Source: Bacteroidota bacterium (lineage in GTDB: Bacteria > Bacteroidota > Bacteroidia > Chitinophagales > Saprospiraceae). Taken from it: a stretch of 64,000 nucleotides of DNA. The DNA is taken from NCBI GenBank assembly GCA_020160935.1, contig JAIUPL010000005.1, positions 1-64,000 of the forward strand. Reading direction: 5' to 3'. Below the pieces are notes generated by a model. The model had not been told where the DNA came from, ran no database searches, and was given only the letters and a program-made list of their open reading frames with translations. Shown one piece after another: positions 1-64,000 of this stretch. Made by a program: the position numbers and the translations under genes. Numbering within the stretch: the first letter of the stretch is position 1; each line of letters opens with the position of its first letter.

Positions 1-867
1 CTCTGGCCTATTTTCCATACCGGCGTGCCCAATGTAGCGCCGTACCAACTGGCTACCGGCAAAAACGGCAATCCACTGGCCGCAGGAAAACCGTTTATCA
101 ACAACTTCCTGCCCAATGGTGGCGATATGCTTCGCCTGAATATGGCTGTGCCGGTCACGCCGCGCAACGACCCGAATTTCAGTCCGCTGGGTATTGTCAA
201 TGCCGCCGTACTGGGCCTCACGGCAGCGCCGTACAACACCAATACGAACATCGAATTTATTCCGAACATGGACGGCTTCCCCAACGGTCGCCGCCTGGAA
301 GACGACGTTACACGTATCGAACTGCAAGCCGTTTCAGGGGTAGCGCTGGCTGCGATTGGTCTGTGGTACGACGATTTCGACGGTTCCAACCCCGTCACAC
401 AGCGCTTGCTGAATGTGCTGACTTACACAACGGGCGTGGAATCGAACGACGTGCCTTTCAAAACTTCCTTCCCGTACCTCGCGCTGCCACACGCCGGCGA
501 TGGCGACTGCGGCGGCCCGGAAGCGGAACTGACTGGCTCGCCGGAAAATGCGCTGATCGGATTTACCGGCGCCAATGCCCGCCTGGTGGCTTCTACCACG
601 GAAAGCAAGGTGTATGCAGCCAATTATCCGAACCCGTTCAAGGACGCTACGACGATTCGTTTCATCGTAGACCAGAAAACGGACGTACAGATTTCCGTCT
701 TCGACCACAACGGCAAACTGATTGAAATGCTGGTAGATCAGGCGTACGACGCCGGCACCTATGAAGTTCGCTACGAAGGCGCGGCACTTCCTTCCGGGCT
801 GTATTTCGTCAAAATCATGACGAATGGCGGCAAGGATGTGCAGGTGATGAAGATGGCGAAAGGATGA
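1..867 (+). CDS. DUF4331-like secreted protein with T9SS C-terminal sorting domain (5' partial)
   Basis: The frame is open to the left edge (LWPIFHTG precedes the first possible GTG at 25), so the N-terminus lies outside the window. The middle part (LPNGGDMLRLNMAVP, NMDGFPNGRRLEDDV) matches DUF4331 proteins as I know them. The last ~85 residues form a type A T9SS sorting domain: NYPNPF, then a beta-rich stretch ending ALPSGLYFVKI. The protein should pass the outer membrane through T9SS and be surface-anchored or released. DUF4331 has no settled biochemical role. It is followed directly by an inverted-repeat region. Confidence 0.85.
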   Translation, partial: LWPIFHTGVPNVAPYQLATGKNGNPLAAGKPFINNFLPNGGDMLRLNMAVPVTPRNDPNFSPLGIVNAAVLGLTAAPYNTNTNIEFIPNMDGFPNGRRLEDDVTRIELQAVSGVALAAIGLWYDDFDGSNPVTQRLLNVLTYTTGVESNDVPFKTSFPYLALPHAGDGDCGGPEAELTGSPENALIGFTGANARLVASTTESKVYAANYPNPFKDATTIRFIVDQKTDVQISVFDHNGKLIEMLVDQAYDAGTYEVRYEGAALPSGLYFVKIMTNGGKDVQVMKMAKG

Positions 868-1070
868 GTTGATGAGGGTTGATAAGGGTTGATGAGGGTT
901 GATGAGGGTTGATGAGGGTTGATAAGGTTGATAAGGTTGATATTCAGCCGCTCGGGTAAGAACAAATTTAACTTCAAAGAGCGGTTTAATATCAACCCTC
1001 ATCAACTCTTATCAACCCTCATCAACCCTATCAACCTCATCAACCTTTATCAACCCTCATCAACCCTCAC
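868..1070. repeat. Large inverted repeat with 10-bp tandem-repeat arms
   Basis: Left arm: about eight copies of GTTGATGAGG or GTTGATAAGG, some 9 bp long. Right arm: the reverse complement (CCCTCATCAA, CCTTATCAA). A shorter inner stem GCCGCTC/GAGCGGT sits around 949-984 with an AT-rich loop. It starts one base after the stop codon and ends ~30 bases before the tRNA promoter. It may terminate transcription. It belongs to the same structural class as the elements at 54.5, 56.6, 57.7 and 62.6 kb. Confidence 0.85.
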
Positions 1071-1102
1071 AAGAACTTTTTCAAAAAAAATTCCGTTCTC
1101 AT

Positions 1103-1134
1103 TTGGCGATGTAAAAAGTAGTCTGCTATCTTTG
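1103..1134 (+). promoter_or_regulatory. Bacteroidota-type promoter of tRNA-Ser
   Basis: TTG at 1103-1105 and TATCTTTG at 1127-1134, 21 bases apart, match the -33/-7 pattern of the Bacteroidota housekeeping sigma factor. The tRNA starts 18 bases further on. Confidence 0.75.
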
Positions 1135-1152
1135 CGGCCCAATCGATCCTAC

Positions 1153-1241
1153 GGATGGATGGGTGAGTGGCTGAAACCACCGGTTTGCTAAACCGACGTA
1201 CGGGGTAACTCGTACCGCGGGTTCGAATCCCGCTCCATCCG
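1153..1241 (+). tRNA. tRNA-Ser(GCT)
   Basis: The acceptor stem GGATGGA/TCCATCC closes an 89-nt cloverleaf with discriminator G1241. The anticodon loop TTGCTAA carries GCT. A long variable arm (GTACGGGGTAACTCGTAC) is typical of class II tRNA-Ser. The T-arm is GCGGGTTCGAATCCCGC. CCA is not encoded. Confidence 0.95.
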
Positions 1242-1288
1242 CACATCGGTGGCCGCGGTTCTAACGAACTTTAGTGGTTGGCTGATTT

Positions 1289-1362
1289 CGGGGCGTAGCG
1301 CAGCCCGGTAGCGCACCTGCTTTGGGAGCAGGGGGTCCCAGGTTCGAATCCTGGTGCCCCGA
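1289..1362 (+). tRNA. tRNA-Pro(TGG), site of plasmid integration
   Basis: The acceptor stem CGGGGCG/TGCCCCG (one G-T pair) and anticodon stem-loop CCTGC-TTTGGGA-GCAGG give anticodon TGG. The T-arm is CCAGGTTCGAATCCTGG. The gene is complete: the 48-bp core at its 3' half is shared with 38008-38055, so integration kept an intact tRNA at the left end. Confidence 0.96.
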
Positions 1363-1364
1363 CA
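1317..1364 (+). repeat. attL core (48-bp direct repeat)
   Basis: From CTGCTTTGGG through GCCCCGACA this is identical to 38008-38055. It starts at the 5' strand of the anticodon stem and runs two bases past the tRNA. This is the usual site for tyrosine integrases, and an integrase gene lies next to the other copy. Confidence 0.93.
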
Positions 1365-1373
1365 TTCATTATC

Positions 1374-1409
1374 AAGGAGTTATAAACGAAAGTTTGTAAC
1401 TCCTTTTTT
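1374..1409 (+). terminator. Intrinsic terminator just inside attL
   Basis: Perfect 13-bp stem (AGGAGTTATAAAC / GTTTGTAACTCCT, one T-G pair) with a GAAA loop and a T tract. It lies 12 bases after tRNA-Pro and belongs to the element, so it replaces the tRNA's own terminator, now displaced to 38055-38102. Confidence 0.88.
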
Positions 1410-1411
1410 AT

Positions 1412-1430
1412 TTGCAAGCAATTTGCAAGC
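1412..1430. promoter_or_regulatory. Candidate left arm-type integrase sites
   Basis: Two copies of TTGCAAGC at 1412-1419 and 1423-1430, 11 bp apart. The same pair with the same spacing occurs at 37887-37905 next to attR. Inferred to be integrase or excisionase binding sites. Confidence 0.55.
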
Positions 1431-1541
1431 GGAATACACTGTGTACTGGGCTTATTTGGTGTCGAAAAAAATTTCAAAAAAATTTTCTTTCGAGCGGATC
1501 TGATCTTCCCCAAAGCCATTGCCTGCCCTCTCTACCTTGAA

Positions 1542-1581
1542 GCGCAAATGCGCATTTAGCCATTTACGCAAATGCGCTTGC
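1542..1581. repeat. GCAAATGCGC repeat cluster, possible partition or operator site
   Basis: Two copies of CGCAAATGCGC, the first overlapping the perfect palindrome AAATGCGCATTT. Related words recur upstream of parA (4595-4670) and downstream of its partner gene (5653-5699). The cluster is 82 bases before an HTH gene. Either a centromere-like site or an operator is possible. Otherwise I see nothing in 1431-1662. Confidence 0.45.
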
Positions 1582-1662
1582 CTACCCTTCCCGCTTCCTC
1601 TCTTCAAAATTTTTCCCCATTCATCCTGTTTTACGTATTGAAATTGTTCCTAATTTTATCCC

Positions 1663-1953
1663 ATGCCAGAATTCGGAAACAATCTCAACATCATCTGCCT
1701 GGAGTCCGAAGCGTTCTACGCTTTGATTGACGAGGTCGTCAACCGGCTGAAGGAAAAGAACGGGGGAGATCAGGAAAAATGGATCGACGATGAAGAAGCC
1801 ATGCGCCTGCTTCACATCAGTTCGAAAACCACTTTGCAGAAATACCGCGACGAAGGTTCTATCCGGTTTACGCAGCCGAGCAAAAAACTGATCCTTTATG
1901 ACCGCGAATCCATTCTGGAATTTTTGAACCAGAAAGCAAAAGATACCTTCTGA
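1663..1953 (+). CDS. Helix-turn-helix (excisionase/MerR-like) DNA-binding protein
   Basis: A 96-residue protein whose C-terminal half (residues ~40-92) reads WIDDEEAMRLLHISSKTTLQ ... KYRDEGSI, then a wing and LYDRESILEFL. This is the HTH_17 layout common in Bacteroidota mobile elements. Its place right after attL suggests an excisionase or directionality factor, or a regulator of the left genes. The stop overlaps the next start (TGATG), so the two are translationally coupled. The N-terminus (EAFYALIDEVVNRLKEK) looks like a short helix. The exact role is not visible. Confidence 0.7.
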   Translation: MPEFGNNLNIICLESEAFYALIDEVVNRLKEKNGGDQEKWIDDEEAMRLLHISSKTTLQKYRDEGSIRFTQPSKKLILYDRESILEFLNQKAKDTF

Positions 1954-2222
1954 TGAAAACGAATCAGATCACACAGAAAGGCTTCAATGCAGGCTACCTG
2001 ATTGAGAAGCACCTGCCGCAACTGTCCAAAGTCCTTTCAAAAGGGTTTCAGGACAGCAAGCATCCTTATGTGGAAGGGTTTGTTGCCGGTTGCCAGGAAA
2101 TGGCGAAAGAGAGAAGCCAGAACAAATCCAGATTTCTCGACAGATTGAAATCTGGATTTGGAAGCCCCAAACCTCCGTCCAAAACGAAGGATCGGGATCG
2201 GGAAATGGACATTGATATTTAG
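1953..2222 (+). CDS. Small hypothetical protein coupled to the HTH gene
   Basis: 89 residues, no family recognised. The N-terminal ~55 residues look helical; the C-terminus is basic then acidic and low in complexity (SPKPPSKTKDRDRE). It overlaps the upstream stop by one base, so co-translation with the HTH protein is likely. It may be an accessory to the integration or replication control genes, but nothing in the sequence shows which. Confidence 0.5.
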   Translation: MKTNQITQKGFNAGYLIEKHLPQLSKVLSKGFQDSKHPYVEGFVAGCQEMAKERSQNKSRFLDRLKSGFGSPKPPSKTKDRDREMDIDI

Positions 2223-2249
2223 ATACCTCTCCACACTTAATCCGAAACG

Positions 2250-2768
2250 ATGGGAGCCGATTTACGACAAACACAACCTGAAGCGCCTGAGCCCAAAAAG
2301 AAGAACCCACTGCCGTTTATTATCGGCACCGCGGTCATATTGATTTTCTGCGCACTGAAATGGCATGACGTGGTGGAATACGTCAACGGCGAGCCTCAAC
2401 TTAGTCGCAAACATCAGGAGCAATTACAGAATAAACTTAACGAAGCAGACGAAGCGGAACAGTACGCCTTAATCGCGCTTACAGATGGCTGGTATGCCTG
2501 CCTGCATAGTGGCATCGGAACGTATTATCTGAAAGCCGGTGAGGTTTGGAAGTACGGCACCACGACGAAAGGGGAGAAAGGCCGCTATGAATATAAATTT
2601 CTCAGAGGCAATGGAGTTTACTACATCGTTCAGTTCAGAGGTACATTACATGAATGCCTCAAAGAGGAACAGAATAAACTTTATACCTACCCACTACTCC
2701 CTGAAAACCTTGCCAGAGAAGAACAACTTCGGCTCATAAGGCCGCCCTATAACCCAATACAACGGTAG
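2250..2768 (+). CDS. Single-pass membrane protein of unknown function
   Basis: 172 residues. A polar, Pro/Lys-rich N-terminus is followed by one membrane helix (residues ~21-38, LPFIIGTAVILIFCALKW), then a helical linker and a globular part with many aromatic residues (residues ~70-150). The positive residues before the helix suggest N-in, C-out. No family recognised. It starts 27 bases after the previous gene in the same direction. Confidence 0.5.
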   Translation: MGADLRQTQPEAPEPKKKNPLPFIIGTAVILIFCALKWHDVVEYVNGEPQLSRKHQEQLQNKLNEADEAEQYALIALTDGWYACLHSGIGTYYLKAGEVWKYGTTTKGEKGRYEYKFLRGNGVYYIVQFRGTLHECLKEEQNKLYTYPLLPENLAREEQLRLIRPPYNPIQR

Positions 2769-2771
2769 AGA

Positions 2772-2801
2772 TTGCTTTTTTGCTCGAATCCTTTAACTTT
2801 G
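2772..2801 (+). promoter_or_regulatory. TTG / TAACTTTG promoter before the 99-aa gene and repA
   Basis: TTG at 2772-2774 and TAACTTTG at 2794-2801, spaced 19 bases. Transcription should start near 2807, inside the longest version of the next frame, which argues for a later start of that gene. It probably reads through to repA. Confidence 0.5.
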
Positions 2802-3079
2802 CAAAAACTTATCCTTTGGTCACCGTCACAAAAATTGTCGAACAGGATGTTGCCGATAAAGTAGATACCTCCTTTATCGCATCCAAACTCAACCACCTGA
2901 AGAAGGAGATAGGCATCACCTATGTCTGTACGAATGATGATCGAGGCGACGACGACTGGGTAGAAGAAGGTGTCCGGTATATTGTTATCAAACTTCCCTA
3001 CGAAGAAGTGAAGCGGTCGGCAGATATTCGGTTTATGATGCTGGCCAAATTAAAGGAACGGCTGGGTGAAGTAGCGTGA
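2780..3079 (+). CDS. Small protein upstream of repA (start uncertain)
   Basis: Up to 99 residues; the only early in-frame starts are TTG at 2780 and TTG at 2816. The 2816 start is favoured because a promoter overlaps the first 22 bases. The protein alternates strands and helices (LVTVTKIVEQDVADKVD ... VRYIVIKLPYEEV), but I do not recognise the family. An iteron-like site follows ten bases after the stop. A role in replication control is possible from position only. Confidence 0.45.
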   Translation: MLESFNFAKTYPLVTVTKIVEQDVADKVDTSFIASKLNHLKKEIGITYVCTNDDRGDDDWVEEGVRYIVIKLPYEEVKRSADIRFMMLAKLKERLGEVA

Positions 3080-3088
3080 ACAGTACTG

Positions 3089-3103
3089 CGTGAAGTTTGG
3101 TAT
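3089..3103 (+). repeat. Solitary iteron upstream of repA
   Basis: CGTGAAGTTTGGTAT, identical to the origin iterons at 4162-4316, but standing alone 129 bases before the repA start and overlapping a promoter-like TATGCTTTG. This is the arrangement expected for RepA autorepression. Confidence 0.7.
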
Positions 3104-3231
3104 GCTTTGCAACGTGGTTCAAAATAAGCCCCTGATTTCTAAAATAATTTATCTCCTTTCGCTGTCATAGTTCAAAATTCTTGACAATTGAACCGCACCG
3201 TATAACATCCCCAAATAATCGGGAGAGGTGC

Positions 3232-4146
3232 ATGTCAGAAGCTACACATATTGAGAAACGAGTTCAGGATTCAACCATGCAAATGGTTTTGAAAAAAGGA
3301 ACGATCAGAGATGCTGTCTTCCAGCACAGCGTTTTATGCCAGACCTTTCTTCCCTATCGCAATCCCGGCCCGGATGTTCGTATCTGGAAACAGAAGCAGG
3401 GAAATGTAAGCCTTGCCATTCAAGCCGGTGAAACATTCAATCCTGAAAAAGATGATTTTGAATTTATCGGGCTTCCTTACGGCCCGAAAGCCCGCCTCAT
3501 TCTTGCACACGTGAACAGCGAAGCCATCAGAAATCAATCCAAGTCGATCAATGTCGAAGATAGCATGAGTGCCTTCATCAAATGTATCGGCCTGAACCTG
3601 GACGGCAGAACCATCAATGAGGTGAAAAACCAGTTGAGGAAACTATCTTCTTCCACGCTCAGTCTTGGCTATTCCGACAAAGAGAAAGGCAGGCAGGTAG
3701 ATTTGAAAATCGTCAAGGCATTCGATATCTGGTTTCCGAAGGACGAGAAACAACGAGTGCTATGGCCTTCCAGTATTCAACTCACCGACGACTATTTCAA
3801 CAGCCTGATAAACCACGCCATTCCACTCGACGAGCGGGCACTGGCGGCTTTATCCCACAGTGCTATGGGGCTTGATATTTATGCCTGGCTGGTGCAGCGA
3901 TTACACCGGATCAACCCTGCCGAACCTCAATTCCTTACCTGGAAAGCCATAAAGGAACAGTTTGGTAGAGGTTATAGCCAGATGTACAAGTTCAAACAGA
4001 TCTTCAGGAAGACTTTGACTCTAGCCCGCTCTCAGTATCCGCAAGCCGCAATATACGAAGAGAAAAACGCAGGTTTCTGGCTGCAACACTCCCCTTCCCC
4101 GATAGAAAAGAAAACCTTTGTGGCATTGGGGGATATATCCAATTAA
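3232..4146 (+). CDS. repA: Plasmid replication initiator RepA
   Basis: 304 residues from the ATG at 3232, which has a good ribosome site (GGGAGAGG) eight bases upstream; a TTG at 3181 is less likely. The sequence fits plasmid RepA-type initiators (Pfam RPA): FLPYRNPG, LPYGPKARLIL, the winged-helix regions IKCIGLNLDGRTINEVKNQL and AWLVQRLHRIN, and FGRGYSQMYKFKQIF. It should bind the GTGAAGTTTGGT iterons on both sides of the gene and open the AT-rich stretch after them. No frameshift or truncation is seen, so the integrated element may still be able to replicate as a plasmid. Confidence 0.85.
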   Translation: MSEATHIEKRVQDSTMQMVLKKGTIRDAVFQHSVLCQTFLPYRNPGPDVRIWKQKQGNVSLAIQAGETFNPEKDDFEFIGLPYGPKARLILAHVNSEAIRNQSKSINVEDSMSAFIKCIGLNLDGRTINEVKNQLRKLSSSTLSLGYSDKEKGRQVDLKIVKAFDIWFPKDEKQRVLWPSSIQLTDDYFNSLINHAIPLDERALAALSHSAMGLDIYAWLVQRLHRINPAEPQFLTWKAIKEQFGRGYSQMYKFKQIFRKTLTLARSQYPQAAIYEEKNAGFWLQHSPSPIEKKTFVALGDISN

Positions 4147-4161
4147 TCCATTTCTCACCTG

Positions 4162-4460
4162 CGTGAAGTTTGGTATGCACCTCTCCGAGGGATCAATAAT
4201 TGTTCGTGAAGTTTGGTATAGTGCTTCTAAAAATCACGTGAAGTTTGGTATGAATACCAGGGCTGATGCGTGAAGTTTGGTATAATCGCCAAAACCCACA
4301 GCGTGAAGTTTGGTATAACGTCACTTTGCAAGACTTCATTACGTGAAGTTTGGTATGTCGACCACGTGAAATTTGGTAGCATTTTGCGTGAAATTTGGTA
4401 GTAAAACCGCGTGAAGTTTGGTAGACAATCCTATATATACAAATAAAAATATCTATCCTT
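4162..4460 (+). other. Iteron origin of replication (oriV)
   Basis: Nine direct repeats begin at 4162, 4205, 4237, 4269, 4302, 4342, 4365, 4387 and 4410. The first six read CGTGAAGTTTGGTAT, spaced 32-43 bp. The last three end in GGTAG and are spaced 22-23 bp; two of them have GAAATTTGG. An AT-rich stretch (TATATATACAAATAAAAATA) follows, the likely melting region. No clear DnaA box was found. Confidence 0.88.
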
Positions 4461-4594
4461 TAAGCACCTCCCCTCCGCTCACTTTGTTCGCTTCGCCCAA
4501 TGCCTTCGGCATTGCCTTAAGTTGAATTCGCTCCGCTCATAAATCTTTCATGTACTGCCTGAAAGATTTTGCTGGCTAAAAGAAGACTGCTGTT

Positions 4595-4670
4595 GCGCAA
4601 ATACCTGCATAGATAATTAATCATTTGACTATAAATCATTTACGCAAATACTTGCTTGCCCAAATACCCA
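4595..4670. repeat. GCAAATAC repeats upstream of parA, candidate parS or parA operator
   Basis: GCGCAAATACCTGC at 4595, CGCAAATACTTGC at 4643 and a weaker CCCAAATACCC near 4659. Together with the related 5653-5699 cluster they flank the parA cassette, as partition sites often do. The stretch 4461-4594 holds only a short hairpin AATGCC-TTC-GGCATT. Confidence 0.5.
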
Positions 4671-4705
4671 TATGAGCCTAACAATATTCAAAAAGTCAGG
4701 ATTAT

Positions 4706-5407
4706 ATGATCATTGCGGTAACAAACTTAAAAGGCGGAGTCGGCAAGTCTACCATTGCACGGAACCTTGCTGCGTATTTTTCCGCCCAGGGCGTTAAAAC
4801 CTGTATCATCGATACAGACCTGGAACAAAGAACAACGTGCGACTGGCAGGAAAGAAGAGACGATACGGCCATGCGCATTCCGGTTTTCCCAATGACGACC
4901 GTGCAGGCATTGCCTAAAGACGTGGAAACGCACAGCCAGGATGGATACAATATGATTATTATAGACGGTGTGCCGCAAATCGATCAGGTGGCAACCCGCA
5001 CTATCCTGATCTGCGATATTCTTCTGATCCCGATCACCCCAAGTATCGACGATCTAAAATCGTTTGAGCGTTTCCTGATTAGGTACGATGAAGTAAAAGT
5101 CCACAGAGAAAACATCCCTGCATTTCTGGTATTGAATAAATATAATGGCCGCAACAACGAAGATAAAGAAGTCCGCTCTGCGCTGGAGTTATTTGGTGAA
5201 TACGGAATAGAGCCGCTCAGATCAACGCTTGGAGACAGGGTCGCGCATCGTCGTGGAAGCAAATACGGTCTTACTGCCTACGAATGGGAAGATGAACGTG
5301 CCAGAAAAGAAGTGACAGCGTTATGCGAAGAACTTGAAGAAATAATGGAATCCCTAAACCCTAACAGGAGCAAACATGCTAAAGCACGGAAAAAAATCAA
5401 TCACTGA
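4706..5407 (+). CDS. parA: ParA-family partition ATPase
   Basis: 233 residues with a deviant Walker A motif at residues 9-16 (KGGVGKST), the switch DTDLEQR at ~39-45, and Walker B IIIDGVP near 90. The C-terminus is helical and basic. The size and the short N-terminus without a DNA-binding domain fit small type Ib ParA proteins, which pair with a small non-ParB adaptor. Its stop lies inside the next gene (32-bp overlap). It should segregate the plasmid form by forming gradients on the nucleoid. Confidence 0.9.
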   Translation: MIIAVTNLKGGVGKSTIARNLAAYFSAQGVKTCIIDTDLEQRTTCDWQERRDDTAMRIPVFPMTTVQALPKDVETHSQDGYNMIIIDGVPQIDQVATRTILICDILLIPITPSIDDLKSFERFLIRYDEVKVHRENIPAFLVLNKYNGRNNEDKEVRSALELFGEYGIEPLRSTLGDRVAHRRGSKYGLTAYEWEDERARKEVTALCEELEEIMESLNPNRSKHAKARKKINH

Positions 5408-5651
5408 TCTAATTGCAACAAAATCCCAGGCCAGAAAACCTTCTGTTGCCGAGATTGATGCTATCACCAGCAAAATCCACGAAAGCGGAAAGGAAAAATC
5501 TCAGCCTTTACCGGTAACGGAAAAGGTGAAACGCATTTCAGTCAATGCACCGATACAACTTTACATCAAAGCCAAAACCAAATCCACCATCCAGGATCAA
5601 ACTCTCATGGCATACATTCTACGTCTTATCGAAGAAGACGTTAAAAACTGA
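5376..5651 (+). CDS. Small centromere-binding partner of ParA (ribbon-helix-helix-like)
   Basis: 91 residues, starting inside parA at an ATG with an AACAGGAG ribosome site. The N-terminal ~50 residues are basic and probably disordered. The C-terminal part (residues ~55-90, RISVNAPIQLYIKAK, then TLMAYILRLIEEDV) has the strand-helix-helix layout of ribbon-helix-helix DNA binders. Such proteins replace ParB in type Ib partition cassettes. The likely binding sites are the GCAAAT repeats on both sides of the cassette. Confidence 0.65.
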   Translation: MLKHGKKSITDLIATKSQARKPSVAEIDAITSKIHESGKEKSQPLPVTEKVKRISVNAPIQLYIKAKTKSTIQDQTLMAYILRLIEEDVKN

Positions 5652-5652
5652 T

Positions 5653-5699
5653 CTTGCGCAAATGTGCAAACACGCTTATGCGTATTTGCGTAAATTTGC
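5653..5699. repeat. GCGCAAAT / GCGTATTTGCG repeat cluster after the par genes
   Basis: CTTGCGCAAATGTGC is followed by TGCGTATTTGCGTAAATTTGC, with words in both orientations. It is related to the clusters at 1542 and 4595. Confidence 0.45.
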
Positions 5700-5733
5700 T
5701 AACGCTCAGATAATCAAATAAGTAAATGGGTAA

Positions 5734-6624
5734 ATGAACACAGCGCAGGCAAAAAAGATACCACTGCTTGAAATACTGACGAGGCTTGGTTTTCAACCGG
5801 TCAAAACTTTTAAAGGCGGTGAAGAACTTGCCTTTCTTTCCCCTTTCAGGGAAGAGAAAGAGCCAAGCCTGTTTGTGAATATCCGCAAAAATGTCTGGAA
5901 TGACTTCGGCGACATCGGCGGGAATGCCCTAGATTTTGTGATACGCTACCAGAAGACAGATGTGAAAGGAGGGCTTGAGTTTCTGGATCAAATGTTTGGA
6001 AGCGGCTTTTCAACAATACCCGCTACTGTTAAAACGCCCAGATCGACACTGGTTACCAAACCGGAAATTTTTCTTTTAGACAGTGTGATGCCATTCGGCA
6101 CGAGCGCAAAGTCACTTGTTACCTACATTACTCAGGAGCGCAGGATACCTCCTGATGTTGCTGCTAAATACCTCAAGGAAGTCCGTTATACCAATCGGGA
6201 AAATGGCAAAACCTACTTTGCGGTTGGTTTTGAAAATATGTCAGGCGGGTATGAAATTAGAAATCCATTTTTTAAGTCTTCCCTTGGAGCCAAAGACATG
6301 AGTTTTGTAAAAGGCAACGGGGCAGGGGATGAATTGTATGTCTTTGAAGGGTTCATGGATTTTCTTTCAAAACTTACGCTGGAATCGGTTGATACATTTT
6401 CTGCGGATGCTTTGATCTTGAATTCGGTTTCTTATGCCCAAAAAGCGATAAAATACATTCGTGAGGAAAAATATAATATCATTACTGGCTATCTCGACAA
6501 TGACAAAGCAGGAGAAGAATTCAGTCAAAGCCTCAAGCAAGAATTCAATGAAATGTTTTTTGATAAACGTATTGGTTATCAAGCCTTTAAAGATATAAAT
6601 GAACTCCTTTTATCTGGAAAGTAA
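5734..6624 (+). CDS. Plasmid primase-like protein with Toprim domain
   Basis: 296 residues. The N-terminus (KKIPLLEILTRLGFQPVK ... LSPFREEKEPSLFV) resembles the CHC2-type domain of Bacteroidota mobile-element primases but lacks the usual Cys/His zinc ligands. A Toprim domain follows: LYVFEGFMDFLS around residue 205 (Glu and Asp-x-Asp-like positions) and YLDNDKAGEEF near 255. It would lay RNA primers for lagging-strand or single-strand conversion after transfer. It follows the par cassette and precedes the S24 gene in the same direction. Confidence 0.8.
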   Translation: MNTAQAKKIPLLEILTRLGFQPVKTFKGGEELAFLSPFREEKEPSLFVNIRKNVWNDFGDIGGNALDFVIRYQKTDVKGGLEFLDQMFGSGFSTIPATVKTPRSTLVTKPEIFLLDSVMPFGTSAKSLVTYITQERRIPPDVAAKYLKEVRYTNRENGKTYFAVGFENMSGGYEIRNPFFKSSLGAKDMSFVKGNGAGDELYVFEGFMDFLSKLTLESVDTFSADALILNSVSYAQKAIKYIREEKYNIITGYLDNDKAGEEFSQSLKQEFNEMFFDKRIGYQAFKDINELLLSGK

Positions 6625-6732
6625 CGCAGATTATTTCACTTGGCTATTCTGAATTTTTTTTACCAAACCCAAGCCTGCAATTTTTCAAAACAAAAAATGG
6701 GATGATTGCTGCAAATTAAAAACTAAATGTTT

Positions 6733-6740
6733 TATATTTG
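6733..6740 (+). promoter_or_regulatory. TATATTTG -7 box before the S24 peptidase gene
   Basis: Matches TAnnTTTG. It lies 22 bases before the ATG at 6762, which rules out the upstream TTG at 6738 as the start. The nearest TTG at 6706-6708 is slightly far (24 bases) for the -33 box. Confidence 0.55.
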
Positions 6741-6761
6741 CAGCGTGCACATTATATTTTC

Positions 6762-7211
6762 ATGCCCAAAGAAAGAGGAAATATTGCCTTATCTCCATAT
6801 GAAGCCGAAGCAGGCTACAGATGTTTACCTGATGAGATGAAAGATCGTCATCTTATGAAACATTTTTCTGTGCCTGGCTACAAAGGAGATCTTACAGCAT
6901 TTAAAGTTCGTGGTGTTAGTATGATGCCTAAAATTCCTCATGGATCATTAGCAATCTGTAAACCGGTAAATAGTGATTTTCCTTTTATAGATGGACAGAT
7001 ATATGTTTTAATGATGAAAACTGGTATAGTTATCAAGAAGACAACTCGAGTAAAAGACAAAAATAATGACTTAACCAGACTGAAGTTAGAATCTTTAAAT
7101 CCTAAACACAAGCCTTTCGAAATTACGAGTGAGGATTTATTGGGGGTTTATGACCAACCTTCAATTTATTTATACTTGGGACATGTGACTGCTCCTGAAT
7201 CTTTTTACTGA
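6762..7211 (+). CDS. S24 family (LexA/UmuD-like) peptidase without HTH domain
   Basis: 149 residues. The catalytic serine is in VRGVSMMPKIPHGSLA (residues ~55-71) and the lysine in GIVIKKTTRV (~90). No helix-turn-helix precedes the peptidase domain, so it is closer to UmuD or to a stand-alone regulator than to LexA. Self-cleavage on RecA filaments would be the family mechanism. No umuC-like gene follows, so a damage-responsive control function in the plasmid is more likely than error-prone synthesis; this is inference. Confidence 0.75.
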   Translation: MPKERGNIALSPYEAEAGYRCLPDEMKDRHLMKHFSVPGYKGDLTAFKVRGVSMMPKIPHGSLAICKPVNSDFPFIDGQIYVLMMKTGIVIKKTTRVKDKNNDLTRLKLESLNPKHKPFEITSEDLLGVYDQPSIYLYLGHVTAPESFY

Positions 7212-7229
7212 AATTATTTCTAATATTCA

Positions 7230-7483
7230 GGCTTCGCCCCCGCTCGTATCAAGCGGCATCCCCAGTCTTCCTCCATTTCGTCAAGCCTCATTTCGTGCAG
7301 ACAGGGTGATCCCCCTCCGCTTTCCCTTGCATTGCTCGCTGCGCTCCCACTGCGCCGGTGACACTCACACCCCTATTATCCATTTCGAGCGCTTCGCTTT
7401 TCTTCATTCCTCGCCGGACAGGCAGAAGGGTAACGGCACTTTGATAGTGACGTTACCTTAATAATCTAACCAATGAGGATAAT
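7230..7483 (+). repeat. 254-bp leader repeat, copy 1
   Basis: Closely similar, without large gaps, to 7927-8180, starting GGCTTCGCCCCCGCTC and running to the base before a start codon in both cases. Near the end a hairpin GGTAACG...CGTTACC (7429-7457) with inner CAC/GTG is conserved, followed by a GAGGA ribosome site. No coding frame is convincing. It looks like a duplicated, structured 5' leader or a small RNA. Confidence 0.8.
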
Positions 7484-7846
7484 ATGATAGATAAAACCAG
7501 ACTACAAATTGAACTTCAGCAATTTACGGGATCAGAGCAGATTTTCTACAATCCGCTTTTTCCAAAGTTCAGATATACTGAAGGTGTCAAATATCTTGCG
7601 AAGGAAGCCCAGTGCTACTGGTTGCTTGATTATGTTTTCAGCAATCAGCACAGTAGAATTTTAAAGGAAACACCTTTCCAGGTATGGAAAGTAAAGGTTT
7701 TAGAGGACAAAACCGCAACGATAACAGTTGAAGACGGAGATTCCAACATGATAAAAACCTTCAAAATTGAGTTCACGGATTTCCCGTTAGAAAAGTTTGA
7801 TCTATGGTTTATCGACGGCACTTTGCTATTACCAAGCGAGTATTAA
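7484..7846 (+). CDS. DUF6876-like plasmid protein
   Basis: 120 residues: QQFTGSEQIFYNPLFPKFRYTEGVKYLA then CYWLLDYVFSNQ and VWKVKVLEDKTATITVEDG. This matches, from memory, DUF6876 proteins common on Bacteroidota plasmids and conjugative elements; their function is unknown. The start has ATGAGGATA directly before it. It has its own leader (7230-7483) and its own terminator (7854-7883), so it is a separate transcription unit. Confidence 0.7.
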   Translation: MIDKTRLQIELQQFTGSEQIFYNPLFPKFRYTEGVKYLAKEAQCYWLLDYVFSNQHSRILKETPFQVWKVKVLEDKTATITVEDGDSNMIKTFKIEFTDFPLEKFDLWFIDGTLLLPSEY

Positions 7847-7853
7847 TAGTGTT

Positions 7854-7883
7854 GCGGGTGAGGTGACTTACCCGCAATTTTTT
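7854..7883 (+). terminator. Intrinsic terminator after the DUF6876-like gene
   Basis: GCGGGT...ACCCGC stem followed by AATTTTTT, seven bases after the stop codon. A further GGGGCTTCGCCCC hairpin follows. Confidence 0.8.
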
Positions 7884-7926
7884 CGGGGCTTCGCCCCGTC
7901 ACTTCCTTTTTGACAGACAGTTTTTG

Positions 7927-8180
7927 GGCTTCGCCCCCGCTCCCGTCAAGCGGCATCCCCAATCTTCCTTCATTACGGCAAGCCTCATTTCGTGCAGACA
8001 GGGTGATTCCCCTCCGCTTTCCCTTTACATTGTTCGCATACGCTCTCACTGTGCCGGTGACAGTCGCACCCCATTTTCATTTCGAGCGCTTCGCTTTTCT
8101 TCATTCCTCGCCGGACAGGCAGAAGGGTAACGGCACTTTTAGTGGCGTTACTCTTTAATAATCATCCAAGTGAGGACTCA
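7927..8180 (+). repeat. 254-bp leader repeat, copy 2
   Basis: Counterpart of 7230-7483 with scattered substitutions. The terminal hairpin GGTAACGGCAC...GTGGCGTTAC (8126-8152) is kept although the loop differs, and the copy again ends at a start codon. Confidence 0.8.
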
Positions 8181-8477
8181 ATGAAACCAATAACTATCAA
8201 TGACTTTTCAAAATTCGGATACCGTGAAAGGAAAATGGCAGAACATCTACTGCACGCCTGGAATGAACAGGGCTTGCCGGATGACTTCATCAATGATGAA
8301 GTATCCATCATCATGAATACCCATTCCGGAAATGTGTTTCTCACCAATTCGGATTTTCAGGTAGCCATGATGAACGGCGATAAACTGGAAAGTTTTTACA
8401 CCGACTTTGAGACCGGTGAAGAAGGCTTCCGCGATGAACTGTCCGAAGAATCACTTGAAAGACTCAACCTTAAGTGA
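8181..8477 (+). CDS. Conserved plasmid protein of unknown function
   Basis: 98 residues from the ATG at 8181 (ribosome site GTGAGGA); a start at 8142 would fall inside the leader repeat. The pattern GYRERKMAEHLLHAW ... INDEVSIIMNTHSGNVFLTN ... VAMMNGDKL is one I associate with small proteins on Bacteroidota plasmids. No enzymatic motif. It is followed within 52 bases by ssb in the same direction. Confidence 0.65.
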   Translation: MKPITINDFSKFGYRERKMAEHLLHAWNEQGLPDDFINDEVSIIMNTHSGNVFLTNSDFQVAMMNGDKLESFYTDFETGEEGFRDELSEESLERLNLK

Positions 8478-8529
8478 TATACAGAGGGGAGAAATCCCTT
8501 CTTTTTAACCTCAACCTACAGGAGAACAT

Positions 8530-8931
8530 ATGGCTAATAATTGTAAAATTGAATTGACTGGATACTTGGGCAACGATCCAAAATCCATCACTAAAAACGG
8601 CAAAACCTTCATCGCGCTTCGCGTTGCAACTACGGATAGTTATCCGGTTGCGGATGAAAAAACAGGTGAAATCAAATGGAAAAACAGGGAAGCCCTCTGG
8701 CATGACGTGCTGGTTTTCCGTCCGCAGGCCGCTCATTTTGCCCGCGAATTGAAAAAAGGCGACGCCGTCAGCATTTCTGGTTCATTAGGTTACAAACCTT
8801 TCAAAGATGAAAGCGGAAACGTCAAACGCCAGGCAAGCATCGTGGCAACCTATGTGGAAAAGATAGAATACCACCGCCAGGATGAACTATTCGGCGCTGA
8901 TCTGGAACAGGCAATCGATGCAGCAGCTTGA
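8530..8931 (+). CDS. ssb: Single-stranded DNA-binding protein
   Basis: 133 residues with an OB fold: CKIELTGYLGNDPKSI at the N-terminus, WHDVLVFRPQAAHFA near residue 57, and LKKGDAVSISGSLGYKPF after it. The C-terminus (EQAIDAAA) lacks the acidic tail (DDDIPF type) that binds partner proteins in chromosomal SSB, as often in plasmid copies. It should coat single-stranded DNA during transfer or replication. An AGGAG ribosome site precedes it; the next gene starts across its stop codon (TTGATG). Confidence 0.9.
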   Translation: MANNCKIELTGYLGNDPKSITKNGKTFIALRVATTDSYPVADEKTGEIKWKNREALWHDVLVFRPQAAHFARELKKGDAVSISGSLGYKPFKDESGNVKRQASIVATYVEKIEYHRQDELFGADLEQAIDAAA

Positions 8932-9659
8932 TGCCTGCTGCCGGAAAAAAGTCAGCAGAAGTGCTTTACCACATGCTTCTGAAGCATTTTCCGGAAACGC
9001 CTTCATTGTCAGAAAATGAAGGCGTTGTACTCAAGTTCAGTGATGATCGTGAATTGCACCTGAATCTCACTCAAAACAGTAGCAACAGTACAGGAGTAAT
9101 CCTGTTGAATTTTTATACAGGCCAGGAAGAGGATGCCTGCTATGAAATTTCACTCGACCATTCCCGCCGCACAGCCGCAGCAGAAATAGTACGAATCGAG
9201 AACAACCAGCCACTTTACAGCCGCCTGGTTCAATTTGGGCGGTTCCCTTTGAAATCAAGATCGTTGCTTTCCCCTTCCGGAAAAGAAGAAATCAACCGAT
9301 TGCTATTTGGCAGTATTTTGAGGATGTTGCCAGACTTGAACCTGATGAACCCGCCGAAAAAAGCACCTCCGCGCTTCAGGAAAAAGGGGCTTGAAATTGA
9401 CATACTGCAAAACACGGATGTGGAGGCTACCTTGGCAATTTCACCTATCAATATTGACGGTATTCTTGAAATGACCGTCCTGATGGATAAAAAATCTCAA
9501 ACTGCTGCTGTTCGGCAGATTAGTGGCTCTTTTGGTCGCTATCCTTCCTACCTGCCGTATCCGGACGGAAAGGAGATGTTACCGCACGAAAGGGAAGAGT
9601 TTGGCCAAATATTATTAGAAAAGATGATTGATCTTCAGGGAAAAAATATAAGTAAGTGA
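8931..9659 (+). CDS. Hypothetical protein coupled to ssb
   Basis: 242 residues from the ATG that overlaps the ssb stop; a TTG three bases earlier is less likely. No domain recognised. The N-terminal two thirds alternate strands and charged loops (VVLKFSDDRELHLNLTQNS, ACYEISLDHSR); the middle has a Pro-rich stretch (NPPKKAPPRFRKKG). No signal peptide or membrane helix. Co-translation suggests a plasmid maintenance or transfer role. A strong terminator ends the unit. Confidence 0.5.
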   Translation: MPAAGKKSAEVLYHMLLKHFPETPSLSENEGVVLKFSDDRELHLNLTQNSSNSTGVILLNFYTGQEEDACYEISLDHSRRTAAAEIVRIENNQPLYSRLVQFGRFPLKSRSLLSPSGKEEINRLLFGSILRMLPDLNLMNPPKKAPPRFRKKGLEIDILQNTDVEATLAISPINIDGILEMTVLMDKKSQTAAVRQISGSFGRYPSYLPYPDGKEMLPHEREEFGQILLEKMIDLQGKNISK

Positions 9660-9676
9660 ATTGACTTATGAAACTA

Positions 9677-9710
9677 GAAGACCCCGTCTCCCTAAGGAGA
9701 CGAGGTCTTC
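9677..9710. terminator. Strong bidirectional terminator
   Basis: A 15-bp stem GAAGACCCCGTCTCC / GGAGACGAGGTCTTC with one mismatch and a CTAA loop, between convergent genes ending at 9659 and 9725. Confidence 0.85.
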
Positions 9711-9724
9711 TTCGCCGACTGCTA

Positions 9725-9994
9725 TTACGCAATAATTCCTGACTTTATTAAGCCAAGAAAAGATCGTGTAATTTTATTCATACTAATAGAAAAATCATCA
9801 TATTTGATGATGTCGCCCAGAAAGGCTTTTTCTGTTCTATGATACTGATAGCTTAACATTAAAACTTCCAAGTACTCGTCGGAAATTTTTCCATCTTCCT
9901 TTAAACATTTTTCTTCGATAAAGGTCAGCAAGCAGTCGATTGCTTCGCCTGTTTTACCTTCGGCAATAAGCCGAAGGGCCCCGCCCCGATCCAT
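9725..9994 (-). CDS. Stand-alone domain resembling an effector-associated domain (EAD)
   Basis: 89 residues, all helical: ALRLIAEGKTGEAIDCLLTF, then LEVLMLSYQYHRTEKAFLGD and ISMNKITRSFLGLI. The spacing of LIAEGK..EA...L, L..YQ, and N+I...L..LI recalls EAD-type adaptor domains described in NTPase conflict systems, from memory. Normally these link an effector to an NTPase; here the domain is alone. A promoter with TAACTTTG lies ~85 bases upstream. A different helical adaptor is equally possible. Confidence 0.4.
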   Translation of the reverse strand: MDRGGALRLIAEGKTGEAIDCLLTFIEEKCLKEDGKISDEYLEVLMLSYQYHRTEKAFLGDIIKYDDFSISMNKITRSFLGLIKSGIIA

Positions 9995-10078
9995 TTACTC
10001 TGGAAAGGGTTAAAGGGTTAACAAATGCGTTTTTAATCATAGATTATTAACTTAGACTGTTTTGTCAGCCTAAGGCTG

Positions 10079-10109
10079 CAAAGTTAAAGGGAAATTTATT
10101 CGATGGCAA
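10079..10109 (-). promoter_or_regulatory. Minus-strand promoter before the EAD-like gene
   Basis: On the minus strand TAACTTTG (10079-10086) lies 20 bases after a TTG (near 10107-10109). It points to the gene starting at 9994. The intervening 9995-10078 carries AAGGGTTAAAGGGTTAAC. Confidence 0.55.
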
Positions 10110-10110
10110 G

Positions 10111-10485
10111 TTATCCATCTGTTGAAGTCACCTCCAATCCTTCTACAAAAACCCCATCTTCCCCAATATCACTCCCAGAAGCATCTTCTTTCACCCAGGT
10201 AAGCCGATTTTGAAGCAGATAGTGGTATATATTTTCCAGATCACGGCCTTTTACCAGCACCACAACATTTGAGACGTATATCTCAATTCCCTTTTCAGGG
10301 TCAAAATCCGCGCGTGTCAAATAGGAATACGGCAAGGCCGAACGCCTGCCGTCACGGGTGCGGAGTTCAAACATCAGTGCCCGGCCGGTCGCCTGCGGCT
10401 CAAAACCGTAATACCGGTTTTCTTCAGGCTCCTGTTCCGTCTGGGATTTAAGCCTGTCGACAAAACTGCTTTTCATGGGCTGCAT
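10111..10485 (-). CDS. Hypothetical protein directly after the relaxase gene
   Basis: Up to 124 residues (or 121 from the second Met at 10476). Begins two bases after the relaxase stop, so one operon. Contains FELRTRDGRRSALPYSYLTRA and EIYVSNVVVLVKGRDLENIY, a small alpha/beta fold. Similar short proteins follow relaxase genes in Bacteroidota elements, but I cannot name the family. It ends near a minus-strand promoter for the next gene. Confidence 0.55.
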   Translation of the reverse strand: MQPMKSSFVDRLKSQTEQEPEENRYYGFEPQATGRALMFELRTRDGRRSALPYSYLTRADFDPEKGIEIYVSNVVVLVKGRDLENIYHYLLQNRLTWVKEDASGSDIGEDGVFVEGLEVTSTDG

Positions 10486-10487
10486 GT

Positions 10488-13289
10488 TTATCTTTTTACA
10501 ATTGCTTGCCGGACACTTTGCGTTACCGCTCTCGCTCTATCATAATGTATTCGCGCAAGGGTTGCAAGCCTGCTGACGAAGCGTTGCTGATTTTGAAGAT
10601 TTTCTGCATTTCTCTGTGGCTGGAAAATTCGAGGCACAACTTGTTTTTGTCTTTCAGCCAGCGCAACTACTTCGGCTGCCGTTTTTCGCTCCCCACTTTG
10701 TTGTATCGCTTCTCTCAATTCCTGTTTGTTATCGGTGTAAATGGAAATGCCACTTTTGCCTCTCGATACGGAAACATAAAACTGCTCCCTCGATGTGGCG
10801 CCGAAACTCATTGCACTTTGAGCGATCAGCACATGGTCGACTGTTTTGCCCTGGGAAGAGTGTGAAGTTGTACAGTAACCGTGCGTGAAATTCCGGTGTT
10901 CTTTATCCAGTGTAAAATGGCTTTGCCCTCCGGATGCGAGGATATTTCCATTTTCATCAAAACCCTTCACAGTCACGATGTTGCCATTGTTAAGGCGCTT
11001 TTTATCGTTTGAAAATCCGTTTTGAGTAATCCTGATCTTATCACCTGAAGCCAGGTGAATGTCAGCCTTTTCAAACACAGAGAATTTTTTGCCTTCCTGA
11101 AGCGGCAGCGCAGCGATTTTTCCTTCTCCGGTTTTTGGACATTCCTTCACAAGCACATTTCCCTTTTCGTCTTTGCCGATCACGTCGAACACAGCGCCGC
11201 GCGTAAATCCTTTTGTATTCTGGTGAAACTGCACCGACTGGCCGTCGCGATAAAACAGCGGGTCTTTTTTCTGCGCTTCCGTTGGCGAAAGGTTTTTCTG
11301 AACCGTGAAAGTTCTTTCCTCCCCTTTCAGTATTTTTTCTTTTTTCAGTTCCGCGCGAATATGGTTCGTCACCATTTCGCCTTCTTTGTGTGTGGGCGCT
11401 ACCACCAGCACCGAGGTTTTGTTTTTAACCATACCTGCATACTCACTTGCCAGTTCCTTATGCCGGTCATTGGTATCGCTGACTTCTTTTACCGCGCCCA
11501 TGCGCTCCAGTTTTTCAAAGCCTTGGTAAAGTTTCTGATCGGAGATCAGTTTTACCGCATCCTTGTACATGGCATAATTCTTTTGCCGCTGGATCTCCGT
11601 CACCCTCGATGATTTAACCTTGGATTTCTGCATCATGATGCGCATCGCATCGCCGCGCTCGACACTGGAATGCTGCCTTGTGTCGCCGGTCAGGATCACA
11701 CGCGCATTCTGTGTCTTGGCAATTTCCAAAACCTGGTTCATCTGCTTGTTGCCCAGCAGTCCGGATTCATCGATCCAAAGCACGTTGTTCTTCAACTGCT
11801 TTTGCATCTCTTTATCCTGAACGAGCCTCGCCACAGTATCGGCTTTCCCAAAACCTTCACTTTGCAATACCCCGCGCGATGCTTCGGCTGAAGGAGCAAA
11901 GGCAAACATTTTCTTCCCGGCCTGCTCAACACCCTGATTCAATTCTTTCATCAGCGTAGTCTTTCCGGTACCGGCCCCACCTTCGATGATGGTTACCCGA
12001 TCCCTGGAAGAAAGGGCATGCGTCACAGCCTGCCGCTGTTCGGCATTCAGGTAGTCGTTTTTGATTTCGTATCCTATATTAATAGGTGTGTACTTTCCTT
12101 TGCCATCTGTGGCCAGTTCCACCAATCGGCGCTCTTCCTTGACCGCCTCTTTGGTAGTGAGGATAGTGCCATCTTTTGTATTGGCCTTGATCACCTCTTT
12201 TTCTTTCAGCCAGTAAGCGCGGTTAACCTCGGCAGGTGTGCAGGAGCCATAGCCCTGCTTCATGGCATCCCGCAGAATTTCCCGCTCGCTTGCGACGGAT
12301 TTCCGTTCAAAGCAATGTTCCAATGCCAGGTTTACGGCCTTTTCGGCATCCACTTTATTACCTGGCACTGTGTCCTTGGCTCTGCCTTTTCCGGCATTCT
12401 GGATAGCCGTTTTTTCCTCACCTGTCAGCCGACCGTTCCATTCTTTCCGGAGTTCCTCCAGTGTCAGGTTTTCGGCTTTTTGCTTACGGGTTCTGGCTCC
12501 TAAATCTGCTTTGCTTTGTACATCGGTAATCCCTTTTTCCGCCGCAATGGATTCTATTTCCTGGGTGCGGTTGGAAAATTTTTCAATGGTCTCTCGTTTG
12601 ATTCCGGCAATCTCCCAACCGCCTTTGCCGGTCCGTTCAATGCCATATCCGAGTTTTTCCATTTTGGCTGAAAAGGAAGAATGGAAATATGCTTCAAAAT
12701 AGGACGCATCCTTTTTGATCGTTCCAAACTCACCGGCTTTCCATTTTTCTTCTGCCTGATCGTAGGTAGCATTGAAGGTCACGCAGTGTGCATGAAGGTG
12801 TGGATCAGGCATTCCATTCACCGGCCTTGCCGTCGTATGGATGAATTCGCCATAGACGAGATTGCCAGTAACACGCTCGTCATTCTGACCGCCTACCCGA
12901 ACCCGCGCCTTCATGTCTTTCTCGATTTCGATCATCGTTTCCCGCACGCTTTCGCGGAAAGTAGAAAGGATATTTTCGTCCTGGGTAAGGCTGTAGCATA
13001 TTGAAACAGATTTCGGAGCATGGAAATTCAGGTCATAACATACCCGTCGATTTTCATTATTCCTGGCAGTTAATTGTTCTCCGGTCAGTGGATGCAGATT
13101 GTCACATAATGCGGAAAACTGGTCTCGATCTACCTTGCCTTGCAGTCCTAAAAGTGTGGCAGATTTCCCATACCAAAGCCCGATGATCTCCTGTGATTTT
13201 TCCTTCACATAATAGTCCTCATGCGACAACCCTTGCGAGTAATACGACTTGGCACCAGCGGCACTCGTGTTGACAATAACCCTTAGCAT
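10488..13289 (-). CDS. MOBF relaxase-helicase (TrwC/TraI family)
   Basis: 933 residues. The relaxase domain (residues ~1-300) shows tyrosine pairs at 16-17 and 26-27 and the metal-binding three-histidine motif PDPHLHAHC (H164, H166, H168). The helicase domain has Walker A GGAGTGKT at 437-444, LWIDESGLL after it, and a C-terminal UvrD-like motif (GYCTTSHSSQGKTVDHVL). It would nick oriT, attach covalently to the 5' end and unwind the plasmid during transfer. The length is near that of TrwC. No frameshift. It is transcribed leftwards, away from the coupling ATPase gene. Confidence 0.92.
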   Translation of the reverse strand: MLRVIVNTSAAGAKSYYSQGLSHEDYYVKEKSQEIIGLWYGKSATLLGLQGKVDRDQFSALCDNLHPLTGEQLTARNNENRRVCYDLNFHAPKSVSICYSLTQDENILSTFRESVRETMIEIEKDMKARVRVGGQNDERVTGNLVYGEFIHTTARPVNGMPDPHLHAHCVTFNATYDQAEEKWKAGEFGTIKKDASYFEAYFHSSFSAKMEKLGYGIERTGKGGWEIAGIKRETIEKFSNRTQEIESIAAEKGITDVQSKADLGARTRKQKAENLTLEELRKEWNGRLTGEEKTAIQNAGKGRAKDTVPGNKVDAEKAVNLALEHCFERKSVASEREILRDAMKQGYGSCTPAEVNRAYWLKEKEVIKANTKDGTILTTKEAVKEERRLVELATDGKGKYTPINIGYEIKNDYLNAEQRQAVTHALSSRDRVTIIEGGAGTGKTTLMKELNQGVEQAGKKMFAFAPSAEASRGVLQSEGFGKADTVARLVQDKEMQKQLKNNVLWIDESGLLGNKQMNQVLEIAKTQNARVILTGDTRQHSSVERGDAMRIMMQKSKVKSSRVTEIQRQKNYAMYKDAVKLISDQKLYQGFEKLERMGAVKEVSDTNDRHKELASEYAGMVKNKTSVLVVAPTHKEGEMVTNHIRAELKKEKILKGEERTFTVQKNLSPTEAQKKDPLFYRDGQSVQFHQNTKGFTRGAVFDVIGKDEKGNVLVKECPKTGEGKIAALPLQEGKKFSVFEKADIHLASGDKIRITQNGFSNDKKRLNNGNIVTVKGFDENGNILASGGQSHFTLDKEHRNFTHGYCTTSHSSQGKTVDHVLIAQSAMSFGATSREQFYVSVSRGKSGISIYTDNKQELREAIQQSGERKTAAEVVALAERQKQVVPRIFQPQRNAENLQNQQRFVSRLATLARIHYDRARAVTQSVRQAIVKR

Positions 13290-13496
13290 GACAGTGTTTT
13301 ATAGCAGTGAAAATTATTACAGACGTCTCTCCTTAGCATAGCCCAAGGCAAGTTTAGCAGTAATAAAAACTGTCCGCAAGGGGGTAGAATGCACACTGGT
13401 TTGATGTGTGGCAATCTGGTTTCACATGGTTTGTTAAAGTTTTTGGGAGAGCGAAAAAAGTTTAGAAGTGGTTAATTTCCCCATAGAAATAGGAGG
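13290..13496. other. Non-coding region upstream of the relaxase, candidate oriT
   Basis: MOBF origins of transfer commonly lie near the relaxase or the transfer genes. Here GGGGGTAGAATG is followed by an inverted pair CACAC...GTGTG around 13393-13411. No other feature explains the 207 bases, but the nic site cannot be fixed by eye. Confidence 0.35.
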
Positions 13497-13955
13497 CTAT
13501 TCACCCATACAGGTTGCAGCTTGTTTGAGGAGATGAAATATTTCGAAGTCCCATTTTTCAGGTGGAATTTGGTTAAGCATTATTTCCACAGCAGCTTTCA
13601 AATTATTGAAAGCGAGTTGATTGTTATTGAATTCAAACTCAAAATATCCAGCTGCCCGATAAGACTCAAAAAGCAGGCGTGGGTTTTTACTATACGTTTC
13701 ATCCTCCGTACACTCTTTAATCATCAGATCATAGTAGTATTTGGCCATTCGATAATTCACAGGTAATCCCTTACGACCTTTCTGAAATCCAGTACTCAGT
13801 TCCAGCCAAGCCGTACATAAGCCCATTTCTGCTGCTTCCATCACTTCCAGATATTTGCTATCTATTATAATTTTTTCTTCTTTGATGATATCCAAAGCTT
13901 GCTTAAAATTCTCTATCTTGCATCCGTTCCGAACATAATATTTAAAGTTTTCCAT
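13497..13955 (-). CDS. Small helical-repeat (Sel1/TPR-like) protein
   Basis: 152 residues, helical throughout. AEMGLCTAWLELSTGFQKGR ... GLPVNYRMAKYYYDLMIKECT resembles a Sel1-type repeat (Leu and Gly spacing with KAKYYY), followed by YRAAGYFEFE and LAFNNLKAAVEIML. Such proteins mediate protein contacts. It lies upstream of the relaxase in the same direction, separated by the candidate oriT. Family assignment is weak. Confidence 0.5.
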   Translation of the reverse strand: MENFKYYVRNGCKIENFKQALDIIKEEKIIIDSKYLEVMEAAEMGLCTAWLELSTGFQKGRKGLPVNYRMAKYYYDLMIKECTEDETYSKNPRLLFESYRAAGYFEFEFNNNQLAFNNLKAAVEIMLNQIPPEKWDFEIFHLLKQAATCMGE

Positions 13956-14017
13956 TCAATTCCATATTTGGGCACACATCCGTATTCTACCAGATATTGA
14001 ACAAAAACTCAACCAAA

Positions 14018-14476
14018 ATGGCGGAAGAAAGAAATAACTCGTTTGCCAATAAAATTGCTAACCAGAAGCAGGCTGCAAATCAGAAAAATGAAAAGAAGGA
14101 AGGACTCAGTAAAAGCGCCCTAAGTTCTTCCACCCAAAAAGTGATAATACCGAAGCAACCAGAATTCGACCAAGCCGGTTGGCATAAAGAGCAGGCTGAA
14201 AAGCAAAAAGCAGTTGAGCACAGATTGCAGCAATCCCAAAAGGAACAACAACCCCAAAAGCAACATCAACCCTCTGCCCTGCAAAGGAAAGCACAAGAGC
14301 AGCTCCGAATGAGGAAAACCCATGACGACAAAACCGAAGTAGCCAAAACCGAAGCAATTCAAAAACAGGCTGCTCAAAAAAGTCTTCTCCAGCAAAAGGC
14401 CCAACAAACTAAATCTGCTTCTCCACCCAAACGTGTGACTGTCAAAGCACCTCCTACAAAAGGTAGAAGCAAATAG
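14018..14476 (+). CDS. Low-complexity Gln/Lys-rich protein upstream of the coupling ATPase
   Basis: 152 residues from the ATG at 14018; the TTG at 13997 is less likely. Almost all Gln, Lys, Ala, Ser and Glu (QKQAAQKSLLQQKAQQ), strongly basic, probably disordered or one long helix. No fold. It ends 11 bases before the coupling ATPase gene, so it is probably co-transcribed and may bind DNA or bridge the relaxosome to the ATPase; inference from position and charge. Confidence 0.55.
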   Translation: MAEERNNSFANKIANQKQAANQKNEKKEGLSKSALSSSTQKVIIPKQPEFDQAGWHKEQAEKQKAVEHRLQQSQKEQQPQKQHQPSALQRKAQEQLRMRKTHDDKTEVAKTEAIQKQAAQKSLLQQKAQQTKSASPPKRVTVKAPPTKGRSK

Positions 14477-14487
14477 CCTTTATATCA

Positions 14488-15912
14488 ATGGTATACCTGG
14501 ACACCCCTCTTTTTTACTTTGATGCCAACAAGCAGGAGCCTTGGACGATACGTGATGCAGTCCGAGGCACACAGATTTTTGGAGGCATCGGCTCAGGTAA
14601 AACTTCCGGCTCTGGAAAATGGATTGCCAAAAGTTTTCTGATGAATGGCTTTGGAGGATTAGTGCTTTGCGGCAAACCAGAGGAGGCAGCCGATTGGATA
14701 AAGTATGCGGAAGAAACCAACCGCCAGAAGGATATTATCCTTTTCGAGAAAGGAAGTGACTGGCAGTTTAACCCGCTTCAGTATGAAATGACTAGAGACG
14801 GAAAAGGGTCAGGCGAAACCATGAACATAGTGAACCTTTTTATGAATATTTACCGAATGGGCCAGCGGCTTAATGGAGGTGGAGATACACAGGAGAGTGA
14901 ACGTTTTTGGGAAGGTGCGCTTCGCAGAGCCATGAATCGCATGGTGGATTTAATCAAATTATCCGGTGAAGATTTGAGCGTATCCAATATGGTTGAGCTG
15001 TTAAACACGGCTCCCCAAGGAGAGAGTGTAATCCACGATCTGGCAATACTTTCCTCTGAAGCTGCTCATGAATGGATTGAAAGTAACTACTGTTTAAGTT
15101 GTTTAGAGAAAGCGGAGCAAAATGCCACTAGTCCTGAAGAAGAACGTGACTTTAATCTGTGCTACAACTATTTTTTGCGCGACTATGCCAAATTACCTGA
15201 AAAAACACGGACGACCATAGAAGAGATGTTCTTTGGATTAGCAGAACCTTTCAACTCGGGTATTCTCAATGATCATTTTTCTGGAGGCTTGAACTTATTT
15301 CCGGAAATGACCTTCGAAGGTAAAATCATATTACTTGATTTCCCCGTGAAGGATTATCTGGATGCAGGCGTTTACGCCCAAAGCATTTTTAAACTACTGT
15401 GGCAGCAATGTACAGAAAGAAGAAAGGTAGATGATCATACAAAACCTGTTTTCCTGTGGGTAGATGAAAGCCAATATTTTGTAAATGAGTATGATATGAT
15501 GTTCCAGACTACTGCTCGCAGTTCAATGGCATGTACAGTTTTCCTGAGCCAAAACATCAGCAATTACTATGCTGTAATGGGAGGAAAAAGTGCTGAAGCA
15601 AGAGTAAATAGTCTTTTGGGTAATCTCTCAACTAAAATATTTCATGCCAATAACGACCATGTCACTAATGAGTGGGCAGCCAATACAATTGGTAAGGCAT
15701 TCAAAAACATTACGAGTGTGAATATTGGAAATCAGCAGAGTGCCGGATTGGCACAACAACTTCACTGGCAGGTGGAACCAAGAGAGTTCACCGTCCTAAA
15801 GAATGGAGGTGATGAAAACAAGTTCTTAGTGGATGCTGTAGTAACTATTGCCGGTAGAGTATGGAAAGATGGCAAAAACTATGGCATTCGTCAGTTTTAT
15901 CAGAAAATATAA
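14488..15912 (+). CDS. VirD4/TraD-type coupling ATPase without membrane anchor
   Basis: 474 residues. Walker A GGIGSGKT at 32-39, Walker B VFLWVDES at ~321-328, then a TraM-recognition-like part (SLLGNLSTKIFHANND). It should pump relaxase-bound DNA into a mating pore. The N-terminal membrane helices of VirD4 are missing: the Walker A begins only 31 residues in. The next gene, six bases later, encodes a multi-pass membrane protein that could supply the anchor. No VirB genes are present. Confidence 0.85.
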   Translation: MVYLDTPLFYFDANKQEPWTIRDAVRGTQIFGGIGSGKTSGSGKWIAKSFLMNGFGGLVLCGKPEEAADWIKYAEETNRQKDIILFEKGSDWQFNPLQYEMTRDGKGSGETMNIVNLFMNIYRMGQRLNGGGDTQESERFWEGALRRAMNRMVDLIKLSGEDLSVSNMVELLNTAPQGESVIHDLAILSSEAAHEWIESNYCLSCLEKAEQNATSPEEERDFNLCYNYFLRDYAKLPEKTRTTIEEMFFGLAEPFNSGILNDHFSGGLNLFPEMTFEGKIILLDFPVKDYLDAGVYAQSIFKLLWQQCTERRKVDDHTKPVFLWVDESQYFVNEYDMMFQTTARSSMACTVFLSQNISNYYAVMGGKSAEARVNSLLGNLSTKIFHANNDHVTNEWAANTIGKAFKNITSVNIGNQQSAGLAQQLHWQVEPREFTVLKNGGDENKFLVDAVVTIAGRVWKDGKNYGIRQFYQKI

Positions 15913-15918
15913 ATCGCT

Positions 15919-17469
15919 ATGATACAAGGTTCTTTGTCTAAAATGGATGGCATAGAATCCATGAAAGGGTTCTATGGGATGAGTCCTAAAAGCAATGCAA
16001 TTTTTGGCGCAATTGCACAGGCGTACTATTTTTTGATTGGAACCGGCTCTATACCGGCAAGGTTACTCATGCGGAAGAACCTCGGTGAGAGAGCATTTAG
16101 CCCATTTGCCTTTCTACTGTGTGTTTTCTTTTTTATTTACTATGGTTTCGTTCCTTGGGATGAAGACTTTCCTATTTTAGGTGTTGTAGGTGTGGTAGGC
16201 AACCTCGGAGCTAGTCACTTTTGGGGAATCGAGAGCAATCTTTCCAGATTAATTTTGGCAAACATCATCTTAAATCCCTGCCTTTGGTTTATAGTCTGGC
16301 TAATTATAAAAGGTTTCCAGCATTTCAAGTCTGTCATTAAAAAAGTACGCAATAATCAAATCGAATACTCTTATTACAGAGGAGAAGGGAGGTATTTTGA
16401 ACATCGTATGAAAGGTAAAAAATGGGGCTTTGATATTGACGAACGGTTTATCAGGATGGTCATTGAACCATTAGCCATATTTAGAGTCAGTTTCTCGATA
16501 TTTATATTAGGTATTCTAACTGGATTAGCTATATACCGTTGGGGAGATCAAGCAAATGAAATCAACGGCTATATCCTGATTTTTCTTGGCTGGTTGACTA
16601 ATTTAGGATTGTTGGCAACCTTTTCGGCAGTTTGTTTATTCTTGGAAGAGTATGGAATTATGGCCCGTATTCGTGATGCTGCACTTGATCTTATTGATGG
16701 TGAATATGATATGGCATTTGTGATGAAAAAGAAGGAGGAACTTCAGTCAGAAAGAGAAAAACAAACAGATAATGTAAAAATAGCCGAAGAAGTTTACCAA
16801 AGCAATCTGAATCTAGCAGCTACTATGGCCACAATGCCAGTAGAGCCTCACGAAATAAAATCTTTAACGGCCGCAAAAGAGATATCTCCAACTGCAAATG
16901 ATAAAATAGAAATAAAGCAATCTAGTACAAAACGAAAACCAGGAATTTATTGGATAGTCAGTGCAACAGTCTTGATTTTATTACTTTCTACATTTGCCTA
17001 CTGGTTCAAAAATAATGGTTTGTTAAAGCAAACCACTGTAATAGAAAATGATGAGATTCTAAACCTTCTACCTAAAGATCTTCGTGATTTGTCCGAGGCA
17101 AACTATTCAGAAAAATCTCAAATATTATATGGTAAAGGATTCTATGAAGATGCTCTATCAAATTATCCAGAATTTAAAGGCTTTTGGATACATAGTAATT
17201 TCGGTTTGTTCCCTTTCCCCAGTAAAAAAGGAATTATATTGCTGTACAATGACATTGATAATGAGGTTGATCCATCATATGAAATATATTTTAACTCTGA
17301 TCAAAAGGATTTATACCTCAGTTTTTTGAAAAAATTTCCTACTATTGCTAGTATAGATGATACGAGCACCGAAATAAGGGAATCACCTATTTTTACAGAT
17401 ATGTACATTATCGATAGGGGCTATGCGAAAGAAGTTAATAAATACTGTGTAGAGATTGAAAAAAGATAG
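15919..17469 (+). CDS. Multi-pass membrane protein, possible partner of the coupling ATPase
   Basis: 516 residues with membrane segments near residues ~60-80, ~108-135, ~190-212 and ~220-245, then a cytoplasmic coiled region (MAFVMKKKEELQSEREKQ), a linker, a fifth helix (~341-360, YWIVSATVLILLLSTFAYWF) and a ~150-residue C-terminal globular domain (SEANYSEKSQILYGKGFYED). No family recognised. It begins six bases after the ATPase stop, so the two should be co-translated. The layout suggests a split coupling protein, but a transfer-inhibiting or exclusion protein is also possible. Confidence 0.6.
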   Translation: MIQGSLSKMDGIESMKGFYGMSPKSNAIFGAIAQAYYFLIGTGSIPARLLMRKNLGERAFSPFAFLLCVFFFIYYGFVPWDEDFPILGVVGVVGNLGASHFWGIESNLSRLILANIILNPCLWFIVWLIIKGFQHFKSVIKKVRNNQIEYSYYRGEGRYFEHRMKGKKWGFDIDERFIRMVIEPLAIFRVSFSIFILGILTGLAIYRWGDQANEINGYILIFLGWLTNLGLLATFSAVCLFLEEYGIMARIRDAALDLIDGEYDMAFVMKKKEELQSEREKQTDNVKIAEEVYQSNLNLAATMATMPVEPHEIKSLTAAKEISPTANDKIEIKQSSTKRKPGIYWIVSATVLILLLSTFAYWFKNNGLLKQTTVIENDEILNLLPKDLRDLSEANYSEKSQILYGKGFYEDALSNYPEFKGFWIHSNFGLFPFPSKKGIILLYNDIDNEVDPSYEIYFNSDQKDLYLSFLKKFPTIASIDDTSTEIRESPIFTDMYIIDRGYAKEVNKYCVEIEKR

Positions 17470-17530
17470 CAATTAACCCTTTTTTAACCTTTTTATTATA
17501 TAATATCTCTAATAATCAACGGAGATATCA

Positions 17531-17953
17531 ATGTTAAAAATTTTAATCCAACAGGGCTTACAGCAACAAAAGCAGGACAGTGATGGAGACGGCACTCCTG
17601 ACAAATTAGACAAATTTCCAGGTCAGAACGACTCGTGGGCTGCAAGGCGGCAAGCAGCGAAAGATCGTCTAGAAATTCAACGACAAGCAAAAGAAGCAAT
17701 TCAGGATATTGCCGGTCTTTTAATAGGCGAATACTATCACGACCGAAATGCATTTGCATCCGACAAGGGAATGGTAAAAGAAATGCAGGAAGATCTAATT
17801 AAATTAGGATATGATATCGGTAATAGTGGTGCAGATGGAAAACTAGGAGCAAAAACGAAAACCGCTATGCACAATTTTGAGCAAGATCATGCTGTGGAAA
17901 TGAAAACGGCAGCAGATATCCAGAGGTCAATAAATAAGGGATGGCAAAAGTGA
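17531..17953 (+). CDS. Small protein with calcium-type repeat and peptidoglycan-binding domain
   Basis: 140 residues. DSDGDGTPDKLDKFPGQ (residues ~17-33) is a thrombospondin type 3 calcium motif. The C-terminal ~60 residues (VKEMQEDLIKLGYDIG ... GADGKLGAKTKTAMHNFEQD) are a PG_binding_1 domain. No signal peptide is visible, which is odd for a wall-binding protein. A role in local wall remodelling at the transfer site is a guess. It has a GGAGAT ribosome site. Confidence 0.7.
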   Translation: MLKILIQQGLQQQKQDSDGDGTPDKLDKFPGQNDSWAARRQAAKDRLEIQRQAKEAIQDIAGLLIGEYYHDRNAFASDKGMVKEMQEDLIKLGYDIGNSGADGKLGAKTKTAMHNFEQDHAVEMKTAADIQRSINKGWQK

Positions 17954-17989
17954 GCATTGCTATTTCTCCTGCTCCGCTGAACAGATCAA

Positions 17990-18262
17990 TTATTGTAGCT
18001 TACTTTTGACCCATGTGGAAATAGCGCTGACCGCCAAAACAGCGAAACCATCCTTGAGATAGATTATTATCAACAATATACAGATTAGTGCTATCAGCAT
18101 CAATAAATAAAGCCACCAGGTTTTCTTAAGCAGTATTAAAGTATCTTGTGTATCGTATCCCCTTATCTCATAAGAAGGCGGAAATACTGTAAAGCGGAAC
18201 ACTCGCTCCTCTTTCTTTTCTTCTATCGGTTTTGCCGGACTATCGGCTTGCAGATTTGCCAT
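17990..18262 (-). CDS. Small single-pass membrane protein
   Basis: 90 residues, one membrane helix (residues ~49-68, WWLYLLMLIALICILLIIIY). The N-terminal part is polar and probably cytoplasmic (FRFTVFPPSYEIRGYDTQD). Not recognised. Convergent with the peptidoglycan-binding protein gene. Confidence 0.5.
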   Translation of the reverse strand: MANLQADSPAKPIEEKKEERVFRFTVFPPSYEIRGYDTQDTLILLKKTWWLYLLMLIALICILLIIIYLKDGFAVLAVSAISTWVKSKLQ

Positions 18263-18910
18263 ATTTTAAAATTTCTTGGCTCAAATTTCAGGCTGCCGCC
18301 ACGTTGCGGAAAGGACGGAAACAATGTCTATAATATATCCGGGGGTAGTAATTAGTCTATATGGACCAGTGAGTTGGAATATAGCCTTCATCTGTCTTTT
18401 AAGCCGTACGCTTCCCTGCCCCCACCTCTCATCATTCCCCCGCTTCCTTTCCGTTTCCCTCAAGCGCCCCCTAAAATGTCACAGTTTTAGTCTGCTGCGC
18501 CGCAAAAACAGCCGCCATTCCAGAAACCAAGGGGCCATCGGCAAACTGATGTGCTCGCTTTGGGCATTGCGCCTCTCCGGTGCTATCCCGCCTGGTATGC
18601 CGACTTCTTAACCATCGGCATTCTCCTCCCTTTTTCCTTCGAAATCTACAGCATCGCTCCGTGCGCGCTCAAGGGCCGCCGGTGGCTGCATTGCCATTTT
18701 TTTCTCTTTCAGCACGGCAAGCCTGAAAAAAATATCACTGCTCCCTTGCCCGCGCCTTCGCGCCGCTTGTCCATGATTGCTTCGCAAAAAGGGAGGATAC
18801 CTCAGTTAAGAGCATACAAGGCTACCAAGCCTTCCAGCCCGAAGAGGCAACCCTCCGCTCCCGAATAGAGGGAGTTTTCCTTGTTATGAGAAATTGAAAA
18901 TCAAGCGATT
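18263..18910. other. 648-bp gap with no supported gene
   Basis: Pyrimidine-rich on the plus strand and GC-rich, resembling the 7.2 and 8.0 kb leader repeats in composition but not alignable by eye. Open frames here lack coding character. CTCCC...GGGAG near 18848-18873 can form a hairpin shortly before the next gene. It may hold a leader or a small RNA. Confidence 0.5.
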
Positions 18911-19369
18911 ATGAAAAATCCACAATTCTGGCAGGTATCCGAGGTGCAGATAACGTACCGCAACCACTTAAAAGGCGCAGAGCTTCCGCAGATCAGTTCC
19001 TCGATTGATGCGGAGAACATCTTCCGGCAGAACTGGAGCGATGACATTGAAATGCTGGAGGAATTTGTCGTCCTCTTCCTGAACAAGGCCAACCGCGTAA
19101 AAGGGCTTTTCCGCGCCTCTCGCGGCGGCACTTGCGGCACTGTGGTAGATGCCAAGATCGTCTTTGCCGCAGCCCTTAAAGCAATGGCGGCCGGTATCAT
19201 CGTGGCACATAACCACCCTTCCGGCAGCCTAATTCCCAGTCAGGCAGATATAAGCCTAACCAAGAAACTACGCGCCGCAGGCGAAGCGCTTGAAATGCCG
19301 GTATTAGATCACATCATTCTTGCCCCTTACACCGGCTATTACTCTTTTGGTGATGAAGGCATGCTTTGA
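18911..19369 (+). CDS. RadC-like JAB domain protein
   Basis: 152 residues ending in the JAB/MPN metal motif: HNHPSGSLIPSQAD around residues 100-113 (two His, a Ser and an Asp), with an upstream Glu in the LEEFVVLFLN strand. Short RadC homologues of this form are standard passengers of Bacteroidota conjugative elements. A metal-dependent hydrolase is implied; the substrate is unknown. It lies 45 bases before the ArdC-like gene in the same direction, so both probably act on DNA entry. Confidence 0.85.
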   Translation: MKNPQFWQVSEVQITYRNHLKGAELPQISSSIDAENIFRQNWSDDIEMLEEFVVLFLNKANRVKGLFRASRGGTCGTVVDAKIVFAAALKAMAAGIIVAHNHPSGSLIPSQADISLTKKLRAAGEALEMPVLDHIILAPYTGYYSFGDEGML

Positions 19370-19414
19370 GCAGCCGCAATAAATAGCACTCTCCACTCTC
19401 TAAATTTTACGATT

Positions 19415-20359
19415 ATGCAAACCGCAACAGCAGCGAAAGCCACCACCGCACCCCAAACCACGGGCAGAGACCTTTACCGCGAAGTCACCGATAAAATTAT
19501 CGGCATGATTGAAAAAGGTGTTGCCCCCTGGCGCAGAACCTGGAGCACTTACGGACTTGCCCGCAATTACGCCACCGGCCACATTTACACCGGCATAAAC
19601 ATGATCCTGATGAACAACACGGAACACGCGATCCCCTATTTTATGACGTTCAACCAGATACAGGAACGCGGCGCGCAAATACGCAAAGGCGCAAAAGCGC
19701 AAATGGTCATTTACTTTAATGTGTACTACAAAGACGCGAACGACCAGAACCTCACCAGGTTCGATGCAAGAACACGCGCCGACAGCGGCGAGGAAATACA
19801 GGTTTTGAAGTTCATCAAATATTATAATGTTTTTAATATCGCCGACATTGAAGGGATTGAATTTGAAATCCCCGAAGTGGAATTAAAGCCAAATGAAAAG
19901 ATCGAACGCTGTGAAGCGATCATTGAAAATATGCCCAACCGACCCGAATTGCGGAGCATTGACGGAAACCGCGCTTTTTACTCGCCCATGCACGATTTTG
20001 TAAATATGCCTGCCATTGAACAGTTTGAAACGCCGGAAGATTACTATGCAACTTTCTTTCACGAACTCACCCACGCTACCGGCCATGCTTCCCGCCTTGG
20101 CCGTGAAGAGGTAACAAACCCGCAGATGTTCGGTAGTAAACCTTACAGCCGTGAGGAACTGGTAGCGGAAATGGGCGCTTCTTTCCTTTGCTCCAGCGTT
20201 CAGATTGATTTTGATAACATCATAGAAAATAACGCCGCCTACCTTGCCGGATGGCTCAATGTCCTGAAGGTGGACAGCAAATTTATTTTCAAGGCGGCGG
20301 CAGAAGCGCAGAAAGCAGCCGACTATATTTTGAATCGGAAAGCGGAAGAAAACGGCTGA
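19415..20359 (+). CDS. ArdC-like antirestriction protein (zincin)
   Basis: 314 residues. An N-terminal single-strand DNA-binding domain (DLYREVTDKIIGMIEKG, APWRRTW, TGINMILM, RKGAKAQMVIYF) and a C-terminal zinc metallopeptidase-like domain with HELTHATGH at ~residues 217-225 and the EELVAEMGASFL helix after it. ArdC proteins protect incoming single-stranded DNA from host endonucleases. Its presence on an element that also carries a restriction block fits a broad-host plasmid. Confidence 0.88.
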   Translation: MQTATAAKATTAPQTTGRDLYREVTDKIIGMIEKGVAPWRRTWSTYGLARNYATGHIYTGINMILMNNTEHAIPYFMTFNQIQERGAQIRKGAKAQMVIYFNVYYKDANDQNLTRFDARTRADSGEEIQVLKFIKYYNVFNIADIEGIEFEIPEVELKPNEKIERCEAIIENMPNRPELRSIDGNRAFYSPMHDFVNMPAIEQFETPEDYYATFFHELTHATGHASRLGREEVTNPQMFGSKPYSREELVAEMGASFLCSSVQIDFDNIIENNAAYLAGWLNVLKVDSKFIFKAAAEAQKAADYILNRKAEENG

Positions 20360-20543
20360 TTGGTAAAGCATTGCCGCGCCAAAACGTTAAATCCCCTGCG
20401 ACGGCTTGCCGTTCGCAGAGGATTTTTATTTGTTTTAAAAACAGGGCAAATTGTTTCAAAATTTCGCCCGCCTCGCGGCGGGGAGAGCGGCAGAATCTGC
20501 ACCGTTTTCTCCGACTAAAAAACTCACATAAGTTTTTCAGTTT

Positions 20544-21071
20544 TCATTGTTCTTCTTTTATGTATGCCAGTCTAATATGATCAAACCAACTCTGTTTGTT
20601 TGTTAATCGACGTACACCAATTAGTAATCCATTTATTGGAATAAATCCATTTACGTTTTTCGTAGCAAGAAGGCTTATAATTTGACTATCATCTTCATAT
20701 ACTAAACCGTTTAATGAGTCCAGTATTGCTTTCGTAAGATTATCAATGTCAACTTCTTGAAGACGTTTTTCATCCATTGAAACGTCAATTATTACTTCTA
20801 ATGGTTCAGGTTTTTTATATGGATGCTCCGGTTTAAGATACTTTGTTACTAAATCATGCAGATGTTTTTTAAATATTTGCACGACATCTTTGTCTTTCTG
20901 TTTAATATATAAGTCATAGTCATCAAGTTTGGTTTCAACACCATCTTCAACCTGTATTAATTCGTATCCCTCCATACGGTCAAACCAATCCTGTTTTGTT
21001 GGAATTTTATCTCCCCCAAAATAACCTATGAAAAAATCCAAATCAGGGTCTTTATTAACTGTTACTTTCAT
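20544..21071 (-). CDS. RusA family Holliday-junction resolvase
   Basis: 175 residues from the ATG at 21071. The RusA signature is clear: EVDIDNLTKAILDSLNGLVY then EDDSQI, giving the metal-binding Asp residues; VIIDVSMDE is the preceding strand. The N-terminal ~55 residues (DWFDRMEGYELIQV) are an extension beyond the usual ~120-residue RusA. It would resolve branched DNA, for instance plasmid dimers. Runs opposite to the ArdC-like gene. Confidence 0.75.
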   Translation of the reverse strand: MKVTVNKDPDLDFFIGYFGGDKIPTKQDWFDRMEGYELIQVEDGVETKLDDYDLYIKQKDKDVVQIFKKHLHDLVTKYLKPEHPYKKPEPLEVIIDVSMDEKRLQEVDIDNLTKAILDSLNGLVYEDDSQIISLLATKNVNGFIPINGLLIGVRRLTNKQSWFDHIRLAYIKEEQ

Positions 21072-21168
21072 TTTCAAAAAAATTTATGTTGCAACTGTTC
21101 GAAGAAGTTAACTGTGGTAATAAACACCTCCTTCCTTGATTATGAAATCAAAGTATTTGAGGATTAAT

Positions 21169-21915
21169 TTAATCAATATTCCAATAATTACTTGAATCCC
21201 CATCAAGTGCTTCATGCAATGTCATCTCCTCCCAACTATCATAGCCATACGCACCAGGCCCATCATCTGATGTATTTGAATACTCTTTACCATTATAGTA
21301 CCCTATTGAGTTCTCAAAGTTTTGATGCATGTTTTCAATCTTGTCCGAATATCTAAGGTTTATCCATTTTAATATTTTATTATCTTGAGTTACTGGAGTA
21401 CCATTATGCAGAGTTTCCCCAATCATGTAAAACTCTGGAAAAATATATGATCCAGTCAATATATGCTGCTCACTTTTATTAAGGCTAGATTGAATTTCAA
21501 ATCTCTTTAAAGAAATAAAAGTAACACTATCATCTTCCGTTTGAATGCCTACGTTATCTTTTCCAAATTTATAAAAATAAAATATTTTTTTGATTTTTCT
21601 AAAACCCAAAATCTGGTTTTTATCTTCTATGCGCAATCTCTCAACTTCTTTTTTTAACTCGAAAAAATATTCTTTAACAATTAAGTTGTCCTTATCACAG
21701 ATTGAACCGTTAAACATTTTATCGCCCTTCTTATAAAATTCTATTCTTAATGTTGAGCCAATTAATAATTCAAGTTCGAATATTTCTAACCCCGTATTTT
21801 GGCTAATATTATTAGGCGAAAGAAATACAAACTCATTATTTTCGAATTCAACTATTACGAGTTGTTTTTTATTCCGAATCCTAGTTTTAATATTTTTTAT
21901 GGATTTGTGTCTCAT
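21169..21915 (-). CDS. Hypothetical protein with acidic GYDSWEEM-type tail
   Basis: 248 residues, AT-rich unlike its neighbours. Two similar beta-rich halves (LVIVEFENNEFVFLSPNNIS and IGIQTEDDS... region, each followed by LEIFELELLIGS / SLNKSEQHILTGS and F-Y-x-x-G-D/E-x-x-x-N-G) suggest an internal duplication. The tail (YGYDSWEEMTLHEALDGDSS) is a type I associate with Bacteroidota toxin-immunity or plasmid proteins. Function unknown. Confidence 0.5.
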   Translation of the reverse strand: MRHKSIKNIKTRIRNKKQLVIVEFENNEFVFLSPNNISQNTGLEIFELELLIGSTLRIEFYKKGDKMFNGSICDKDNLIVKEYFFELKKEVERLRIEDKNQILGFRKIKKIFYFYKFGKDNVGIQTEDDSVTFISLKRFEIQSSLNKSEQHILTGSYIFPEFYMIGETLHNGTPVTQDNKILKWINLRYSDKIENMHQNFENSIGYYNGKEYSNTSDDGPGAYGYDSWEEMTLHEALDGDSSNYWNID

Positions 21916-22003
21916 AAGGCTACGGACTTTATTGATAGTTACTCTATAGAGTTACCTGCCAAATATAATGCCAAGACATCCGTTTCCTAAAACTTCCGTT
22001 TTT

Positions 22004-22141
22004 TTACTCCTCCTCTTCCATCTCATCTGATGTCCAAGCCAAAATCATTTCACCCCTCTTCTCCTGGGTTCTCTTTCTTTCAGCCAGTGTAAGAAACTGG
22101 TTTACAAAATCAAAGTCTACTTTATTGTGGCAGGTAACGTT
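22004..22141 (-). pseudogene. Possible gene remnant upstream of the resolvase
   Basis: A 45-codon open frame on the minus strand reads like protein (DFDFVNQFLTLAERKRTQEK ... AWTSDEMEEEE) but has no early start codon and opens at a stop near 22142. It may be the 3' end of a gene cut when the resolvase gene arrived. Confidence 0.25.
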
Positions 22142-22169
22142 TTATTACCACTTTGAAGAAGCCTTACTA

Positions 22170-22730
22170 ATGAAATTTGGATACGCTCGTGTCTCTACCA
22201 AAGACCAGAACCTGAACCTGCAAATTGATGCCTTCAGGAAAATCGGTTGTTCCGACACCTATATATATAAGGAAGAAATCTCCGGCGCATCGAGAGAGCG
22301 CCCGGAACTTCAAAAGATGCTCACACAGATTCGGGAGGGGGATATAGTAGTAGTCTGGAAACTCGACCGCCTCGGTCGCTCGGTCGCTGACCTCATTCAC
22401 CTGGTGAACGAGATCCAAAGCAAAGGTGCCGGATTTATTTCTCTCCAGGATAATATTGATACCACCACCCCGCATGGCAAGCTCGCTTTTCATATCTTCG
22501 CAGCGTTCGCAGAGTTCGAGCGAGAAATTATTCGAGAACGCACCAATGCCGGGCTTGCATCTGCCCGCGCCCGTGGGCGTAAAGGTGGCAGGCCGAAAGG
22601 ACTTTCTCCAGAGGCAAAAATCAAAGCCGCCGCTGCCACTTCACTTTACCAACAGAAAAAGTCCGTTACCGAAATATGCAAAACCCTTTTCATCTCCAGG
22701 AAGACTTTTTACAAGTACCTTAAAATTTAA
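22170..22730 (+). CDS. Serine recombinase (resolvase/invertase)
   Basis: 186 residues from the ATG at 22170. Catalytic serine in YARVSTKDQNL (residue ~9), the arginine motif in WKLDRLGRSVADL, the E-helix AAFAEFEREIIRERT, and a C-terminal HTH (KSVTEICKTLFISRKTFYKY) after a GRKGGRPKG hinge. The size fits Tn3-type resolvases or invertases. It may resolve plasmid multimers; no obvious res site was seen in the 250 bases upstream. Confidence 0.9.
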   Translation: MKFGYARVSTKDQNLNLQIDAFRKIGCSDTYIYKEEISGASRERPELQKMLTQIREGDIVVVWKLDRLGRSVADLIHLVNEIQSKGAGFISLQDNIDTTTPHGKLAFHIFAAFAEFEREIIRERTNAGLASARARGRKGGRPKGLSPEAKIKAAAATSLYQQKKSVTEICKTLFISRKTFYKYLKI

Positions 22731-22735
22731 CGCTC

Positions 22736-23230
22736 TCATTCCTTTATAATTAAGTTTCTGGATGAAGCCCAACCATATATAAAATCCCGAATCTCATTAA
22801 TTCGCGGCGCAACCTCCGACTTTCCGTTTCTGATTCCAACGATTGAATGCAATGAAAGCAAGTATTTCATTAACTCCAAGTCATCAGGAGTTGGCGTTTC
22901 ATTAGGGTCAAAATACCCTGGATTAAGCCACTGAGAAAAAATGAAATAGTTATTATCGGAAAAAAATTGTATTGTCTGAGTTACATCTGCTCGGTATTGC
23001 ATGGAACATAAAACGATTCTTGGTTTCTGTTCTCCAATAATATTCCCGACATAACTTTCACGTTCTTCAGGGCTTCCACTGACAAGAAACACATGAACAT
23101 ATTCCCGTTCTCGCAGGTAAAGTTTTCTTATTTTTTTCCCTGTCTTTACTTTGCCTTCAAAAAGTTGATTCCAGGTTGTAGACTTTCCTGAATTCCGGTT
23201 GCCTAATACTGTAATGGCTAGATTTTCCAT
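22736..23230 (-). CDS. Small P-loop protein at the end of the restriction operon
   Basis: 164 residues. Walker A GNRNSGKST (residues ~10-18) after a hydrophobic strand (LAITVLG), and a PRIVLCSMQYRADVTQTI strand with no clear NKxD, so GTPase specificity is doubtful. It starts 17 bases after the Res stop in the same direction and so is the last gene of the operon. It might be a regulatory or sensor NTPase of the system. It converges on the resolvase gene. Confidence 0.55.
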   Translation of the reverse strand: MENLAITVLGNRNSGKSTTWNQLFEGKVKTGKKIRKLYLREREYVHVFLVSGSPEERESYVGNIIGEQKPRIVLCSMQYRADVTQTIQFFSDNNYFIFSQWLNPGYFDPNETPTPDDLELMKYLLSLHSIVGIRNGKSEVAPRINEIRDFIYGWASSRNLIIKE

Positions 23231-23247
23231 ATTGATTATTTAATAGG

Positions 23248-26169
23248 TTACACCTCCCCAGAGCTTAAAACCACATCAAAATCCACTTTCAGCGCATCAA
23301 AATGTTTGCGCCCGCAGCGGATGCGGTCTGCTTCGGAGTTGCGTAGTTTTTCGAAGTCTTTGGTGCCCTTTGTTTCGCGCACCAGGTAAATGGTTGCATC
23401 ATCGTGTTTAACTACCGCCCAGTCGGGGTTGTAGCTTCCGATGGGTGTTTCAATGGCAAACCAGCGCGGCAGTTTCACGAAAAGTTTGATGTCGTCCCGT
23501 TTGTCCAGATCTTCCGCAAATTTGCGTTCTACCTCGCTGTCATAAATCACAGCATCATACACGGATTTTTTTACCTCTAAGCGGGTGCTCAGGTAGCTCA
23601 AAATTTCTTCATCCTCAAACAAACGCATGCTCCATTCCTGTTCCGCAATACGTTCATATTTTATTCCATCAATCATCATCCGGTGAAGTTCGCGGCTGAC
23701 GATGCCCGCCACAGCATCCATAAACTTTTGCGGGTTGATCGCAAATTCTTCCAGACGGCCACTCTTTGTCAAAATAGTAGCCAGGGTGCGCCGGGTGAGT
23801 TCCGTTTCTTTTTGCAGGTAAGCAATGATATCCGGCAAACCGCCAGCATATTTTAGGCGTTGGTAGTTCGAGCGGGTTTCTTGCACTGTAACCCCTTTTT
23901 GCTCTACGCCCAACAATGCCTCTTTATAGGAAATTTGTACTGGCTCAATTTTGTCCATCTGCCTGATGGCCTTCACAGAGGCGGCAATCAGTTCATCGGT
24001 TGAGTAATTTACTTCGTAAGTGGTTTTGAACTTGATACGGTTCCACAATTCCTCAAACTCTGGATCAAGAAACACCTGCTTGTTGATGCGCAGTTTTTTC
24101 GGCTCCTCATCTTTTTTGATATGTCGCTCCAGTTGGTACGACTGCAAAACAGAGATCACTTCTGCTTCTATTTCCTTTAGTTCGCCCGAAAACCCCAGGG
24201 TAAAACCAGATTGTTGTGGGTTGAAAGATGGCTTGATTTTTCCGCTGTCATCCAAAAATCCTTTGCTCACCAGTTCCGCCCAGACTTTCTCTGATTGGTC
24301 GCGTCCAAGCCTGACCTCTTCTTCGTCCACAATTTGTACAATTTTTGCAAAGCCAATCTTCGGTACTTTGCCAAACGTTACGCCACAATCATCCTCATAT
24401 TCTGATTGAAGTTTGCGGGCAAACTCATCGTAACTTTCATTGGCTATAACAGTCAGTTTGTTGATGTTATCATCAAACACCCGTTCGCCATTTTGATTGA
24501 CCGGCAAGCGCAACCCGCGCCCAATTTCCTGCCGTTTCTTCATTACGGAATTAGTTTCATTCAACGTACATATCTGAAATACATTCGGGTTGTCCCAACC
24601 TTCCCGAAGGGCAGAGTGTGAGAAGATAAACTTCAACGGCTCCTCAAGCGAAAGCAACTGCTCTTTGTTTCGCATGATTTTGGAGTACGTGCTATCATCG
24701 GCTTGTGTAGCACCGTTGGTATCTTTAAAAACGCCTTTTTTGTCCTCGGAAAAATAGCCGTCGTGAATTTTTTCAACAGGCTGCATATCCAGTTCCTTGT
24801 ATTGCGGTAAAGCGACCAGCTCTTTGTAATGTTTCTCGAAAAGCAAGGCAAACTTGCCTTTCTCGGCTTTTCCGTCTTCCGTATAGTCGCGGTAATTGGC
24901 AACTCGGTCAATGAAGAAAAGTGAAAGCACCTTGATCCCCTTTCCTCTCAATTGCAATTCTTTATCCAGGTGTTTTTTGATGGTATTGCGGATTTGTACT
25001 TCTACCAAATCTTCCCGGATACCACCCCGTTCCTGACCAAGATAAAGGCGGCCAGCGTTGAAATCAATGAACTCATTTCCGGGTTCTGCACTAATGTCCA
25101 GCACCTCAAAACCATTGCGGTACACCTCGCGCTCATTCGATAAAGCGAACAGATCGGCAGTTTGTTTTACCCAAATATCTTTCTCGCTTACCTTGCCTTT
25201 GCCCTGTACTTGAATTCGGATTTTTGCACGGATGCCGTTTTTATTATCCGTTTCCAGCAGTTTTACATAGGCGGCATTTTGCGCATTTGCGCCTTCAACC
25301 GATGCAACGACGATCTGCTTTACCAGGCGCAGCTCGTATGCCTTGATCGGGTCAAGTTTGTAAACCAGGTTGTACAGATTTTTGTGCGTAGCAGAGTAAC
25401 GGAAGATGCAAAGCGGATTCAGTGATTTGATGGCATCTTGTGCTCGTGGCGTGTTGTCCACACTTTGCGGCTCGTCAATAATCACAATCGGCTTGGTTGC
25501 CTGCACGAACTCGATGGGGCGCCGCCCGGAGAGTTTGTCACTCTCTTTAAAGATGACGTTACTCTTTTTATCGTCCTCACTGTCGGAAAAGTCTTTTCGG
25601 AAGGCATCAATATTGATGACCATGAGTTGCACCTGATTGTTGGAAGCAAACTCCCGCAAGCGGTTGGCCTTCTTACTGTCGTACACGAAGGAAGACACCT
25701 CAATGTTATACAGCGCTTTGAAGTGTTCTTTGGTGATGTCGATGTTTTTTAGCGTTCCTTCCCGGATCGCTACACTCGGCACTACGATGATGAACTTTTT
25801 GAAGCCATATTTCTGGCTCAATTCAAAAATGGTGCGCAGGTACACATAGGTCTTCCCAGTACCCGTTTCCATCTCCACGGAAAAGTTCAAACCATTTTTG
25901 GCAAACTCTTTTTCCGGGATGGTATCAAGATCATTTTCCTCCTGGAGTTTGTTGAGGTTTTTCAATATCGCCTCATCCTCCAAAATCAGGTTGTTTCCAA
26001 TACCTAATTCGGTTTGAAAAATACTACCCTGACCTGATGTGCTTGTCGTGTTAATCTCCACCGTAAAATCACCAAGATTCAATGGTTGTCCATCGAACAG
26101 ATTGGTTATGCTTTCAACGGCAGCAATTTGAAAAGCCTGTGTACTGTCAAACTTTATCTTCATGCTCAT
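23248..26169 (-). CDS. Type III restriction enzyme Res subunit
   Basis: 973 residues. SF2 helicase motifs: TGTGKT at 102-107, IIDEPQ at ~230-235 (DEPQ box), FIFSHSALREGWDNPNV and QEIGRGLRLPVN (motifs V and VI). The C-terminal nuclease shows PDW (D916) and ETKG (E932, K934), a PD-(D/E)xK site. Res translocates from unmodified asymmetric sites and cuts when two complexes meet. The start codon overlaps the Mod stop (ATGA). Confidence 0.92.
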   Translation of the reverse strand: MSMKIKFDSTQAFQIAAVESITNLFDGQPLNLGDFTVEINTTSTSGQGSIFQTELGIGNNLILEDEAILKNLNKLQEENDLDTIPEKEFAKNGLNFSVEMETGTGKTYVYLRTIFELSQKYGFKKFIIVVPSVAIREGTLKNIDITKEHFKALYNIEVSSFVYDSKKANRLREFASNNQVQLMVINIDAFRKDFSDSEDDKKSNVIFKESDKLSGRRPIEFVQATKPIVIIDEPQSVDNTPRAQDAIKSLNPLCIFRYSATHKNLYNLVYKLDPIKAYELRLVKQIVVASVEGANAQNAAYVKLLETDNKNGIRAKIRIQVQGKGKVSEKDIWVKQTADLFALSNEREVYRNGFEVLDISAEPGNEFIDFNAGRLYLGQERGGIREDLVEVQIRNTIKKHLDKELQLRGKGIKVLSLFFIDRVANYRDYTEDGKAEKGKFALLFEKHYKELVALPQYKELDMQPVEKIHDGYFSEDKKGVFKDTNGATQADDSTYSKIMRNKEQLLSLEEPLKFIFSHSALREGWDNPNVFQICTLNETNSVMKKRQEIGRGLRLPVNQNGERVFDDNINKLTVIANESYDEFARKLQSEYEDDCGVTFGKVPKIGFAKIVQIVDEEEVRLGRDQSEKVWAELVSKGFLDDSGKIKPSFNPQQSGFTLGFSGELKEIEAEVISVLQSYQLERHIKKDEEPKKLRINKQVFLDPEFEELWNRIKFKTTYEVNYSTDELIAASVKAIRQMDKIEPVQISYKEALLGVEQKGVTVQETRSNYQRLKYAGGLPDIIAYLQKETELTRRTLATILTKSGRLEEFAINPQKFMDAVAGIVSRELHRMMIDGIKYERIAEQEWSMRLFEDEEILSYLSTRLEVKKSVYDAVIYDSEVERKFAEDLDKRDDIKLFVKLPRWFAIETPIGSYNPDWAVVKHDDATIYLVRETKGTKDFEKLRNSEADRIRCGRKHFDALKVDFDVVLSSGEV

Positions 26170-28124
26170 ACCGTTCTAAAATTTACAACTCCCTTGCTTT
26201 TCATCATCTGAACAGCATTGGTTTTGAGTTGGTCGTTATCTTGAAAACCCTCGTCCAGGCAGATTACACGCGTCGGTTTACGCTCTGCAATTGCCTTTAT
26301 AACCTCATGGGTCAATTGCTTTTCCAAACAGATCAGCAATTCTCCTTCAGCGATGCTAAACACTTTTTTACCCTCGATGCTCATCTGCTCGATGGAAGTT
26401 GTCACTTCAAACCCGGATTTCAAAAGCAATTCATACAATATTGCTTCCTGCTCCGCTTCCGGCGATATATGAGCCACATGAGAAAACAATTGTTGCTGAA
26501 TCGCCTCCGGCGTTTTTTCTACTCCGGCGTTCCAGATATTGAAATTGGACTTTTGCAGTTTGAAAACTTTGAAGCCCAAATCTTGTGGCTTTTGCCTTTC
26601 GCTGAAAAGCGTTTTATTTTCTTTTTGCTCCTTTTTAATTTTTGCGATAACACGACGAATGCGCTCCTTACTTATGTCAGCAATAGTTTTATAGCCCTCT
26701 TTAAAGGCATCATCATCTTCTTCAGTTTTCTCAGGAAGTTGGACGCAGATATATTTAATTTCGGTTTCATTTTCAGCGTTGTACTCCATTACACCATGTG
26801 CAGTAGAGCATGAACCTGCAAAAAAGTCTAAAATAATTGAGTCTGAATCTTCTGACCTTATTGTAAACTCTAATATCTTTTTAATTAAACCAATGGGCTT
26901 GGGCTTAGGGAAAATTTCTTTTTTAAAGCCGAGCTCAATGAATTGTTCTGATCCTCGTTCACTATTGAACACTTTATCTGTCCATGAGCTAGTAGGCTTA
27001 ATTCTTTTTTCTGGAGAAAAATAGTCTTTCTCGAAGACTGACCAAACCTTTTTGTTTGGCATGAATTTGGGCAGAAGATATTTTTTGTTTTTCAAGGCGG
27101 TGTTTAACTCCCACCTCCAGTTTCCTAGTTCACCATTCTCCTTCTGAGGAAATATTTGGGTATATCCACTAGGTATAGATTCATCTCTTGTTGGATAGAA
27201 ATCACCTGTTTCCTCATTAAAGAGAAAATAATAAAACAAGTTAGGTCGGTCATCTTTCCTGTCGTTATCGCCAGTTTTTCTAAGGTCAATTTCTCTATAT
27301 ACTTCGCCCTGCTCATCCTGTTTGTTATACCGACGAGTAACCTTTTCTTCTGGTTGCCAACCCGCAAAGGTAATTTCTTGCTTTTTATATAGAAGCACAT
27401 ATTCATGCGCTGTTGCCACATACTTATCGTCGGAGCGTCCCTTCGGATTATTGGTATTAGCAATACAGGTGATGAAATTTTCCTCGCCAAATATTTCATC
27501 ACAAATTTTTTTTAAATTATCAAATTCATGATTATCAATACTAATAAATATTACGCCATTGTTTGTTAAAAGGTTTTTCGCCAGAAATAATCTTGGATAC
27601 ATCATGTTCATCCATCTGCTATGATAACGCCCATCAGTATCTGTGTTTGTGCTGAATTTTTTTCCTTCAGCATCAACTTGACCAGTGTATGCGAGGTATG
27701 TATCCAGGTTTTCAGAGTAGTCATCAGGATACACGAAATCCTTGCCAGTATTGTATGGCGGATCAATGTAGATCATCTTTACCTTCCCCAAATATGATTT
27801 TTGAAGCAGTTTCAACACTTCCAGATTGTCACCCTCAATGAATAAATTTTGGGTTGTGTCAAAGTCCACGCTTTCTTCCCGTGCCGGAACTAAAGTGGCA
27901 ATACTCGGTTGCTGAATGGTTTTGAAGCATTCGCTTTTACCCGGCCAGTTCATGCCGTAGCGTTCTTTTCCGGTATCCACGGCTTCTCCCAATGTCAGGC
28001 GCAATTTATCCCAGTCCACTTTGCTGCCCTCCGTGAAGGCTTCCGGGAATATCTCTTTGAGGCGCTCCAGTTGGTGCGCTTTTATGTCGAGGGAGGTAAG
28101 CGGGAGTTTTTCGATTTCTGCCAT
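26166..28124 (-). CDS. Type III DNA methyltransferase Mod subunit (beta class, N6-adenine)
   Basis: 652 residues. Catalytic motif IV DPPYNTG at 121-127 comes before the SAM motif DFFAGSCST at 433-441, the beta-class order. The FxGxG-like motif has Cys in place of the second Gly, a position that varies in type III Mods. The C-terminal ~180 residues after FKVFKLQKSNF are the Mod-specific part. It follows the SMC-like ATPase gene by 12 bases and overlaps Res by four. The target site is set by the central region and cannot be read from the sequence. Confidence 0.92.
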   Translation of the reverse strand: MAEIEKLPLTSLDIKAHQLERLKEIFPEAFTEGSKVDWDKLRLTLGEAVDTGKERYGMNWPGKSECFKTIQQPSIATLVPAREESVDFDTTQNLFIEGDNLEVLKLLQKSYLGKVKMIYIDPPYNTGKDFVYPDDYSENLDTYLAYTGQVDAEGKKFSTNTDTDGRYHSRWMNMMYPRLFLAKNLLTNNGVIFISIDNHEFDNLKKICDEIFGEENFITCIANTNNPKGRSDDKYVATAHEYVLLYKKQEITFAGWQPEEKVTRRYNKQDEQGEVYREIDLRKTGDNDRKDDRPNLFYYFLFNEETGDFYPTRDESIPSGYTQIFPQKENGELGNWRWELNTALKNKKYLLPKFMPNKKVWSVFEKDYFSPEKRIKPTSSWTDKVFNSERGSEQFIELGFKKEIFPKPKPIGLIKKILEFTIRSEDSDSIILDFFAGSCSTAHGVMEYNAENETEIKYICVQLPEKTEEDDDAFKEGYKTIADISKERIRRVIAKIKKEQKENKTLFSERQKPQDLGFKVFKLQKSNFNIWNAGVEKTPEAIQQQLFSHVAHISPEAEQEAILYELLLKSGFEVTTSIEQMSIEGKKVFSIAEGELLICLEKQLTHEVIKAIAERKPTRVICLDEGFQDNDQLKTNAVQMMKSKGVVNFRTV

Positions 28125-28136
28125 AGTTTGTTTCGA

Positions 28137-30464
28137 TTAAGTTGGTTCTTGGAAAGGATGCATTCGTATGGATTTTGAACGGGTTTCATGATACTCTCCC
28201 GTACTTTTTTTGCTAGGAAAATCACCTGATTCAGGACATATTAGTGCTTGTGCAAGGCTAAGGGTTGTTTTAGCAAAATTCTCAACATCATCATCACTTA
28301 CATCAGAGCCACTTAAATTAAAATGTGCACCTACTTTGTTGCGAATAAAGGACAGTTTTTTCAATTCATCAAAAAGGGGAAGCAATATTATTTCTTCCAT
28401 ACCAGCGCTGATGTCATATTTTCCAGTAGTATCTTTTTTCAGATGTTCTACCCTTAAACTTTTTGAAAGTTTGGATGATATGGCATCTAATAACTCTCCC
28501 AAAGTATAGTCTAAGGCAATTTTTCTACGAACCTTGCAAGAATAGGTAAGAGTTAGATAATCAAATATATTTTCTAATAATATACCAGCCTTAGCAGCCA
28601 TTTGCTGTCTGTCAAAATATGAAGAAGTGATAGCCTCTTGAAGTTCTTGAACAAGATTTTTCCCAACTTGATGGCGAATACCCGTTTTAAGTGACCAAGG
28701 ACGAAGTTCAATAAAGTGTACTTCTCCTTCGGGCGCACGTTTATACCGGTATCGATCCCGCCAAGCACGATAGTGTGTTGTTATTAAGATATGTGCAAAA
28801 TCGCCTGATAGACTATGCAAAAGGTCAATGAATCGATCCAAATGACTTTCATCAACTGACATCACCACATCATCTAAAAGAAGGATAGTCTCTCTCCCAC
28901 CATATTTTTTAGCAAGCGACAAAAAAACGCAGAGGCCAAGTGTATCAAGGTGCGACTCACTATAAACGGATTGTGGAGATATATCAGTTTGCCCTTGAAA
29001 ACTGGCTGAGAGGTTTAGCGATTTTCTGACGTTCGGTTTCAAAGTTATCTGAATCCCTCCAATGTTTTCATTAGGATGCAAACTTTGGTACATTGCTTCC
29101 ACCTCTTCCGAAATGGATGAAAGTTCATTTTCTATATATTCTTTTCGGGAGGTTTCGACAATTTTTAATGCCTCTTTGGCATTTATCAGCACCAGTTCGG
29201 TTTCTTCCGCTTTTTTTTGGTTCTCATTGATTGCTTTTAACTGGCTTTTAATGAGGTTATTCTGCGAAATCGAACTTTGAGATTTTGTTCTTTCGGTTTT
29301 AAAATTCGTTACATCTTGCTCCAGCGCTGTGTGATTCTCTTGAAACAACTCGATTTGTTGCGTCAATGGCAGACTTGTTTGCTGCCAAGGCTCCCATCTG
29401 CTACGTTCAATGCCGCTAAATTCTTTACTCGCCCTTCCTAATGCGATGAGTGCGCTTGATAGAGTTTGTTGCGCGCTTTGGAGAAAATCACCCGCGCGTT
29501 TTTCTTCCTGCTCGATAGTTTTTTTCTTGCTAATTAGTTGCTGATATTCACTGTGTGATTGAACGGTCTTGACAATAGAGTCCAACAAAACTTCTTTTTC
29601 TACGGGGCTAGAACAGAGCGGGCATTCATGTAATTCTGTCTGTCGCTGAATGAATTTTCCGGCAGAATCAAGAAGTGTAATCAAATCTTGGTTAATATTT
29701 TGGTTGGTCGCCTCAAATTTTTCCAGATTTATAGCGTGTTCTGCTTTCCGTTTAGCCACCTCTTCAGTAGCAATCTCTTTCTCTTTTAAAAGGCTTATAT
29801 TCCTTTCAACGCTATCCCATGCAGAGACCAATGCATCAATGCGTGCAACTTTAACCTGTTCAACCTGTAAGTCCTTCCCGGCTTCCATCTCTGCCCATAA
29901 TTCCCAACCAGCCATGGGCGATCCTTCATTTATCCAGGCGGCTTCAAGAGTATTTGAGGCACTTACTAAAGTAGTTGTCTGCGTAGTTAAATCTGCTTCT
30001 AAGCGTTGAACCAATCGACGAAGTCCATCCTCGGAGCCCATAATGCTTTCTACATCAATATAGTCCTTGAGTTCTTCATAACGGCTTGCAGGCTGTGCTT
30101 CAATGAGTTTGACTATTTGACTGCGGCGAAGCTGGCGAAGTTTAGGATATGATTTTCCAGCATTTTTATGGAATTTTCCACTGTTTAGCGTGGCACTATA
30201 CTCATCTCCATCAGTCACTAATTTTAGCAATACATCATTTGCCGATGTCCCTATCGCAACCAAAAACTGTTTATCTGCACCTGATTTATCACTCATTGAA
30301 CCAAGTGATTCTGTACATAAACAGGTAATTGAATCAGCAATAGTAGATTTTCCAGTGCCATTTTCTCCAAAAACCATTGTCAGTTTTTTGGAGCGGTCAA
30401 ACTCAAACGAAAACGGTTGTGTCGCTCCGCGAAAGGCGTTTATTTCAAGTTTTAGGAGTTTCAT
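28137..30464 (-). CDS. SMC/RecF-like ATPase with zinc hook and C-terminal HEPN-like motif
   Basis: 775 residues. Walker A GENGTGKS at 33-40; coiled coil ~160-460 broken by a zinc-hook motif CPLCSSPV at 281-288; LLLDDVVMSVDESHL near 540 is Walker B with the D-loop; H-loop ITTHYRAW follows. The last ~120 residues are helical and contain RNKVGAHF (R708, H714), the R-x(4-6)-H spacing of HEPN RNases. It overlaps the small upstream gene by 20 bases and precedes mod by 12, so it belongs to the restriction operon. Whether the HEPN-like end is catalytic is unknown. Confidence 0.8.
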   Translation of the reverse strand: MKLLKLEINAFRGATQPFSFEFDRSKKLTMVFGENGTGKSTIADSITCLCTESLGSMSDKSGADKQFLVAIGTSANDVLLKLVTDGDEYSATLNSGKFHKNAGKSYPKLRQLRRSQIVKLIEAQPASRYEELKDYIDVESIMGSEDGLRRLVQRLEADLTTQTTTLVSASNTLEAAWINEGSPMAGWELWAEMEAGKDLQVEQVKVARIDALVSAWDSVERNISLLKEKEIATEEVAKRKAEHAINLEKFEATNQNINQDLITLLDSAGKFIQRQTELHECPLCSSPVEKEVLLDSIVKTVQSHSEYQQLISKKKTIEQEEKRAGDFLQSAQQTLSSALIALGRASKEFSGIERSRWEPWQQTSLPLTQQIELFQENHTALEQDVTNFKTERTKSQSSISQNNLIKSQLKAINENQKKAEETELVLINAKEALKIVETSRKEYIENELSSISEEVEAMYQSLHPNENIGGIQITLKPNVRKSLNLSASFQGQTDISPQSVYSESHLDTLGLCVFLSLAKKYGGRETILLLDDVVMSVDESHLDRFIDLLHSLSGDFAHILITTHYRAWRDRYRYKRAPEGEVHFIELRPWSLKTGIRHQVGKNLVQELQEAITSSYFDRQQMAAKAGILLENIFDYLTLTYSCKVRRKIALDYTLGELLDAISSKLSKSLRVEHLKKDTTGKYDISAGMEEIILLPLFDELKKLSFIRNKVGAHFNLSGSDVSDDDVENFAKTTLSLAQALICPESGDFPSKKSTGEYHETRSKSIRMHPFQEPT

Positions 30465-30669
30465 TTGATGCGGGTTTTGATTTTATTATTTGTTCAAGAG
30501 CAACTCTCCAGCTGCTATCTCCAAGTTTGCCTTGTCCGAGGTTCTTTATAAATTCTGCCTTGCCGTCATCAGTAATCAGTCCAGCATCAAACAACTTTTG
30601 AAAAATCTGTTGCGCTAGAATCTCATTCGGGTTTTGAGTAGGCTGTTCAGGTGTTACTTGATTGTCCAT
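30445..30669 (-). CDS. 74-residue linker gene of the restriction operon
   Basis: A short protein: Pro/Gln/Asn-rich start (VTPEQPTQNPNE), then two helices (ILAQQIFQKLFDAGLITDDG, SSWRVALEQIIKSK). It overlaps the SNF2 gene by 16 bases and the SMC-like gene by 20, in different frames, so translation is coupled on both sides. It may be an adaptor between helicase and ATPase. No family recognised. Confidence 0.65.
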   Translation of the reverse strand: MDNQVTPEQPTQNPNEILAQQIFQKLFDAGLITDDGKAEFIKNLGQGKLGDSSWRVALEQIIKSKPASNETPKT

Positions 30670-33530
30670 CGGATTAAGAATAGTTCAGTTGTTGAAAGTA
30701 ATTGTTGGAGTTTTTTTTCAATCTCGTCAATGAGTCGATCCTTGCCTTGATCGATTTCTTTTGCGGCCTCGTCGTATTCCCGCCAAGCCTTGTCACGGTC
30801 TGATTCAATTCGTTGCCGTTCCCGTTCTAATTTAAGTTTTTCAGGCAGGTTGGGTGCTATACGCGCTTGCTTTTTCAGATCCTTTATCTGAGCATCCAGT
30901 TCTTTAAGTGTTGCCTTCAAGGAACTTCTACGATCATCGCCCCACTTATCCAATTTCTCCAATTCCATATCAAAAAAATTTGCGTTGCGTGCGCCAATCT
31001 CTCCAAGAATGGTATTTTTCTTTTTTGAAAGATCATCTATAAGTGCTTCTTTTTGAGTGGGTGATAAGGCAGCCTCGCTACCTTCATGTGCGGAAAGCGA
31101 GAACAAGCGACGACAATGCTCTTCTTCCAGCGCTGTTCCATCATCACATATTCCTGTGAGTATAATATGATCTTCTTCTTCAAAAGAAGTTACTGACATC
31201 ATTTCTGCCATTATCCACCCGGACTTGTTACATAGTGACGCCAGAATGGTTATAATCTTCTGGTTTCCGGTATAATCAAAAATCAGCTCCCGTGCCGGCA
31301 GGTCATAATCTTTGCATTTACCAATAATTAATTGTGCCAATGGATGACCGATACGATACACGTTAGCATCATCGATGCTTTTCCCAATACGATAAGGGCC
31401 AGGATGTATTTTGGTTCCTGGAAACGGATTGTTAATAAGTCTAAAACTGTGCTCATCAGCAGTGGCAAAGATTGCATCGCCATTGAGGTAAAATCTTGTT
31501 ATGTCCCATAGCAGATTTTCATATTTAGAGAGGTATTCTCTGCTTTCCTGCAAGTTTATCTTCAGTTTTTCATGTACTTCTTCGTCAAAATTCTCCAATA
31601 ACTGCTGGCGGGTTTGCTGCATGGCATTTGAGATTTGCCCTTCTAATTCCGATTGTAAAATATTGAACGCTACCTCGATCTGTTCAATCGTCCGGCAGTC
31701 TTGATAAATCTTTGCTATGCGCTTTTCAAAATCAATACCGTTTTCAATACTTCCAAGTACTTCGTCACTGGCTCCAAAAACCCCATTAAACAGGTTAAAT
31801 TTATCACGGAGTAGTGCATAAACCCGTTGATCGGCAGCATTTGCTTTGTTGAGGAAATTAACTACGACCACATCATATTTTTGCCCATAGCGATGACAAC
31901 GACCGATGCGTTGCTCAATACGTTGTGGATTCCAAGGCAGGTCATAGTTAATAAGCAACGAACAGAACTGAAGATTGATGCCTTCAGCCGCCGCTTCTGT
32001 TGCAATCATGATCGTCGCTTCCTCACGGAAATAGTCCACTAATGCTGCACGAATATCTGCGGTTCGTGATCCAGATATACGATCCGTGTTCTTGTGCTGC
32101 TCTATCCAGGCATTATAAATCTCACGAGATTTTTGATCCGAGTTGGAACCATTAAAAAGTACTACTTCCCCTTCATAGCCACGTGTTTCCAAATTGGCGC
32201 GAATATATTCCTGTGTTCGAGTGCTTTCTGTAAAAATAATTGCCTTGCGCGGAGCACCAAGACGCTGCAACTCACGAAACCCATTTTCCAGGGCTGTGAA
32301 AAGTTTTTCGCCTTTGGAGTTTTTATCAATGGAGATTGCCAAGTCCTCAAATTCTTTAAGGGTAACGATCTCGTCTCTCATCCCATCTATGTCCGCAGGT
32401 GTAAATTGTTGCTCCTCCTTCGCCTCTTCTTCTTCGTTCCACTCATCTTTCAATTCGTCATAGGTCTCGAAATCTTCGGCAACTGTTGCTTCAAACTCAT
32501 CGGCTTCGTCATGTCTGGCTACTATGTTTTCCAGTTTCGCGACCAGAGCTCCTAGTGTTTTGGAAATTGCAAAAGTGGAAGATGCCAGAAGTCGGCGCAA
32601 GATCAATGTCATCAACTGCCTCTGGCTAGAGGGTAGTGCATAAAGAGTATCACCTTGTAAATATTCAGAAACAAGATCGTAAAGGCGTTGCTCCTCCTGT
32701 GTTGGATAGAACTCCTCGACCAAGGCAATACGGTTAGTATATTTGATATATTCTAAGACCTGTCGGCGAAGCGTTCGTTTGCAAATGGGTTTAAGCCGTT
32801 CCTTCAACTCCTTAAACATGCCCTCGTCGAGTGTACTGTTTACTTTACTATACTGAGAACGGAAGCTTTTAAGGTCGCCAAAAGCATAATCGTCGATGAT
32901 GCTGACCAGGCCATATAACTCCAAAAGCGAGTTTTGGAGTGGTGTTGCAGTAAGTAGAATTTTCGGTGCATGTTCGAGCGACTCCTTGATAGAGCGAGCG
33001 ATTTTGTTGCTTGTTTTGTAAACATTGCGCAAGCGGTGTGCCTCGTCAATCACTACCAAGTCCCAATCCACAAGACGTAAATATGCCTCTTTGGTTCGTG
33101 CAAATTGGTATGAACATAATATAATATGCGCCTGGTTGAACGGGTTTAGGTTGCCCGTTTTGATCGTATCGTTGAAAGATTTTGCCTCCAGAATGAACGA
33201 GGGTAAGAAAAACTTGTCCTGCAACTCCTGACTCCATTGCTTGCGCAAATTCGCTGGAGTTATGATGAGTATCTTTCTTTTTCTTTCAGCCCATTTCTGT
33301 GAAATAACCAAACCAGCCTCAATAGTTTTCCCCAATCCTACCTCATCGGCAAGTATTGCACCTTTAGAAAGCGGAGAACGGAACGCGAATAACGCGGCCT
33401 CTACCTGATGCGGGTTCAGATCAACTTGTGCATCAACCAAGGTAGCAGCCAGTTTTTGCATACTGTCTGAGGCACTGCGCTTGGTGAGTTCATAAGCGAA
33501 AAATTTAGCGTGATAAGGGGTAAACTGCAT
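30654..33530 (-). CDS. SNF2/RapA-like helicase heading the restriction operon
   Basis: 958 residues from the ATG at 33530. SNF2 motifs: DEVGLGKT at 62-69 of this start, IDEAHRLRN ~160, LLTATPLQNS ~195, then the second RecA fold with FNGSNSDQKS, ATEAAAEGINLQ and RIEQRIGRCHRYGQ. A long acidic insert (~350-390) and a C-terminal coiled coil (LKATLKELDAQIKDLKKQA). RapA/HepA-like translocases remodel protein-DNA complexes; DISARM DrmD is one defence relative. It is the first gene of the six-gene unit. Confidence 0.85.
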   Translation of the reverse strand: MQFTPYHAKFFAYELTKRSASDSMQKLAATLVDAQVDLNPHQVEAALFAFRSPLSKGAILADEVGLGKTIEAGLVISQKWAERKRKILIITPANLRKQWSQELQDKFFLPSFILEAKSFNDTIKTGNLNPFNQAHIILCSYQFARTKEAYLRLVDWDLVVIDEAHRLRNVYKTSNKIARSIKESLEHAPKILLTATPLQNSLLELYGLVSIIDDYAFGDLKSFRSQYSKVNSTLDEGMFKELKERLKPICKRTLRRQVLEYIKYTNRIALVEEFYPTQEEQRLYDLVSEYLQGDTLYALPSSQRQLMTLILRRLLASSTFAISKTLGALVAKLENIVARHDEADEFEATVAEDFETYDELKDEWNEEEEAKEEQQFTPADIDGMRDEIVTLKEFEDLAISIDKNSKGEKLFTALENGFRELQRLGAPRKAIIFTESTRTQEYIRANLETRGYEGEVVLFNGSNSDQKSREIYNAWIEQHKNTDRISGSRTADIRAALVDYFREEATIMIATEAAAEGINLQFCSLLINYDLPWNPQRIEQRIGRCHRYGQKYDVVVVNFLNKANAADQRVYALLRDKFNLFNGVFGASDEVLGSIENGIDFEKRIAKIYQDCRTIEQIEVAFNILQSELEGQISNAMQQTRQQLLENFDEEVHEKLKINLQESREYLSKYENLLWDITRFYLNGDAIFATADEHSFRLINNPFPGTKIHPGPYRIGKSIDDANVYRIGHPLAQLIIGKCKDYDLPARELIFDYTGNQKIITILASLCNKSGWIMAEMMSVTSFEEEDHIILTGICDDGTALEEEHCRRLFSLSAHEGSEAALSPTQKEALIDDLSKKKNTILGEIGARNANFFDMELEKLDKWGDDRRSSLKATLKELDAQIKDLKKQARIAPNLPEKLKLERERQRIESDRDKAWREYDEAAKEIDQGKDRLIDEIEKKLQQLLSTTELFLIRWTIK

Positions 33531-33709
33531 ATCTTTTTTTACCAATAACTAATGGATTATCAAGGTGATAATCAGCCTGCTGCAAATATAGTACCCAAAC
33601 TTTCATTTACTCAAATAAGTACAGAGACCTAAGATAATTTAGGGTTGATAAATGAGGCTGGCTAAAACTTCGGCGGCTCGAAGCAGGCACCTCATTTACA
33701 CATGTGAAC

Positions 33710-34525
33710 TTACCAAGGCGTTTTATAACATTCATCTAACTTCTTATGGGCAAATGAGATAACCGCCAAGGCTTCTACTGCGTCGTCCTCGTTGATTGCC
33801 CACTTTATTTTTGGAGCGTGGGCGGTAACATTCCTGAACATACCAAAAACACCAACGAGGAAATTAGCGAACCCTTTATGCTCACTAATTTCTGATCCAT
33901 TGGAGAGAAAATTAACTGCTAATTTGGGTTGATTATTTGCCCCTAATCCAAATGCCTTTGCTATTAAATCACCTCCATCTTCGGTCAGCGAAGACATCTC
34001 TCTGACCCTTTCAGCAATGCTCTTTGAGGCTTCAAGTACGGCATGGAAGTAATTTTCTTTCAGCAACTCTTCCCGGCAATATTTCAATAATTCAGAATGT
34101 ATTTTCCGTTCCTGAAGTTTTTTACGTAGGCGGCCCGCTCGCTCTTTTGCTTCATCAATAGTCTGTGCCACAACAACGCTTTCCAACTCTCCTTTTTCTG
34201 TTACTCGCCATCCAACGAATGCTAATTGTACGTTCAATTCGTGTCGGCGGTGGTCAAACATCTCCTCATTGTTGGCATAATTTGAGGGGTGCATAACCTT
34301 TTTTATAAAAGCAAAAACATTATTTGAACATCTGTCTTGCTCCTGTTTTTGATGTAAAGCATCAAACAACCGATCACGCTTAGTTATGCCAGGGGAAGGA
34401 TCGTCAATCCCGGAATCTCGTAGGTACTTGGTCATTTCCGTGCCCGTTAATCCGGAGTTTGTATCGCCAATTAGCGCAGAGATGGCGCGAAGTATATTTG
34501 ACTCGATTTTGGGATATGCTACCAT
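33710..34525 (-). CDS. TIGR02391 (Ymh)-like protein with HEPN-type motif
   Basis: 271 residues. The C-terminal half matches the TIGR02391 family as I remember it: HAVLEASKSIAERVREMS, LAVNFLSNGSEISEHKGF, and FRNVTAHAPKIKW, whose R-x4-H spacing is HEPN-like. The family often sits in defence loci and is proposed to act as an abortive RNase. It lies 180 bases upstream of the SNF2 gene with its own short gap, so it may be a separate unit. The N-terminal ~120 residues include a YLRDSGIDDPSP segment like a winged helix. Confidence 0.7.
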   Translation of the reverse strand: MVAYPKIESNILRAISALIGDTNSGLTGTEMTKYLRDSGIDDPSPGITKRDRLFDALHQKQEQDRCSNNVFAFIKKVMHPSNYANNEEMFDHRRHELNVQLAFVGWRVTEKGELESVVVAQTIDEAKERAGRLRKKLQERKIHSELLKYCREELLKENYFHAVLEASKSIAERVREMSSLTEDGGDLIAKAFGLGANNQPKLAVNFLSNGSEISEHKGFANFLVGVFGMFRNVTAHAPKIKWAINEDDAVEALAVISFAHKKLDECYKTPW

Positions 34526-34595
34526 TTAAAATTGATATATTAAAAATTAATAAATTCTCTATTAACGGAAAATAGACTCTTTCGCGTCTTGCAGG

Positions 34596-35651
34596 TCACT
34601 TCAAACTATACCAAACCGACCGCCCCTTTCCATTTGATTCAATCAGCTCGCGGTCAAGTAATGACTGAAAATGTTTCTTAAGTGTGTTACGGCTCACGTT
34701 GGTAATCTGGCTGGCCTGACCAACTGACAGGCGGCCATGTTTCCGCAGCAGGTCAAGAATGGTAACAGACTGCTCCGGAAGTTTGGCGAGTAGAATCTTT
34801 TCCTTTTCCACCTTCTGTTTCAGATTGTGCATTTGCTGCCGCAATGCCTTCAGGAAAAACAACAACCATGGCTCCCAGTCAGGGTTTTCCGTGCGAATGC
34901 TTCCTTGAGTACGCCTCAATGCCAGATAATATTCTTCTTTGTTTTGCTCAATTACACTTTCGAGCGAGCTGTAAGGAACATAAGCATACCCTGCCCTCAA
35001 TAGCATCAGTGTAGTCAAAACGCGGCTAAGGCGTCCATTCCCATCTTGAAAAGGATGAATCTCCAGAAAAACCACGATAAAAATACCAATGGCTATTAGA
35101 GGATGGACGGCTTTGTTTTCTGCAAACTCACTATACCAGTTCACCAGTTCGGTCATCAATCTTGGCGTATCAAATGGCGTTGCCGTTTCAAAGACAATCC
35201 CCACTTGTTTGCCATCTGCATCAAATGCCACCACATTGTTTGTGTTCGTTTTATAATTCCCTCTGTGCCTCGTATCTTTTTCACTGTGTCTTAGTAAGTC
35301 CCGGTGTAACTGCCGAATATGGTTTTCTGTTATGGCTATTTCTGCCGAGGAAGAAAAAACGGTATTCATTACATCCGCGTAACCAGCTACCTCCTGCTCA
35401 TCGCGAGACTTGAAAGATTTGATTGCGAGGTTGGAAAGAAGTCGTTCCACTTCTCTATCGCTAAGTTTACTGCCTTCAATACGGGTGGAGGAGCCGATAC
35501 TTTCAATTGTGGCTACATGCCTCAATGCAGAAAGGCGCTCTGGTGCTAAAGTACCGAGCGCCCGCCATGCTCCCTTAAACTCGTCAATCTCTCCGATTAG
35601 ACTGAGGAAATCATGGGTAATTTTTAATGTGTGGATTTTAAACACATCCAT
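34596..35651 (-). CDS. Fic family AMPylase-like protein with C-terminal HTH
   Basis: 351 residues. Fic motif HPFQDGNGRLSR (residues ~199-210) with an intact catalytic His, and an N-terminal inhibitory helix motif SSTRIEG (~53-59), so class II with self-inhibition. The C-terminus (GRLSVGQASQITNVSRNTLK ... SLLDRELIESNGKGRS) is a winged helix. Family members transfer AMP to target proteins. The start codon lies inside one of two 32-bp repeats, suggesting autoregulation through the HTH. Confidence 0.88.
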   Translation of the reverse strand: MDVFKIHTLKITHDFLSLIGEIDEFKGAWRALGTLAPERLSALRHVATIESIGSSTRIEGSKLSDREVERLLSNLAIKSFKSRDEQEVAGYADVMNTVFSSSAEIAITENHIRQLHRDLLRHSEKDTRHRGNYKTNTNNVVAFDADGKQVGIVFETATPFDTPRLMTELVNWYSEFAENKAVHPLIAIGIFIVVFLEIHPFQDGNGRLSRVLTTLMLLRAGYAYVPYSSLESVIEQNKEEYYLALRRTQGSIRTENPDWEPWLLFFLKALRQQMHNLKQKVEKEKILLAKLPEQSVTILDLLRKHGRLSVGQASQITNVSRNTLKKHFQSLLDRELIESNGKGRSVWYSLK

Positions 35652-35727
35652 TTATGTATCCATTTATATCCAATTGTCAAAGCAAAAATACAAAAACATC
35701 CATTTATGTATCCAATTATATCCAATT
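35644..35727. promoter_or_regulatory. Two 32-bp direct repeats at the fic start, candidate operators
   Basis: 35644-35675 and 35696-35727 begin ACATCCATTTATGTATCCA and differ at one base. Each holds three ATCCA words. They are 52 bp apart (about five helical turns), and the first covers the fic start codon. Confidence 0.65.
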
Positions 35728-35741
35728 ACTTATTTGCGCTT

Positions 35742-36044
35742 TTACCCATTTATTTCATTGGGTATTAGCGCAAGCAGGTTGCGCAATTCGCGCACCGTTT
35801 CCAGCCGCTCTTTGTTCTCTGCCTTTGAACGCAGAACAGTTCTATGCGATGGCTTCCCCTGCTCTTTTCTTTCTATTTCTTTTTTCAGCGAGCACTGGTA
35901 TCGTTCCTCAAATCGCATTTCCAGCCGTGCAAGGTTTCGCTCCAGGAATGGATCGGCAGGGTCGATCTTTATCCCATAAAAAAACTCCTTGTCCTCGATT
36001 AGTTGCTGTATGTCAACCGCCCATTTTACAACAGGCGCTTCTAC
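35742..36044 (-). CDS. 100-codon open frame with no start codon, continuing the membrane gene in frame -1
   Basis: Read from GTA at 36044 the frame is open for 100 codons (VEAPVVKWAVDIQQLIEDKE ... LEMRFEERYQCSLKKEIERK) and ends at TAA 35742-35744. It is strongly helical, charged and protein-like, yet no ATG, GTG or TTG occurs before codon 43. It starts where the upstream gene would continue after a -1 slip at GGGAAAG (36044-36050). It is therefore either the C-terminal half of a frameshift product, or the cut-off end of a gene broken by a one-base indel. Confidence 0.65.
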   Translation of the reverse strand, partial: VEAPVVKWAVDIQQLIEDKEFFYGIKIDPADPFLERNLARLEMRFEERYQCSLKKEIERKEQGKPSHRTVLRSKAENKERLETVRELRNLLALIPNEING

Positions 36045-36655
36045 TTTCCCGGTAACTCGACGTGGTTAGTAGGTTTACTGCTTTCCGAAGGAGTTGAAAT
36101 TTCAAATGATTCCGGTACCGCTGTGGGTGTTGTTTCAGGCACACCATTCATGAACTGCTCAAATTCCCTGCGAGCGCGATAAAAATCTTTCATGGCTTGC
36201 CATTCTTCGCGATTGCGGTACAGTTCCATTTGCGTGGCAAACATGGTTTCCCGCAGTATCATAATTTCAATCACCCATCCAATTAGCATGAGGGTCGAAA
36301 CGGAAATAGTCCAGGAAACGCCATAGGGTTGCATCACAAAATAGGCTTCGCTCAGTGATAGCAAAAGAAGCGTTGTCGCCGCAATCACGCCGAATGAGAA
36401 TTTGGTTTGTATCCGTGCCGGATTCAACTGGAAGAAAAACACCAAAGTTCCTCTTCCCGCCTGAATAGCCAGCGGCACCAGAAAAGCCGCAACCTTAAAA
36501 CCAAGGTTCGGAGAGTTTTCCGCATGGAAAATCCCCATTATCAACGCCGATATAATATAGGTGCCGATCAGTAACCCGAATGAAAGGACGGGCAGTATGC
36601 GGCGCATCTTGCGGATGGCGCGTTCAAAATTGTGGTTGACCAACATGCTTTCCAT
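36041..36655 (-). CDS. Four-helix membrane protein ending at a possible frameshift site
   Basis: 204 residues from the ATG at 36655 (a TTG at 36673 is less likely). Membrane segments near residues ~26-46, ~58-78, ~90-108 and ~115-133, then a cytoplasmic helix rich in Arg/Glu (YRNREEWQAMKDFYRARREF) and a Ser/Thr/Pro tail. The last codons are CCG GGA AAG TAG, so the stop directly follows a classic slippery heptamer. It starts ten bases after the integrase stop, and probably shares its transcript. No family recognised. Confidence 0.65.
   Translation of the reverse strand: MESMLVNHNFERAIRKMRRILPVLSFGLLIGTYIISALIMGIFHAENSPNLGFKVAAFLVPLAIQAGRGTLVFFFQLNPARIQTKFSFGVIAATTLLLLSLSEAYFVMQPYGVSWTISVSTLMLIGWVIEIMILRETMFATQMELYRNREEWQAMKDFYRARREFEQFMNGVPETTPTAVPESFEISTPSESSKPTNHVELPGK
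36044..36050 (-). promoter_or_regulatory. Candidate -1 frameshift heptamer G GGA AAG
   Basis: XXXYYYZ with the right phase, immediately before a TAG. Six bases later comes a short stem CGCC/GGCG whose loop GTTGT could pair with GCAAC eleven bases downstream, a weak pseudoknot. Confidence 0.45.
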
Positions 36656-36665
36656 ATGCCGGATA

Positions 36666-37874
36666 TTATTCAATAATGATGTTGTGGTATTTGTCCATCA
36701 CCTCTTTATCGAAGGAGTTGAGGTACACTTGGGTTACTTCCTCTGATGTATGCCCCAACGCTTCGCTGATAACGGCGGTCGGCACACCTTTATATTTAGC
36801 AATGGTTGCGTAGGAGTGACGAGCCACATAACTGGAAAGCGTCGCTTCAATTCCGCAGGCTTCGCCTATTTCCTTGAGGGAGCGGTTGAAGCGTCGCAAG
36901 GCATCGCGTACATTCACCAGTTGCCTGGCAGGCTCTTTCGATTTTATCACATTCAGTATAAAATCCTCTTTCCCTTTATCAGCGAGGTATTTATCCAAAA
37001 TGTTCTGTAGGAGTGCAGATACCGGAATGGAATGCAGCCTGCCGGTTTTTCTTCGCTTGTATTCAATTCGACCTTTGGCAATGTTTTTCACTTGCAGGAA
37101 AGCAATATCTACGAATGAGGCTCCCATTAGATAAAAACTGAGCATAAAGTAATCTTTAGCCCAAGATTGTCTCTGGGTAATCGGTACATACTGCCTGATC
37201 TTTTCCAGATCGGCCACCGAAATAGCCCGCTTGCGGGTTGAATCGGTTTTAATGCTGTAATCTGTAAAGGGATAGTAATCCCTGCTGATGGCCTTTTCTT
37301 TAATGGCGCGGTTGAACAAAGCCCGAAGGGTTCGTAGACTTACACTCAGACCGTTCACCGAGTTGCCTTTGGACAGATACCACGCTTCATATTTTTTCAG
37401 CCAGGCAAAAGTGATCTGACGCAACGGAATATCCCTGCCTCGTGAGAAATCCTGAACACTCCGGAGCATCGTATCGTAAACACGGGCGTTACCAAACTTC
37501 TTCGCCACTTGAAGTTCGGCGATAATATCTCGCCCGAAAGCGATCACCATTGCTTCGGCGCTTTTATTGTTTATGATGTCCTTCAGTTCATTCAGGTTGA
37601 GCGTGTCCAGTACGCCTTCATCCTGAAGACGCACCAGCACATCCAGTATCTTTTGCTTTTCTTTGTTGAGGAAGGAATTCAGGCGCGTGACGTTTTCAAT
37701 CGTCTTGCAGGTCACTTTAATTTTCTGGCCTTTTTCATCCCAGTCCTTTTCAAGCAGGTTATACCCAAGGCCGATGTCGAAAGGCTTACGGTTGTGAACC
37801 ACCCTTAATTTGAGCGGAAAAAGGTTGCCTTTTTTGGCGTAACGAGTGTCGAGAATAATGTTTACAGAAACCAT
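36666..37874 (-). CDS. Tyrosine integrase of the element
   Basis: 402 residues from the ATG at 37874; the upstream TTG at 37907 lies in the arm sites. An arm-binding domain at the N-terminus (VNIILDTRYAKKGNLFPLKL), a SAM-like core-binding domain (~110-200), and a catalytic domain with KTGRLHSIPV, YVARHSYATIAKYKG (H-x-x-R region), ALGHTSEEVTQVYL (final Tyr). The first catalytic Arg position reads YLMGASFVDIA, without Arg, as in many Bacteroidota integrases. It sits 133 bases from attR and should act on the tRNA-Pro core. Confidence 0.9.
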   Translation of the reverse strand: MVSVNIILDTRYAKKGNLFPLKLRVVHNRKPFDIGLGYNLLEKDWDEKGQKIKVTCKTIENVTRLNSFLNKEKQKILDVLVRLQDEGVLDTLNLNELKDIINNKSAEAMVIAFGRDIIAELQVAKKFGNARVYDTMLRSVQDFSRGRDIPLRQITFAWLKKYEAWYLSKGNSVNGLSVSLRTLRALFNRAIKEKAISRDYYPFTDYSIKTDSTRKRAISVADLEKIRQYVPITQRQSWAKDYFMLSFYLMGASFVDIAFLQVKNIAKGRIEYKRRKTGRLHSIPVSALLQNILDKYLADKGKEDFILNVIKSKEPARQLVNVRDALRRFNRSLKEIGEACGIEATLSSYVARHSYATIAKYKGVPTAVISEALGHTSEEVTQVYLNSFDKEVMDKYHNIIIE

Positions 37875-37886
37875 CCGCTTGAAAAT

Positions 37887-37937
37887 TTGCAAGCAATTTG
37901 CAAGCAAAGATAGGTTTCAAGTGGTTTATTTGCAAGC
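37887..37937. promoter_or_regulatory. Candidate right arm-type integrase sites
   Basis: TTGCAAGC at 37887, 37898 and 37930. The first two have the same 11-bp spacing as the pair at 1412-1430. They lie just upstream of the integrase start, so binding could also repress it. Confidence 0.55.
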
Positions 37938-38007
37938 AGCCTGAAAAAATAGACATTGATAATCAACCACTTAAAAACAGATGAAACCAAATCAAACCAG
38001 ATTGGTG

Positions 38008-38055
38008 CTGCTTTGGGAGCAGGGGGTCCCAGGTTCGAATCCTGGTGCCCCGACA
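38008..38055 (+). repeat. attR core (48-bp direct repeat)
   Basis: Exact copy of the 3' part of tRNA-Pro (1317-1364). It begins within the anticodon stem and lacks the 5' half, so it is not a tRNA gene. Confidence 0.93.
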
Positions 38056-38102
38056 AAAAAGAACGCAATTATCTGGTAAACAGGTAGTTGCGTTTCTTTT
38101 TT
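38055..38102 (+). terminator. Displaced native terminator of tRNA-Pro
   Basis: AAAAAAGAA-CGCAA...TTGCG-TTTCTTTTTT forms a long AT-flanked stem right after the attR core. Before integration it would have followed tRNA-Pro directly. Confidence 0.75.
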
Positions 38103-38567
38103 GGGAAAAACGTCCATCAGTCTCTATTCTTGTTTTTTTTACAATACCCAGGCTGAAGATAAAATCACAAAGAGCTAATGCTTTTTGAAAGCAGGGTATT
38201 CGTTTCTGTACGTTTGGGGTTAAAAAAATATCAAGGGTGTCGTCAAGGGTATTGATAGCAGAGAAGTGCACTTGCTTTAGCCTAAGCACATGGGCATAAA
38301 GGTAGTAGGCCATCAAGCATTTAGTAAATTGCTAATGTTAAAGTCATGGATAGCCCCCCGCATCATTCCGTCCCTTCAATATGTACTACCCTTGCCATAT
38401 CGACAAATATCTTCGCCTTACATCCTCACAAAGGTCACTAGGTGATAATCTTTCAGGGATAAGATTTAATGAATCCTGAATCTTTCGACGCATTTAAACT
38501 TATTTTATTTGAAACATAAAATACCTTTACAGCCTAACTCCACTTTATACTCTCCCCATTTTGACAA
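38103..38567. other. 465-bp gap with no supported gene
   Basis: AT-rich. A minus-strand frame (38316 down to the attR region) has partly protein-like sequence (YLYAHVLRLKQVHF) but runs into the tRNA fragment and terminator, so it is at best a remnant. The last 60 bases should hold the promoter of the next operon; no clear TAnnTTTG was found. Confidence 0.45.
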
Positions 38568-40799
38568 ATGCTCAGGGACATAACTTACCCTCCTTCAGGT
38601 GAATATAGAACGGGAAGCGATTGGGAACCAATAATGCTCCATATGGATGCTCTCTTAGAGAGCAACAAATTAGATTTACTATTAGGCTATTTTAGCTCAT
38701 CTGCTATTAGCGTTCTTTCACTCGGTTTTGCCAAGTTTCTAAGCCATAATGGGCAAGTCAGAATAATAGTAAATAATATCCTTTCCGAAAAAGATAAGGA
38801 AGCAATATTGAAAGGACAAACCACGTCAGAAACGGCATACAATTTTACAAGCGATGAAATCAAAAGGCTAAAGGTATCTTTGGATGAATATGGGCGGCAC
38901 TTTTTTGAATGCTTGGCTTGGCTCATATCATCCAAAAAAATTATTATAAAGTCAATCAAGCCAAAAGCAGATAGGGGCATTTCACATTACAAATCTGGTA
39001 TTTTCTCCGATGGTACGAATCAAGTGAAATTTAAATCCTCATGCAATTTTACTGCAAGTGGTCTGTTAGAAAACTTAGAAGAGCTAAGCATTAGATGCTC
39101 TTGGGAATCCCAAGGAGATATTCATGCTATTAATGACTACCAACTTTACTTTGAGAACATTTTTGCAGAGCGGGCTGACTTTGTCGAATATGTCCCAATT
39201 GAAGAAGTTGAGGTGGCGATCAGGAACGAATTTGGCAGTAAAGACCTTCACGAGTTACTGATTCAAGAAGAGCAACTCTCTCGAAAAAAACGGGATAAGG
39301 CTGACAAGGCTAACGTGAAAAAGGCCTTCGAAAGAGCGAATGCAACACTAGAAAAATTCCTCTCAGAACCTCGTTTCCCATATCCTTCCGGAGCGAGGGA
39401 TTACCAGTTTGATGCCTATCAAAATTGGGTGGGTAACGGATATAAGGGGATTTTTGCAATGGCAACAGGGACTGGGAAGACGATTACATCGCTGAATTGT
39501 GTTTTGAAAGAGTACCAAAAGAACCCAGAAAAAATATACCGGGCCGTTATTCTTGTCCCAACAATTTCCTTGGTGGAGCAATGGGTAAAAGAAGCTCACT
39601 CGTTCAATTTCAACGTAGTGATTCAGGTTTCTTCAAAAAACGAATGGAAACCGGAAATGGATAATATGCTGACGGCTATGCGATTCGGAGTCAATCAGTC
39701 ATTTGTGATTATTTGCACCTATACGACTTTTTACCGGGAGCACTTTCAGGCTTATTTTCGGAGGTTACCTTCTGACACGATATTAATTGCCGACGAGGGG
39801 CACAACATAGCCTCACCCAAAGTTTTGGAAAAATTGCCGGATGTGCATCTGGTAAAACTTATTGGGTTATCGGCTACACCCAAACGTATCTATGACCCGG
39901 AAGGAACGACAGCGATGGAGCGCTTTTTCCATGACAGAGAACCGTACACTTATTCTTTTAGTATGGAACGCGCAATCGAAGAAGGAGTACTTTGTAAGTA
40001 CAGATATTTTCCTCATCTGGTTTCGTTAACCCAAACTGAACTGGATGAATACATAGAGATTTCAAAGAAGTTAGCGAAACTGTACGACTTTGATCGAAAC
40101 GATACCAAAAAATCCGATGCTACCGAAAAATTGCTATTAGCAAGAAAGCGAGTGATTCAGAAAGCTGTGAACAAATTGGCCCTCACTCAAAGTATTTTGG
40201 GAGAGCATTTTGCTGAATACGGAAATTTGAAATATTCCTTCGTGTATGTTCCTGAAGGTTTTGCAGCAAACGATGGCGAAATCCTGGTGGAAAATACCGA
40301 AGATCTACGACTCATTAACCAGTATACCCAAGCCATTGGGGGTATCAGCCCTAAAATTTTGGTCGGTCAGTTTACCGGTGCTACCACAGACCGAGGGGAG
40401 ATTCTTAGACAGTTTCAGAGCGGAGAACTTCATGTGTTGGCTTCGATGAAATGCCTCGACGAGGGCGTAGATATTCCTCGCGCTGAGTTGGCAGTGTTTT
40501 GTTCGAGCACGGGGAACCCTCGTCAGTTTATCCAACGCCGGGGACGGGTCTTGCGCAATCATGCGGACAAACACTTAGCAACCATTCATGATTTGGTGGT
40601 TGCCCCCGATCTTATGGGAACAGTAAATGAGGAAACGTTTAAAATGGAGCGAAATTTGGTAAAGAAGGAGTTAGAGCGAGTGGCGTACTTTGCTTTCATG
40701 TCTATCAATCAACATTTTACGCTGAAGGCCCTTGAAGAATTGAGCACCGCTTACGAACTTAATTTATTCACCATTCATCAGGAGTTACTTGCCCAATGA
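38568..40799 (+). CDS. PLD-domain SF2 helicase, first gene of a Dnd-like operon
   Basis: 743 residues. N-terminal phospholipase D-like domain with HYKSGIF (H140, K142) and SSCNFTASGLLEN (Asn160), a single HKD-type half. SF2 helicase: ATGTGKT at 299-305, ADEGH at 408-412, SATPKRI ~433, FIQRRGRVLRN near 660. This architecture recalls the DEAD-type restriction helicases found with Dnd phosphorothioation loci. A nuclease-helicase that attacks foreign DNA is the likely role. Its stop overlaps the next start (ATGA). Confidence 0.8.
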   Translation: MLRDITYPPSGEYRTGSDWEPIMLHMDALLESNKLDLLLGYFSSSAISVLSLGFAKFLSHNGQVRIIVNNILSEKDKEAILKGQTTSETAYNFTSDEIKRLKVSLDEYGRHFFECLAWLISSKKIIIKSIKPKADRGISHYKSGIFSDGTNQVKFKSSCNFTASGLLENLEELSIRCSWESQGDIHAINDYQLYFENIFAERADFVEYVPIEEVEVAIRNEFGSKDLHELLIQEEQLSRKKRDKADKANVKKAFERANATLEKFLSEPRFPYPSGARDYQFDAYQNWVGNGYKGIFAMATGTGKTITSLNCVLKEYQKNPEKIYRAVILVPTISLVEQWVKEAHSFNFNVVIQVSSKNEWKPEMDNMLTAMRFGVNQSFVIICTYTTFYREHFQAYFRRLPSDTILIADEGHNIASPKVLEKLPDVHLVKLIGLSATPKRIYDPEGTTAMERFFHDREPYTYSFSMERAIEEGVLCKYRYFPHLVSLTQTELDEYIEISKKLAKLYDFDRNDTKKSDATEKLLLARKRVIQKAVNKLALTQSILGEHFAEYGNLKYSFVYVPEGFAANDGEILVENTEDLRLINQYTQAIGGISPKILVGQFTGATTDRGEILRQFQSGELHVLASMKCLDEGVDIPRAELAVFCSSTGNPRQFIQRRGRVLRNHADKHLATIHDLVVAPDLMGTVNEETFKMERNLVKKELERVAYFAFMSINQHFTLKALEELSTAYELNLFTIHQELLAQ

Positions 40800-41008
40800 C
40801 AGCAGACGAACTAATCCGGGAGTTTCTTTCCGACGACCTCTTTGAGGAAAAGCATGGCATCAGCAAAGATGCCGCTGCCCAATGGAGGCTAAATCAAAAT
40901 TCGGATAATAAACTCATTGCTACCTTTAGGGTAGCGATATCTAAAAAGAAAAACGACGATTCTGAAGAAACAATAGTAAGAAATATCAACCAACTCCTTA
41001 GTAAATAA
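40796..41008 (+). CDS. 70-residue protein between helicase and DndD-like ATPase
   Basis: A short helical protein: TADELIREFLSDDLFEEKHG, then KDAAAQWRLNQNSDNKLIAT and a C-terminal helix. It overlaps the helicase stop by four bases and ends ten bases before the ATPase gene. From memory, similar small proteins accompany Dnd-type loci; their role is unknown. It may link the two large proteins. Confidence 0.65.
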   Translation: MTADELIREFLSDDLFEEKHGISKDAAAQWRLNQNSDNKLIATFRVAISKKKNDDSEETIVRNINQLLSK

Positions 41009-41018
41009 CAAGTTAAGT

Positions 41019-43226
41019 ATGCTTATTAAGTCGCTGAAACTGTTTAATTTTCAATGTTACTACGGTGAAAACGATTTTGAGTTTTCAGAAGGGCTAAACC
41101 TCATCATTGGCGATAATGGTGCTGGCAAATCAAAATTTTATGATGCTCTGTATTGGGTGTTATATGATGAAACTTTTGACTCGTCTATCCGAGTTTTTCG
41201 TCCGACCCGCGATGTAAAAGGCTGGTTAGTTTCGGACAAGGCAAAATTTCTTTGTGTGCCGGATGAAGAGGTGAAGACTTTTGTTGAAGTGATCTTTAGT
41301 AATCCTGATAGAAATGAAGAATATATCTTAAAACGTACCTATGCCATAACTAGATTAGATAAAGGAGAAGATCAAGAGAAAAAATGGCGAGAACCTTCCG
41401 AGAGCCAGCTTTCTATGTACCGGAAAGACGGTTACTTGGATGCACGAATTGTCAAAGACCCAGAAGATATAAAAAATAATATTAGAAGGATCTTGCCCCC
41501 TAACATAAAGCCCTATATGTGGTTTCAAGGTGAACAAGTAGATGGCTTGATTGACTTTAAAAATAACAATACGCTTACAGATGCTATAAACATTCTTTCT
41601 GATATAAGTGAGTTTGATGCTTTTGTCAGTATCTCAAAACGGGCCTATGAGATTGCCGATACCGAGTACAGAAAAGAGCAACGTAAAGTTAGCGGTGATA
41701 TACAAAAAACGGAGAATTTGGATAATGAAAGGCGGCGATTAGAAGATCAAATCAGGCGTTTGCAAAAAGAACTGCAAGAATATAAAGAAGGTCTCACTTA
41801 TGCTCAAGATGAACAGGACAAATTGCATGGCCAAGTAGATGCGGCAGAACGGATGCGAGATTTAGGTAAAGAAGAGAAACGAATAACGGAAGAACTACAG
41901 CAGGTTGACCAAGAGTATAAAGCCAAAGTACAATCTGTCAACAAGAACCTATTCAACCGCTTTTGGGCATTGAAAGGAACGCAATTCTTGGTGGATATAT
42001 ATGCGGAAAAGTTTGATGAATATGAAAAACGACGCATGGAAAAAAAAGTTCAGCAAGAGCAGTCGGCTGAAATGGAGAAATTGATGCTCAAGAAATTACA
42101 AACTAGGCTTCCAACCAATGTGCCTGAACCAATCTATGTCCAAAGAATGTTGCATGAAGGCAAATGTTTAGTTTGTGATAGAGACGCTCCATATGGATCT
42201 GAACCATGGATCAAAATCAAAGAACTTCTAGACCGTGAATCAGCAAAAATACCTGGGAACTCTTTCGAAAGCACTTTGCAAAACAATTTTTATAATGAGT
42301 TTAAGCAACTATATCAACTTGGTTTAGGTATGCAAAGCCGTATTCCAAGTATGGACGGAGAGATACATGAAACTTTTTCAAGCATCTCAAGATTGATGCA
42401 AAGGAGAAAAGATGCACAAAAACAATTAGAACAGATAAAAATCGAAATTCAAGACTTGGTAAATACCTCGTCCATCAGTTCGCCTAAGTCCGCTAACGTG
42501 TTGAACGCTTTTACAGGCTTTCAAAATAGCATCATACGATATAAACTTGATATTCAAACCTCTGAAAACGGGATTCAAAAAGCGCAAACTCGTATTAGTG
42601 AAATTGATAGCGAACTGCGTAAAATGACCAAAGGTAAAATATCACCCACTTTAATCGAAAAAGTTGAAGTACTGGCTGATTTCAAAAAAGTTGCTGTCTC
42701 GACCAGAGAAAGAGTATTCAATCGCCTCATACGTCGTTTGGAAGAGGAAGCCAATAATCACTATAATTCCATAACTGCGGAAAATAAGGCTGTGCGTGGA
42801 CTAATTAGATTAGTGAAACAACCAAACGGCAATTATATGCCTAAAATATACGACAGCACAGGGCAAGAAATGTATGGAATGAACGATTCTAATATCATTC
42901 TGATAAAATTGTCGGTGATTATGGCTATTATTTCTGCAAAAAAGTCCGGTCGTGCCGCCGAGATGTACCCCCTCATTTCTGATGCACCGATGTCAAAATT
43001 TACGGAAAACTACACTGTTGGGTTTTGCCGGACCGCGTCGGAAGTCTATACGCAAAGTATCATAATGAGTAAAGACTTTCATTACAATGAGGTGCTTTTG
43101 GAAAGGCTTTTTGCTGAAGTGGAGAATATTGGAAACGTATACGTTATTGAATCCTCCGTGCCCGAAGACAAACGTAATGACCGTAACGATTTGGAAACCA
43201 AAATAAGACGAATATCTAAACCTTAG
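41019..43226 (+). CDS. DndD-like SMC-type ATPase
   Basis: 735 residues. Walker A GDNGAGKS at 31-38, the Q-loop-type FQGEQVDGLIDF at ~169-180 (compare FDGE in DndD), coiled coils ~205-360 and ~430-520, a zinc-hook-like CLVCDRDA at 383-390, and LISDAPMSKFTENYTVGF near the C-terminus, in place of a normal Walker B. DndD is the ATPase of phosphorothioation or, in related systems, of the restriction side. No dndC, dndE or sulfur-donor gene is in the window. Confidence 0.8.
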   Translation: MLIKSLKLFNFQCYYGENDFEFSEGLNLIIGDNGAGKSKFYDALYWVLYDETFDSSIRVFRPTRDVKGWLVSDKAKFLCVPDEEVKTFVEVIFSNPDRNEEYILKRTYAITRLDKGEDQEKKWREPSESQLSMYRKDGYLDARIVKDPEDIKNNIRRILPPNIKPYMWFQGEQVDGLIDFKNNNTLTDAINILSDISEFDAFVSISKRAYEIADTEYRKEQRKVSGDIQKTENLDNERRRLEDQIRRLQKELQEYKEGLTYAQDEQDKLHGQVDAAERMRDLGKEEKRITEELQQVDQEYKAKVQSVNKNLFNRFWALKGTQFLVDIYAEKFDEYEKRRMEKKVQQEQSAEMEKLMLKKLQTRLPTNVPEPIYVQRMLHEGKCLVCDRDAPYGSEPWIKIKELLDRESAKIPGNSFESTLQNNFYNEFKQLYQLGLGMQSRIPSMDGEIHETFSSISRLMQRRKDAQKQLEQIKIEIQDLVNTSSISSPKSANVLNAFTGFQNSIIRYKLDIQTSENGIQKAQTRISEIDSELRKMTKGKISPTLIEKVEVLADFKKVAVSTRERVFNRLIRRLEEEANNHYNSITAENKAVRGLIRLVKQPNGNYMPKIYDSTGQEMYGMNDSNIILIKLSVIMAIISAKKSGRAAEMYPLISDAPMSKFTENYTVGFCRTASEVYTQSIIMSKDFHYNEVLLERLFAEVENIGNVYVIESSVPEDKRNDRNDLETKIRRISKP

Positions 43227-43233
43227 ACTAATC

Positions 43234-43719
43234 ATGATTGACTTGCTCAAACGCTTCGGTGACCGTCGGCCCGAATACGCGAAAGTATATCGTGAACCAA
43301 TCATCAACCGTTTCACTATGGTTGGACGGGAAGACGAAGACGCCAGATACGAGAGAGGCAAATACTTCTCGCGCATCTACGAGACCTATATGTACGCAGC
43401 CCTTCTAGGACTTCGACGGGATTGCTTTATGCCACTCACGGATATGGATTCGGCTTATTTTCTCGAAATCCGCACTTGGCAGCCCCAAGAAATGGTACAT
43501 TACTTATTTATGGCCCTCTTAGCCAAGTCAGGACTTGACCTGACTGCTTTGGAAGAAATGGAAGAGAAACAGGTGGAAGCCGAACTTACAAAACTTAGTC
43601 ACCTTATGGAAGGGTATGCAAATGGGGGATTTGATATTATCCAAGCCAAACTAAATGATGACCCTATGTTTTTTGAAGGGGAGTATTGTTTTGTAGAGTT
43701 GTTAGAGGATCTTGTTTAG
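43234..43719 (+). CDS. 161-residue last gene of the Dnd-like operon
   Basis: Begins seven bases after the ATPase stop. Helical; RKYFSRIYETYMYAALLGL-type segment (ERGKYFSRIYETYMYAALLG) followed by FLEIRTWQPQEMVHYLFMAL resembles, weakly and from memory, Dnd-associated small proteins with a F-A-A-x-L-G core. No catalytic motif seen. Its stop overlaps the end of the convergent PIN-like gene by four bases. Confidence 0.6.
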   Translation: MIDLLKRFGDRRPEYAKVYREPIINRFTMVGREDEDARYERGKYFSRIYETYMYAALLGLRRDCFMPLTDMDSAYFLEIRTWQPQEMVHYLFMALLAKSGLDLTALEEMEEKQVEAELTKLSHLMEGYANGGFDIIQAKLNDDPMFFEGEYCFVELLEDLV

Positions 43720-44561
43720 CCCCTTTTAATAGCCGTAAAAATTGATTTTGACTTCATTTCGGACAAACGAGTATTTATCTTTTCCAACAAGTCAGTTGAG
43801 TCTGATTCTAAATCAAGGATAAATTTATAACTATCCAATGTTTTAGCCAATTCAGGAAATTTTTTCTCACTCGAAATACCTTCCCATAAAGTTGAAAGCC
43901 CTTTAAAATTTTGCCTTTCGATTTTATCAATCAGCTCTCTTAATTTATTCCTCTGGGGGTCTCGAAGATGTGCCTTTGGAAAATTTGTGTAATAAGTACG
44001 CAGCATTTCTGTTAATTCATTTACCCCTCTAGCATATTCTGACCTAAGCCTGCTCAAAAAATCCAAATAATGTACTTTTCTAAAATCCTCATTCAGCCAG
44101 AAAAACATAGTTAGTAAATCAACGCTGTCTTCAATATAACCGACTTGATGAAGATGTAAAACGGGTTGAAAAAGATGTTTAGCAGGTTGGTCATCTGTAA
44201 CAAAAAATATCTTCTTCTCGTCCATTCTGCTTTTTGAAAATGCCAATCGCACTGAATGGAATTCTCCATTTCTTTTAGTATAGCCTAAAATTTGTTCCAT
44301 ATCCTCTTCGGTTATCAAAAAGTCATCTTCTTGAATTTGACTGGTTCGAAACAATGCAATTTGTTCATCAAGATATTTGCGATATTTCTCTCTTTCTGCT
44401 TGAGGTTTTAGTTTCACTTTCTCGTAAGCATTATCGCTAACTTCTTTATATACCTTCTGAGTAATACAAAAGTCTATCTTTCTCAATTTTTTTAGCAAAA
44501 ATTCATCTTCGTCTATGTGAAGAAGATTAATCAGAGTGCAAGCGTCTAGTATATAGGACAT
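43716..44561 (-). CDS. PIN-like nuclease paired with a truncated ATPase
   Basis: 281 residues. PIN-type acidic residues: LDACTLINLL (Asp6), ITQKVYKEVSDNA (Glu), RNGEFHSVRLAF (Glu) and FFVTDDQPA (Asp-Asp), all in the first ~135 residues. The rest is helical and of unknown fold. It begins eight bases after the ATPase fragment. The pair looks like an ATPase-regulated nuclease defence module; with the ATPase cut, the nuclease may be unexpressed or uncontrolled. Confidence 0.7.
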   Translation of the reverse strand: MSYILDACTLINLLHIDEDEFLLKKLRKIDFCITQKVYKEVSDNAYEKVKLKPQAEREKYRKYLDEQIALFRTSQIQEDDFLITEEDMEQILGYTKRNGEFHSVRLAFSKSRMDEKKIFFVTDDQPAKHLFQPVLHLHQVGYIEDSVDLLTMFFWLNEDFRKVHYLDFLSRLRSEYARGVNELTEMLRTYYTNFPKAHLRDPQRNKLRELIDKIERQNFKGLSTLWEGISSEKKFPELAKTLDSYKFILDLESDSTDLLEKINTRLSEMKSKSIFTAIKRG

Positions 44562-44569
44562 AGAGATAT

Positions 44570-45123
44570 TTAAGATTTCCAGCCAATAATTTCTGCTTTG
44601 TTTATGTTGAAGTAGTCAATTGTTAAAGGGGCAGCTTGGTCATCTAAATCAGCTAGCTCTAATAACAAAGAAAATGCTTCATTTAGCCTGCGAAGAGAAA
44701 CGTTTCCTAACTCTTGAAGTATTGAACGGACAGTTAATTCATCAGAAAAGGGGAAAAATTGAGATAATTGCTCCTGAGGATTGAGCCTGTATTCATTGAA
44801 AAGGTCTATTAGATATTGAATAAAATCGTTTTGGCTTGGGATGTCAAAATGAATGCGTTCTTTAATCCTGGATTTGACTGCTTCGCTAAGATACTGCCCT
44901 AAATCTTCTACATTCACCATTGCAGTTTGGGTAAGATTCAAAAAAGATAACAGATTGTTAGGGGCGTCGTCTAAAAGTTCTCGTAAGAAGTTATTGGTTT
45001 TCTCGATGTTGACATTGCTTAGAATGGTGATATCTTCAAATTCATCAATCCAGAAAAGTACACAAGAGTAATGCTTTTTAGAGAAGGTTAAGCAAGAAAA
45101 TAGGCCTGCTGTTAATTTGGGTA
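44570..45123 (-). pseudogene. ATPase gene truncated at its 5' end by the IS256 element
   Basis: The frame runs open from 44570 to the IS end at 45123, about 183 residues without an N-terminus. It carries a Walker B segment HYSCVLFWIDEFEDITILSN just inside the break, then SNVNIEKTNNFLRELLDDAP and a helical lid (VRSILQELGNVSLRRLNEAF). Walker A and everything before it are missing and are not found beyond the IS. A TTG start at 44941 would give a 123-residue piece but no ATP site. Confidence 0.8.
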
Positions 45124-45162
45124 GTGTTCAGATTTCTGTGTCAGGTCTATTTTTTTGACCTT

Positions 45163-45233
45163 AAAACCGACCATCAAATGTCCAAGCGAGCCGAAGTTTA
45201 CGGAGGCGTAGCAGGACTTTGATGGTCGGTTTT
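45163..45233. terminator. Hairpin in the IS left end
   Basis: Perfect 16-bp arms AAAACCGACCATCAAA (45163) and its complement (45218-45233), 39 bp apart, just after the transposase stop. Probably a transcription block at the IS boundary. Confidence 0.75.
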
Positions 45234-45238
45234 GAGGT

Positions 45239-46465
45239 TTATGGTCGAAGGTGTGGTCGTATTCGGTCTCGGAAGTAGATGTCCAATTGAGAGAACGTCA
45301 ATGACCAGTTTTGCAGCGGCGAAGTCCATTTTTCCGTGATATTTTCAATGGCCAGATATAACAGTTTTATAAGCGCATTGTCGCTGGTAAAAGCCGATTT
45401 CGTCTTGGTCACTTTGCGCAGTTGCCTATGGAACCCTTCCACGGTATTGGTGGTGTAGATGATCCTCCGAATGGCGGGCGGATACTGGAAGTAACGCGTT
45501 AACCGGTCCCAATTGTTCTGCCAGGATTCTATGACGACGGGGTAAAATTTACCCCATTTTTCCTTCAGGGATTCCAACTTTACGCGAGCCAGCGACTCGT
45601 CCGGCGCCTGGTAAACCGGCTTGAGATCACGCATGAATTCCTTCTGATGTTTTGATCCTACATACTTGAGTGAGTTGCGGATTTGATGCACCACGCACAG
45701 TTGAACTTCTGTCTCTGGGAAGATCGTTTCGATAGCCTCTGCAAAACCTTTGAGGTTGTCAATGCAGGAAATCAAAATATCCTGAACGCCTCGCTGCTGC
45801 AACTGCGTTAATACCTGAAGCCAAAACTTAGATCCTTCATTTTCAGAGGTATAGAGCCCTAAAACATCTTTTTTACCCTCCATGTTAACCCCTATAATAC
45901 TGTACACCGCCCGGTTTACAATCCGGCCTTCCTGGCGCACTTTGTAGTGAATGGCATCAAGCCAAACAATGGCATAAAGCGCTTCCAGAGGCCGGTTCCG
46001 CCACTCCTCAATCACCGGCAAAATCTTGTCCGTGATGTTCGTCAACTGTGCTTCCGATAGTTCAACCGAGTACAATTCCTGCAGATGCGACTGAATCTGC
46101 CGATAACTCAATCCCATGCTGTACAAACTCAGGATTTTCTGCTCCACGCTGTTGCCCAACTTCCGATCATGTTTGGGCACAAGTATCGGTTCATAAGTGT
46201 TCGAACGGTCGCGAGGAGTCTCAATTTCAAGGTCGCCAAACCGGCTGCGAACCGATTTGCTTGTCTTCCCATTGCGCCGATTTTTTGCGCCTGAGGCTTT
46301 CTCTTCCTCCAGGTGGGTTTGCATCTCGCCTTGCAATCCAGCCTCAACAAGACGCTTCAGCAAAGGGCCAAGCGCTTGCTCCAGCGACTTGCCTTCGTAC
46401 ATCGCTTTGAGTGCTTGTTGCTCAAAATTTTGATAGTCGAAGTCTTCTTTCTTTTTGCCTTTCAT
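45239..46465 (-). CDS. IS256-family (MULE-type) transposase
   Basis: 408 residues, full length for the family. DDE residues in IVWLDAIHYKV (Asp ~168), SCIDNLKGF (Asp ~234) and YTTNTVEGFHRQLRKVTKTK (Glu ~345), the last being the family signature. Zinc-free N-terminus LLKRLVEAGLQGEMQTHLEE and the GAKNRRNGKTSKSV basic segment bind the ends. No frameshift, so likely active. Confidence 0.95.
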   Translation of the reverse strand: MKGKKKEDFDYQNFEQQALKAMYEGKSLEQALGPLLKRLVEAGLQGEMQTHLEEEKASGAKNRRNGKTSKSVRSRFGDLEIETPRDRSNTYEPILVPKHDRKLGNSVEQKILSLYSMGLSYRQIQSHLQELYSVELSEAQLTNITDKILPVIEEWRNRPLEALYAIVWLDAIHYKVRQEGRIVNRAVYSIIGVNMEGKKDVLGLYTSENEGSKFWLQVLTQLQQRGVQDILISCIDNLKGFAEAIETIFPETEVQLCVVHQIRNSLKYVGSKHQKEFMRDLKPVYQAPDESLARVKLESLKEKWGKFYPVVIESWQNNWDRLTRYFQYPPAIRRIIYTTNTVEGFHRQLRKVTKTKSAFTSDNALIKLLYLAIENITEKWTSPLQNWSLTFSQLDIYFRDRIRPHLRP

Positions 46466-46529
46466 TCTTGTCTGTGTAAATTTGGTGAAAAGTTCGTAAT
46501 TTTTTCACCTGACACAGAATTTTGAACAG

Positions 46530-46684
46530 TCTCTGGTACACTCTACGAACTCTCACATCTCTCACTCTCTCACATCTCTCACTCTCTCACATCTCTCACT
46601 CTCTCACATCTCTCACCCTCTCACATCTCTCACATCTCTCACCCTCTCACATCTCTCACTCTCTCACTCTCTCACATCTCACCT
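46530..46684 (+). repeat. Half of a chromosomal hairpin element: CTCTCACAT tandem repeats
   Basis: Begins GGTACACTCTACGAACTCTCAC, close to the right inner arm of the element at 57757-57780, followed by ~15 CTCTCACAT/CTCTCACT units up to the radical SAM stop. The left arm expected upstream is missing; the IS right end is there instead. Confidence 0.8.
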
Positions 46685-47707
46685 CTAAAAAAACACACTG
46701 CATCCTTCCGTACAGTTCGTACAAATATCGATCTGGTCGCGCCCCTGAAGCAATTTTCGACGGAAAGCATAGTAGGTCGGACTGTTCCAGACTTTCGCAA
46801 AGGATTGTTTTTTCAGGTCGCCCAGGCGATGCATGGCATCTTTGTCGAAACAACAGGGTACCACCAGTCCATCCCAGGTGATGACGCAGGAGTGCCAGAG
46901 TTTCCAGCAGTGGTTGTTCAGGGCATTTTTTACTTTCCAGGTGCCATCGGCTTGTTCCCGGTAGCGGGCAAAGCGGTCGATGGTCGGAATAAGCGGGTTT
47001 CCGTGCTCGTAGTCGTACACCTGTGCGGTTTTGAGTTTCACTTCATCTACGCCGATTTCCCGGGCAATCCGGTAAATATCGGGTATTTGATGCTCATTGG
47101 GGCGCACCACCAGGAACTGAAAAACAATATGTGGATGCCGCGCGCCGAGTTTCTTTTTCCAGGCCACCACATTGCGGGCGCCCTGCAGCACAGCCTCCAG
47201 TTTGCCTTCCACGCGGTATTGCTCGTACACCTCCTGGGTGGTGCCGTCTACAGAAATAATCAGCCGGTCGAGGCCCGATTCCACCGTGCGCCGGGCATTT
47301 TCGCTGTTCAAAAAATGGCCGTTGGTACTGGTAATAGTAAATATGCGCCGCGCGTGGGCGTACTTCACCATGTCGAGAAATTTGGGGTTGATGTACGGCT
47401 CTCCCTGAAAATAGAAATACAGGTAAAACAGGTCACGATGCAGGTCATCTACGGTGCTGCGGAAAAAATCCTCCTTCATATTGCCCGTATCGCGGCTGAA
47501 AGCGCGCAAACCACTGGGGCATTCCGGGCAACGCAGGTTGCAGGCCGTGGTGGGTTCTACACTCAGCGTCACAGGCAAGCCCCATTGAACGGGTCGTCGT
47601 AGCAAGCGGGTGAGGTAGTACGAAGTGAGTACCAATGCAAAATTCCAGGCACGTCGCGGAGTGATTTTGCGGATAAAATTGAAACTGTCATTCCAGAACA
47701 GAGGCAT
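46685..47707 (-). CDS. Radical SAM/SPASM protein
   Basis: 340 residues. The [4Fe-4S] motif CNLRCPEC (Cx3Cx2C, residues ~56-63) opens the radical SAM barrel; SVDGTTQEVYEQYRVEGKLE is a typical barrel strand-helix. The C-terminal SPASM part has CWKLWHSCVITWDGLVVPCC then DICTNCTEGC. Family members modify peptides or build cofactors; the substrate is not evident and no precursor peptide is adjacent. The first 40 residues are hydrophobic-basic. The -7 box lies only four bases before the ATG. Confidence 0.85.
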   Translation of the reverse strand: MPLFWNDSFNFIRKITPRRAWNFALVLTSYYLTRLLRRPVQWGLPVTLSVEPTTACNLRCPECPSGLRAFSRDTGNMKEDFFRSTVDDLHRDLFYLYFYFQGEPYINPKFLDMVKYAHARRIFTITSTNGHFLNSENARRTVESGLDRLIISVDGTTQEVYEQYRVEGKLEAVLQGARNVVAWKKKLGARHPHIVFQFLVVRPNEHQIPDIYRIAREIGVDEVKLKTAQVYDYEHGNPLIPTIDRFARYREQADGTWKVKNALNNHCWKLWHSCVITWDGLVVPCCFDKDAMHRLGDLKKQSFAKVWNSPTYYAFRRKLLQGRDQIDICTNCTEGCSVFF

Positions 47708-47711
47708 GGGG

Positions 47712-47719
47712 CAAAGATA
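47712..47719 (-). promoter_or_regulatory. TATCTTTG -7 box of the radical SAM gene
   Basis: The box ends four bases before the ATG at 47707, so the transcript would be leaderless or nearly so, unless another promoter is used. Confidence 0.6.
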
Positions 47720-47723
47720 ATAC

Positions 47724-47786
47724 AGTCGACAGTCATCAGTCGACAGTCATCAGTCGAGTGTCGACAGTCCTCAGTCGGCAGTCGGG
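47724..47786. repeat. Nine AGTCnnn heptamers
   Basis: Exact 7-bp periodicity: AGTCGAC, AGTCATC, AGTCGAC, AGTCATC, AGTCGAG, TGTCGAC and three more. GTCGAC makes units self-complementary. It lies between two divergent TAnnTTTG promoters. Confidence 0.85.
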
Positions 47787-47802
47787 AGGATGGATAAATG
47801 TT

Positions 47803-47810
47803 TACTTTTG
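47803..47810 (+). promoter_or_regulatory. TACTTTTG -7 box
   Basis: Matches TAnnTTTG; 19 bases before the ATG at 47829, and thus decides that start over the upstream TTG. Confidence 0.6.
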
Positions 47811-47828
47811 CAGAAAAAAATCGCATAC

Positions 47829-48320
47829 ATGAGTACTGATTCCAAAACCGGAAAAGGCAAAAAGCGCGAAACAGCCTTGCTCATCGGCATGGCTGTGATC
47901 GGGCTGGCAGGTCTAATTGCATTGCAGTTGGCTCGCAAAAACACTACCCAACCCAAGGAAAAATCGCTGGTGCAAGCCGAAAACAAACAGCAAAGTACCG
48001 ATGCACAGACTTCTGCGCCCCTGCAACGCATCCCGGGCGAACTCCTGCGCACCAGCGAATACCCGGAAGCAGGCAAACCTTTCAAATTTTTCATGATAAA
48101 ATCGAGCAACGGCCCGACATACGAACTCGATTTCGGCGACGGAAGTCCGCGCAAAACCTTCGTCGATGGCGCCGTCACCCACACATTCAAGCACCACGGC
48201 CCCTGCATGGTAACCCTCTATGCCACATATGAAGGAGAAGAAGTTCGGCTCGATACTTTGCAAAAAGTAGTAGCCCGCGTAAAAATAGAAGCGCCTGTTG
48301 CGCCGATTATCGATTATTGA
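47829..48320 (+). CDS. Membrane-anchored PKD-like protein
   Basis: 163 residues from the ATG at 47829. A basic start (SKTGKGKKRET), one membrane helix (residues ~15-34, LLIGMAVIGLAGLIALQL), a linker and a PKD-type beta domain with the signature LDFGDGSPRK ... GAVTHTFKHHGPCMVTL. Such domains bind proteins or glycans at the cell surface. No catalytic motif. It is 78 bases upstream of the ATP-grasp gene in the same direction. Confidence 0.75.
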   Translation: MSTDSKTGKGKKRETALLIGMAVIGLAGLIALQLARKNTTQPKEKSLVQAENKQQSTDAQTSAPLQRIPGELLRTSEYPEAGKPFKFFMIKSSNGPTYELDFGDGSPRKTFVDGAVTHTFKHHGPCMVTLYATYEGEEVRLDTLQKVVARVKIEAPVAPIIDY

Positions 48321-48398
48321 TTTAGTTTTACCGCCGTTCAGAAACGTGTGGCCCACGTCTCGTTGCTCAATCAAATCAACGAATCAATTAAATCAACA

Positions 48399-49421
48399 AT
48401 GAAGAAAATCGGAATTTTACATGGCAAAGAGCGTTCATTCCCGGAGGCTTTCGTGGCACGCGTCAATTCCAAAAATGTAAAAGGCGTACATGCGGAGGCT
48501 ACCCTGGTCGACGAACTCATGCAGGGCGAACCAACGCCCTATGCCGTGATGATCGACCGGATCAGCCAGGATGTACCTTTTTACCGCGCCTATCTTAAAA
48601 ATGCGGCACTCAATGGCACTGCCGTACTCAACAACCCGTTCTGGTGGAGCGCCGACGAAAAGTTTTTTAACAACTGTCTGTCTACCAAAATCGGTGTACC
48701 CGTTCCGCGCACCATCCTCCTGCCTTCCAAGGAAATGCCGCCCGATACGTCGGGACAAAGTTTCAGCAACCTGAAATACCCGCTCGACTGGGAAAAAATG
48801 ATCGATTACCTCGGTGGGTTTCCCCTGTTTATGAAACCGCATGCCGGCGGCGGCTGGAAAAATGTGTACAAGGTGGAGAACTTCGACGAGTTTTTCCGCG
48901 ACTACAATGAGACCAATACCCTCGTGATGCTGTTGCAGGAAGCCATCGATTTCGACGCCTACTTCCGCTGCTACTGCCTCGGCGGCAAATACGTGCGCAT
49001 CATGGACTATGAACCCCGCAACCCGCACCACCTGCGCTATGTAGCCGACCACAAGGTGTCGAAAGAACTGCGCGCCCAGATGCACGACTATGTGCTGCGC
49101 CTCAACCATGCGCTGGGGTACGACTTCAACACCGTGGAATTCGCCATCCGCGACGGCATTCCATATGCGATCGACTTCTGCAACCCGGCGCCCGATGCGG
49201 ATATCAACTCCGTAGGGGAAGAAAATTTCGAATGGGTGGTAGAAAATGCCGCCAATATGGCCATCGAAAAAGCATTGTCACACAAAGAGGGCGGCAACAA
49301 CCTCACCTGGGGCACCTATGTGAGCGGCGCAGCCAATGGCCTGCTGCCATCTATGCCTGTAGCAGAAAAAGCGGCCAAAAAACCTGCCAGCCACAAAGCA
49401 TCGGTTGCCAAGAAAAAGTGA
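48399..49421 (+). CDS. ATP-grasp fold protein
   Basis: 340 residues from the ATG at 48399. ATP-grasp features: FPLFMKPHAGGGWKNVYKV (~143-161, nucleotide Lys), LVMLLQEAIDF (~184), YVRIMDYEPRNPH, and the metal-binding NTVEFAIRDGIPYAIDFCNP (~243-262, Glu and Asn). The tail is Lys/Ala rich. Enzymes of this fold join a carboxylate to an amine or thiol; the partner is not known. No second substrate gene is adjacent. A terminator follows. Confidence 0.8.
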   Translation: MKKIGILHGKERSFPEAFVARVNSKNVKGVHAEATLVDELMQGEPTPYAVMIDRISQDVPFYRAYLKNAALNGTAVLNNPFWWSADEKFFNNCLSTKIGVPVPRTILLPSKEMPPDTSGQSFSNLKYPLDWEKMIDYLGGFPLFMKPHAGGGWKNVYKVENFDEFFRDYNETNTLVMLLQEAIDFDAYFRCYCLGGKYVRIMDYEPRNPHHLRYVADHKVSKELRAQMHDYVLRLNHALGYDFNTVEFAIRDGIPYAIDFCNPAPDADINSVGEENFEWVVENAANMAIEKALSHKEGGNNLTWGTYVSGAANGLLPSMPVAEKAAKKPASHKASVAKKK

Positions 49422-49465
49422 CCTGAAAGATTTCTCTGATTACAACATTTCAAAACGAAGTGCTT

Positions 49466-49499
49466 CCCGTTCCGGCTTTGCCGGGGCGGGATTTTTTTT
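49466..49499 (+). terminator. Intrinsic terminator after the ATP-grasp gene
   Basis: CCCGTTCCGGC-TTT-GCCGGGGCGGG followed by ATTTTTTTT. Confidence 0.9.
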
Positions 49500-49758
49500 C
49501 CCCATATGCGTACTTTGAACACCTGGGGAAACTACTCTACGTTCTACGAAATCAGCAGGAAATACCTAACCCCTGGCTTTCACCAATATTTGCTCATGTT
49601 TCATCGGGGTCATCAGGCCATTCATCTACCCCAAAATGGTTAAAAACCACCACAAGCGGTCGTGAATTTTCATAATCGGCAGTTTTTCAGAGGATTTGGC
49701 ATTCATTTTGAGTAAATAATGTAAGAAAGCATCCCAATTGCCAAACCACACACCATTT
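49500..49758. other. Gap between terminator and next gene
   Basis: No gene supported. A minus-strand stretch around 49600-49680 reads VVVFNHFGVDEWPDDPDE without a start and ends at stops on both sides; possibly a fragment of a lost gene. Confidence 0.4.
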
Positions 49759-50424
49759 ATGAGAAACTTGAAAGTAACAACGGCTATTTTACTGATGCTC
49801 CTGAGCGTCGGCAGCCTGTGTGCGCAAGAGCCTACTTTCCAGGAATTCCTGCAACAGTTTCCAAAAGCAACCCTCCCCTACTCTTTCGATACGGCTGCAT
49901 TAAAGGATCAGATCGAAACAGGAGTGCCCGTGAAAGTAAAACGCCTCGACTGGTCGTATTACCAGTTTTTGCCCGAACTGGAACGCAGCGCACAATTCAG
50001 CAGCAAACCGGTTCATCCCGAACCAGTTGCAGTGTTTGAAACCGACGACTTTTACGCTGTTCTCTACAACATCGCTCGCGGGCTCACACGCGGTACCAAA
50101 ACATACAGTATCAGTATTTTTGAAAAAAACGGCGCTTATGTCGGCACGCACTTCATCGCCGGCGTCGACAATCAGCACCTGACCACCGCTACCATCGACG
50201 AACAACTCACTGCCCGCATCGAAGGATTCAATATTTCCTGGGAGCGTCCATCGCGTTACGACGAGGCGCCCAGCCCAAAAATATCCGATCTGGAGCCTTC
50301 CAATATCGAGGTACTCGAACTGACTGTACCCGGCAATCCGGACCCGGTAGAGTGGACCAGCACTGCCAAACCTGCCCGCTGGATGGAACAGGAAATGAGC
50401 GCCGATATGGCTAAAATGAAGTAA
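49759..50424 (+). CDS. Secreted protein of unknown function
   Basis: 221 residues from the ATG at 49759. Signal peptide MRNLKVTTAILLMLLSVGSL ending CAQ|EP (cleavage near residue 23). The mature part is a mixed fold (VKRLDWSYYQFLPELERSAQ, DDFYAVLYNIARGLTRGTKT). No family recognised. It runs toward the convergent PH-like membrane gene 12 bases away. Confidence 0.6.
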   Translation: MRNLKVTTAILLMLLSVGSLCAQEPTFQEFLQQFPKATLPYSFDTAALKDQIETGVPVKVKRLDWSYYQFLPELERSAQFSSKPVHPEPVAVFETDDFYAVLYNIARGLTRGTKTYSISIFEKNGAYVGTHFIAGVDNQHLTTATIDEQLTARIEGFNISWERPSRYDEAPSPKISDLEPSNIEVLELTVPGNPDPVEWTSTAKPARWMEQEMSADMAKMK

Positions 50425-50436
50425 GCAGAAAAGATG

Positions 50437-50946
50437 TTATGCCATCGGCTCTTCGACTGGGCGTTCTTCATTCCTCGATTTCCATTCTGCAAAGCCCGAT
50501 CCCGGTAAAAAAGAAATGATTTGCCCAAACCGTCCGGGCGCTTTGAGGTGGAAATTGACCACCTGTCTTCCCATTCTTTTTTTCTCTTCAAACCGCTCGA
50601 TGTCTTGCCATGGATATCGCACCGTTGTCCAGTAGTCGGTAACAAACACGTGCGTGTCGTCTGCATCCACCCTTTTCAGGCGCCAGATCGTGCGGACGAT
50701 TAGGTACATCCAGCCCAGCCACAATGCCACCATTACCAACCTTGCTGCCCACACGGGTACGGGCAGGTACAGGTCGTCGGCATCGATCAGCAAAAAGGCC
50801 AGCACAAGGCCGGTCAGGAAAACCGTCCCGAAGAAAGGCACGAATATTTTCCAGAACAAGGTAGCATTGGAGGAAAGGTGTATGGTTTTGGAGTGTCCGT
50901 TTTTGGGCAAACTGGCTGTATCTGTTGGAATTTGTTGTCGTTCCAT
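50437..50946 (-). CDS. Membrane protein with PH-like C-terminal domain
   Basis: 169 residues from the ATG at 50946. Two membrane helices (residues ~34-54, WKIFVPFFGTVFLTGLVLAF; ~67-87, ARLVMVALWLGWMYLIV) followed by a ~75-residue part reading THVFVTDYWTTVRYPWQDIE, typical of small membrane proteins with a bacterial PH-type domain. Role unknown. A terminator for the upstream gene separates it from 51030-51569. Confidence 0.6.
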   Translation of the reverse strand: MERQQIPTDTASLPKNGHSKTIHLSSNATLFWKIFVPFFGTVFLTGLVLAFLLIDADDLYLPVPVWAARLVMVALWLGWMYLIVRTIWRLKRVDADDTHVFVTDYWTTVRYPWQDIERFEEKKRMGRQVVNFHLKAPGRFGQIISFLPGSGFAEWKSRNEERPVEEPMA

Positions 50947-50958
50947 GTGTCCATTTCT

Positions 50959-51000
50959 AAAATAAAAAACCGCGCAACGGAGCATGCTCCATTGCGCGGC
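50959..51000 (-). terminator. Intrinsic terminator, minus strand
   Basis: CCGCGCAA-C-GGAG-CATG-CTCC-A-TTGCGCGG stem; on the minus strand it is followed by TTTTTTATTTT. It ends the 51030-51569 unit. Confidence 0.85.
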
Positions 51001-51029
51001 AAAGGTAATAATCCTGAAGGTGGATTTTA

Positions 51030-51569
51030 TCAGAGCGACACGATCGAAGTATTCTGACTGGACGGGCGCTTGCTATTCGTGTAGTGAATGCGCAGCACCG
51101 TTAGCCCGCTTTCGTCGTCGGTATGCAGGTCTTCACCCAGCACCACCCGGTACACCCCTTGTTTCTGGAAAACAGGCTGGTTTTCCAAAACGCCGTAGAT
51201 GTAGGGATCGGCTTTAAAGGTCTGTGTGTTGATTTTCAACGATTTCATCGACACAAACTGCTCGCTGGTAACCAGCGGCGTCAGTTTGCCCACTGCATTT
51301 TCAGCAGGAAAAACGACGTAGAAAAATTTCCCGTCGGGGTCAACAATTCCCAGGTACTGGGCATGAGGCAGTTCAAAATGTAGTTCGAAAGTCTCTCCCT
51401 TGTACAGGTATTCTTTTTCGGTCCACATCCTGGGTTGTGTTTCCACAACAGTAGCAGGAGCAATCGGTTGGGATGCCGGCGTTGCGTCGGTGTGCTGCAG
51501 GGAGCGCAGCGTACCGGACAGCAAAAGTCCGGCGGCGGGGATAGCGAGGATTAATTTCATGACGAACAT
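51030..51569 (-). CDS. Secreted or lipid-linked protein of unknown function
   Basis: 179 residues from the ATG at 51569 (a second ATG at 51560 is as good). Signal peptide MFVMKLILAIPAAGLLLSG. The mature part is beta-rich: KGETFELHFELPHAQYLGIV, DGKFFYVVFPAE, VLGEDLHTDDESGLTVLRI. I know no family name. A terminator follows it. Confidence 0.6.
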   Translation of the reverse strand: MFVMKLILAIPAAGLLLSGTLRSLQHTDATPASQPIAPATVVETQPRMWTEKEYLYKGETFELHFELPHAQYLGIVDPDGKFFYVVFPAENAVGKLTPLVTSEQFVSMKSLKINTQTFKADPYIYGVLENQPVFQKQGVYRVVLGEDLHTDDESGLTVLRIHYTNSKRPSSQNTSIVSL

Positions 51570-51967
51570 TTGATTGAATGAATAATCGGTTTTCGGAAAC
51601 CCGCAAGCGGCAGGCAAAGGCGGCACGCGCCCCGTCTTTTCGCATTACGATTTACCGTCATTATTGCTTTAACTTTCAAAACGTGAATTTCTTTTGTAAA
51701 AGATATAAAAAATTCATGCCAAAAGATGTGGACACTCCCACTCTACATATAATTTTTTGTTAAAATGCCGATGTGCCACATCCTGTAGGGTTTCAAATGG
51801 TTGTGTATAAATCCTACATTTGTATGGGTAAATTAATCCACACCGGGGTTGCCCGAAGTGAGGATTTTTGGCACGAAATATGGCAGTGAAATTTTGTCGG
51901 CAGCAAGCGAAAATCCATCCTTGCTGTTTCACAACACTTCCTTTTTTGTTTCTTCGCACTTGTGAAA
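51570..51967. other. 398-bp divergent gap, no gene seen
   Basis: AT-rich centre. Frames on both strands lack starts with coding character. It should hold the promoters of the divergent genes at 51569 and 51968; no unambiguous TAnnTTTG box was identified. Confidence 0.4.
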
Positions 51968-52699
51968 ATGATATTCTCGCGTTTGCTTGGCTCTCTGGTA
52001 CTGCTGCTCCACCCACTGGGTACGGGCATGCAGGGTACCTGTGTATCGCCGGCCAAAGTGATGCGCGGCGTGGATGTTTCGCATTATCAGAAACAAATTG
52101 AATGGGATTCGGTGGCGGTAAAAGAGCCCATCGACTTTGCATTTGTGAAGGCCACAGAAGGGCATGAATACGTCGACAGCCTGTTTTGCCGCAACTGGGA
52201 TTCTTTGCGCAAACACGGTATCCGCCGCGGCGCCTACCACTTTTTCCGGGCTTATGGCTGTGGCGAAGAGCAAGCCCGCAATTTCCTGCAATGCGTTGAT
52301 TTTCAGCCCGGCGACCTCGCTCCGGTGCTCGATCTGGAGCGCACCGACGGCGTCGATCCGGAAGTAATGATTCGGGAAGCCTCCATCTGGCTCCAATACG
52401 TGGAAAAACAACTGGGCGTCAAACCCATCATTTATTCCGGTTTTCATTTTTACGAAAATCACCTGAAAGGTCATTTCGACCACTATCCGCTCTGGATAGC
52501 GCGCTACGCTGATGAAGCACCTTTGCTCACATCCGGCAAACGCTGGGATTTCTGGCAATACTCCAATGAAGGCTGTCTGGAAGGCATTTCCCAGAAAGTC
52601 GACCTCAATGTGTTCCCCGGTACACCCGAAATGCTGGAAAAACTGTGCTGGTATCCGGTGAAGGAGGAGGAAACGGCGGAAGCGAGAATCGCTCCTTGA
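51968..52699 (+). CDS. GH25 family lysozyme
   Basis: 243 residues. N-terminal hydrophobic segment (FSRLLGSLVLLLHPLG), then GH25 motifs: GVDVSHYQKQIEW, DFAFVKATEG (catalytic-pocket Asp), GAYHFFRAY, LAPVLDLERTDG (catalytic Asp-x-Glu) and FDHYPLWIARY, FWQYSNEG. It cleaves the beta-1,4 glycosidic bond of peptidoglycan in the periplasm or outside. A GTG two codons earlier is possible. Heptamer repeats follow. Confidence 0.9.
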   Translation: MIFSRLLGSLVLLLHPLGTGMQGTCVSPAKVMRGVDVSHYQKQIEWDSVAVKEPIDFAFVKATEGHEYVDSLFCRNWDSLRKHGIRRGAYHFFRAYGCGEEQARNFLQCVDFQPGDLAPVLDLERTDGVDPEVMIREASIWLQYVEKQLGVKPIIYSGFHFYENHLKGHFDHYPLWIARYADEAPLLTSGKRWDFWQYSNEGCLEGISQKVDLNVFPGTPEMLEKLCWYPVKEEETAEARIAP

Positions 52700-52700
52700 C

Positions 52701-52742
52701 AGAGGTGAGAAGTGAGAGGTGAGAAGTGAGAGGGAAGAGGTG
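52701..52742. repeat. Six AGARGTG heptamers
   Basis: AGAGGTG and AGAAGTG alternate in exact 7-bp register, start two bases after the lysozyme stop and end at the next promoter box. Confidence 0.85.
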
Positions 52743-52750
52743 TATCTTTG
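52743..52750 (+). promoter_or_regulatory. TATCTTTG -7 box of the M28 peptidase gene
   Basis: 20 bases before the ATG at 52771, in contact with the heptamer array. Confidence 0.65.
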
Positions 52751-52770
52751 CGGCCAAAATATTGACAGCC

Positions 52771-54000
52771 ATGAAAATCACTCTGTTGGTGCCGGCCTTG
52801 TTGCTGGCGGTTTCCAGTTGTTTCGCACAGGAAATTTCAGAAAAAAACATTCAAAAACACGTTGCCTACCTGGCTTCCGACAAACTGGAAGGGCGCGGCA
52901 CCGGCACTTCTGCCGAGCGCAAGGCAGCCGAATACATCGCCAAGCAATTCAAGAAAATCGGCCTCTCGCCCAAAGGCGACCACGGTACCTGGTACCACGA
53001 ATTCGGTTTTAAAAAACCCAGCGACCCGCATGGCAATTTTGCCGAAAACGCACCACAAATCTATAGCCGCAATGTAGTGGGCTACCTCGACAATGGCGCC
53101 GCCAATACCATCATCATCGGCGCGCACTACGACCACCTGGGGCTGGGTCACGACCACAATTCACTGGAAGCCAATTCGGAAGGTAAAATCCACAATGGCG
53201 CCGACGACAATGCCAGCGGCACCTCCGGCGTGATCGAACTGGCGCGCTATTTTGCCAAAAACGGCGTGAAAGAACAGCACAACTTCCTGTTTATCTGCTT
53301 CTCGGGTGAAGAACTGGGCCTCATCGGCTCGAAAAAATATACCGACTACCCGACCATCGACCTTACAAAAGTCCATTTCATGCTCAATATGGACATGATC
53401 GGCCGCCTCAATGCCGAGAAAAAACTCGTTGTGGGCGGCGTGGGCACCGCTCCCGATTTTGTGCCCATGGTGAAAAGCCTGAACACCGACCTGAGCATCA
53501 AACTCGACAGCGCGGGCGTGGGCCCCAGCGACCACACGTCTTTTTACCTGAAAAATATCCCGGTGCTGTTCTTTTTCACCGGCCAGCACTCCGATTATCA
53601 CAAACCATCCGATGATACGGAACGCGTAAATTTTGCTGGCGAAAAACAGGTCCTCGACCTGGCAGTACAAGCCATCAACATCCTGGACAGCAAACCCAAA
53701 CTCGTTTTTCAGGAAACCAAAGCCAAGGAAGAAAATACGCCACGTTTTAAAGTGACGCTCGGCATCATGCCCGACTACACCTACGAAGGCGAAGGCCTGC
53801 ACGTAGACGGCGTGACCGATGGAAAACCTGCTTTCAAAGCCGGTCTGCAAAAAGGCGACATCATCACGGGAATAGGCGACCTGGACATCAAAAACATCCA
53901 GGACTACATGAAAGGTCTGTCGATGTACAAAAAAGGAGACACGACCACCGTGCGTGTAAAACGCGGCACGGAAGTAAAAAAACTGGAAGTCACTTTCTGA
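52771..54000 (+). CDS. M28 family zinc aminopeptidase with PDZ domain
   Basis: 409 residues from the ATG at 52771. Signal peptide (ITLLVPALLLAVSSCFAQ). Catalytic domain ~20-310 with metal and catalytic residues in GAHYDHLG, NGADDNASGTSG, FSGEELGLIGS, LNMDMIGRL and HSDYHKPSDD. The C-terminal ~95 residues are a PDZ domain (KPAFKAGLQKGDIITGIG). It would trim peptides in the periplasm or be exported. An upstream in-frame start at 52726 precedes the promoter box and is rejected. Confidence 0.9.
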   Translation: MKITLLVPALLLAVSSCFAQEISEKNIQKHVAYLASDKLEGRGTGTSAERKAAEYIAKQFKKIGLSPKGDHGTWYHEFGFKKPSDPHGNFAENAPQIYSRNVVGYLDNGAANTIIIGAHYDHLGLGHDHNSLEANSEGKIHNGADDNASGTSGVIELARYFAKNGVKEQHNFLFICFSGEELGLIGSKKYTDYPTIDLTKVHFMLNMDMIGRLNAEKKLVVGGVGTAPDFVPMVKSLNTDLSIKLDSAGVGPSDHTSFYLKNIPVLFFFTGQHSDYHKPSDDTERVNFAGEKQVLDLAVQAINILDSKPKLVFQETKAKEENTPRFKVTLGIMPDYTYEGEGLHVDGVTDGKPAFKAGLQKGDIITGIGDLDIKNIQDYMKGLSMYKKGDTTTVRVKRGTEVKKLEVTF

Positions 54001-54107
54001 GATACCGTCTGAGCGAACAAAAAACGTTTGTCCGTGTTTATTGGGCCGGAAAATGCTTCATCTAACCACCTTTTGCACACCATTTCACTACAAAATCATA
54101 TTGCACT

Positions 54108-54521
54108 ATGTATCCGATAGCACTCACTACCCCGATGGCAAAAGACCTGACGGAATACGGTTTCGAATCGCTCAGCACCCCGACGGATGTCGAGCAACTG
54201 TTTGAAAATCAGGAAGGAACAGCCCTTGTGGTAGTCAACAGCGTGTGCGGCTGCGCGGCTGCCATGGCACGCCCGGGCGCCAAACTATCGCTCGAAAACG
54301 GCAAACGCCCTGAAAAACTGTACACGGTTTTTGCCGGCGTCGATACGGAAGCCACTGCAAAAGTGCGCGAATTCCTGGCGCCTTACCCGCCGTCTTCGCC
54401 CAGTATCGCGCTGTTTAAAGACGGCAAACTGGTGCATTTCCTCGAACGCCGCCACATCGAAGGCCGCTCGGCCCAGATTATTGCCGACAATTTGCGCTCG
54501 GCGTACGATATGTATTGTTGA
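54108..54521 (+). CDS. Bacilliredoxin BrxA/BrxB (YphP/YqiW) family protein
   Basis: 137 residues. Thioredoxin-like fold with the CGC motif in VVVNSVCGCAAAMARPG (residues ~42-58), plus FAGVDTEATAKVREFL and PPSSPSIALFKDGKLVHFLE. In Firmicutes these proteins remove bacillithiol from oxidised protein thiols. It acts in the cytoplasm in redox balance. The stop is followed at once by a heptamer-type inverted repeat. Confidence 0.88.
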   Translation: MYPIALTTPMAKDLTEYGFESLSTPTDVEQLFENQEGTALVVVNSVCGCAAAMARPGAKLSLENGKRPEKLYTVFAGVDTEATAKVREFLAPYPPSSPSIALFKDGKLVHFLERRHIEGRSAQIIADNLRSAYDMYC

Positions 54522-54664
54522 TTGTTTGTGTTTTGGGGTTTTGGGGTTTTAGTGTTTTGGTGGGCTTCGCTCTTAGCATTGGGAATAATGGTTAAAGTTT
54601 ATTACAAATGCCAAGAGCGAAGCCCACCAAAACACTAAAACACCAAAACACGAAAACACCTAAA
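54522..54664. repeat. Inverted repeat with TTTTGGG-type arms
   Basis: Outer arms: GTTTTGGGGTTTTGGGG and AAACACCAAAACACG; inner stem GTGGGCTTCGCTCTT / AAGAGCGAAGCCCAC around a ~38-bp loop. The inner stem is shared with 62.6 kb. Between convergent genes. Confidence 0.85.
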
Positions 54665-54666
54665 AA

Positions 54667-54867
54667 TCACATCTTCTTCTTCATTTTCTTGGGAAACAGC
54701 CCCGACTGGCTGCCTTTCTTGTTCGTTTTCAATTCCCCTTTTTTGTTCGTTTTAGGCTTCAGGCTTTCAGTAGCCGGGCAACCGCTTTTTTTGCTGCATG
54801 CGGGAGCGGTGACAGAAACTGCGAACAGAAAAAAGAAAAAGAGCGCGAAATAGCGGGAAAACTTCAT
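54667..54867 (-). CDS. Small lipoprotein-like protein
   Basis: 66 residues from the ATG at 54867. A signal sequence with a lipobox-like end (FFFFLFAVSVTAPAC), then a short Lys-rich tail (KTNKKGELKTNKKG, a near repeat, and FPKKMKKKM). Probably lipid-anchored; function unknown. Short but flanked by repeats on both sides and with a sound start. Confidence 0.5.
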   Translation of the reverse strand: MKFSRYFALFFFFLFAVSVTAPACSKKSGCPATESLKPKTNKKGELKTNKKGSQSGLFPKKMKKKM

Positions 54868-54868
54868 G

Positions 54869-54931
54869 GTGAGTAGCGAGTGGTGAGTAGTCAGTAGTGA
54901 GTAGTGAGTAGTGAGTAGTGAGTAGTGAGTG
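54869..54931. repeat. GTGAGTA heptamer array
   Basis: Nine units, mostly GTGAGTA, with GCGAGTG and GTCAGTA variants, in 7-bp register, just upstream of the lipoprotein start. Confidence 0.85.
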
Positions 54932-55003
54932 GTTGGGAAGGAACGTCGGGGTAGGCAGGTTTCTTTTAAAGGGAATGTGAAGATTTTGGTAAAATGCAAT
55001 TTG

Positions 55004-56206
55004 TCATTTTTTTCGGGCTGCAAGGTTCTTGGGTACGGGGCAATTTTTCCAGGTACTGGGCCTGATTTCAAACACTTCACCGCGCCGCCGCTTTTTCCCC
55101 CACACCAGCCCTTGCCAGGGCAAACCACAGGCATTGTGCAGGGTAGCGCCGTCGAGCCAAAGCCGCCCCCCTTTTTCCACCCGAATATAGGCGCCTGCGG
55201 GCAAGGACACACGCGATGAAAGCCGCAGGGCGCCCCCTTCGGCCACAATCAGGTTTCCTTCCAGATCACGCGCACCGCTCCAGGATACAGAATCCCTTAT
55301 GACTACATCTTTTCCTTCCTGCCTGGTACACCAAGTCGGGATCAAACACCGGCGCAGGGCACTTTTTTCATCGGAAAGTCCCCTCTGAATGCGCCCGATC
55401 TGGCAGGGTGTGAGCGCCAACTGATAGGCATTGTAATCCATCATATTATTGGAGGCCTGATCGCGACAGGGTGGTTGTTCTGTCCATTCCCAGCATTTGT
55501 TGGGGTGTTTGTCGGTGTCGGGGCAGTTGTCTTCTCCCCATGCGTGGATCAATCCGAGCGAGTGTCCCACTTCGTGGTTGAGCAGCGCTTCGTGGCCAAA
55601 AGCGTTTTCGCCCTGTTCGTACATGCCGGCCAGTTTAACAGAAGTTCCCAGCGCAATCCCTTGTAAATTAGCCTTGTATGTAGGCGACCGAATGCTGTCG
55701 TCGGGGTGTACCTGAATGAAAATATTCAGGATGGAATCGGTACCGATGCCATATTTCCGGATGACGGTGTGGTCGTAGTTATTCTGGTTTTTGCCTATGT
55801 ACACCAGGAAATACAGGGAGTCGTCGAAATGGAAATAAATGCCATCGTCGCCCGGCTGTGGCCAAAGCACGTAGCGATAGTTTTTGGGCAGTACTTCCGT
55901 TCCCTGCGGCGAACGCCAGTTTCGGATATTGGTGTCAAGTTGGCGGTTGGCATTTTCGAGCAGTCGCCTGCAATAGTTGCGGCCCGCTTCGGGGCGAAAA
56001 TTGTGGCTGCTGTCGCGGCTGTTCATCACATGAAAATTCACCCGCAACAGGCGCGCAGGCATGTATTCCGGATGGGCAGGATCGAGGAGGTAATGCTGCC
56101 AGTCGGTATTTTTTACAACAGGAGGCCTTCCAACCGGCGGCTGGGCACTCATACAAGTGACAATACCCAGCATACAGCATAGTAGTATCGGATACTTCCA
56201 GCGCAT
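55004..56206 (-). CDS. M43-type (pappalysin-like) zinc metalloprotease
   Basis: 400 residues from the ATG at 56206. Signal peptide YPILLCCMLGIVTCMSAQ. Zinc motif HEVGHSLGLIHAW (~209-221) and Met-turn NNMMDYNAYQLALTPCQ, with the conserved Cys pairs between them. The C-terminal ~100 residues (GNLIVAEGGALRLSSRVSLP) are a beta-solenoid-like part of the kind that often precedes export signals; no T9SS tail was recognised. Secreted protein degradation is likely. Confidence 0.82.
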   Translation of the reverse strand: MRWKYPILLCCMLGIVTCMSAQPPVGRPPVVKNTDWQHYLLDPAHPEYMPARLLRVNFHVMNSRDSSHNFRPEAGRNYCRRLLENANRQLDTNIRNWRSPQGTEVLPKNYRYVLWPQPGDDGIYFHFDDSLYFLVYIGKNQNNYDHTVIRKYGIGTDSILNIFIQVHPDDSIRSPTYKANLQGIALGTSVKLAGMYEQGENAFGHEALLNHEVGHSLGLIHAWGEDNCPDTDKHPNKCWEWTEQPPCRDQASNNMMDYNAYQLALTPCQIGRIQRGLSDEKSALRRCLIPTWCTRQEGKDVVIRDSVSWSGARDLEGNLIVAEGGALRLSSRVSLPAGAYIRVEKGGRLWLDGATLHNACGLPWQGLVWGKKRRRGEVFEIRPSTWKNCPVPKNLAARKK

Positions 56207-56241
56207 AACCGCCTTATTTTTCAACAGGAAATGCACCTGAA

Positions 56242-56544
56242 TCAGGAGCCATATTCAACTTTCCATGCCAGTACGCCGCCGAGCAGGTTGCGCACATTGG
56301 AAAAGCCCATAGACTGCAGCAGCATTTGCGCTTGTCCGGAGCGGGCACCGGAACGGCAATGCACGACGATTTCCTCGTCTTTATGCTCGGAAAGTTCAGC
56401 CAGGTGTTGCCCCAGCGTACCGAGCGGGATCAGTCTTGCCCCCAGGTTGAATTCTTCGTATTCATGGGGTTCGCGGACATCGATAAAAATGAAATTTTCC
56501 TTTGCCGCGAGTCTTTGGTGGAGTTCTTGAACGGTAATATCCAT
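56242..56544 (-). CDS. Rhodanese-like domain protein
   Basis: 100 residues from the ATG at 56544; longer frames run into the repeat. Signature FIFIDVREPHEYEEF, active-site loop VVHCRSGARSGQA (Cys ~65) and GFSNVRNLLGGVLAW. It moves sulfane sulfur in the cytoplasm. The CRSGAR loop fits a sulfurtransferase and not a Cdc25-type phosphatase. Confidence 0.9.
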   Translation of the reverse strand: MDITVQELHQRLAAKENFIFIDVREPHEYEEFNLGARLIPLGTLGQHLAELSEHKDEEIVVHCRSGARSGQAQMLLQSMGFSNVRNLLGGVLAWKVEYGS

Positions 56545-56559
56545 ATTTAAATGATTTAA

Positions 56560-56715
56560 ATAGTCGTAAGTCCTGAGTCCTGAGTCGTAAGTCCTGAGTC
56601 CTAAGTCTGTAGAGTTGACCACGTTGCTTTGGAATATTTACTGTTACAATTCTAAAGCAACGTGGTCAACTCTACGGACTTAGGACTCAGGACTTACGAC
56701 TCAGGACTCAATTAC
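56560..56715. repeat. Inverted repeat with GAGTCCT / AAGTCCT heptamer arms
   Basis: Outer arms in 7-bp register; inner stem GTAGAGTTGACCACGTTGCT and its complement, perfect for over 22 bp; loop about 20 bp. It overlaps the stop of the PASTA gene by four bases. The GTAGAGT part of the inner stem is shared with 57.7 kb. Confidence 0.85.
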
Positions 56716-57536
56716 TGGCAATCCTTCGGTTTATCCTGTGTCAAATACAAATCCACCTGTTCGCCCTTGCGCATAATGCCATTGGGGTCGAAGCGGGGGG
56801 TTTGTCGCCAGACGTATGCTGTTTCTTCGTCCGTCACGGTAGCATCTTTAAACGTGGTACCTACACTCAGGCCACTTGCCTGAATGAGGAAACGTGCCGC
56901 ATCGAGCGTTTGGCAGCCACAGTCGGGAATGTTGACAGTCGTTGTAACTTCTTCACTTACAACGAAATCGACCGTGGCGCCCATTTCAAGCGAGTAGCCG
57001 TAACGGATTTTTTGTGTAATTGTATCGCCGCGATAAATCACGGCAACGATGGTATTCGGTTCCAGTTTGGGGTCGGCTGCCCGCGCCACGATACGGGGTT
57101 TTAGGCCCATGCGGCTGAGTTTGCGGCTGTAAATATCGTAGTCGTCGCTGCTGGCCAGTTCGGGCAGTTTGATAATGTCCGGGTTGTTTTTGGCAACGGT
57201 AAAATAGATCGTACGGCCTTCTTTTACCCGACTTTCCGCTTTCGGGTCCTGAGCGATGATCTCGCCCGGCGGTTTGCCCGGCACATATATCGAGTCGCTG
57301 ACGGCCACGCCAAAATTGCGGGCGCGGGCCTTACGGGCGGCTTCGCGGAATCCCATACCCACATAACTGGGCACCTGTACGCTTTCGCCGTGGTTGGTGT
57401 AGCATTTCAGCCACCAGAACGTCAGCATCAGAATGAACGCCACCAATGCCAGCATACTGAGGCAATTGCGCATTACGAAAGGTGCCGTAAAAAAAGCATA
57501 CAGTTCAACGCCGAAGCGCCGGAGTCTTTGCCACAT
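56712..57536 (-). CDS. PASTA domain membrane protein
   Basis: 274 residues. A membrane helix at ~26-46 (LSMLALVAFILMLTFWWL), then three PASTA repeats: VQVPSYVGMGFREAARKARA, IKLPELASSDDYDIYSRKLS and VNIPDCGCQTLDAARFLIQA starts. No kinase domain is attached; in Bacteroidota such proteins are stand-alone. PASTA repeats bind peptidoglycan, so a wall-sensing or division role is likely. Confidence 0.85.
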   Translation of the reverse strand: MWQRLRRFGVELYAFFTAPFVMRNCLSMLALVAFILMLTFWWLKCYTNHGESVQVPSYVGMGFREAARKARARNFGVAVSDSIYVPGKPPGEIIAQDPKAESRVKEGRTIYFTVAKNNPDIIKLPELASSDDYDIYSRKLSRMGLKPRIVARAADPKLEPNTIVAVIYRGDTITQKIRYGYSLEMGATVDFVVSEEVTTTVNIPDCGCQTLDAARFLIQASGLSVGTTFKDATVTDEETAYVWRQTPRFDPNGIMRKGEQVDLYLTQDKPKDCQ

Positions 57537-57582
57537 GGTTGTTTGTCAGTCGTTGAGGGTAATTGTCAGTTGTTTATCCGTG

Positions 57583-57590
57583 CAAAGATA
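57583..57590 (-). promoter_or_regulatory. TATCTTTG -7 box of the PASTA gene
   Basis: On the minus strand, 46 bases upstream of the ATG at 57536. Confidence 0.6.
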
Positions 57591-57667
57591 GTTGTAGCGC
57601 ATTACTTCAAAGAATCTCGGCATGCAGGATTCAAAAATGCAAGGGCTTGTTGTTTCTTTGCGAAAAA

Positions 57668-57858
57668 TAGAGGGTGAGAAAGTGAGAGTGTGAGAGCGTG
57701 AGAGAGGTGAGAGTCCGTAGAGTGTGCCGCTTCGTTATCCAAATCTCAAGAAGTGAAGCGGTACACTCTACGGACTCTCACCTCTCTCACCTCTCTCACG
57801 CTCTCACCTCTCTCACGCTCTCACGCTCTCACTTCTCACCTCTCGCTTCTCACCTCTG
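57668..57858. repeat. Inverted repeat with GTGAGAG / CTCTCAC heptamer arms
   Basis: Left arm GTGAGAA, AGTGAGA and variants; right arm CTCTCAC, CTCTCACG and variants; inner stem GAGAGTCCGTAGAGTGTG and CACTCTACGGACTCTC. Ends four bases before the mevalonate decarboxylase ATG. Confidence 0.85.
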
Positions 57859-57861
57859 TTC

Positions 57862-58950
57862 ATGTACGAAAACCCGCGCCTCATCCTCGATTCCTCCAAT
57901 CCGCCCGAGCCCGGCAGCATTACCTGGCGTTCGCCGAGCAATATTGCCCTGATCAAATATTGGGGAAAATACGGTCAGCAATTGCCGCAAAACCCCTCTT
58001 TGAGCCTTACGCTGGCATCTTCCTGCACCGATACGATGCTCGAATATGCGTTCAAAGAAGAAGGCGATAATGGAAAAATCGATCTGGAATTTTTCTTTCA
58101 CGCCGAGCCTAATGAAGCATTTCAGGCCAAAACGCAGGCATTTCTGGAAAGCCTCTTGCCCCTTTTTCCATTTTTGAAACAACTCAAACTCACCATACAA
58201 ACCGGCAATTCCTTCCCGCATTCGGCAGGTATCGCCTCATCGGCATCCGGCATGTCGGCCCTGGCGCTGTGCCTGTGTTCGCTGGAAGATGCCCTGTTTG
58301 GCACCTTGCAGGATGCAGGCGCTTTCGACCGAAAGGCGTCCTACATCGCCCGATTGGGCAGCGGCTCGGCCTGTCGTTCCATTTTCTCGCATGCGGCGGT
58401 GTGGGGCGAAACGCCGCTGGTAGCCGGTTCTTCCAACGAATTTGCCGTGCCAGTGGGCGATCAGGTACACGAAATGTTCAAGGATTTTCACGACGACATT
58501 CTGATCGTCAGCCAGGATGAAAAAACCGTGAGCAGCCGCGATGGCCATGCGCTCATGGACGGCAACCCCTACGCCGAGGCGCGATATGCCCAGGCACGCC
58601 AGCGACTCGGGGCGCTGCTCGATGCCATGCGCACGGGCGACCTGGCTACTTTCGGAAAAATCGTGGAAGACGAGGCCATGACCCTGCATGCCCTCATGAT
58701 GTGCAGCAATCCCTCCTACACCCTTATGCGGCCCAATACGCTGGCTATTCTGGAAAAAATACGCGCTTATCGGGCCGAGACGAGCCATCCGGTGTATTTT
58801 ACGATGGACGCCGGCCCCAATGTGCACCTGCTCTACCCGGGCGATATCGTACATGAAGTGCGCGCATTTATTGAGGACGAACTCAAGGAATTGTGTGAAG
58901 ATGGCTATGTGCAGCAGGACTGGGTGGGCGAAGGACCGGAGGAACTCTGA
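57862..58950 (+). CDS. mvaD: Diphosphomevalonate decarboxylase
   Basis: 362 residues. GHMP kinase fold with SPSNIALIKYWGKYG (~24-38), the phosphate loop HSAGIASSASGMSALA (~119-134), LGSGSACRSIF (~166), and YFTMDAGPNVHLLY (~311-324) carrying the catalytic Asp. It decarboxylates mevalonate diphosphate to isopentenyl diphosphate with ATP. So this organism makes isoprenoids through the mevalonate route. Other pathway genes are not in the window. Confidence 0.93.
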   Translation: MYENPRLILDSSNPPEPGSITWRSPSNIALIKYWGKYGQQLPQNPSLSLTLASSCTDTMLEYAFKEEGDNGKIDLEFFFHAEPNEAFQAKTQAFLESLLPLFPFLKQLKLTIQTGNSFPHSAGIASSASGMSALALCLCSLEDALFGTLQDAGAFDRKASYIARLGSGSACRSIFSHAAVWGETPLVAGSSNEFAVPVGDQVHEMFKDFHDDILIVSQDEKTVSSRDGHALMDGNPYAEARYAQARQRLGALLDAMRTGDLATFGKIVEDEAMTLHALMMCSNPSYTLMRPNTLAILEKIRAYRAETSHPVYFTMDAGPNVHLLYPGDIVHEVRAFIEDELKELCEDGYVQQDWVGEGPEEL

Positions 58951-59085
58951 AACACGGATTACGCGGATTTTAGGCGGATTTTCACAGATTTTATGAGTGG
59001 TAAAGGGCGTTGGGCAACGATTTTTATACCCCTTCACCACTCATAAAATCTGTGAAAATCCGTCTAAAATCCGCGTAATCCGTGT
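58950..59085. repeat. Inverted repeat with GGATTTT-type arms
   Basis: ACACGGATTACGCGGATTTT and its complement, with further ATTTT words and an inner AGATTTTATGAGTGGT / CACTCATAAAATCT stem; loop around 59000-59032. The right arm runs into the next promoter box. Confidence 0.85.
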
Positions 59086-59093
59086 TACCTTTG
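59086..59093 (+). promoter_or_regulatory. TACCTTTG -7 box of the metal-handling trio
   Basis: 36 bases before the ATG at 59130. The last bases of the inverted-repeat arm overlap it. Confidence 0.6.
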
Positions 59094-59129
59094 CAACGTT
59101 TTCTACTTTCCGCTGTTTTTAGGGAAATC

Positions 59130-59621
59130 ATGTCTGCTGCTGTAAAAAAATCGATCGCCTGGACCTGGATGTTCGCGTTGCTCATCGCAACGGTGGGCGT
59201 AAGCGTACATCAGGTGTACTGCTACTGCGTAGGGGTGGAATCGATGTCGTTTTTTGCAATAGCCGATCAATGTGAGGGCCAGCGCGCTTCCGAGTCGGCG
59301 CAACCAGCCTGTTGTGCCAAAAAGGTGGCCGAGGAACGCTCTTGCTGTAAAAAAGATTCGAAAGGCTCCAAAAAAGGGAAACACGGCTGCACAAAAAAAT
59401 CCGTGCGCGTTTTTCAACTGAAGACGGAATTTACCCTCGAAGAAAAAGCAAGTGAAAAACACCTGCACTTCGACCTCGACCTGGCGACTCCACAGGTTTT
59501 TGCTGCTACAGTACTGGCAACGCTGCCGTCTGATCAGGTCAGCATTTCCACCTTCCCTAACCCTCCCCCACCCCTGTCAGGGCGCATGATTTGTGTGCGC
59601 CACGGCATTGCACGTTGTTAG
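59130..59621 (+). CDS. HYC_CC_PP-like Cys-rich membrane protein
   Basis: 163 residues from the ATG at 59130. A hydrophobic start (SIAWTWMFALLIATVGVSVH), then QVYCYC, CCAKK, CCKKDSKGSKK, and a Pro run (NPPPPLSG) near the end. The order Y-C, CC, PP matches the HYC_CC_PP family of Bacteroidota, often next to TonB receptors and HMA proteins. It may bind copper or another soft metal at the membrane. First gene of the trio. Confidence 0.75.
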   Translation: MSAAVKKSIAWTWMFALLIATVGVSVHQVYCYCVGVESMSFFAIADQCEGQRASESAQPACCAKKVAEERSCCKKDSKGSKKGKHGCTKKSVRVFQLKTEFTLEEKASEKHLHFDLDLATPQVFAATVLATLPSDQVSISTFPNPPPPLSGRMICVRHGIARC

Positions 59622-59705
59622 ATGATCTCAGTTGTTTCACGGCTTTAGAGCCGTTGACATGCGGGCAGCAGGCCCGTACTGTTTCATTTTTCAACAACTG
59701 TGCTT

Positions 59706-61946
59706 ATGAAAAACTTTTTAGTCCTCGTGGCAGGACTCCTTTTATATACTTCCGCTCTTTTTTCTCAAACGGCGACAGCCCTGACAGGCATGGTCACCAA
59801 CGACAAAGAAGAGTTGCTCATCGGCGCTTCCGTGTACTGGAAAGACACGCGCCAGGGCACTGTGACGGACACTTCAGGCCATTTCAGCCTGCCTTCCCGA
59901 ACGCAAGAATCCACATTGGTCATCAGTTATGTCGGTTACAACCCCGCCGAAATACAGGTATTGCCTGGTGAAAACAACCTATGGGTAGAAGTCACCGGCG
60001 TACATGAACTGCAGCAGGTAGTGGTGAGCGGGCAACAATTCGACTCGCACGTTTCCACGCTCGAAACCCGCAATGTGGAACATATTTCCCGCAAGGAACT
60101 GGGCAAAGCGCCCTGTTGCAATCTCTCGGAAAGTTTTGAAACCAACGGCGGCGTGGATGTAAATTATGCCAATGCACTGACCGGGGTCAAGGAAATTCAA
60201 ATGCTGGGCTTGCGCGGCGTGTACAGCCAGTTTATGGTCGAAAACCGACCCGATATGAACGGCATCGCCACACCTTTTGCATTTGAATACATCCCCGGCA
60301 CCTGGCTGGAAGGCATACAACTGGCCAAAGGCGCCAGTTCGGTGAAAAACGGTTATGCAGGTATTACCGGCCAGGTAAATGTGGAATTGATGAAGCCAAA
60401 GCAGGATAAACCCTTGTTTATCAATGGGTTTACTTCTACGGAAGGGCGCGGCGAACTCAATATGCACCTGAACCACAAAGGCAAGGGACGCGTGTCCAAT
60501 GGCCTGCTCATGCACGGCAGTTTTGTAAAAAACCGCTGGGACGTGAACCGCGACAATTTCTACGATTCACCCAACCGGCATCAGTTGAACGGGCTGTATC
60601 GGGTGTTTTATGAAAGCCCGGGCATATGCGGGCAATTCAACGTGCAGGCGCTGACCGACCGCCGCCAAAGCGGGCAAATCAGCCTGCTGCCCGGCCAGAA
60701 CCGCCTGTTTTCCATCGATCAGCAAAATGACCGCGTGGAAGTATGGGGAAAAGTAGGCTATGAAGGCGTAGGCGGCAAACCGTACAACCAGATCGGCAAT
60801 ATGATTTCGGCGTCGTGGCATCGCAGCCATGCGCTGTTCGGACCCAATACCTACGACGCGACCCAGAAATCGCTGTACTGGCAGAGTCTGTACCAAACCA
60901 TCATCGGCACTACCGACCACGGGCTGGTGATCGCGCCCTCGCTGCAATACGACGACATTCAGGAAAAAGTGAATGAAGGCGACCTGAGCCGCCGCGAAGC
61001 CGTGCCGGGCGCTATGGTGGAATACACCTACAGCAGGCCCAATCTGGACATGGAAATGCCCGATCTGGTGGTGGTGCTGGGCGCACGCGTCGACTGGAAC
61101 AGCCGTTTTGATCGCCTGTTGTTTACGCCGCGCCTCAGTGCGAAGTACAATTTTACCCCCAACAGTATCGTGCGCATTTCGGCCGGACGCGGTTTCCGCT
61201 CGCCCAATCTGATGGCTGAAAATATCAGCCTGCTGGCGGGTAATCGGTCGCTCCGCTTTGCCGACAACCTGGGACTGGAGGAAGCATGGAACTACGGCGT
61301 CAACTTTACCCAAAATTTCAAAGTAGCGCATCGGCAGGCTGCCTTTAGCATCGATGCGTATCGCACTGATTTTGTGCAGCAGATTCTGGCCGACGTAGAC
61401 CAGTCACCCGTGGAAGTGTTTTTTTACAACGTGCAAGGCAAGTCGTTCTCCAACAGCTTGTTGGCCACGCTGTCGTACAATATCCTTCCCGGATTCGATG
61501 TCAAATTAGTGTACAAATGGAACGACGTGCGCGCCACCTACGCAGACGGCGTGTTGCGGAAAATTCCGCTGGTAGCCCAACACCGCGGGCTGATCACGCT
61601 CGACTACACGACGCCGAACAAAAAGTGGATGTTCAATACACGCCTGCAAATCGTAGGCCCGCAACGACTCCCCGACAACTCGCAGGTGCCGCATGAATAC
61701 GTACACGGGTTCCCGGCCATAACGCCTACTTTTGGTATCTGGAATGCGCAGGTGACCCGCCGGATTGGCAAAAAACTCGAACTGTATGTCGGCGGCGAAA
61801 ACCTCAATGGCTACCAGCAGCACGAGGCCATCATCGCAGCCAACGAGCCTGACAGCCCCTATTTCAACGGCTCGCAGATATGGGCGCCCATGATGCGGCA
61901 GGTGGCTTACCTCGGTGTGCGTTTTGCGCCGGCAGGACTGGAATAA
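59706..61946 (+). CDS. TonB-dependent outer-membrane receptor
   Basis: 746 residues from the ATG at 59706. Signal peptide (NFLVLVAGLLLYTSALFSQ), a carboxypeptidase-regulatory-like domain (~23-100, GASVYWKDTRQGTVTDTSGH), a plug (ISRKELGKAPCCNLSESFET ... LGLRGVYSQFMVENRPD) and a 22-strand barrel ending GVRFAPAGLE. The CC in the plug is unusual for the family. Together with its neighbours it points to uptake of copper or a metal complex. Start by TTG two codons earlier is less likely. Confidence 0.9.
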   Translation: MKNFLVLVAGLLLYTSALFSQTATALTGMVTNDKEELLIGASVYWKDTRQGTVTDTSGHFSLPSRTQESTLVISYVGYNPAEIQVLPGENNLWVEVTGVHELQQVVVSGQQFDSHVSTLETRNVEHISRKELGKAPCCNLSESFETNGGVDVNYANALTGVKEIQMLGLRGVYSQFMVENRPDMNGIATPFAFEYIPGTWLEGIQLAKGASSVKNGYAGITGQVNVELMKPKQDKPLFINGFTSTEGRGELNMHLNHKGKGRVSNGLLMHGSFVKNRWDVNRDNFYDSPNRHQLNGLYRVFYESPGICGQFNVQALTDRRQSGQISLLPGQNRLFSIDQQNDRVEVWGKVGYEGVGGKPYNQIGNMISASWHRSHALFGPNTYDATQKSLYWQSLYQTIIGTTDHGLVIAPSLQYDDIQEKVNEGDLSRREAVPGAMVEYTYSRPNLDMEMPDLVVVLGARVDWNSRFDRLLFTPRLSAKYNFTPNSIVRISAGRGFRSPNLMAENISLLAGNRSLRFADNLGLEEAWNYGVNFTQNFKVAHRQAAFSIDAYRTDFVQQILADVDQSPVEVFFYNVQGKSFSNSLLATLSYNILPGFDVKLVYKWNDVRATYADGVLRKIPLVAQHRGLITLDYTTPNKKWMFNTRLQIVGPQRLPDNSQVPHEYVHGFPAITPTFGIWNAQVTRRIGKKLELYVGGENLNGYQQHEAIIAANEPDSPYFNGSQIWAPMMRQVAYLGVRFAPAGLE

Positions 61947-62000
61947 TGATTCAAAAACTCTGAAAACCGTCATTTTTTCACATTCAAACTACTTTTCAAT

Positions 62001-62345
62001 ATGAAATCTGCATTTTTGTTCAGCATACTTTTCCTGGCCCAACTGGGTTTTTCAGGCTTTTCCGCCCTGGATGGAGGCACTATGACCACCAAATTCAAGG
62101 TAGGCGGTAATTGCAATATGTGCAAAAAACGCATTGAAACGGCCGCCAAAATCGACGGCGTCATTTCTGCTGAGTGGGACAAGGAAACGCATATTCTGTC
62201 CGTCTCTTTTGATGAAAAAGTGGTAAAACCGCGCCAAATCCACCAGGCCATAGTAGCCGTCGGCCACGACACGGAACTGCTGCGTGCCGACGATGCCGTG
62301 TACGACAAACTGCATGAATGCTGCCATTACGACCGGCTGCATTAA
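62001..62345 (+). CDS. Secreted HMA-domain metal-binding protein
   Basis: 114 residues. Signal peptide (SAFLFSILFLAQLGFSGFSA) then one HMA fold with GGNCNMCKKRIETAAKIDGV (CNMC metal site, residues ~38-41) and VKPRQIHQAIVAVGHDT. A periplasmic copper or other soft-metal carrier. It lies 55 bases after the TonB receptor, so probably the same operon. The end is Cys/His-rich (HECCHYDRLH). Confidence 0.85.
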   Translation: MKSAFLFSILFLAQLGFSGFSALDGGTMTTKFKVGGNCNMCKKRIETAAKIDGVISAEWDKETHILSVSFDEKVVKPRQIHQAIVAVGHDTELLRADDAVYDKLHECCHYDRLH

Positions 62346-62356
62346 TTTTTTCTGCT

Positions 62357-62422
62357 TTCAAAAGCGGTCGGTGTTTGTAATATCGTACAAATGATATTAC
62401 CTTTGCCGCCGCTTTTGAAAAG
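62357..62422. repeat. Inverted repeat around the tRNA promoter
   Basis: CAAAAGCGG near 62360 and CCGCTTTTG at 62408 enclose the TACCTTTG box at 62398-62405. Short-armed version of the other hairpins here; the left side may also end the HMA unit. Confidence 0.65.
62398..62405 (+). promoter_or_regulatory. TACCTTTG -7 box of tRNA-Met
   Basis: 20 bases before the tRNA start, within the loop of a small inverted repeat. Confidence 0.7.
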
Positions 62423-62425
62423 CAT

Positions 62426-62499
62426 GGCGCGATAGCTCAGCTGGTTAGAGCGTGCGATTCATAATCGCAAGGTCGCGAGTTCAAGTCTCGCTCGCGCTA
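62426..62499 (+). tRNA. tRNA with CAT anticodon (Met elongator, or Ile with modified C)
   Basis: 74 nt: acceptor GGCGCGA/TCGCGCT (one G-T pair), discriminator A62499, D-arm GCTCAGCTGGTTAGAGC, anticodon arm TGCGA-TTCATAA-TCGCA, T-arm GCGAG-TTCAAGT-CTCGC. No features of an initiator tRNA. Confidence 0.9.
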
Positions 62500-62562
62500 C
62501 GACCTTTGTTCCCGGATTTTTCCTGTGTGGAGAATTCGGGATTTTTTTTGGGTGTCAGAAGG

Positions 62563-62730
62563 TGTTTTTGTGTTTTTGTGTTTTCGTGTTTTTGTGTTTT
62601 TGTGGGCTTCGCTCATGGCATTTTCAAGTGAATATGCTCTGAAATCAAGTTTCCTTCCCATTCCTTTGGACAAATACCAGGAGCGAAGCACACAAAAACA
62701 CAAAAACACGAAAACACAAAAACACAAAAA
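62563..62730. repeat. Inverted repeat with GTGTTTTT-type arms
   Basis: Left arm GTGTTTTTGTGTTTTTGTG; right arm CACAAAAACACAAAAACACG. Inner stem GTGGGCTTCGCTC / GAGCGAAGCACAC, shared with 54.5 kb. Loop about 60 bp. Confidence 0.85.
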
Positions 62731-62774
62731 AAAACACCTCATCCCCTCCCTCCTTCCCCATCAACAATTATCCC

Positions 62775-62782
62775 TACCTTTG
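62775..62782 (+). promoter_or_regulatory. TACCTTTG -7 box of coaX
   Basis: Nine bases before the ATG at 62792; it excludes the longer frame start at 62525 and implies a very short leader. Confidence 0.65.
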
Positions 62783-62791
62783 CGCCCGCAC

Positions 62792-63523
62792 ATGAATCTG
62801 GTGATCGACATCGGCAATACGCGCAGTAAAATTGGCCTGTTTCAGGAAAATACACTGGTCGAGCAAGCGAATTGGACGGACTGGACGTTAGCAGAACTGC
62901 TTCGGTACGGCAACCATAGTGGTGCAAATAACGTCTTGTTCAGCAGTGTGGCTGCTCCGAACCCTGCCCTGAAAGAAGGGCTGGAAGATCATTTTAACGT
63001 AGTGGAACTGACGCACGAAACGCCATTGCCTTTTCGCAACCTGTACCAAACCCCGCAAACGCTGGGCAAAGACAGGCTGGCAGGGGTAGCCGGCGCGCAG
63101 GCATTGTACCCGAACAGGCATTGTGTGGTGGTGGATTGTGGCACCTGCATCAAGTACGAATTACTCACAGCGAAGGCCGAATACCTGGGAGGCAACATTG
63201 CTCCGGGCGTTCGAATGCGGATTCAGGCGATGCACCATTTCACAGCGCGGCTGCCGGAAGTGCCGATGGAAATGCCGGAGCAAGCAGTGGGCGACAGTAC
63301 ACAAACAGCCCTGCAAAACGGCGCCATTCGGGGTGCCGTGCTGGAAATTGAAGGTTTTGTGCGTTTGTTCGGGCAGCAATTATCGCCCCTGCAAATCATT
63401 CTGACCGGCGGCGATGCTGCATTTTTGCTGCCTTTTTTGTCCGTAAGTAATCCCGGTATTTTGTACCAACCCGACCTGACGCTTTTTGGACTGAACCACA
63501 TTTTAAGACATCATTTTCAATAG
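62792..63523 (+). CDS. coaX: Type III pantothenate kinase
   Basis: 243 residues from the ATG at 62792. MNLVIDIGNTRSKIGLF (phosphate-1, residues ~1-17), GKDRLAGVAGAQALYP (~94-109), VVVDCGTCIKYELL (~115-128, catalytic Asp) and LGGNIAPGVRMR, then the adenine loop IILTGGDAAFL (~215). It phosphorylates pantothenate in the first step of CoA synthesis and is not inhibited by CoA. It is complete. Confidence 0.93.
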   Translation: MNLVIDIGNTRSKIGLFQENTLVEQANWTDWTLAELLRYGNHSGANNVLFSSVAAPNPALKEGLEDHFNVVELTHETPLPFRNLYQTPQTLGKDRLAGVAGAQALYPNRHCVVVDCGTCIKYELLTAKAEYLGGNIAPGVRMRIQAMHHFTARLPEVPMEMPEQAVGDSTQTALQNGAIRGAVLEIEGFVRLFGQQLSPLQIILTGGDAAFLLPFLSVSNPGILYQPDLTLFGLNHILRHHFQ

Positions 63524-63558
63524 GAAAAACGACATAAGTTTTTCATTTTCAATAAATT

Positions 63559-64000
63559 ATGCGCTTTTTAGCCTTTACCCTTTTTTGCCTGACCTCCGTT
63601 GCTGCCTGGGCGCAACCGAAACAAAATTCTCCGTATTCGCGCTATGGAATAGGCGATTTGCTGAGCCAATCGCTGGTACATCAAACCGCTATGGGCAGCC
63701 AGTTTGCCGCTTTCAATGACCCCTATCACTTGAATATTCAAAACCCTGCTTCTTTTGCCTTTTTGCGTACTACGGCATTTGAAACAGGCCTTTTTGCAAA
63801 GTACAGCCACCTGAAATCCAGCACAGCCACCAAAGACAACTGGTCGGGGAACCTGTCGTACCTGGCCCTTGGATTCCCGCTTAAAAGCCCGATCAACGAG
63901 GTGCTCGACCGGGAAAAAAATCCGTGGAAATACGGCATGGGCTTTTCTCTTACACCGTATTCCATCGTCGGGTACAACATCGAATCGTCGGAAACGGTGC
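63559..64000 (+). CDS. Outer-membrane beta-barrel protein, 3' partial
   Basis: The frame is open to the right edge, 147 codons. Signal peptide RFLAFTLFCLTSVAAWAQ, then NSPYSRYGIGDLLSQS, IQNPASFAFLRTTAFETGLF and FSLTPYSIVGYNIESSE, typical of FadL/OmpP1-like barrels of Bacteroidota. In these genomes such a gene often follows coaX. 35 bases after the coaX stop. Confidence 0.75.
   Translation, partial: MRFLAFTLFCLTSVAAWAQPKQNSPYSRYGIGDLLSQSLVHQTAMGSQFAAFNDPYHLNIQNPASFAFLRTTAFETGLFAKYSHLKSSTATKDNWSGNLSYLALGFPLKSPINEVLDREKNPWKYGMGFSLTPYSIVGYNIESSETV

Follow-up and report, generated by a model that had tools for sequence, protein, structure and literature searches.

Positions 22,736 to 33,530 of the window, a stretch of 64,000 nucleotides from a Bacteroidota bacterium contig (JAIUPL010000005.1), contain type III restriction genes next to genes for an SNF2 helicase, a 74-aa protein, an SMC-like ATPase and a P-loop protein. 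Which of these genes belong together, and what kind of system do they form?

Organization of the operon

Six open reading frames (ORFs), all on the minus strand, follow one another in the order SNF2 helicase, 74-aa protein, SMC-like ATPase, Mod, Res and P-loop protein. An earlier note on this DNA was right on this order, and all five of its spacings were reproduced from the ORF coordinates. The SNF2 and 74-aa genes overlap by 16 bases and the 74-aa and ATPase genes by 20. A gap of 12 separates the ATPase gene from Mod, Mod and Res overlap by 4, and a gap of 17 precedes the P-loop gene. A promoter-like site, TTTG-N21-TATATTTG (33583..33615, minus strand), is located 52 bases before the ATG of the SNF2 gene. 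It matches what we take to be the Bacteroidota consensus. The pattern has 5 matches in the window compared to 1.40 expected, and 5 were reached by 1 of 100 shuffles.

Five of the six genes, those for the SNF2 helicase, the 74-aa protein, the SMC-like ATPase, Mod and Res, form the recurring unit. The same five genes are found in identical order on a viral-collection contig of 51.7 kb (L174). Its proteins share 71% (SNF2), 42% (SMC), 55% (Mod) and 71% (Res) identity with those in the window, and the two small proteins give no mutual BLAST match and are 29% identical in an alignment. Because it is repeated on L174, the five-gene order is more than chance. The P-loop protein (P0006, 164 aa, 22736..23230, minus strand) did not hold up as a sixth member. 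No tblastn relative was found in the collected loci at E<=0.01, and since the loci searched contain none, we count it as a neighbor that is probably outside the system.

Mod (P0004, 652 aa, 26166..28124, minus strand) matches the PADLOC family MTase_III with 653 bits and carries an N6/N4 methylase domain and DPPY. The strict FxGx[G/S] pattern is absent from Mod, and its expected place reads DFFAGSCSTAHG. Res (P0005, 973 aa, 23248..26169, minus strand) matches REase_III in PADLOC with 1012 bits. It contains the motifs GTGKT and PDW...ETK, an SF2 helicase and a PD-(D/E)xK nuclease (PF19778). A search of the genome with Res found a single copy, the operon's own. As in type III systems of the EcoP15I kind, Mod and Res have the defining domains, are adjacent and are encoded by genes that overlap by 4 bases. 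Unlike those systems, the window operon has a recurring SNF2 gene in front and a slot with a two-gene cartridge.

The SNF2 helicase is linked to Mod and Res

The SNF2/DrmD-like helicase (P0001, 958 aa, 30654..33530, minus strand) was assigned from profile matches and the helicase motifs GLGKT, DEAH, TATP and RIGRCHRYGQ. It scores 694 bits with DrmD in PADLOC (PDLC02619) and 699 bits with DrmD_b in NCBIfam, below the cut-off of 950. PADLOC cross-matches are to BrxH (225 bits), HmaA (178 bits) and DrmA (126 bits). None of the 19 window proteins scanned with PADLOC has DrmA, DrmB or DrmC as best match. A DrmA search of the genome gave five helicase-level matches, the best being SNF2 itself, and the same search also found matches in 13 of 14 control genomes. 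The operon has an SNF2 core in common with DISARM DrmD, but differs from DISARM in that DrmA, DrmB and DrmC are missing from the 19 scanned proteins. DISARM was rejected on this ground, on the DrmD_b score and on the linkage to Mod and Res.

The profiles used to survey this linkage were seeded by six of 51 plasmid records. The best 80 of 568 candidates from the scan of genome contigs were kept, which biases the sample toward close relatives. For short loci (L001, L006-L027), longer stretches were substituted where obtained; L017 and L025 are excluded from the counts. L124 and L126 have no SNF2 ORF over 250 bits. L169 and L170 also contain SNF2-Mod-Res and stand outside the counts.

Where at least 7.5 kb lies downstream of SNF2, Mod or Res is found on the same strand in 66 of 69 loci, and in 60 of 63 when the six plasmid loci that served as profile seeds are left out. 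The earlier note had weighed whether the linkage is chance. These counts speak against it and, with the five genes on L174, bear out that mod/res co-occur with SNF2 elsewhere in the same order. The 59 named loci with Mod downstream of SNF2 span 14 named phyla, and conjugative plasmids of Klebsiella and Salmonella also carry SNF2. Both short and long Mod classes are accompanied by it. In 41 loci, the distance correlation is r 0.38 for SNF2-Mod compared to r 0.93 for Mod-Res. Because the SNF2 and Mod distances agree only weakly, SNF2 is perhaps not a constant part of the restriction complex.

A small ORF is located ahead of SNF2 in 39 of 89 loci, and 9 and 4 of these form two HTH-like clusters, an assignment made by eye and from plasmid annotation. 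No HTH gene was seen ahead of SNF2 in the window. With these clusters among the 89 loci, a common HTH gene in this position is only partly true.

A two-gene cartridge between SNF2 and Mod

The first cartridge gene encodes the 74-aa small partner (P0002, 30445..30669, minus strand). Family searches with it, including PADLOC, gave no match. The second encodes a Rad50/SMC-like ABC ATPase (P0003, 775 aa, 28137..30464, minus strand) with the motifs GENGTGKS, CPLC, SESHLDTLG, LLLDDV and, at the C-terminus, RNKVGAH. The top Foldseek matches of the full P0003 model are Rad50 and SMC, with matches of this type among the best 50. The zinc hook is formed by CPLC at residues 281-284 (codons at 29613..29624, minus strand), of which C281, P282 and C284 are invariant in 7/7. 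The motifs of SNF2 and of this ATPase support an earlier proposal of two extra ATP-driven DNA-type motors beside Mod-Res.

The C-terminal domain of P0003 (residues 599-775; 28140..28670, minus strand) is HEPN-like, with RNKVGAH at residues 708-714. Helices are predicted in it, and an R-x4-6-H motif is conserved. RN..G.H is present in 13 of the 15 full-length ATPase relatives examined, the two without it being from Rhizobium. Pfam gave HEPN_AbiU2 at E 0.14 for one member only. A profile of the domain found no HEPN protein in the PDB, and a profile comparison yielded no match to the Ymh protein P0007. The single-sequence model of the domain, built without an alignment, has a pLDDT of 51, too poor for a fold search. 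The motif suggests that the ATPase C-terminus is probably a HEPN RNase. P0003 had been described as an SMC-like ATPase and possible RNase; the fold matches support the first part, and the second is a motif-based call.

The cartridge occupies the SNF2-Mod slot at eleven loci, one of them on a viral-collection contig. The ATPase is always upstream of the Mod position, and a small ORF precedes it in 11/11 in-operon copies. Among 395 genomes of the phylum, three contain the ATPase, all three inside this operon. The cartridge is scattered on the SNF2 tree, where its 9 rows correspond to 9 changes, of which at least 7 are forced. Three Hymenobacter/Fibrella plasmids carry pairs of small gene and ATPase with the motif, without mod/res in the 22-kb stretches. 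These pairs favor an autonomous cartridge and show that it is not always beside Mod-Res. A search of genome contigs with P0003 alone confirmed no relative, and P0003 had no match in phage records.

Inserted genes prefer slots and are probably exchangeable

The SNF2-Mod gap is at least 400 bp in 51 of 83 loci and the Mod-Res gap in 23 of 65. Inserted ORFs number 129: 18 are Mod copies or shorter than 90 aa, nine are the cartridge ATPases, ten were excluded by hand (short or dubious, plus one beside an annotated IS256 transposase) and 92 were scanned. Among the matches listed, the first 25 of 81 Pfam families, the inserts include AIPR, Schlafen, Fic, RhuM, YhcG, Abi and PARIS-like families, the last with AAA_15 and DUF4276 genes. 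These are typical of abortive or guardian systems. All 18 ATPase-cartridge and AIPR inserts are located before Mod, and 8 of 9 YhcG and RhuM inserts after it (Fisher p 4e-6, relatedness ignored). This preference suggests partner-specific contact.

Complete Mod-Res pairs without this SNF2 from the same phylum served as a control. An inserted gene is present in 8 of 10, one of the eight with only a weak transposase match. The inserts therefore do not depend on this SNF2, and the idea that inserts between Mod and Res distinguish the SNF2 subtype was rejected. The same pairs do not support the earlier note's view that classical type III systems are Mod-Res only. We infer that several exchangeable cartridges exist, the one in the window among them.

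Comparison with known systems

P0003 resembles RloC as a coiled-coil ABC ATPase with a CxxC hook, and both RloC and PrrC in its C-terminal RNase-type motif. It differs from both in having no Pfam match to AAA_13, presumably the family of RloC and PrrC, and in the small partner gene and SNF2 of its operon. Its size is within the 658-897 aa given for RloC in PMC2610378. The RloC triad R-x3-E-x36-52-H, as described there, is absent from P0003 and matched once in 13 sequences. RloC was rejected, as the window protein lacks the triad. RloC combines a zinc-hook ATPase with an RNase and is activated by DNA breaks (PMC3874168, PMC2610378). Of 72 RloC genes, 8 are in restriction loci of type I or type III, and two are linked to ArdC, one of the two also to a type III system (PMC2610378).

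ABC-HEPN proteins of the ERFG_01251 and APECO1_4465 types, compared by description, also have an N-terminal ABC ATPase and a C-terminal HEPN domain. They differ in their CRISPR or prophage settings, and the accessible text of PMC3710099 mentions no small partner or SNF2-type III context. Linkage of HEPN genes to restriction systems as multi-level defense was proposed in 2013 (PMC3710099).

No DUF499/BrxC ATPase with a PglX/HmaB-type methylase, as in Hma and BREX, was found, and Pfam gave no DUF499. Among the best 25 PADLOC families per protein, only SNF2 matches HmaA or BrxH. The window operon does resemble the embedded defenses of Hma, BREX and type I operons, in which a backup is inserted in a multi-gene restriction operon, but here the backup is hosted by a type III operon with SNF2. 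Embedded defenses in restriction operons are reportedly covered by a 2024 preprint of Payne et al. Further cases are TgvAB (PMC11411939), DarTG2 with RptR (PMC12255303) and BREX backup effectors (PMC12839542). Novelty is limited, since restriction operons are known to embed backup genes and SNF2-less type III operons have them as well.

The earlier note knew of no named system with this set. PADLOC has no model for the set, but SNF2 alone matches DrmD. No named SNF2-Mod-Res system was found among the literature titles and abstract openings listed, a coverage mostly outside subscription journals and preprints. A figure legend of the CoCoNuT paper lists SWI2/SNF2 and Mod/Res symbols, and such a neighborhood may be drawn there (PMC11090510).

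Discussion

We lean, by a small degree, towards a mobile type III restriction-modification operon of an SNF2-containing subtype, with a self-contained two-gene backup cartridge whose putative RNase would be RloC-like. Restriction would come first and an abortive response would follow as backup, as the earlier note proposed. Mod would place N6-methyladenine on a single strand of an asymmetric site, and DNA lacking this mark would be cut by Mod-Res. SNF2 may move along the same DNA and clear or report obstacles for Mod-Res. The ATPase may monitor DNA for ends or for restriction complexes that have jammed, much as RloC responds to DNA breaks. Once triggered, it would let the HEPN domain cut RNA, and the infected cell would stop. 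The small protein may be an adaptor or restraint of the ATPase. RloC, with its zinc-hook ATPase and break-activated RNase, is a supporting precedent.

The alternatives below are compatible with one another and with this reading. Possible, though we are inclined to doubt it, is defense-island storage, in which the cartridge and restriction genes share a promoter for both transfer and regulation and act independently. Embedded GmrSD-like defenses that act independently were reported for Hma (PMC11411939). Cartridge copies on plasmids without mod/res, and inserts in type III operons that lack this SNF2, agree with storage. The slot preferences of insert families do not, nor does the confinement of the ATPase to this operon in 3/3 phylum genomes.

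We hold it equally doubtful that the cartridge is a single-chain relative of Lamassu/ABC-3C, with the small gene as middle component and an ATPase that senses DNA structures, hairpins or ends for example, and has the effector fused. P0003 shares a Rad50-like sensor ATPase, a CPxC hook and a preceding small gene with Lamassu, ABC-3C and DdmABC, and LmuC is likewise the middle component (PMC10586767). The best PADLOC match of the ATPase is LmuB (79 bits), and chains of the LmuACB complex are at Foldseek ranks 9 and 17. Two differences are the RNase-type domain on P0003 itself and its Walker B, which reads DD, compared to the E-to-Q described for LmuB (PMC10586767). Against this reading, PADLOC found no LmuA or LmuC among nine proteins scanned; the small gene has no LmuC profile match, though its position fits. 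No chain named LmuB or Lamassu is among the best 60 of 74 PDB sequence matches.

Somewhat less probable than these is a guardian of the PrrC/PARIS-like kind. The cartridge would be silenced by the Mod-Res-SNF2 complex and released by a phage anti-restriction protein, not by DNA ends. PrrC and PARIS have been termed RM guardian systems (PMC12707154), the inserts include AAA_15 and DUF4276 genes of the PARIS-like kind, and ArdC is present in the same window. The slot preference also hints at partner-specific contact. On the other hand, the plasmid copies have no mod/res beside them, and in its zinc-hook plan the cartridge is closer to RloC, a sensor of DNA breaks, than to PrrC.

A stray DISARM, with SNF2 as DrmD and the remaining genes unrelated, is very improbable: the 694-bit DrmD match and one exception locus (L129), where this SNF2 has GmrSD and an MZB-domain helicase as neighbors, stand against a DrmD_b score under the cut-off (699 of 950), SNF2 itself as the genome's best DrmA match and the linkage to Mod/Res across loci.

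The mobile type III operon with a backup cartridge thus remains our preferred reading. A bolder version, which we put forward only tentatively, makes SNF2, as translocase, the hub for docking and licensing in an unnamed, widespread type III subtype. The SNF2-Mod slot would be a plug-in bay, with cargo activated once SNF2 encounters a Mod-Res complex that is stalled or inhibited, and the window cartridge would represent a new family of two-gene RNases that sense DNA ends, distinct from both RloC and Lamassu. Zinc-hook ATPase-HEPN, AIPR, Schlafen and PARIS-like genes would be the cargo of this slot. If the hub reading is true, one chassis would run many different suicide programs.

If the SNF2 gene is a functional component, type III restriction would gain a third conserved protein in many lineages. 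SNF2 could explain how sliding type III enzymes handle obstacles on DNA. One restriction frame with exchangeable backup effectors would, if true, be a tractable case for the coupling of restriction and abortive infection.

The SNF2-type III operon

The gene array runs along the minus strand from position 33530 to 22736 and consists of six open reading frames arranged head to tail. In order of transcription, they encode an SNF2 helicase (958 aa), a small protein (74 aa), an SMC-like ATPase (775 aa), Mod (652 aa), Res (973 aa) and a P-loop protein (164 aa). The gene order and junctions proposed in the earlier note, with overlaps of 16 and 20 nucleotides, a gap of 12, an overlap of 4 and a gap of 17, match the coordinates of these frames. 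A promoter-like TTTG-N21-TATATTTG sequence has its 3' end 52 bases ahead of the SNF2 ATG. We take this pattern to be the Bacteroidota promoter consensus, and the window contains five such sites versus 1.40 expected. Both Mod and Res show the hallmarks of type III enzymes, and PADLOC matched them to MTase_III (653 bits) and REase_III (1012 bits), respectively. A search for Res across the host genome found the window copy only.

SNF2 is linked to Mod and Res in distant genomes

At E<=1e-100, SNF2 relatives are found in 20 of 296 Bacteroidota genomes, counting the host, and in three of 100 Saprospiraceae genomes. At E<=1e-60 they are present in 51 plasmid records. Among the six plasmid records examined, conjugative plasmids of Salmonella and Klebsiella carry annotated SNF2, Mod and Res in this order. 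Named loci were taken from a profile scan as the best 80 of 568 candidates, the nearest organism-named SNF2 among them being from a Bacteroidetes MAG (69% identity). Together with the window, the six plasmids and 19 Bacteroidota stretches, they form a sample of 106 loci.

An SNF2 reading frame was found in 104 of these loci. It is followed on the same strand by Mod in 83, of which 65 also contain Res. In the 21 loci without Mod, the DNA downstream of SNF2 is shorter than 3 kb in 10, 3-8 kb in five and at least 8 kb in six. When the count is restricted to loci where 7.5 kb or more follows SNF2, excluding the window, Mod is located downstream in 63/69, and Mod or Res on either side in 66/69. The linkage of SNF2 with mod/res that the earlier note proposed is therefore borne out. 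The six plasmid loci were the profile seeds; minus these, the counts are 57/63 and 60/63. The exceptions with neither Mod nor Res are L076, L118 and L129. Among the named loci, the best 80 of 568, the 59 that have Mod downstream represent 14 named phyla, and two more loci lack an assigned phylum. The arrangement is real and recurring, and no name was found for SNF2-Mod-Res with the small protein and ATPase.

Some loci show further features. In L129, SNF2 adjoins GmrSD and an MZB-domain helicase. Mod and Res are upstream of SNF2 in L104 and L110. In L098, L101 and L103, recurring reading frames of about 380 and 920 aa come after SNF2-Mod-Res; the frames in this position in L130 are of 1160 and 558 aa.

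Two slots accept inserted genes

SNF2 and Mod are at least 400 bp apart in 51/83 loci, and Mod and Res in 23/65. At least one of the gaps reaches this size in 45/65. We scanned 92 inserted proteins with Pfam, and counted families from the first 25 of 81. AIPR, AAA_21 and AAA_15 have nine matches each, Schlafen AlbA_2 seven, DUF4276, YhcG_C and Peptidase_M78 five each, RhuM, Bro-N and Fic four each, and Abi_2, GmrSD_N and SIR2_2 two each. Several of these families occur in abortive, toxin or guardian systems.

The two slots are used differently. All nine cartridge ATPases (those encoded with the small protein) and all nine AIPR genes precede Mod, and YhcG (4/5) and RhuM (4/4) follow it. Schlafen (six before Mod, one after) and Fic (two and two) use both slots. 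The Fisher p value for slot preference, 4e-6, overstates it because related loci were counted as independent.

Type III operons lacking the window-type SNF2 served as a control. Type III Res (PF19778) is present in 20/118 Bacteroidota genomes. Of the 10 full Mod-then-Res pairs without this SNF2 in the stretches analysed, eight contain an inserted gene; the count excludes four incomplete stretches and L165, in which Res precedes Mod. The inserts are YhcG in three, and Bro-N, DUF4276, AAA_15, Schlafen with a ParA-like gene, and a weak transposase match in one each. Inserted backup genes are therefore common in type III operons of the phylum. In three control loci (L156, L157 and L159), Mod-Res is preceded by a distant, different SNF2-like helicase of 1064-1091 aa, scoring 87-91 bits to the profile.

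The small protein and ATPase form an exchangeable cartridge

The genes for the small protein and the ATPase occur together between SNF2 and Mod in the window, L035, L036, L053, L077, L091, L096, L127 and L131. Other inserts accompany them in L035, L036 and L091, and Mod in L131 is a 66-aa fragment only. In L093 the cartridge is downstream of SNF2, and the contig stops short of any Mod. In L174, a 51.7-kb viral-collection contig, it lies between SNF2 and Mod; all five genes are present with overlaps of the kind seen in the window, and an HTH_3 gene is in front. Named hosts include a Bacteroidetes MAG, a deltaproteobacterium, two Nitrospira, and Rhodobacteraceae, Omnitrophota and Acidobacteriaceae MAGs. 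The ATPase family at E<=1e-40 is found in 3/395 Bacteroidota genomes, each time in the SNF2-type III context.

The pair is also found elsewhere. Of five such plasmid matches, the three examined, on Hymenobacter and Fibrella plasmids (L002, L003 and L004), have no mod/res within 22-kb stretches. MPN- or ThiF-type genes are nearby, and L003 and L004 contain patatin genes. Two more distant ATPase relatives are encoded on Rhizobium plasmids, one of which (L028) faces an SNF2-Mod-Res operon from its other side.

In a quickly built tree of 78 SNF2 proteins, where changes were counted without telling gains from losses, the nine cartridge rows require nine changes, at least seven of them forced by well supported branches. 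Shuffled labels gave a mean of 8.7 changes, with 500/500 as low, indicating no clustering. AIPR is clustered (four changes for seven rows; 1/500 shuffles as low). Judged from this tree, the cartridge comes and goes.

Pairwise distances were compared in 41 loci with a short-class Mod. The correlation is 0.93 for Mod versus Res, 0.38 for SNF2 versus Mod and 0.49 for SNF2 versus Res, none reached in 2000 permutations. For SNF2 versus ATPase it is 0.51 in nine loci (3/2000 permutations as high). Across eight loci, pairwise identity is 48-69% for SNF2, 22-74% for Mod and 27-56% for the ATPase. SNF2 is found with both short and long Mod classes. We read SNF2 as the steadier part, around which Mod-Res pairs and cartridges would be exchanged.

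The ATPase resembles RloC in plan

A Walker A core, a coiled-coil C-P-x-C hook, an S-x-x-H-x-D-T-L-G signature and a DD Walker B are invariant in 7/7 ATPases. Foldseek matched the ATPase model to Rad50 and SMC proteins, with Lamassu-complex chains at ranks 9 and 17 among the matches listed. A C-terminal RN..G.H motif is present in 13 of 15 full-length relatives examined, the two without it being those from Rhizobium. This motif fits the pattern of an HEPN active site and marks the C-terminal part as a putative RNase. Pfam, profile comparison with the PDB and comparison with the Ymh protein (P0007) gave no confirming HEPN match for the C-terminus. The ATPase is similar to RloC in plan, but the window protein lacks the RloC triad, which one of 13 sequences matched. 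It is therefore RloC-like and, judged by the triad, not a member of RloC.

The operon region

Upstream of the SNF2 gene, the minus strand encodes a PD-Lambda-3_B (Ymh) protein (33710-34525) and a Fic protein (34596-35651). The latter shares 70% identity with a Fic (L112, 8882-9925) whose gene immediately precedes SNF2 in an alphaproteobacterial MAG. Further out are a TrwC relaxase (10491-13286), a tyrosine integrase (36669-37904) and a Mutator transposase. The window also contains an ArdC-type anti-restriction protein (19415-20356, plus strand). On the plus strand at 38568-43223, PbeA (1017 bits) and, after it, a coiled-coil ATPase resembling PbeC (111 bits) form a second defence-like pair adjoining the integrase. 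The region looks mobile and defence-rich.

Proposed mechanism

Our analysis documents the gene content, motifs, linkage, slot use and exchange of these operons. From their established families, Mod-Res would provide m6A marking and cleavage, and SNF2 would translocate. We propose that SNF2 clears blocked DNA or reports it. The zinc-hook ATPase may read DNA ends or jammed complexes and then release its RNase, and the small protein may restrain or dock it. Passages in published reports describe RloC as activated by DNA breaks and controlled by its zinc hook (PMC3874168, PMC2610378), and tie a few RloC genes to type III systems and to ArdC (PMC2610378), which makes this model a natural one. Alternatively, the cartridge and the restriction genes may act independently.

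Backups embedded in restriction operons are described for type I, BREX and Hma systems (PMC11411939, PMC12255303, PMC12839542), and a 2013 paper proposed HEPN-restriction linkage as multi-level defence (PMC3710099). The SNF2-type III operon is therefore a variant on a known theme.
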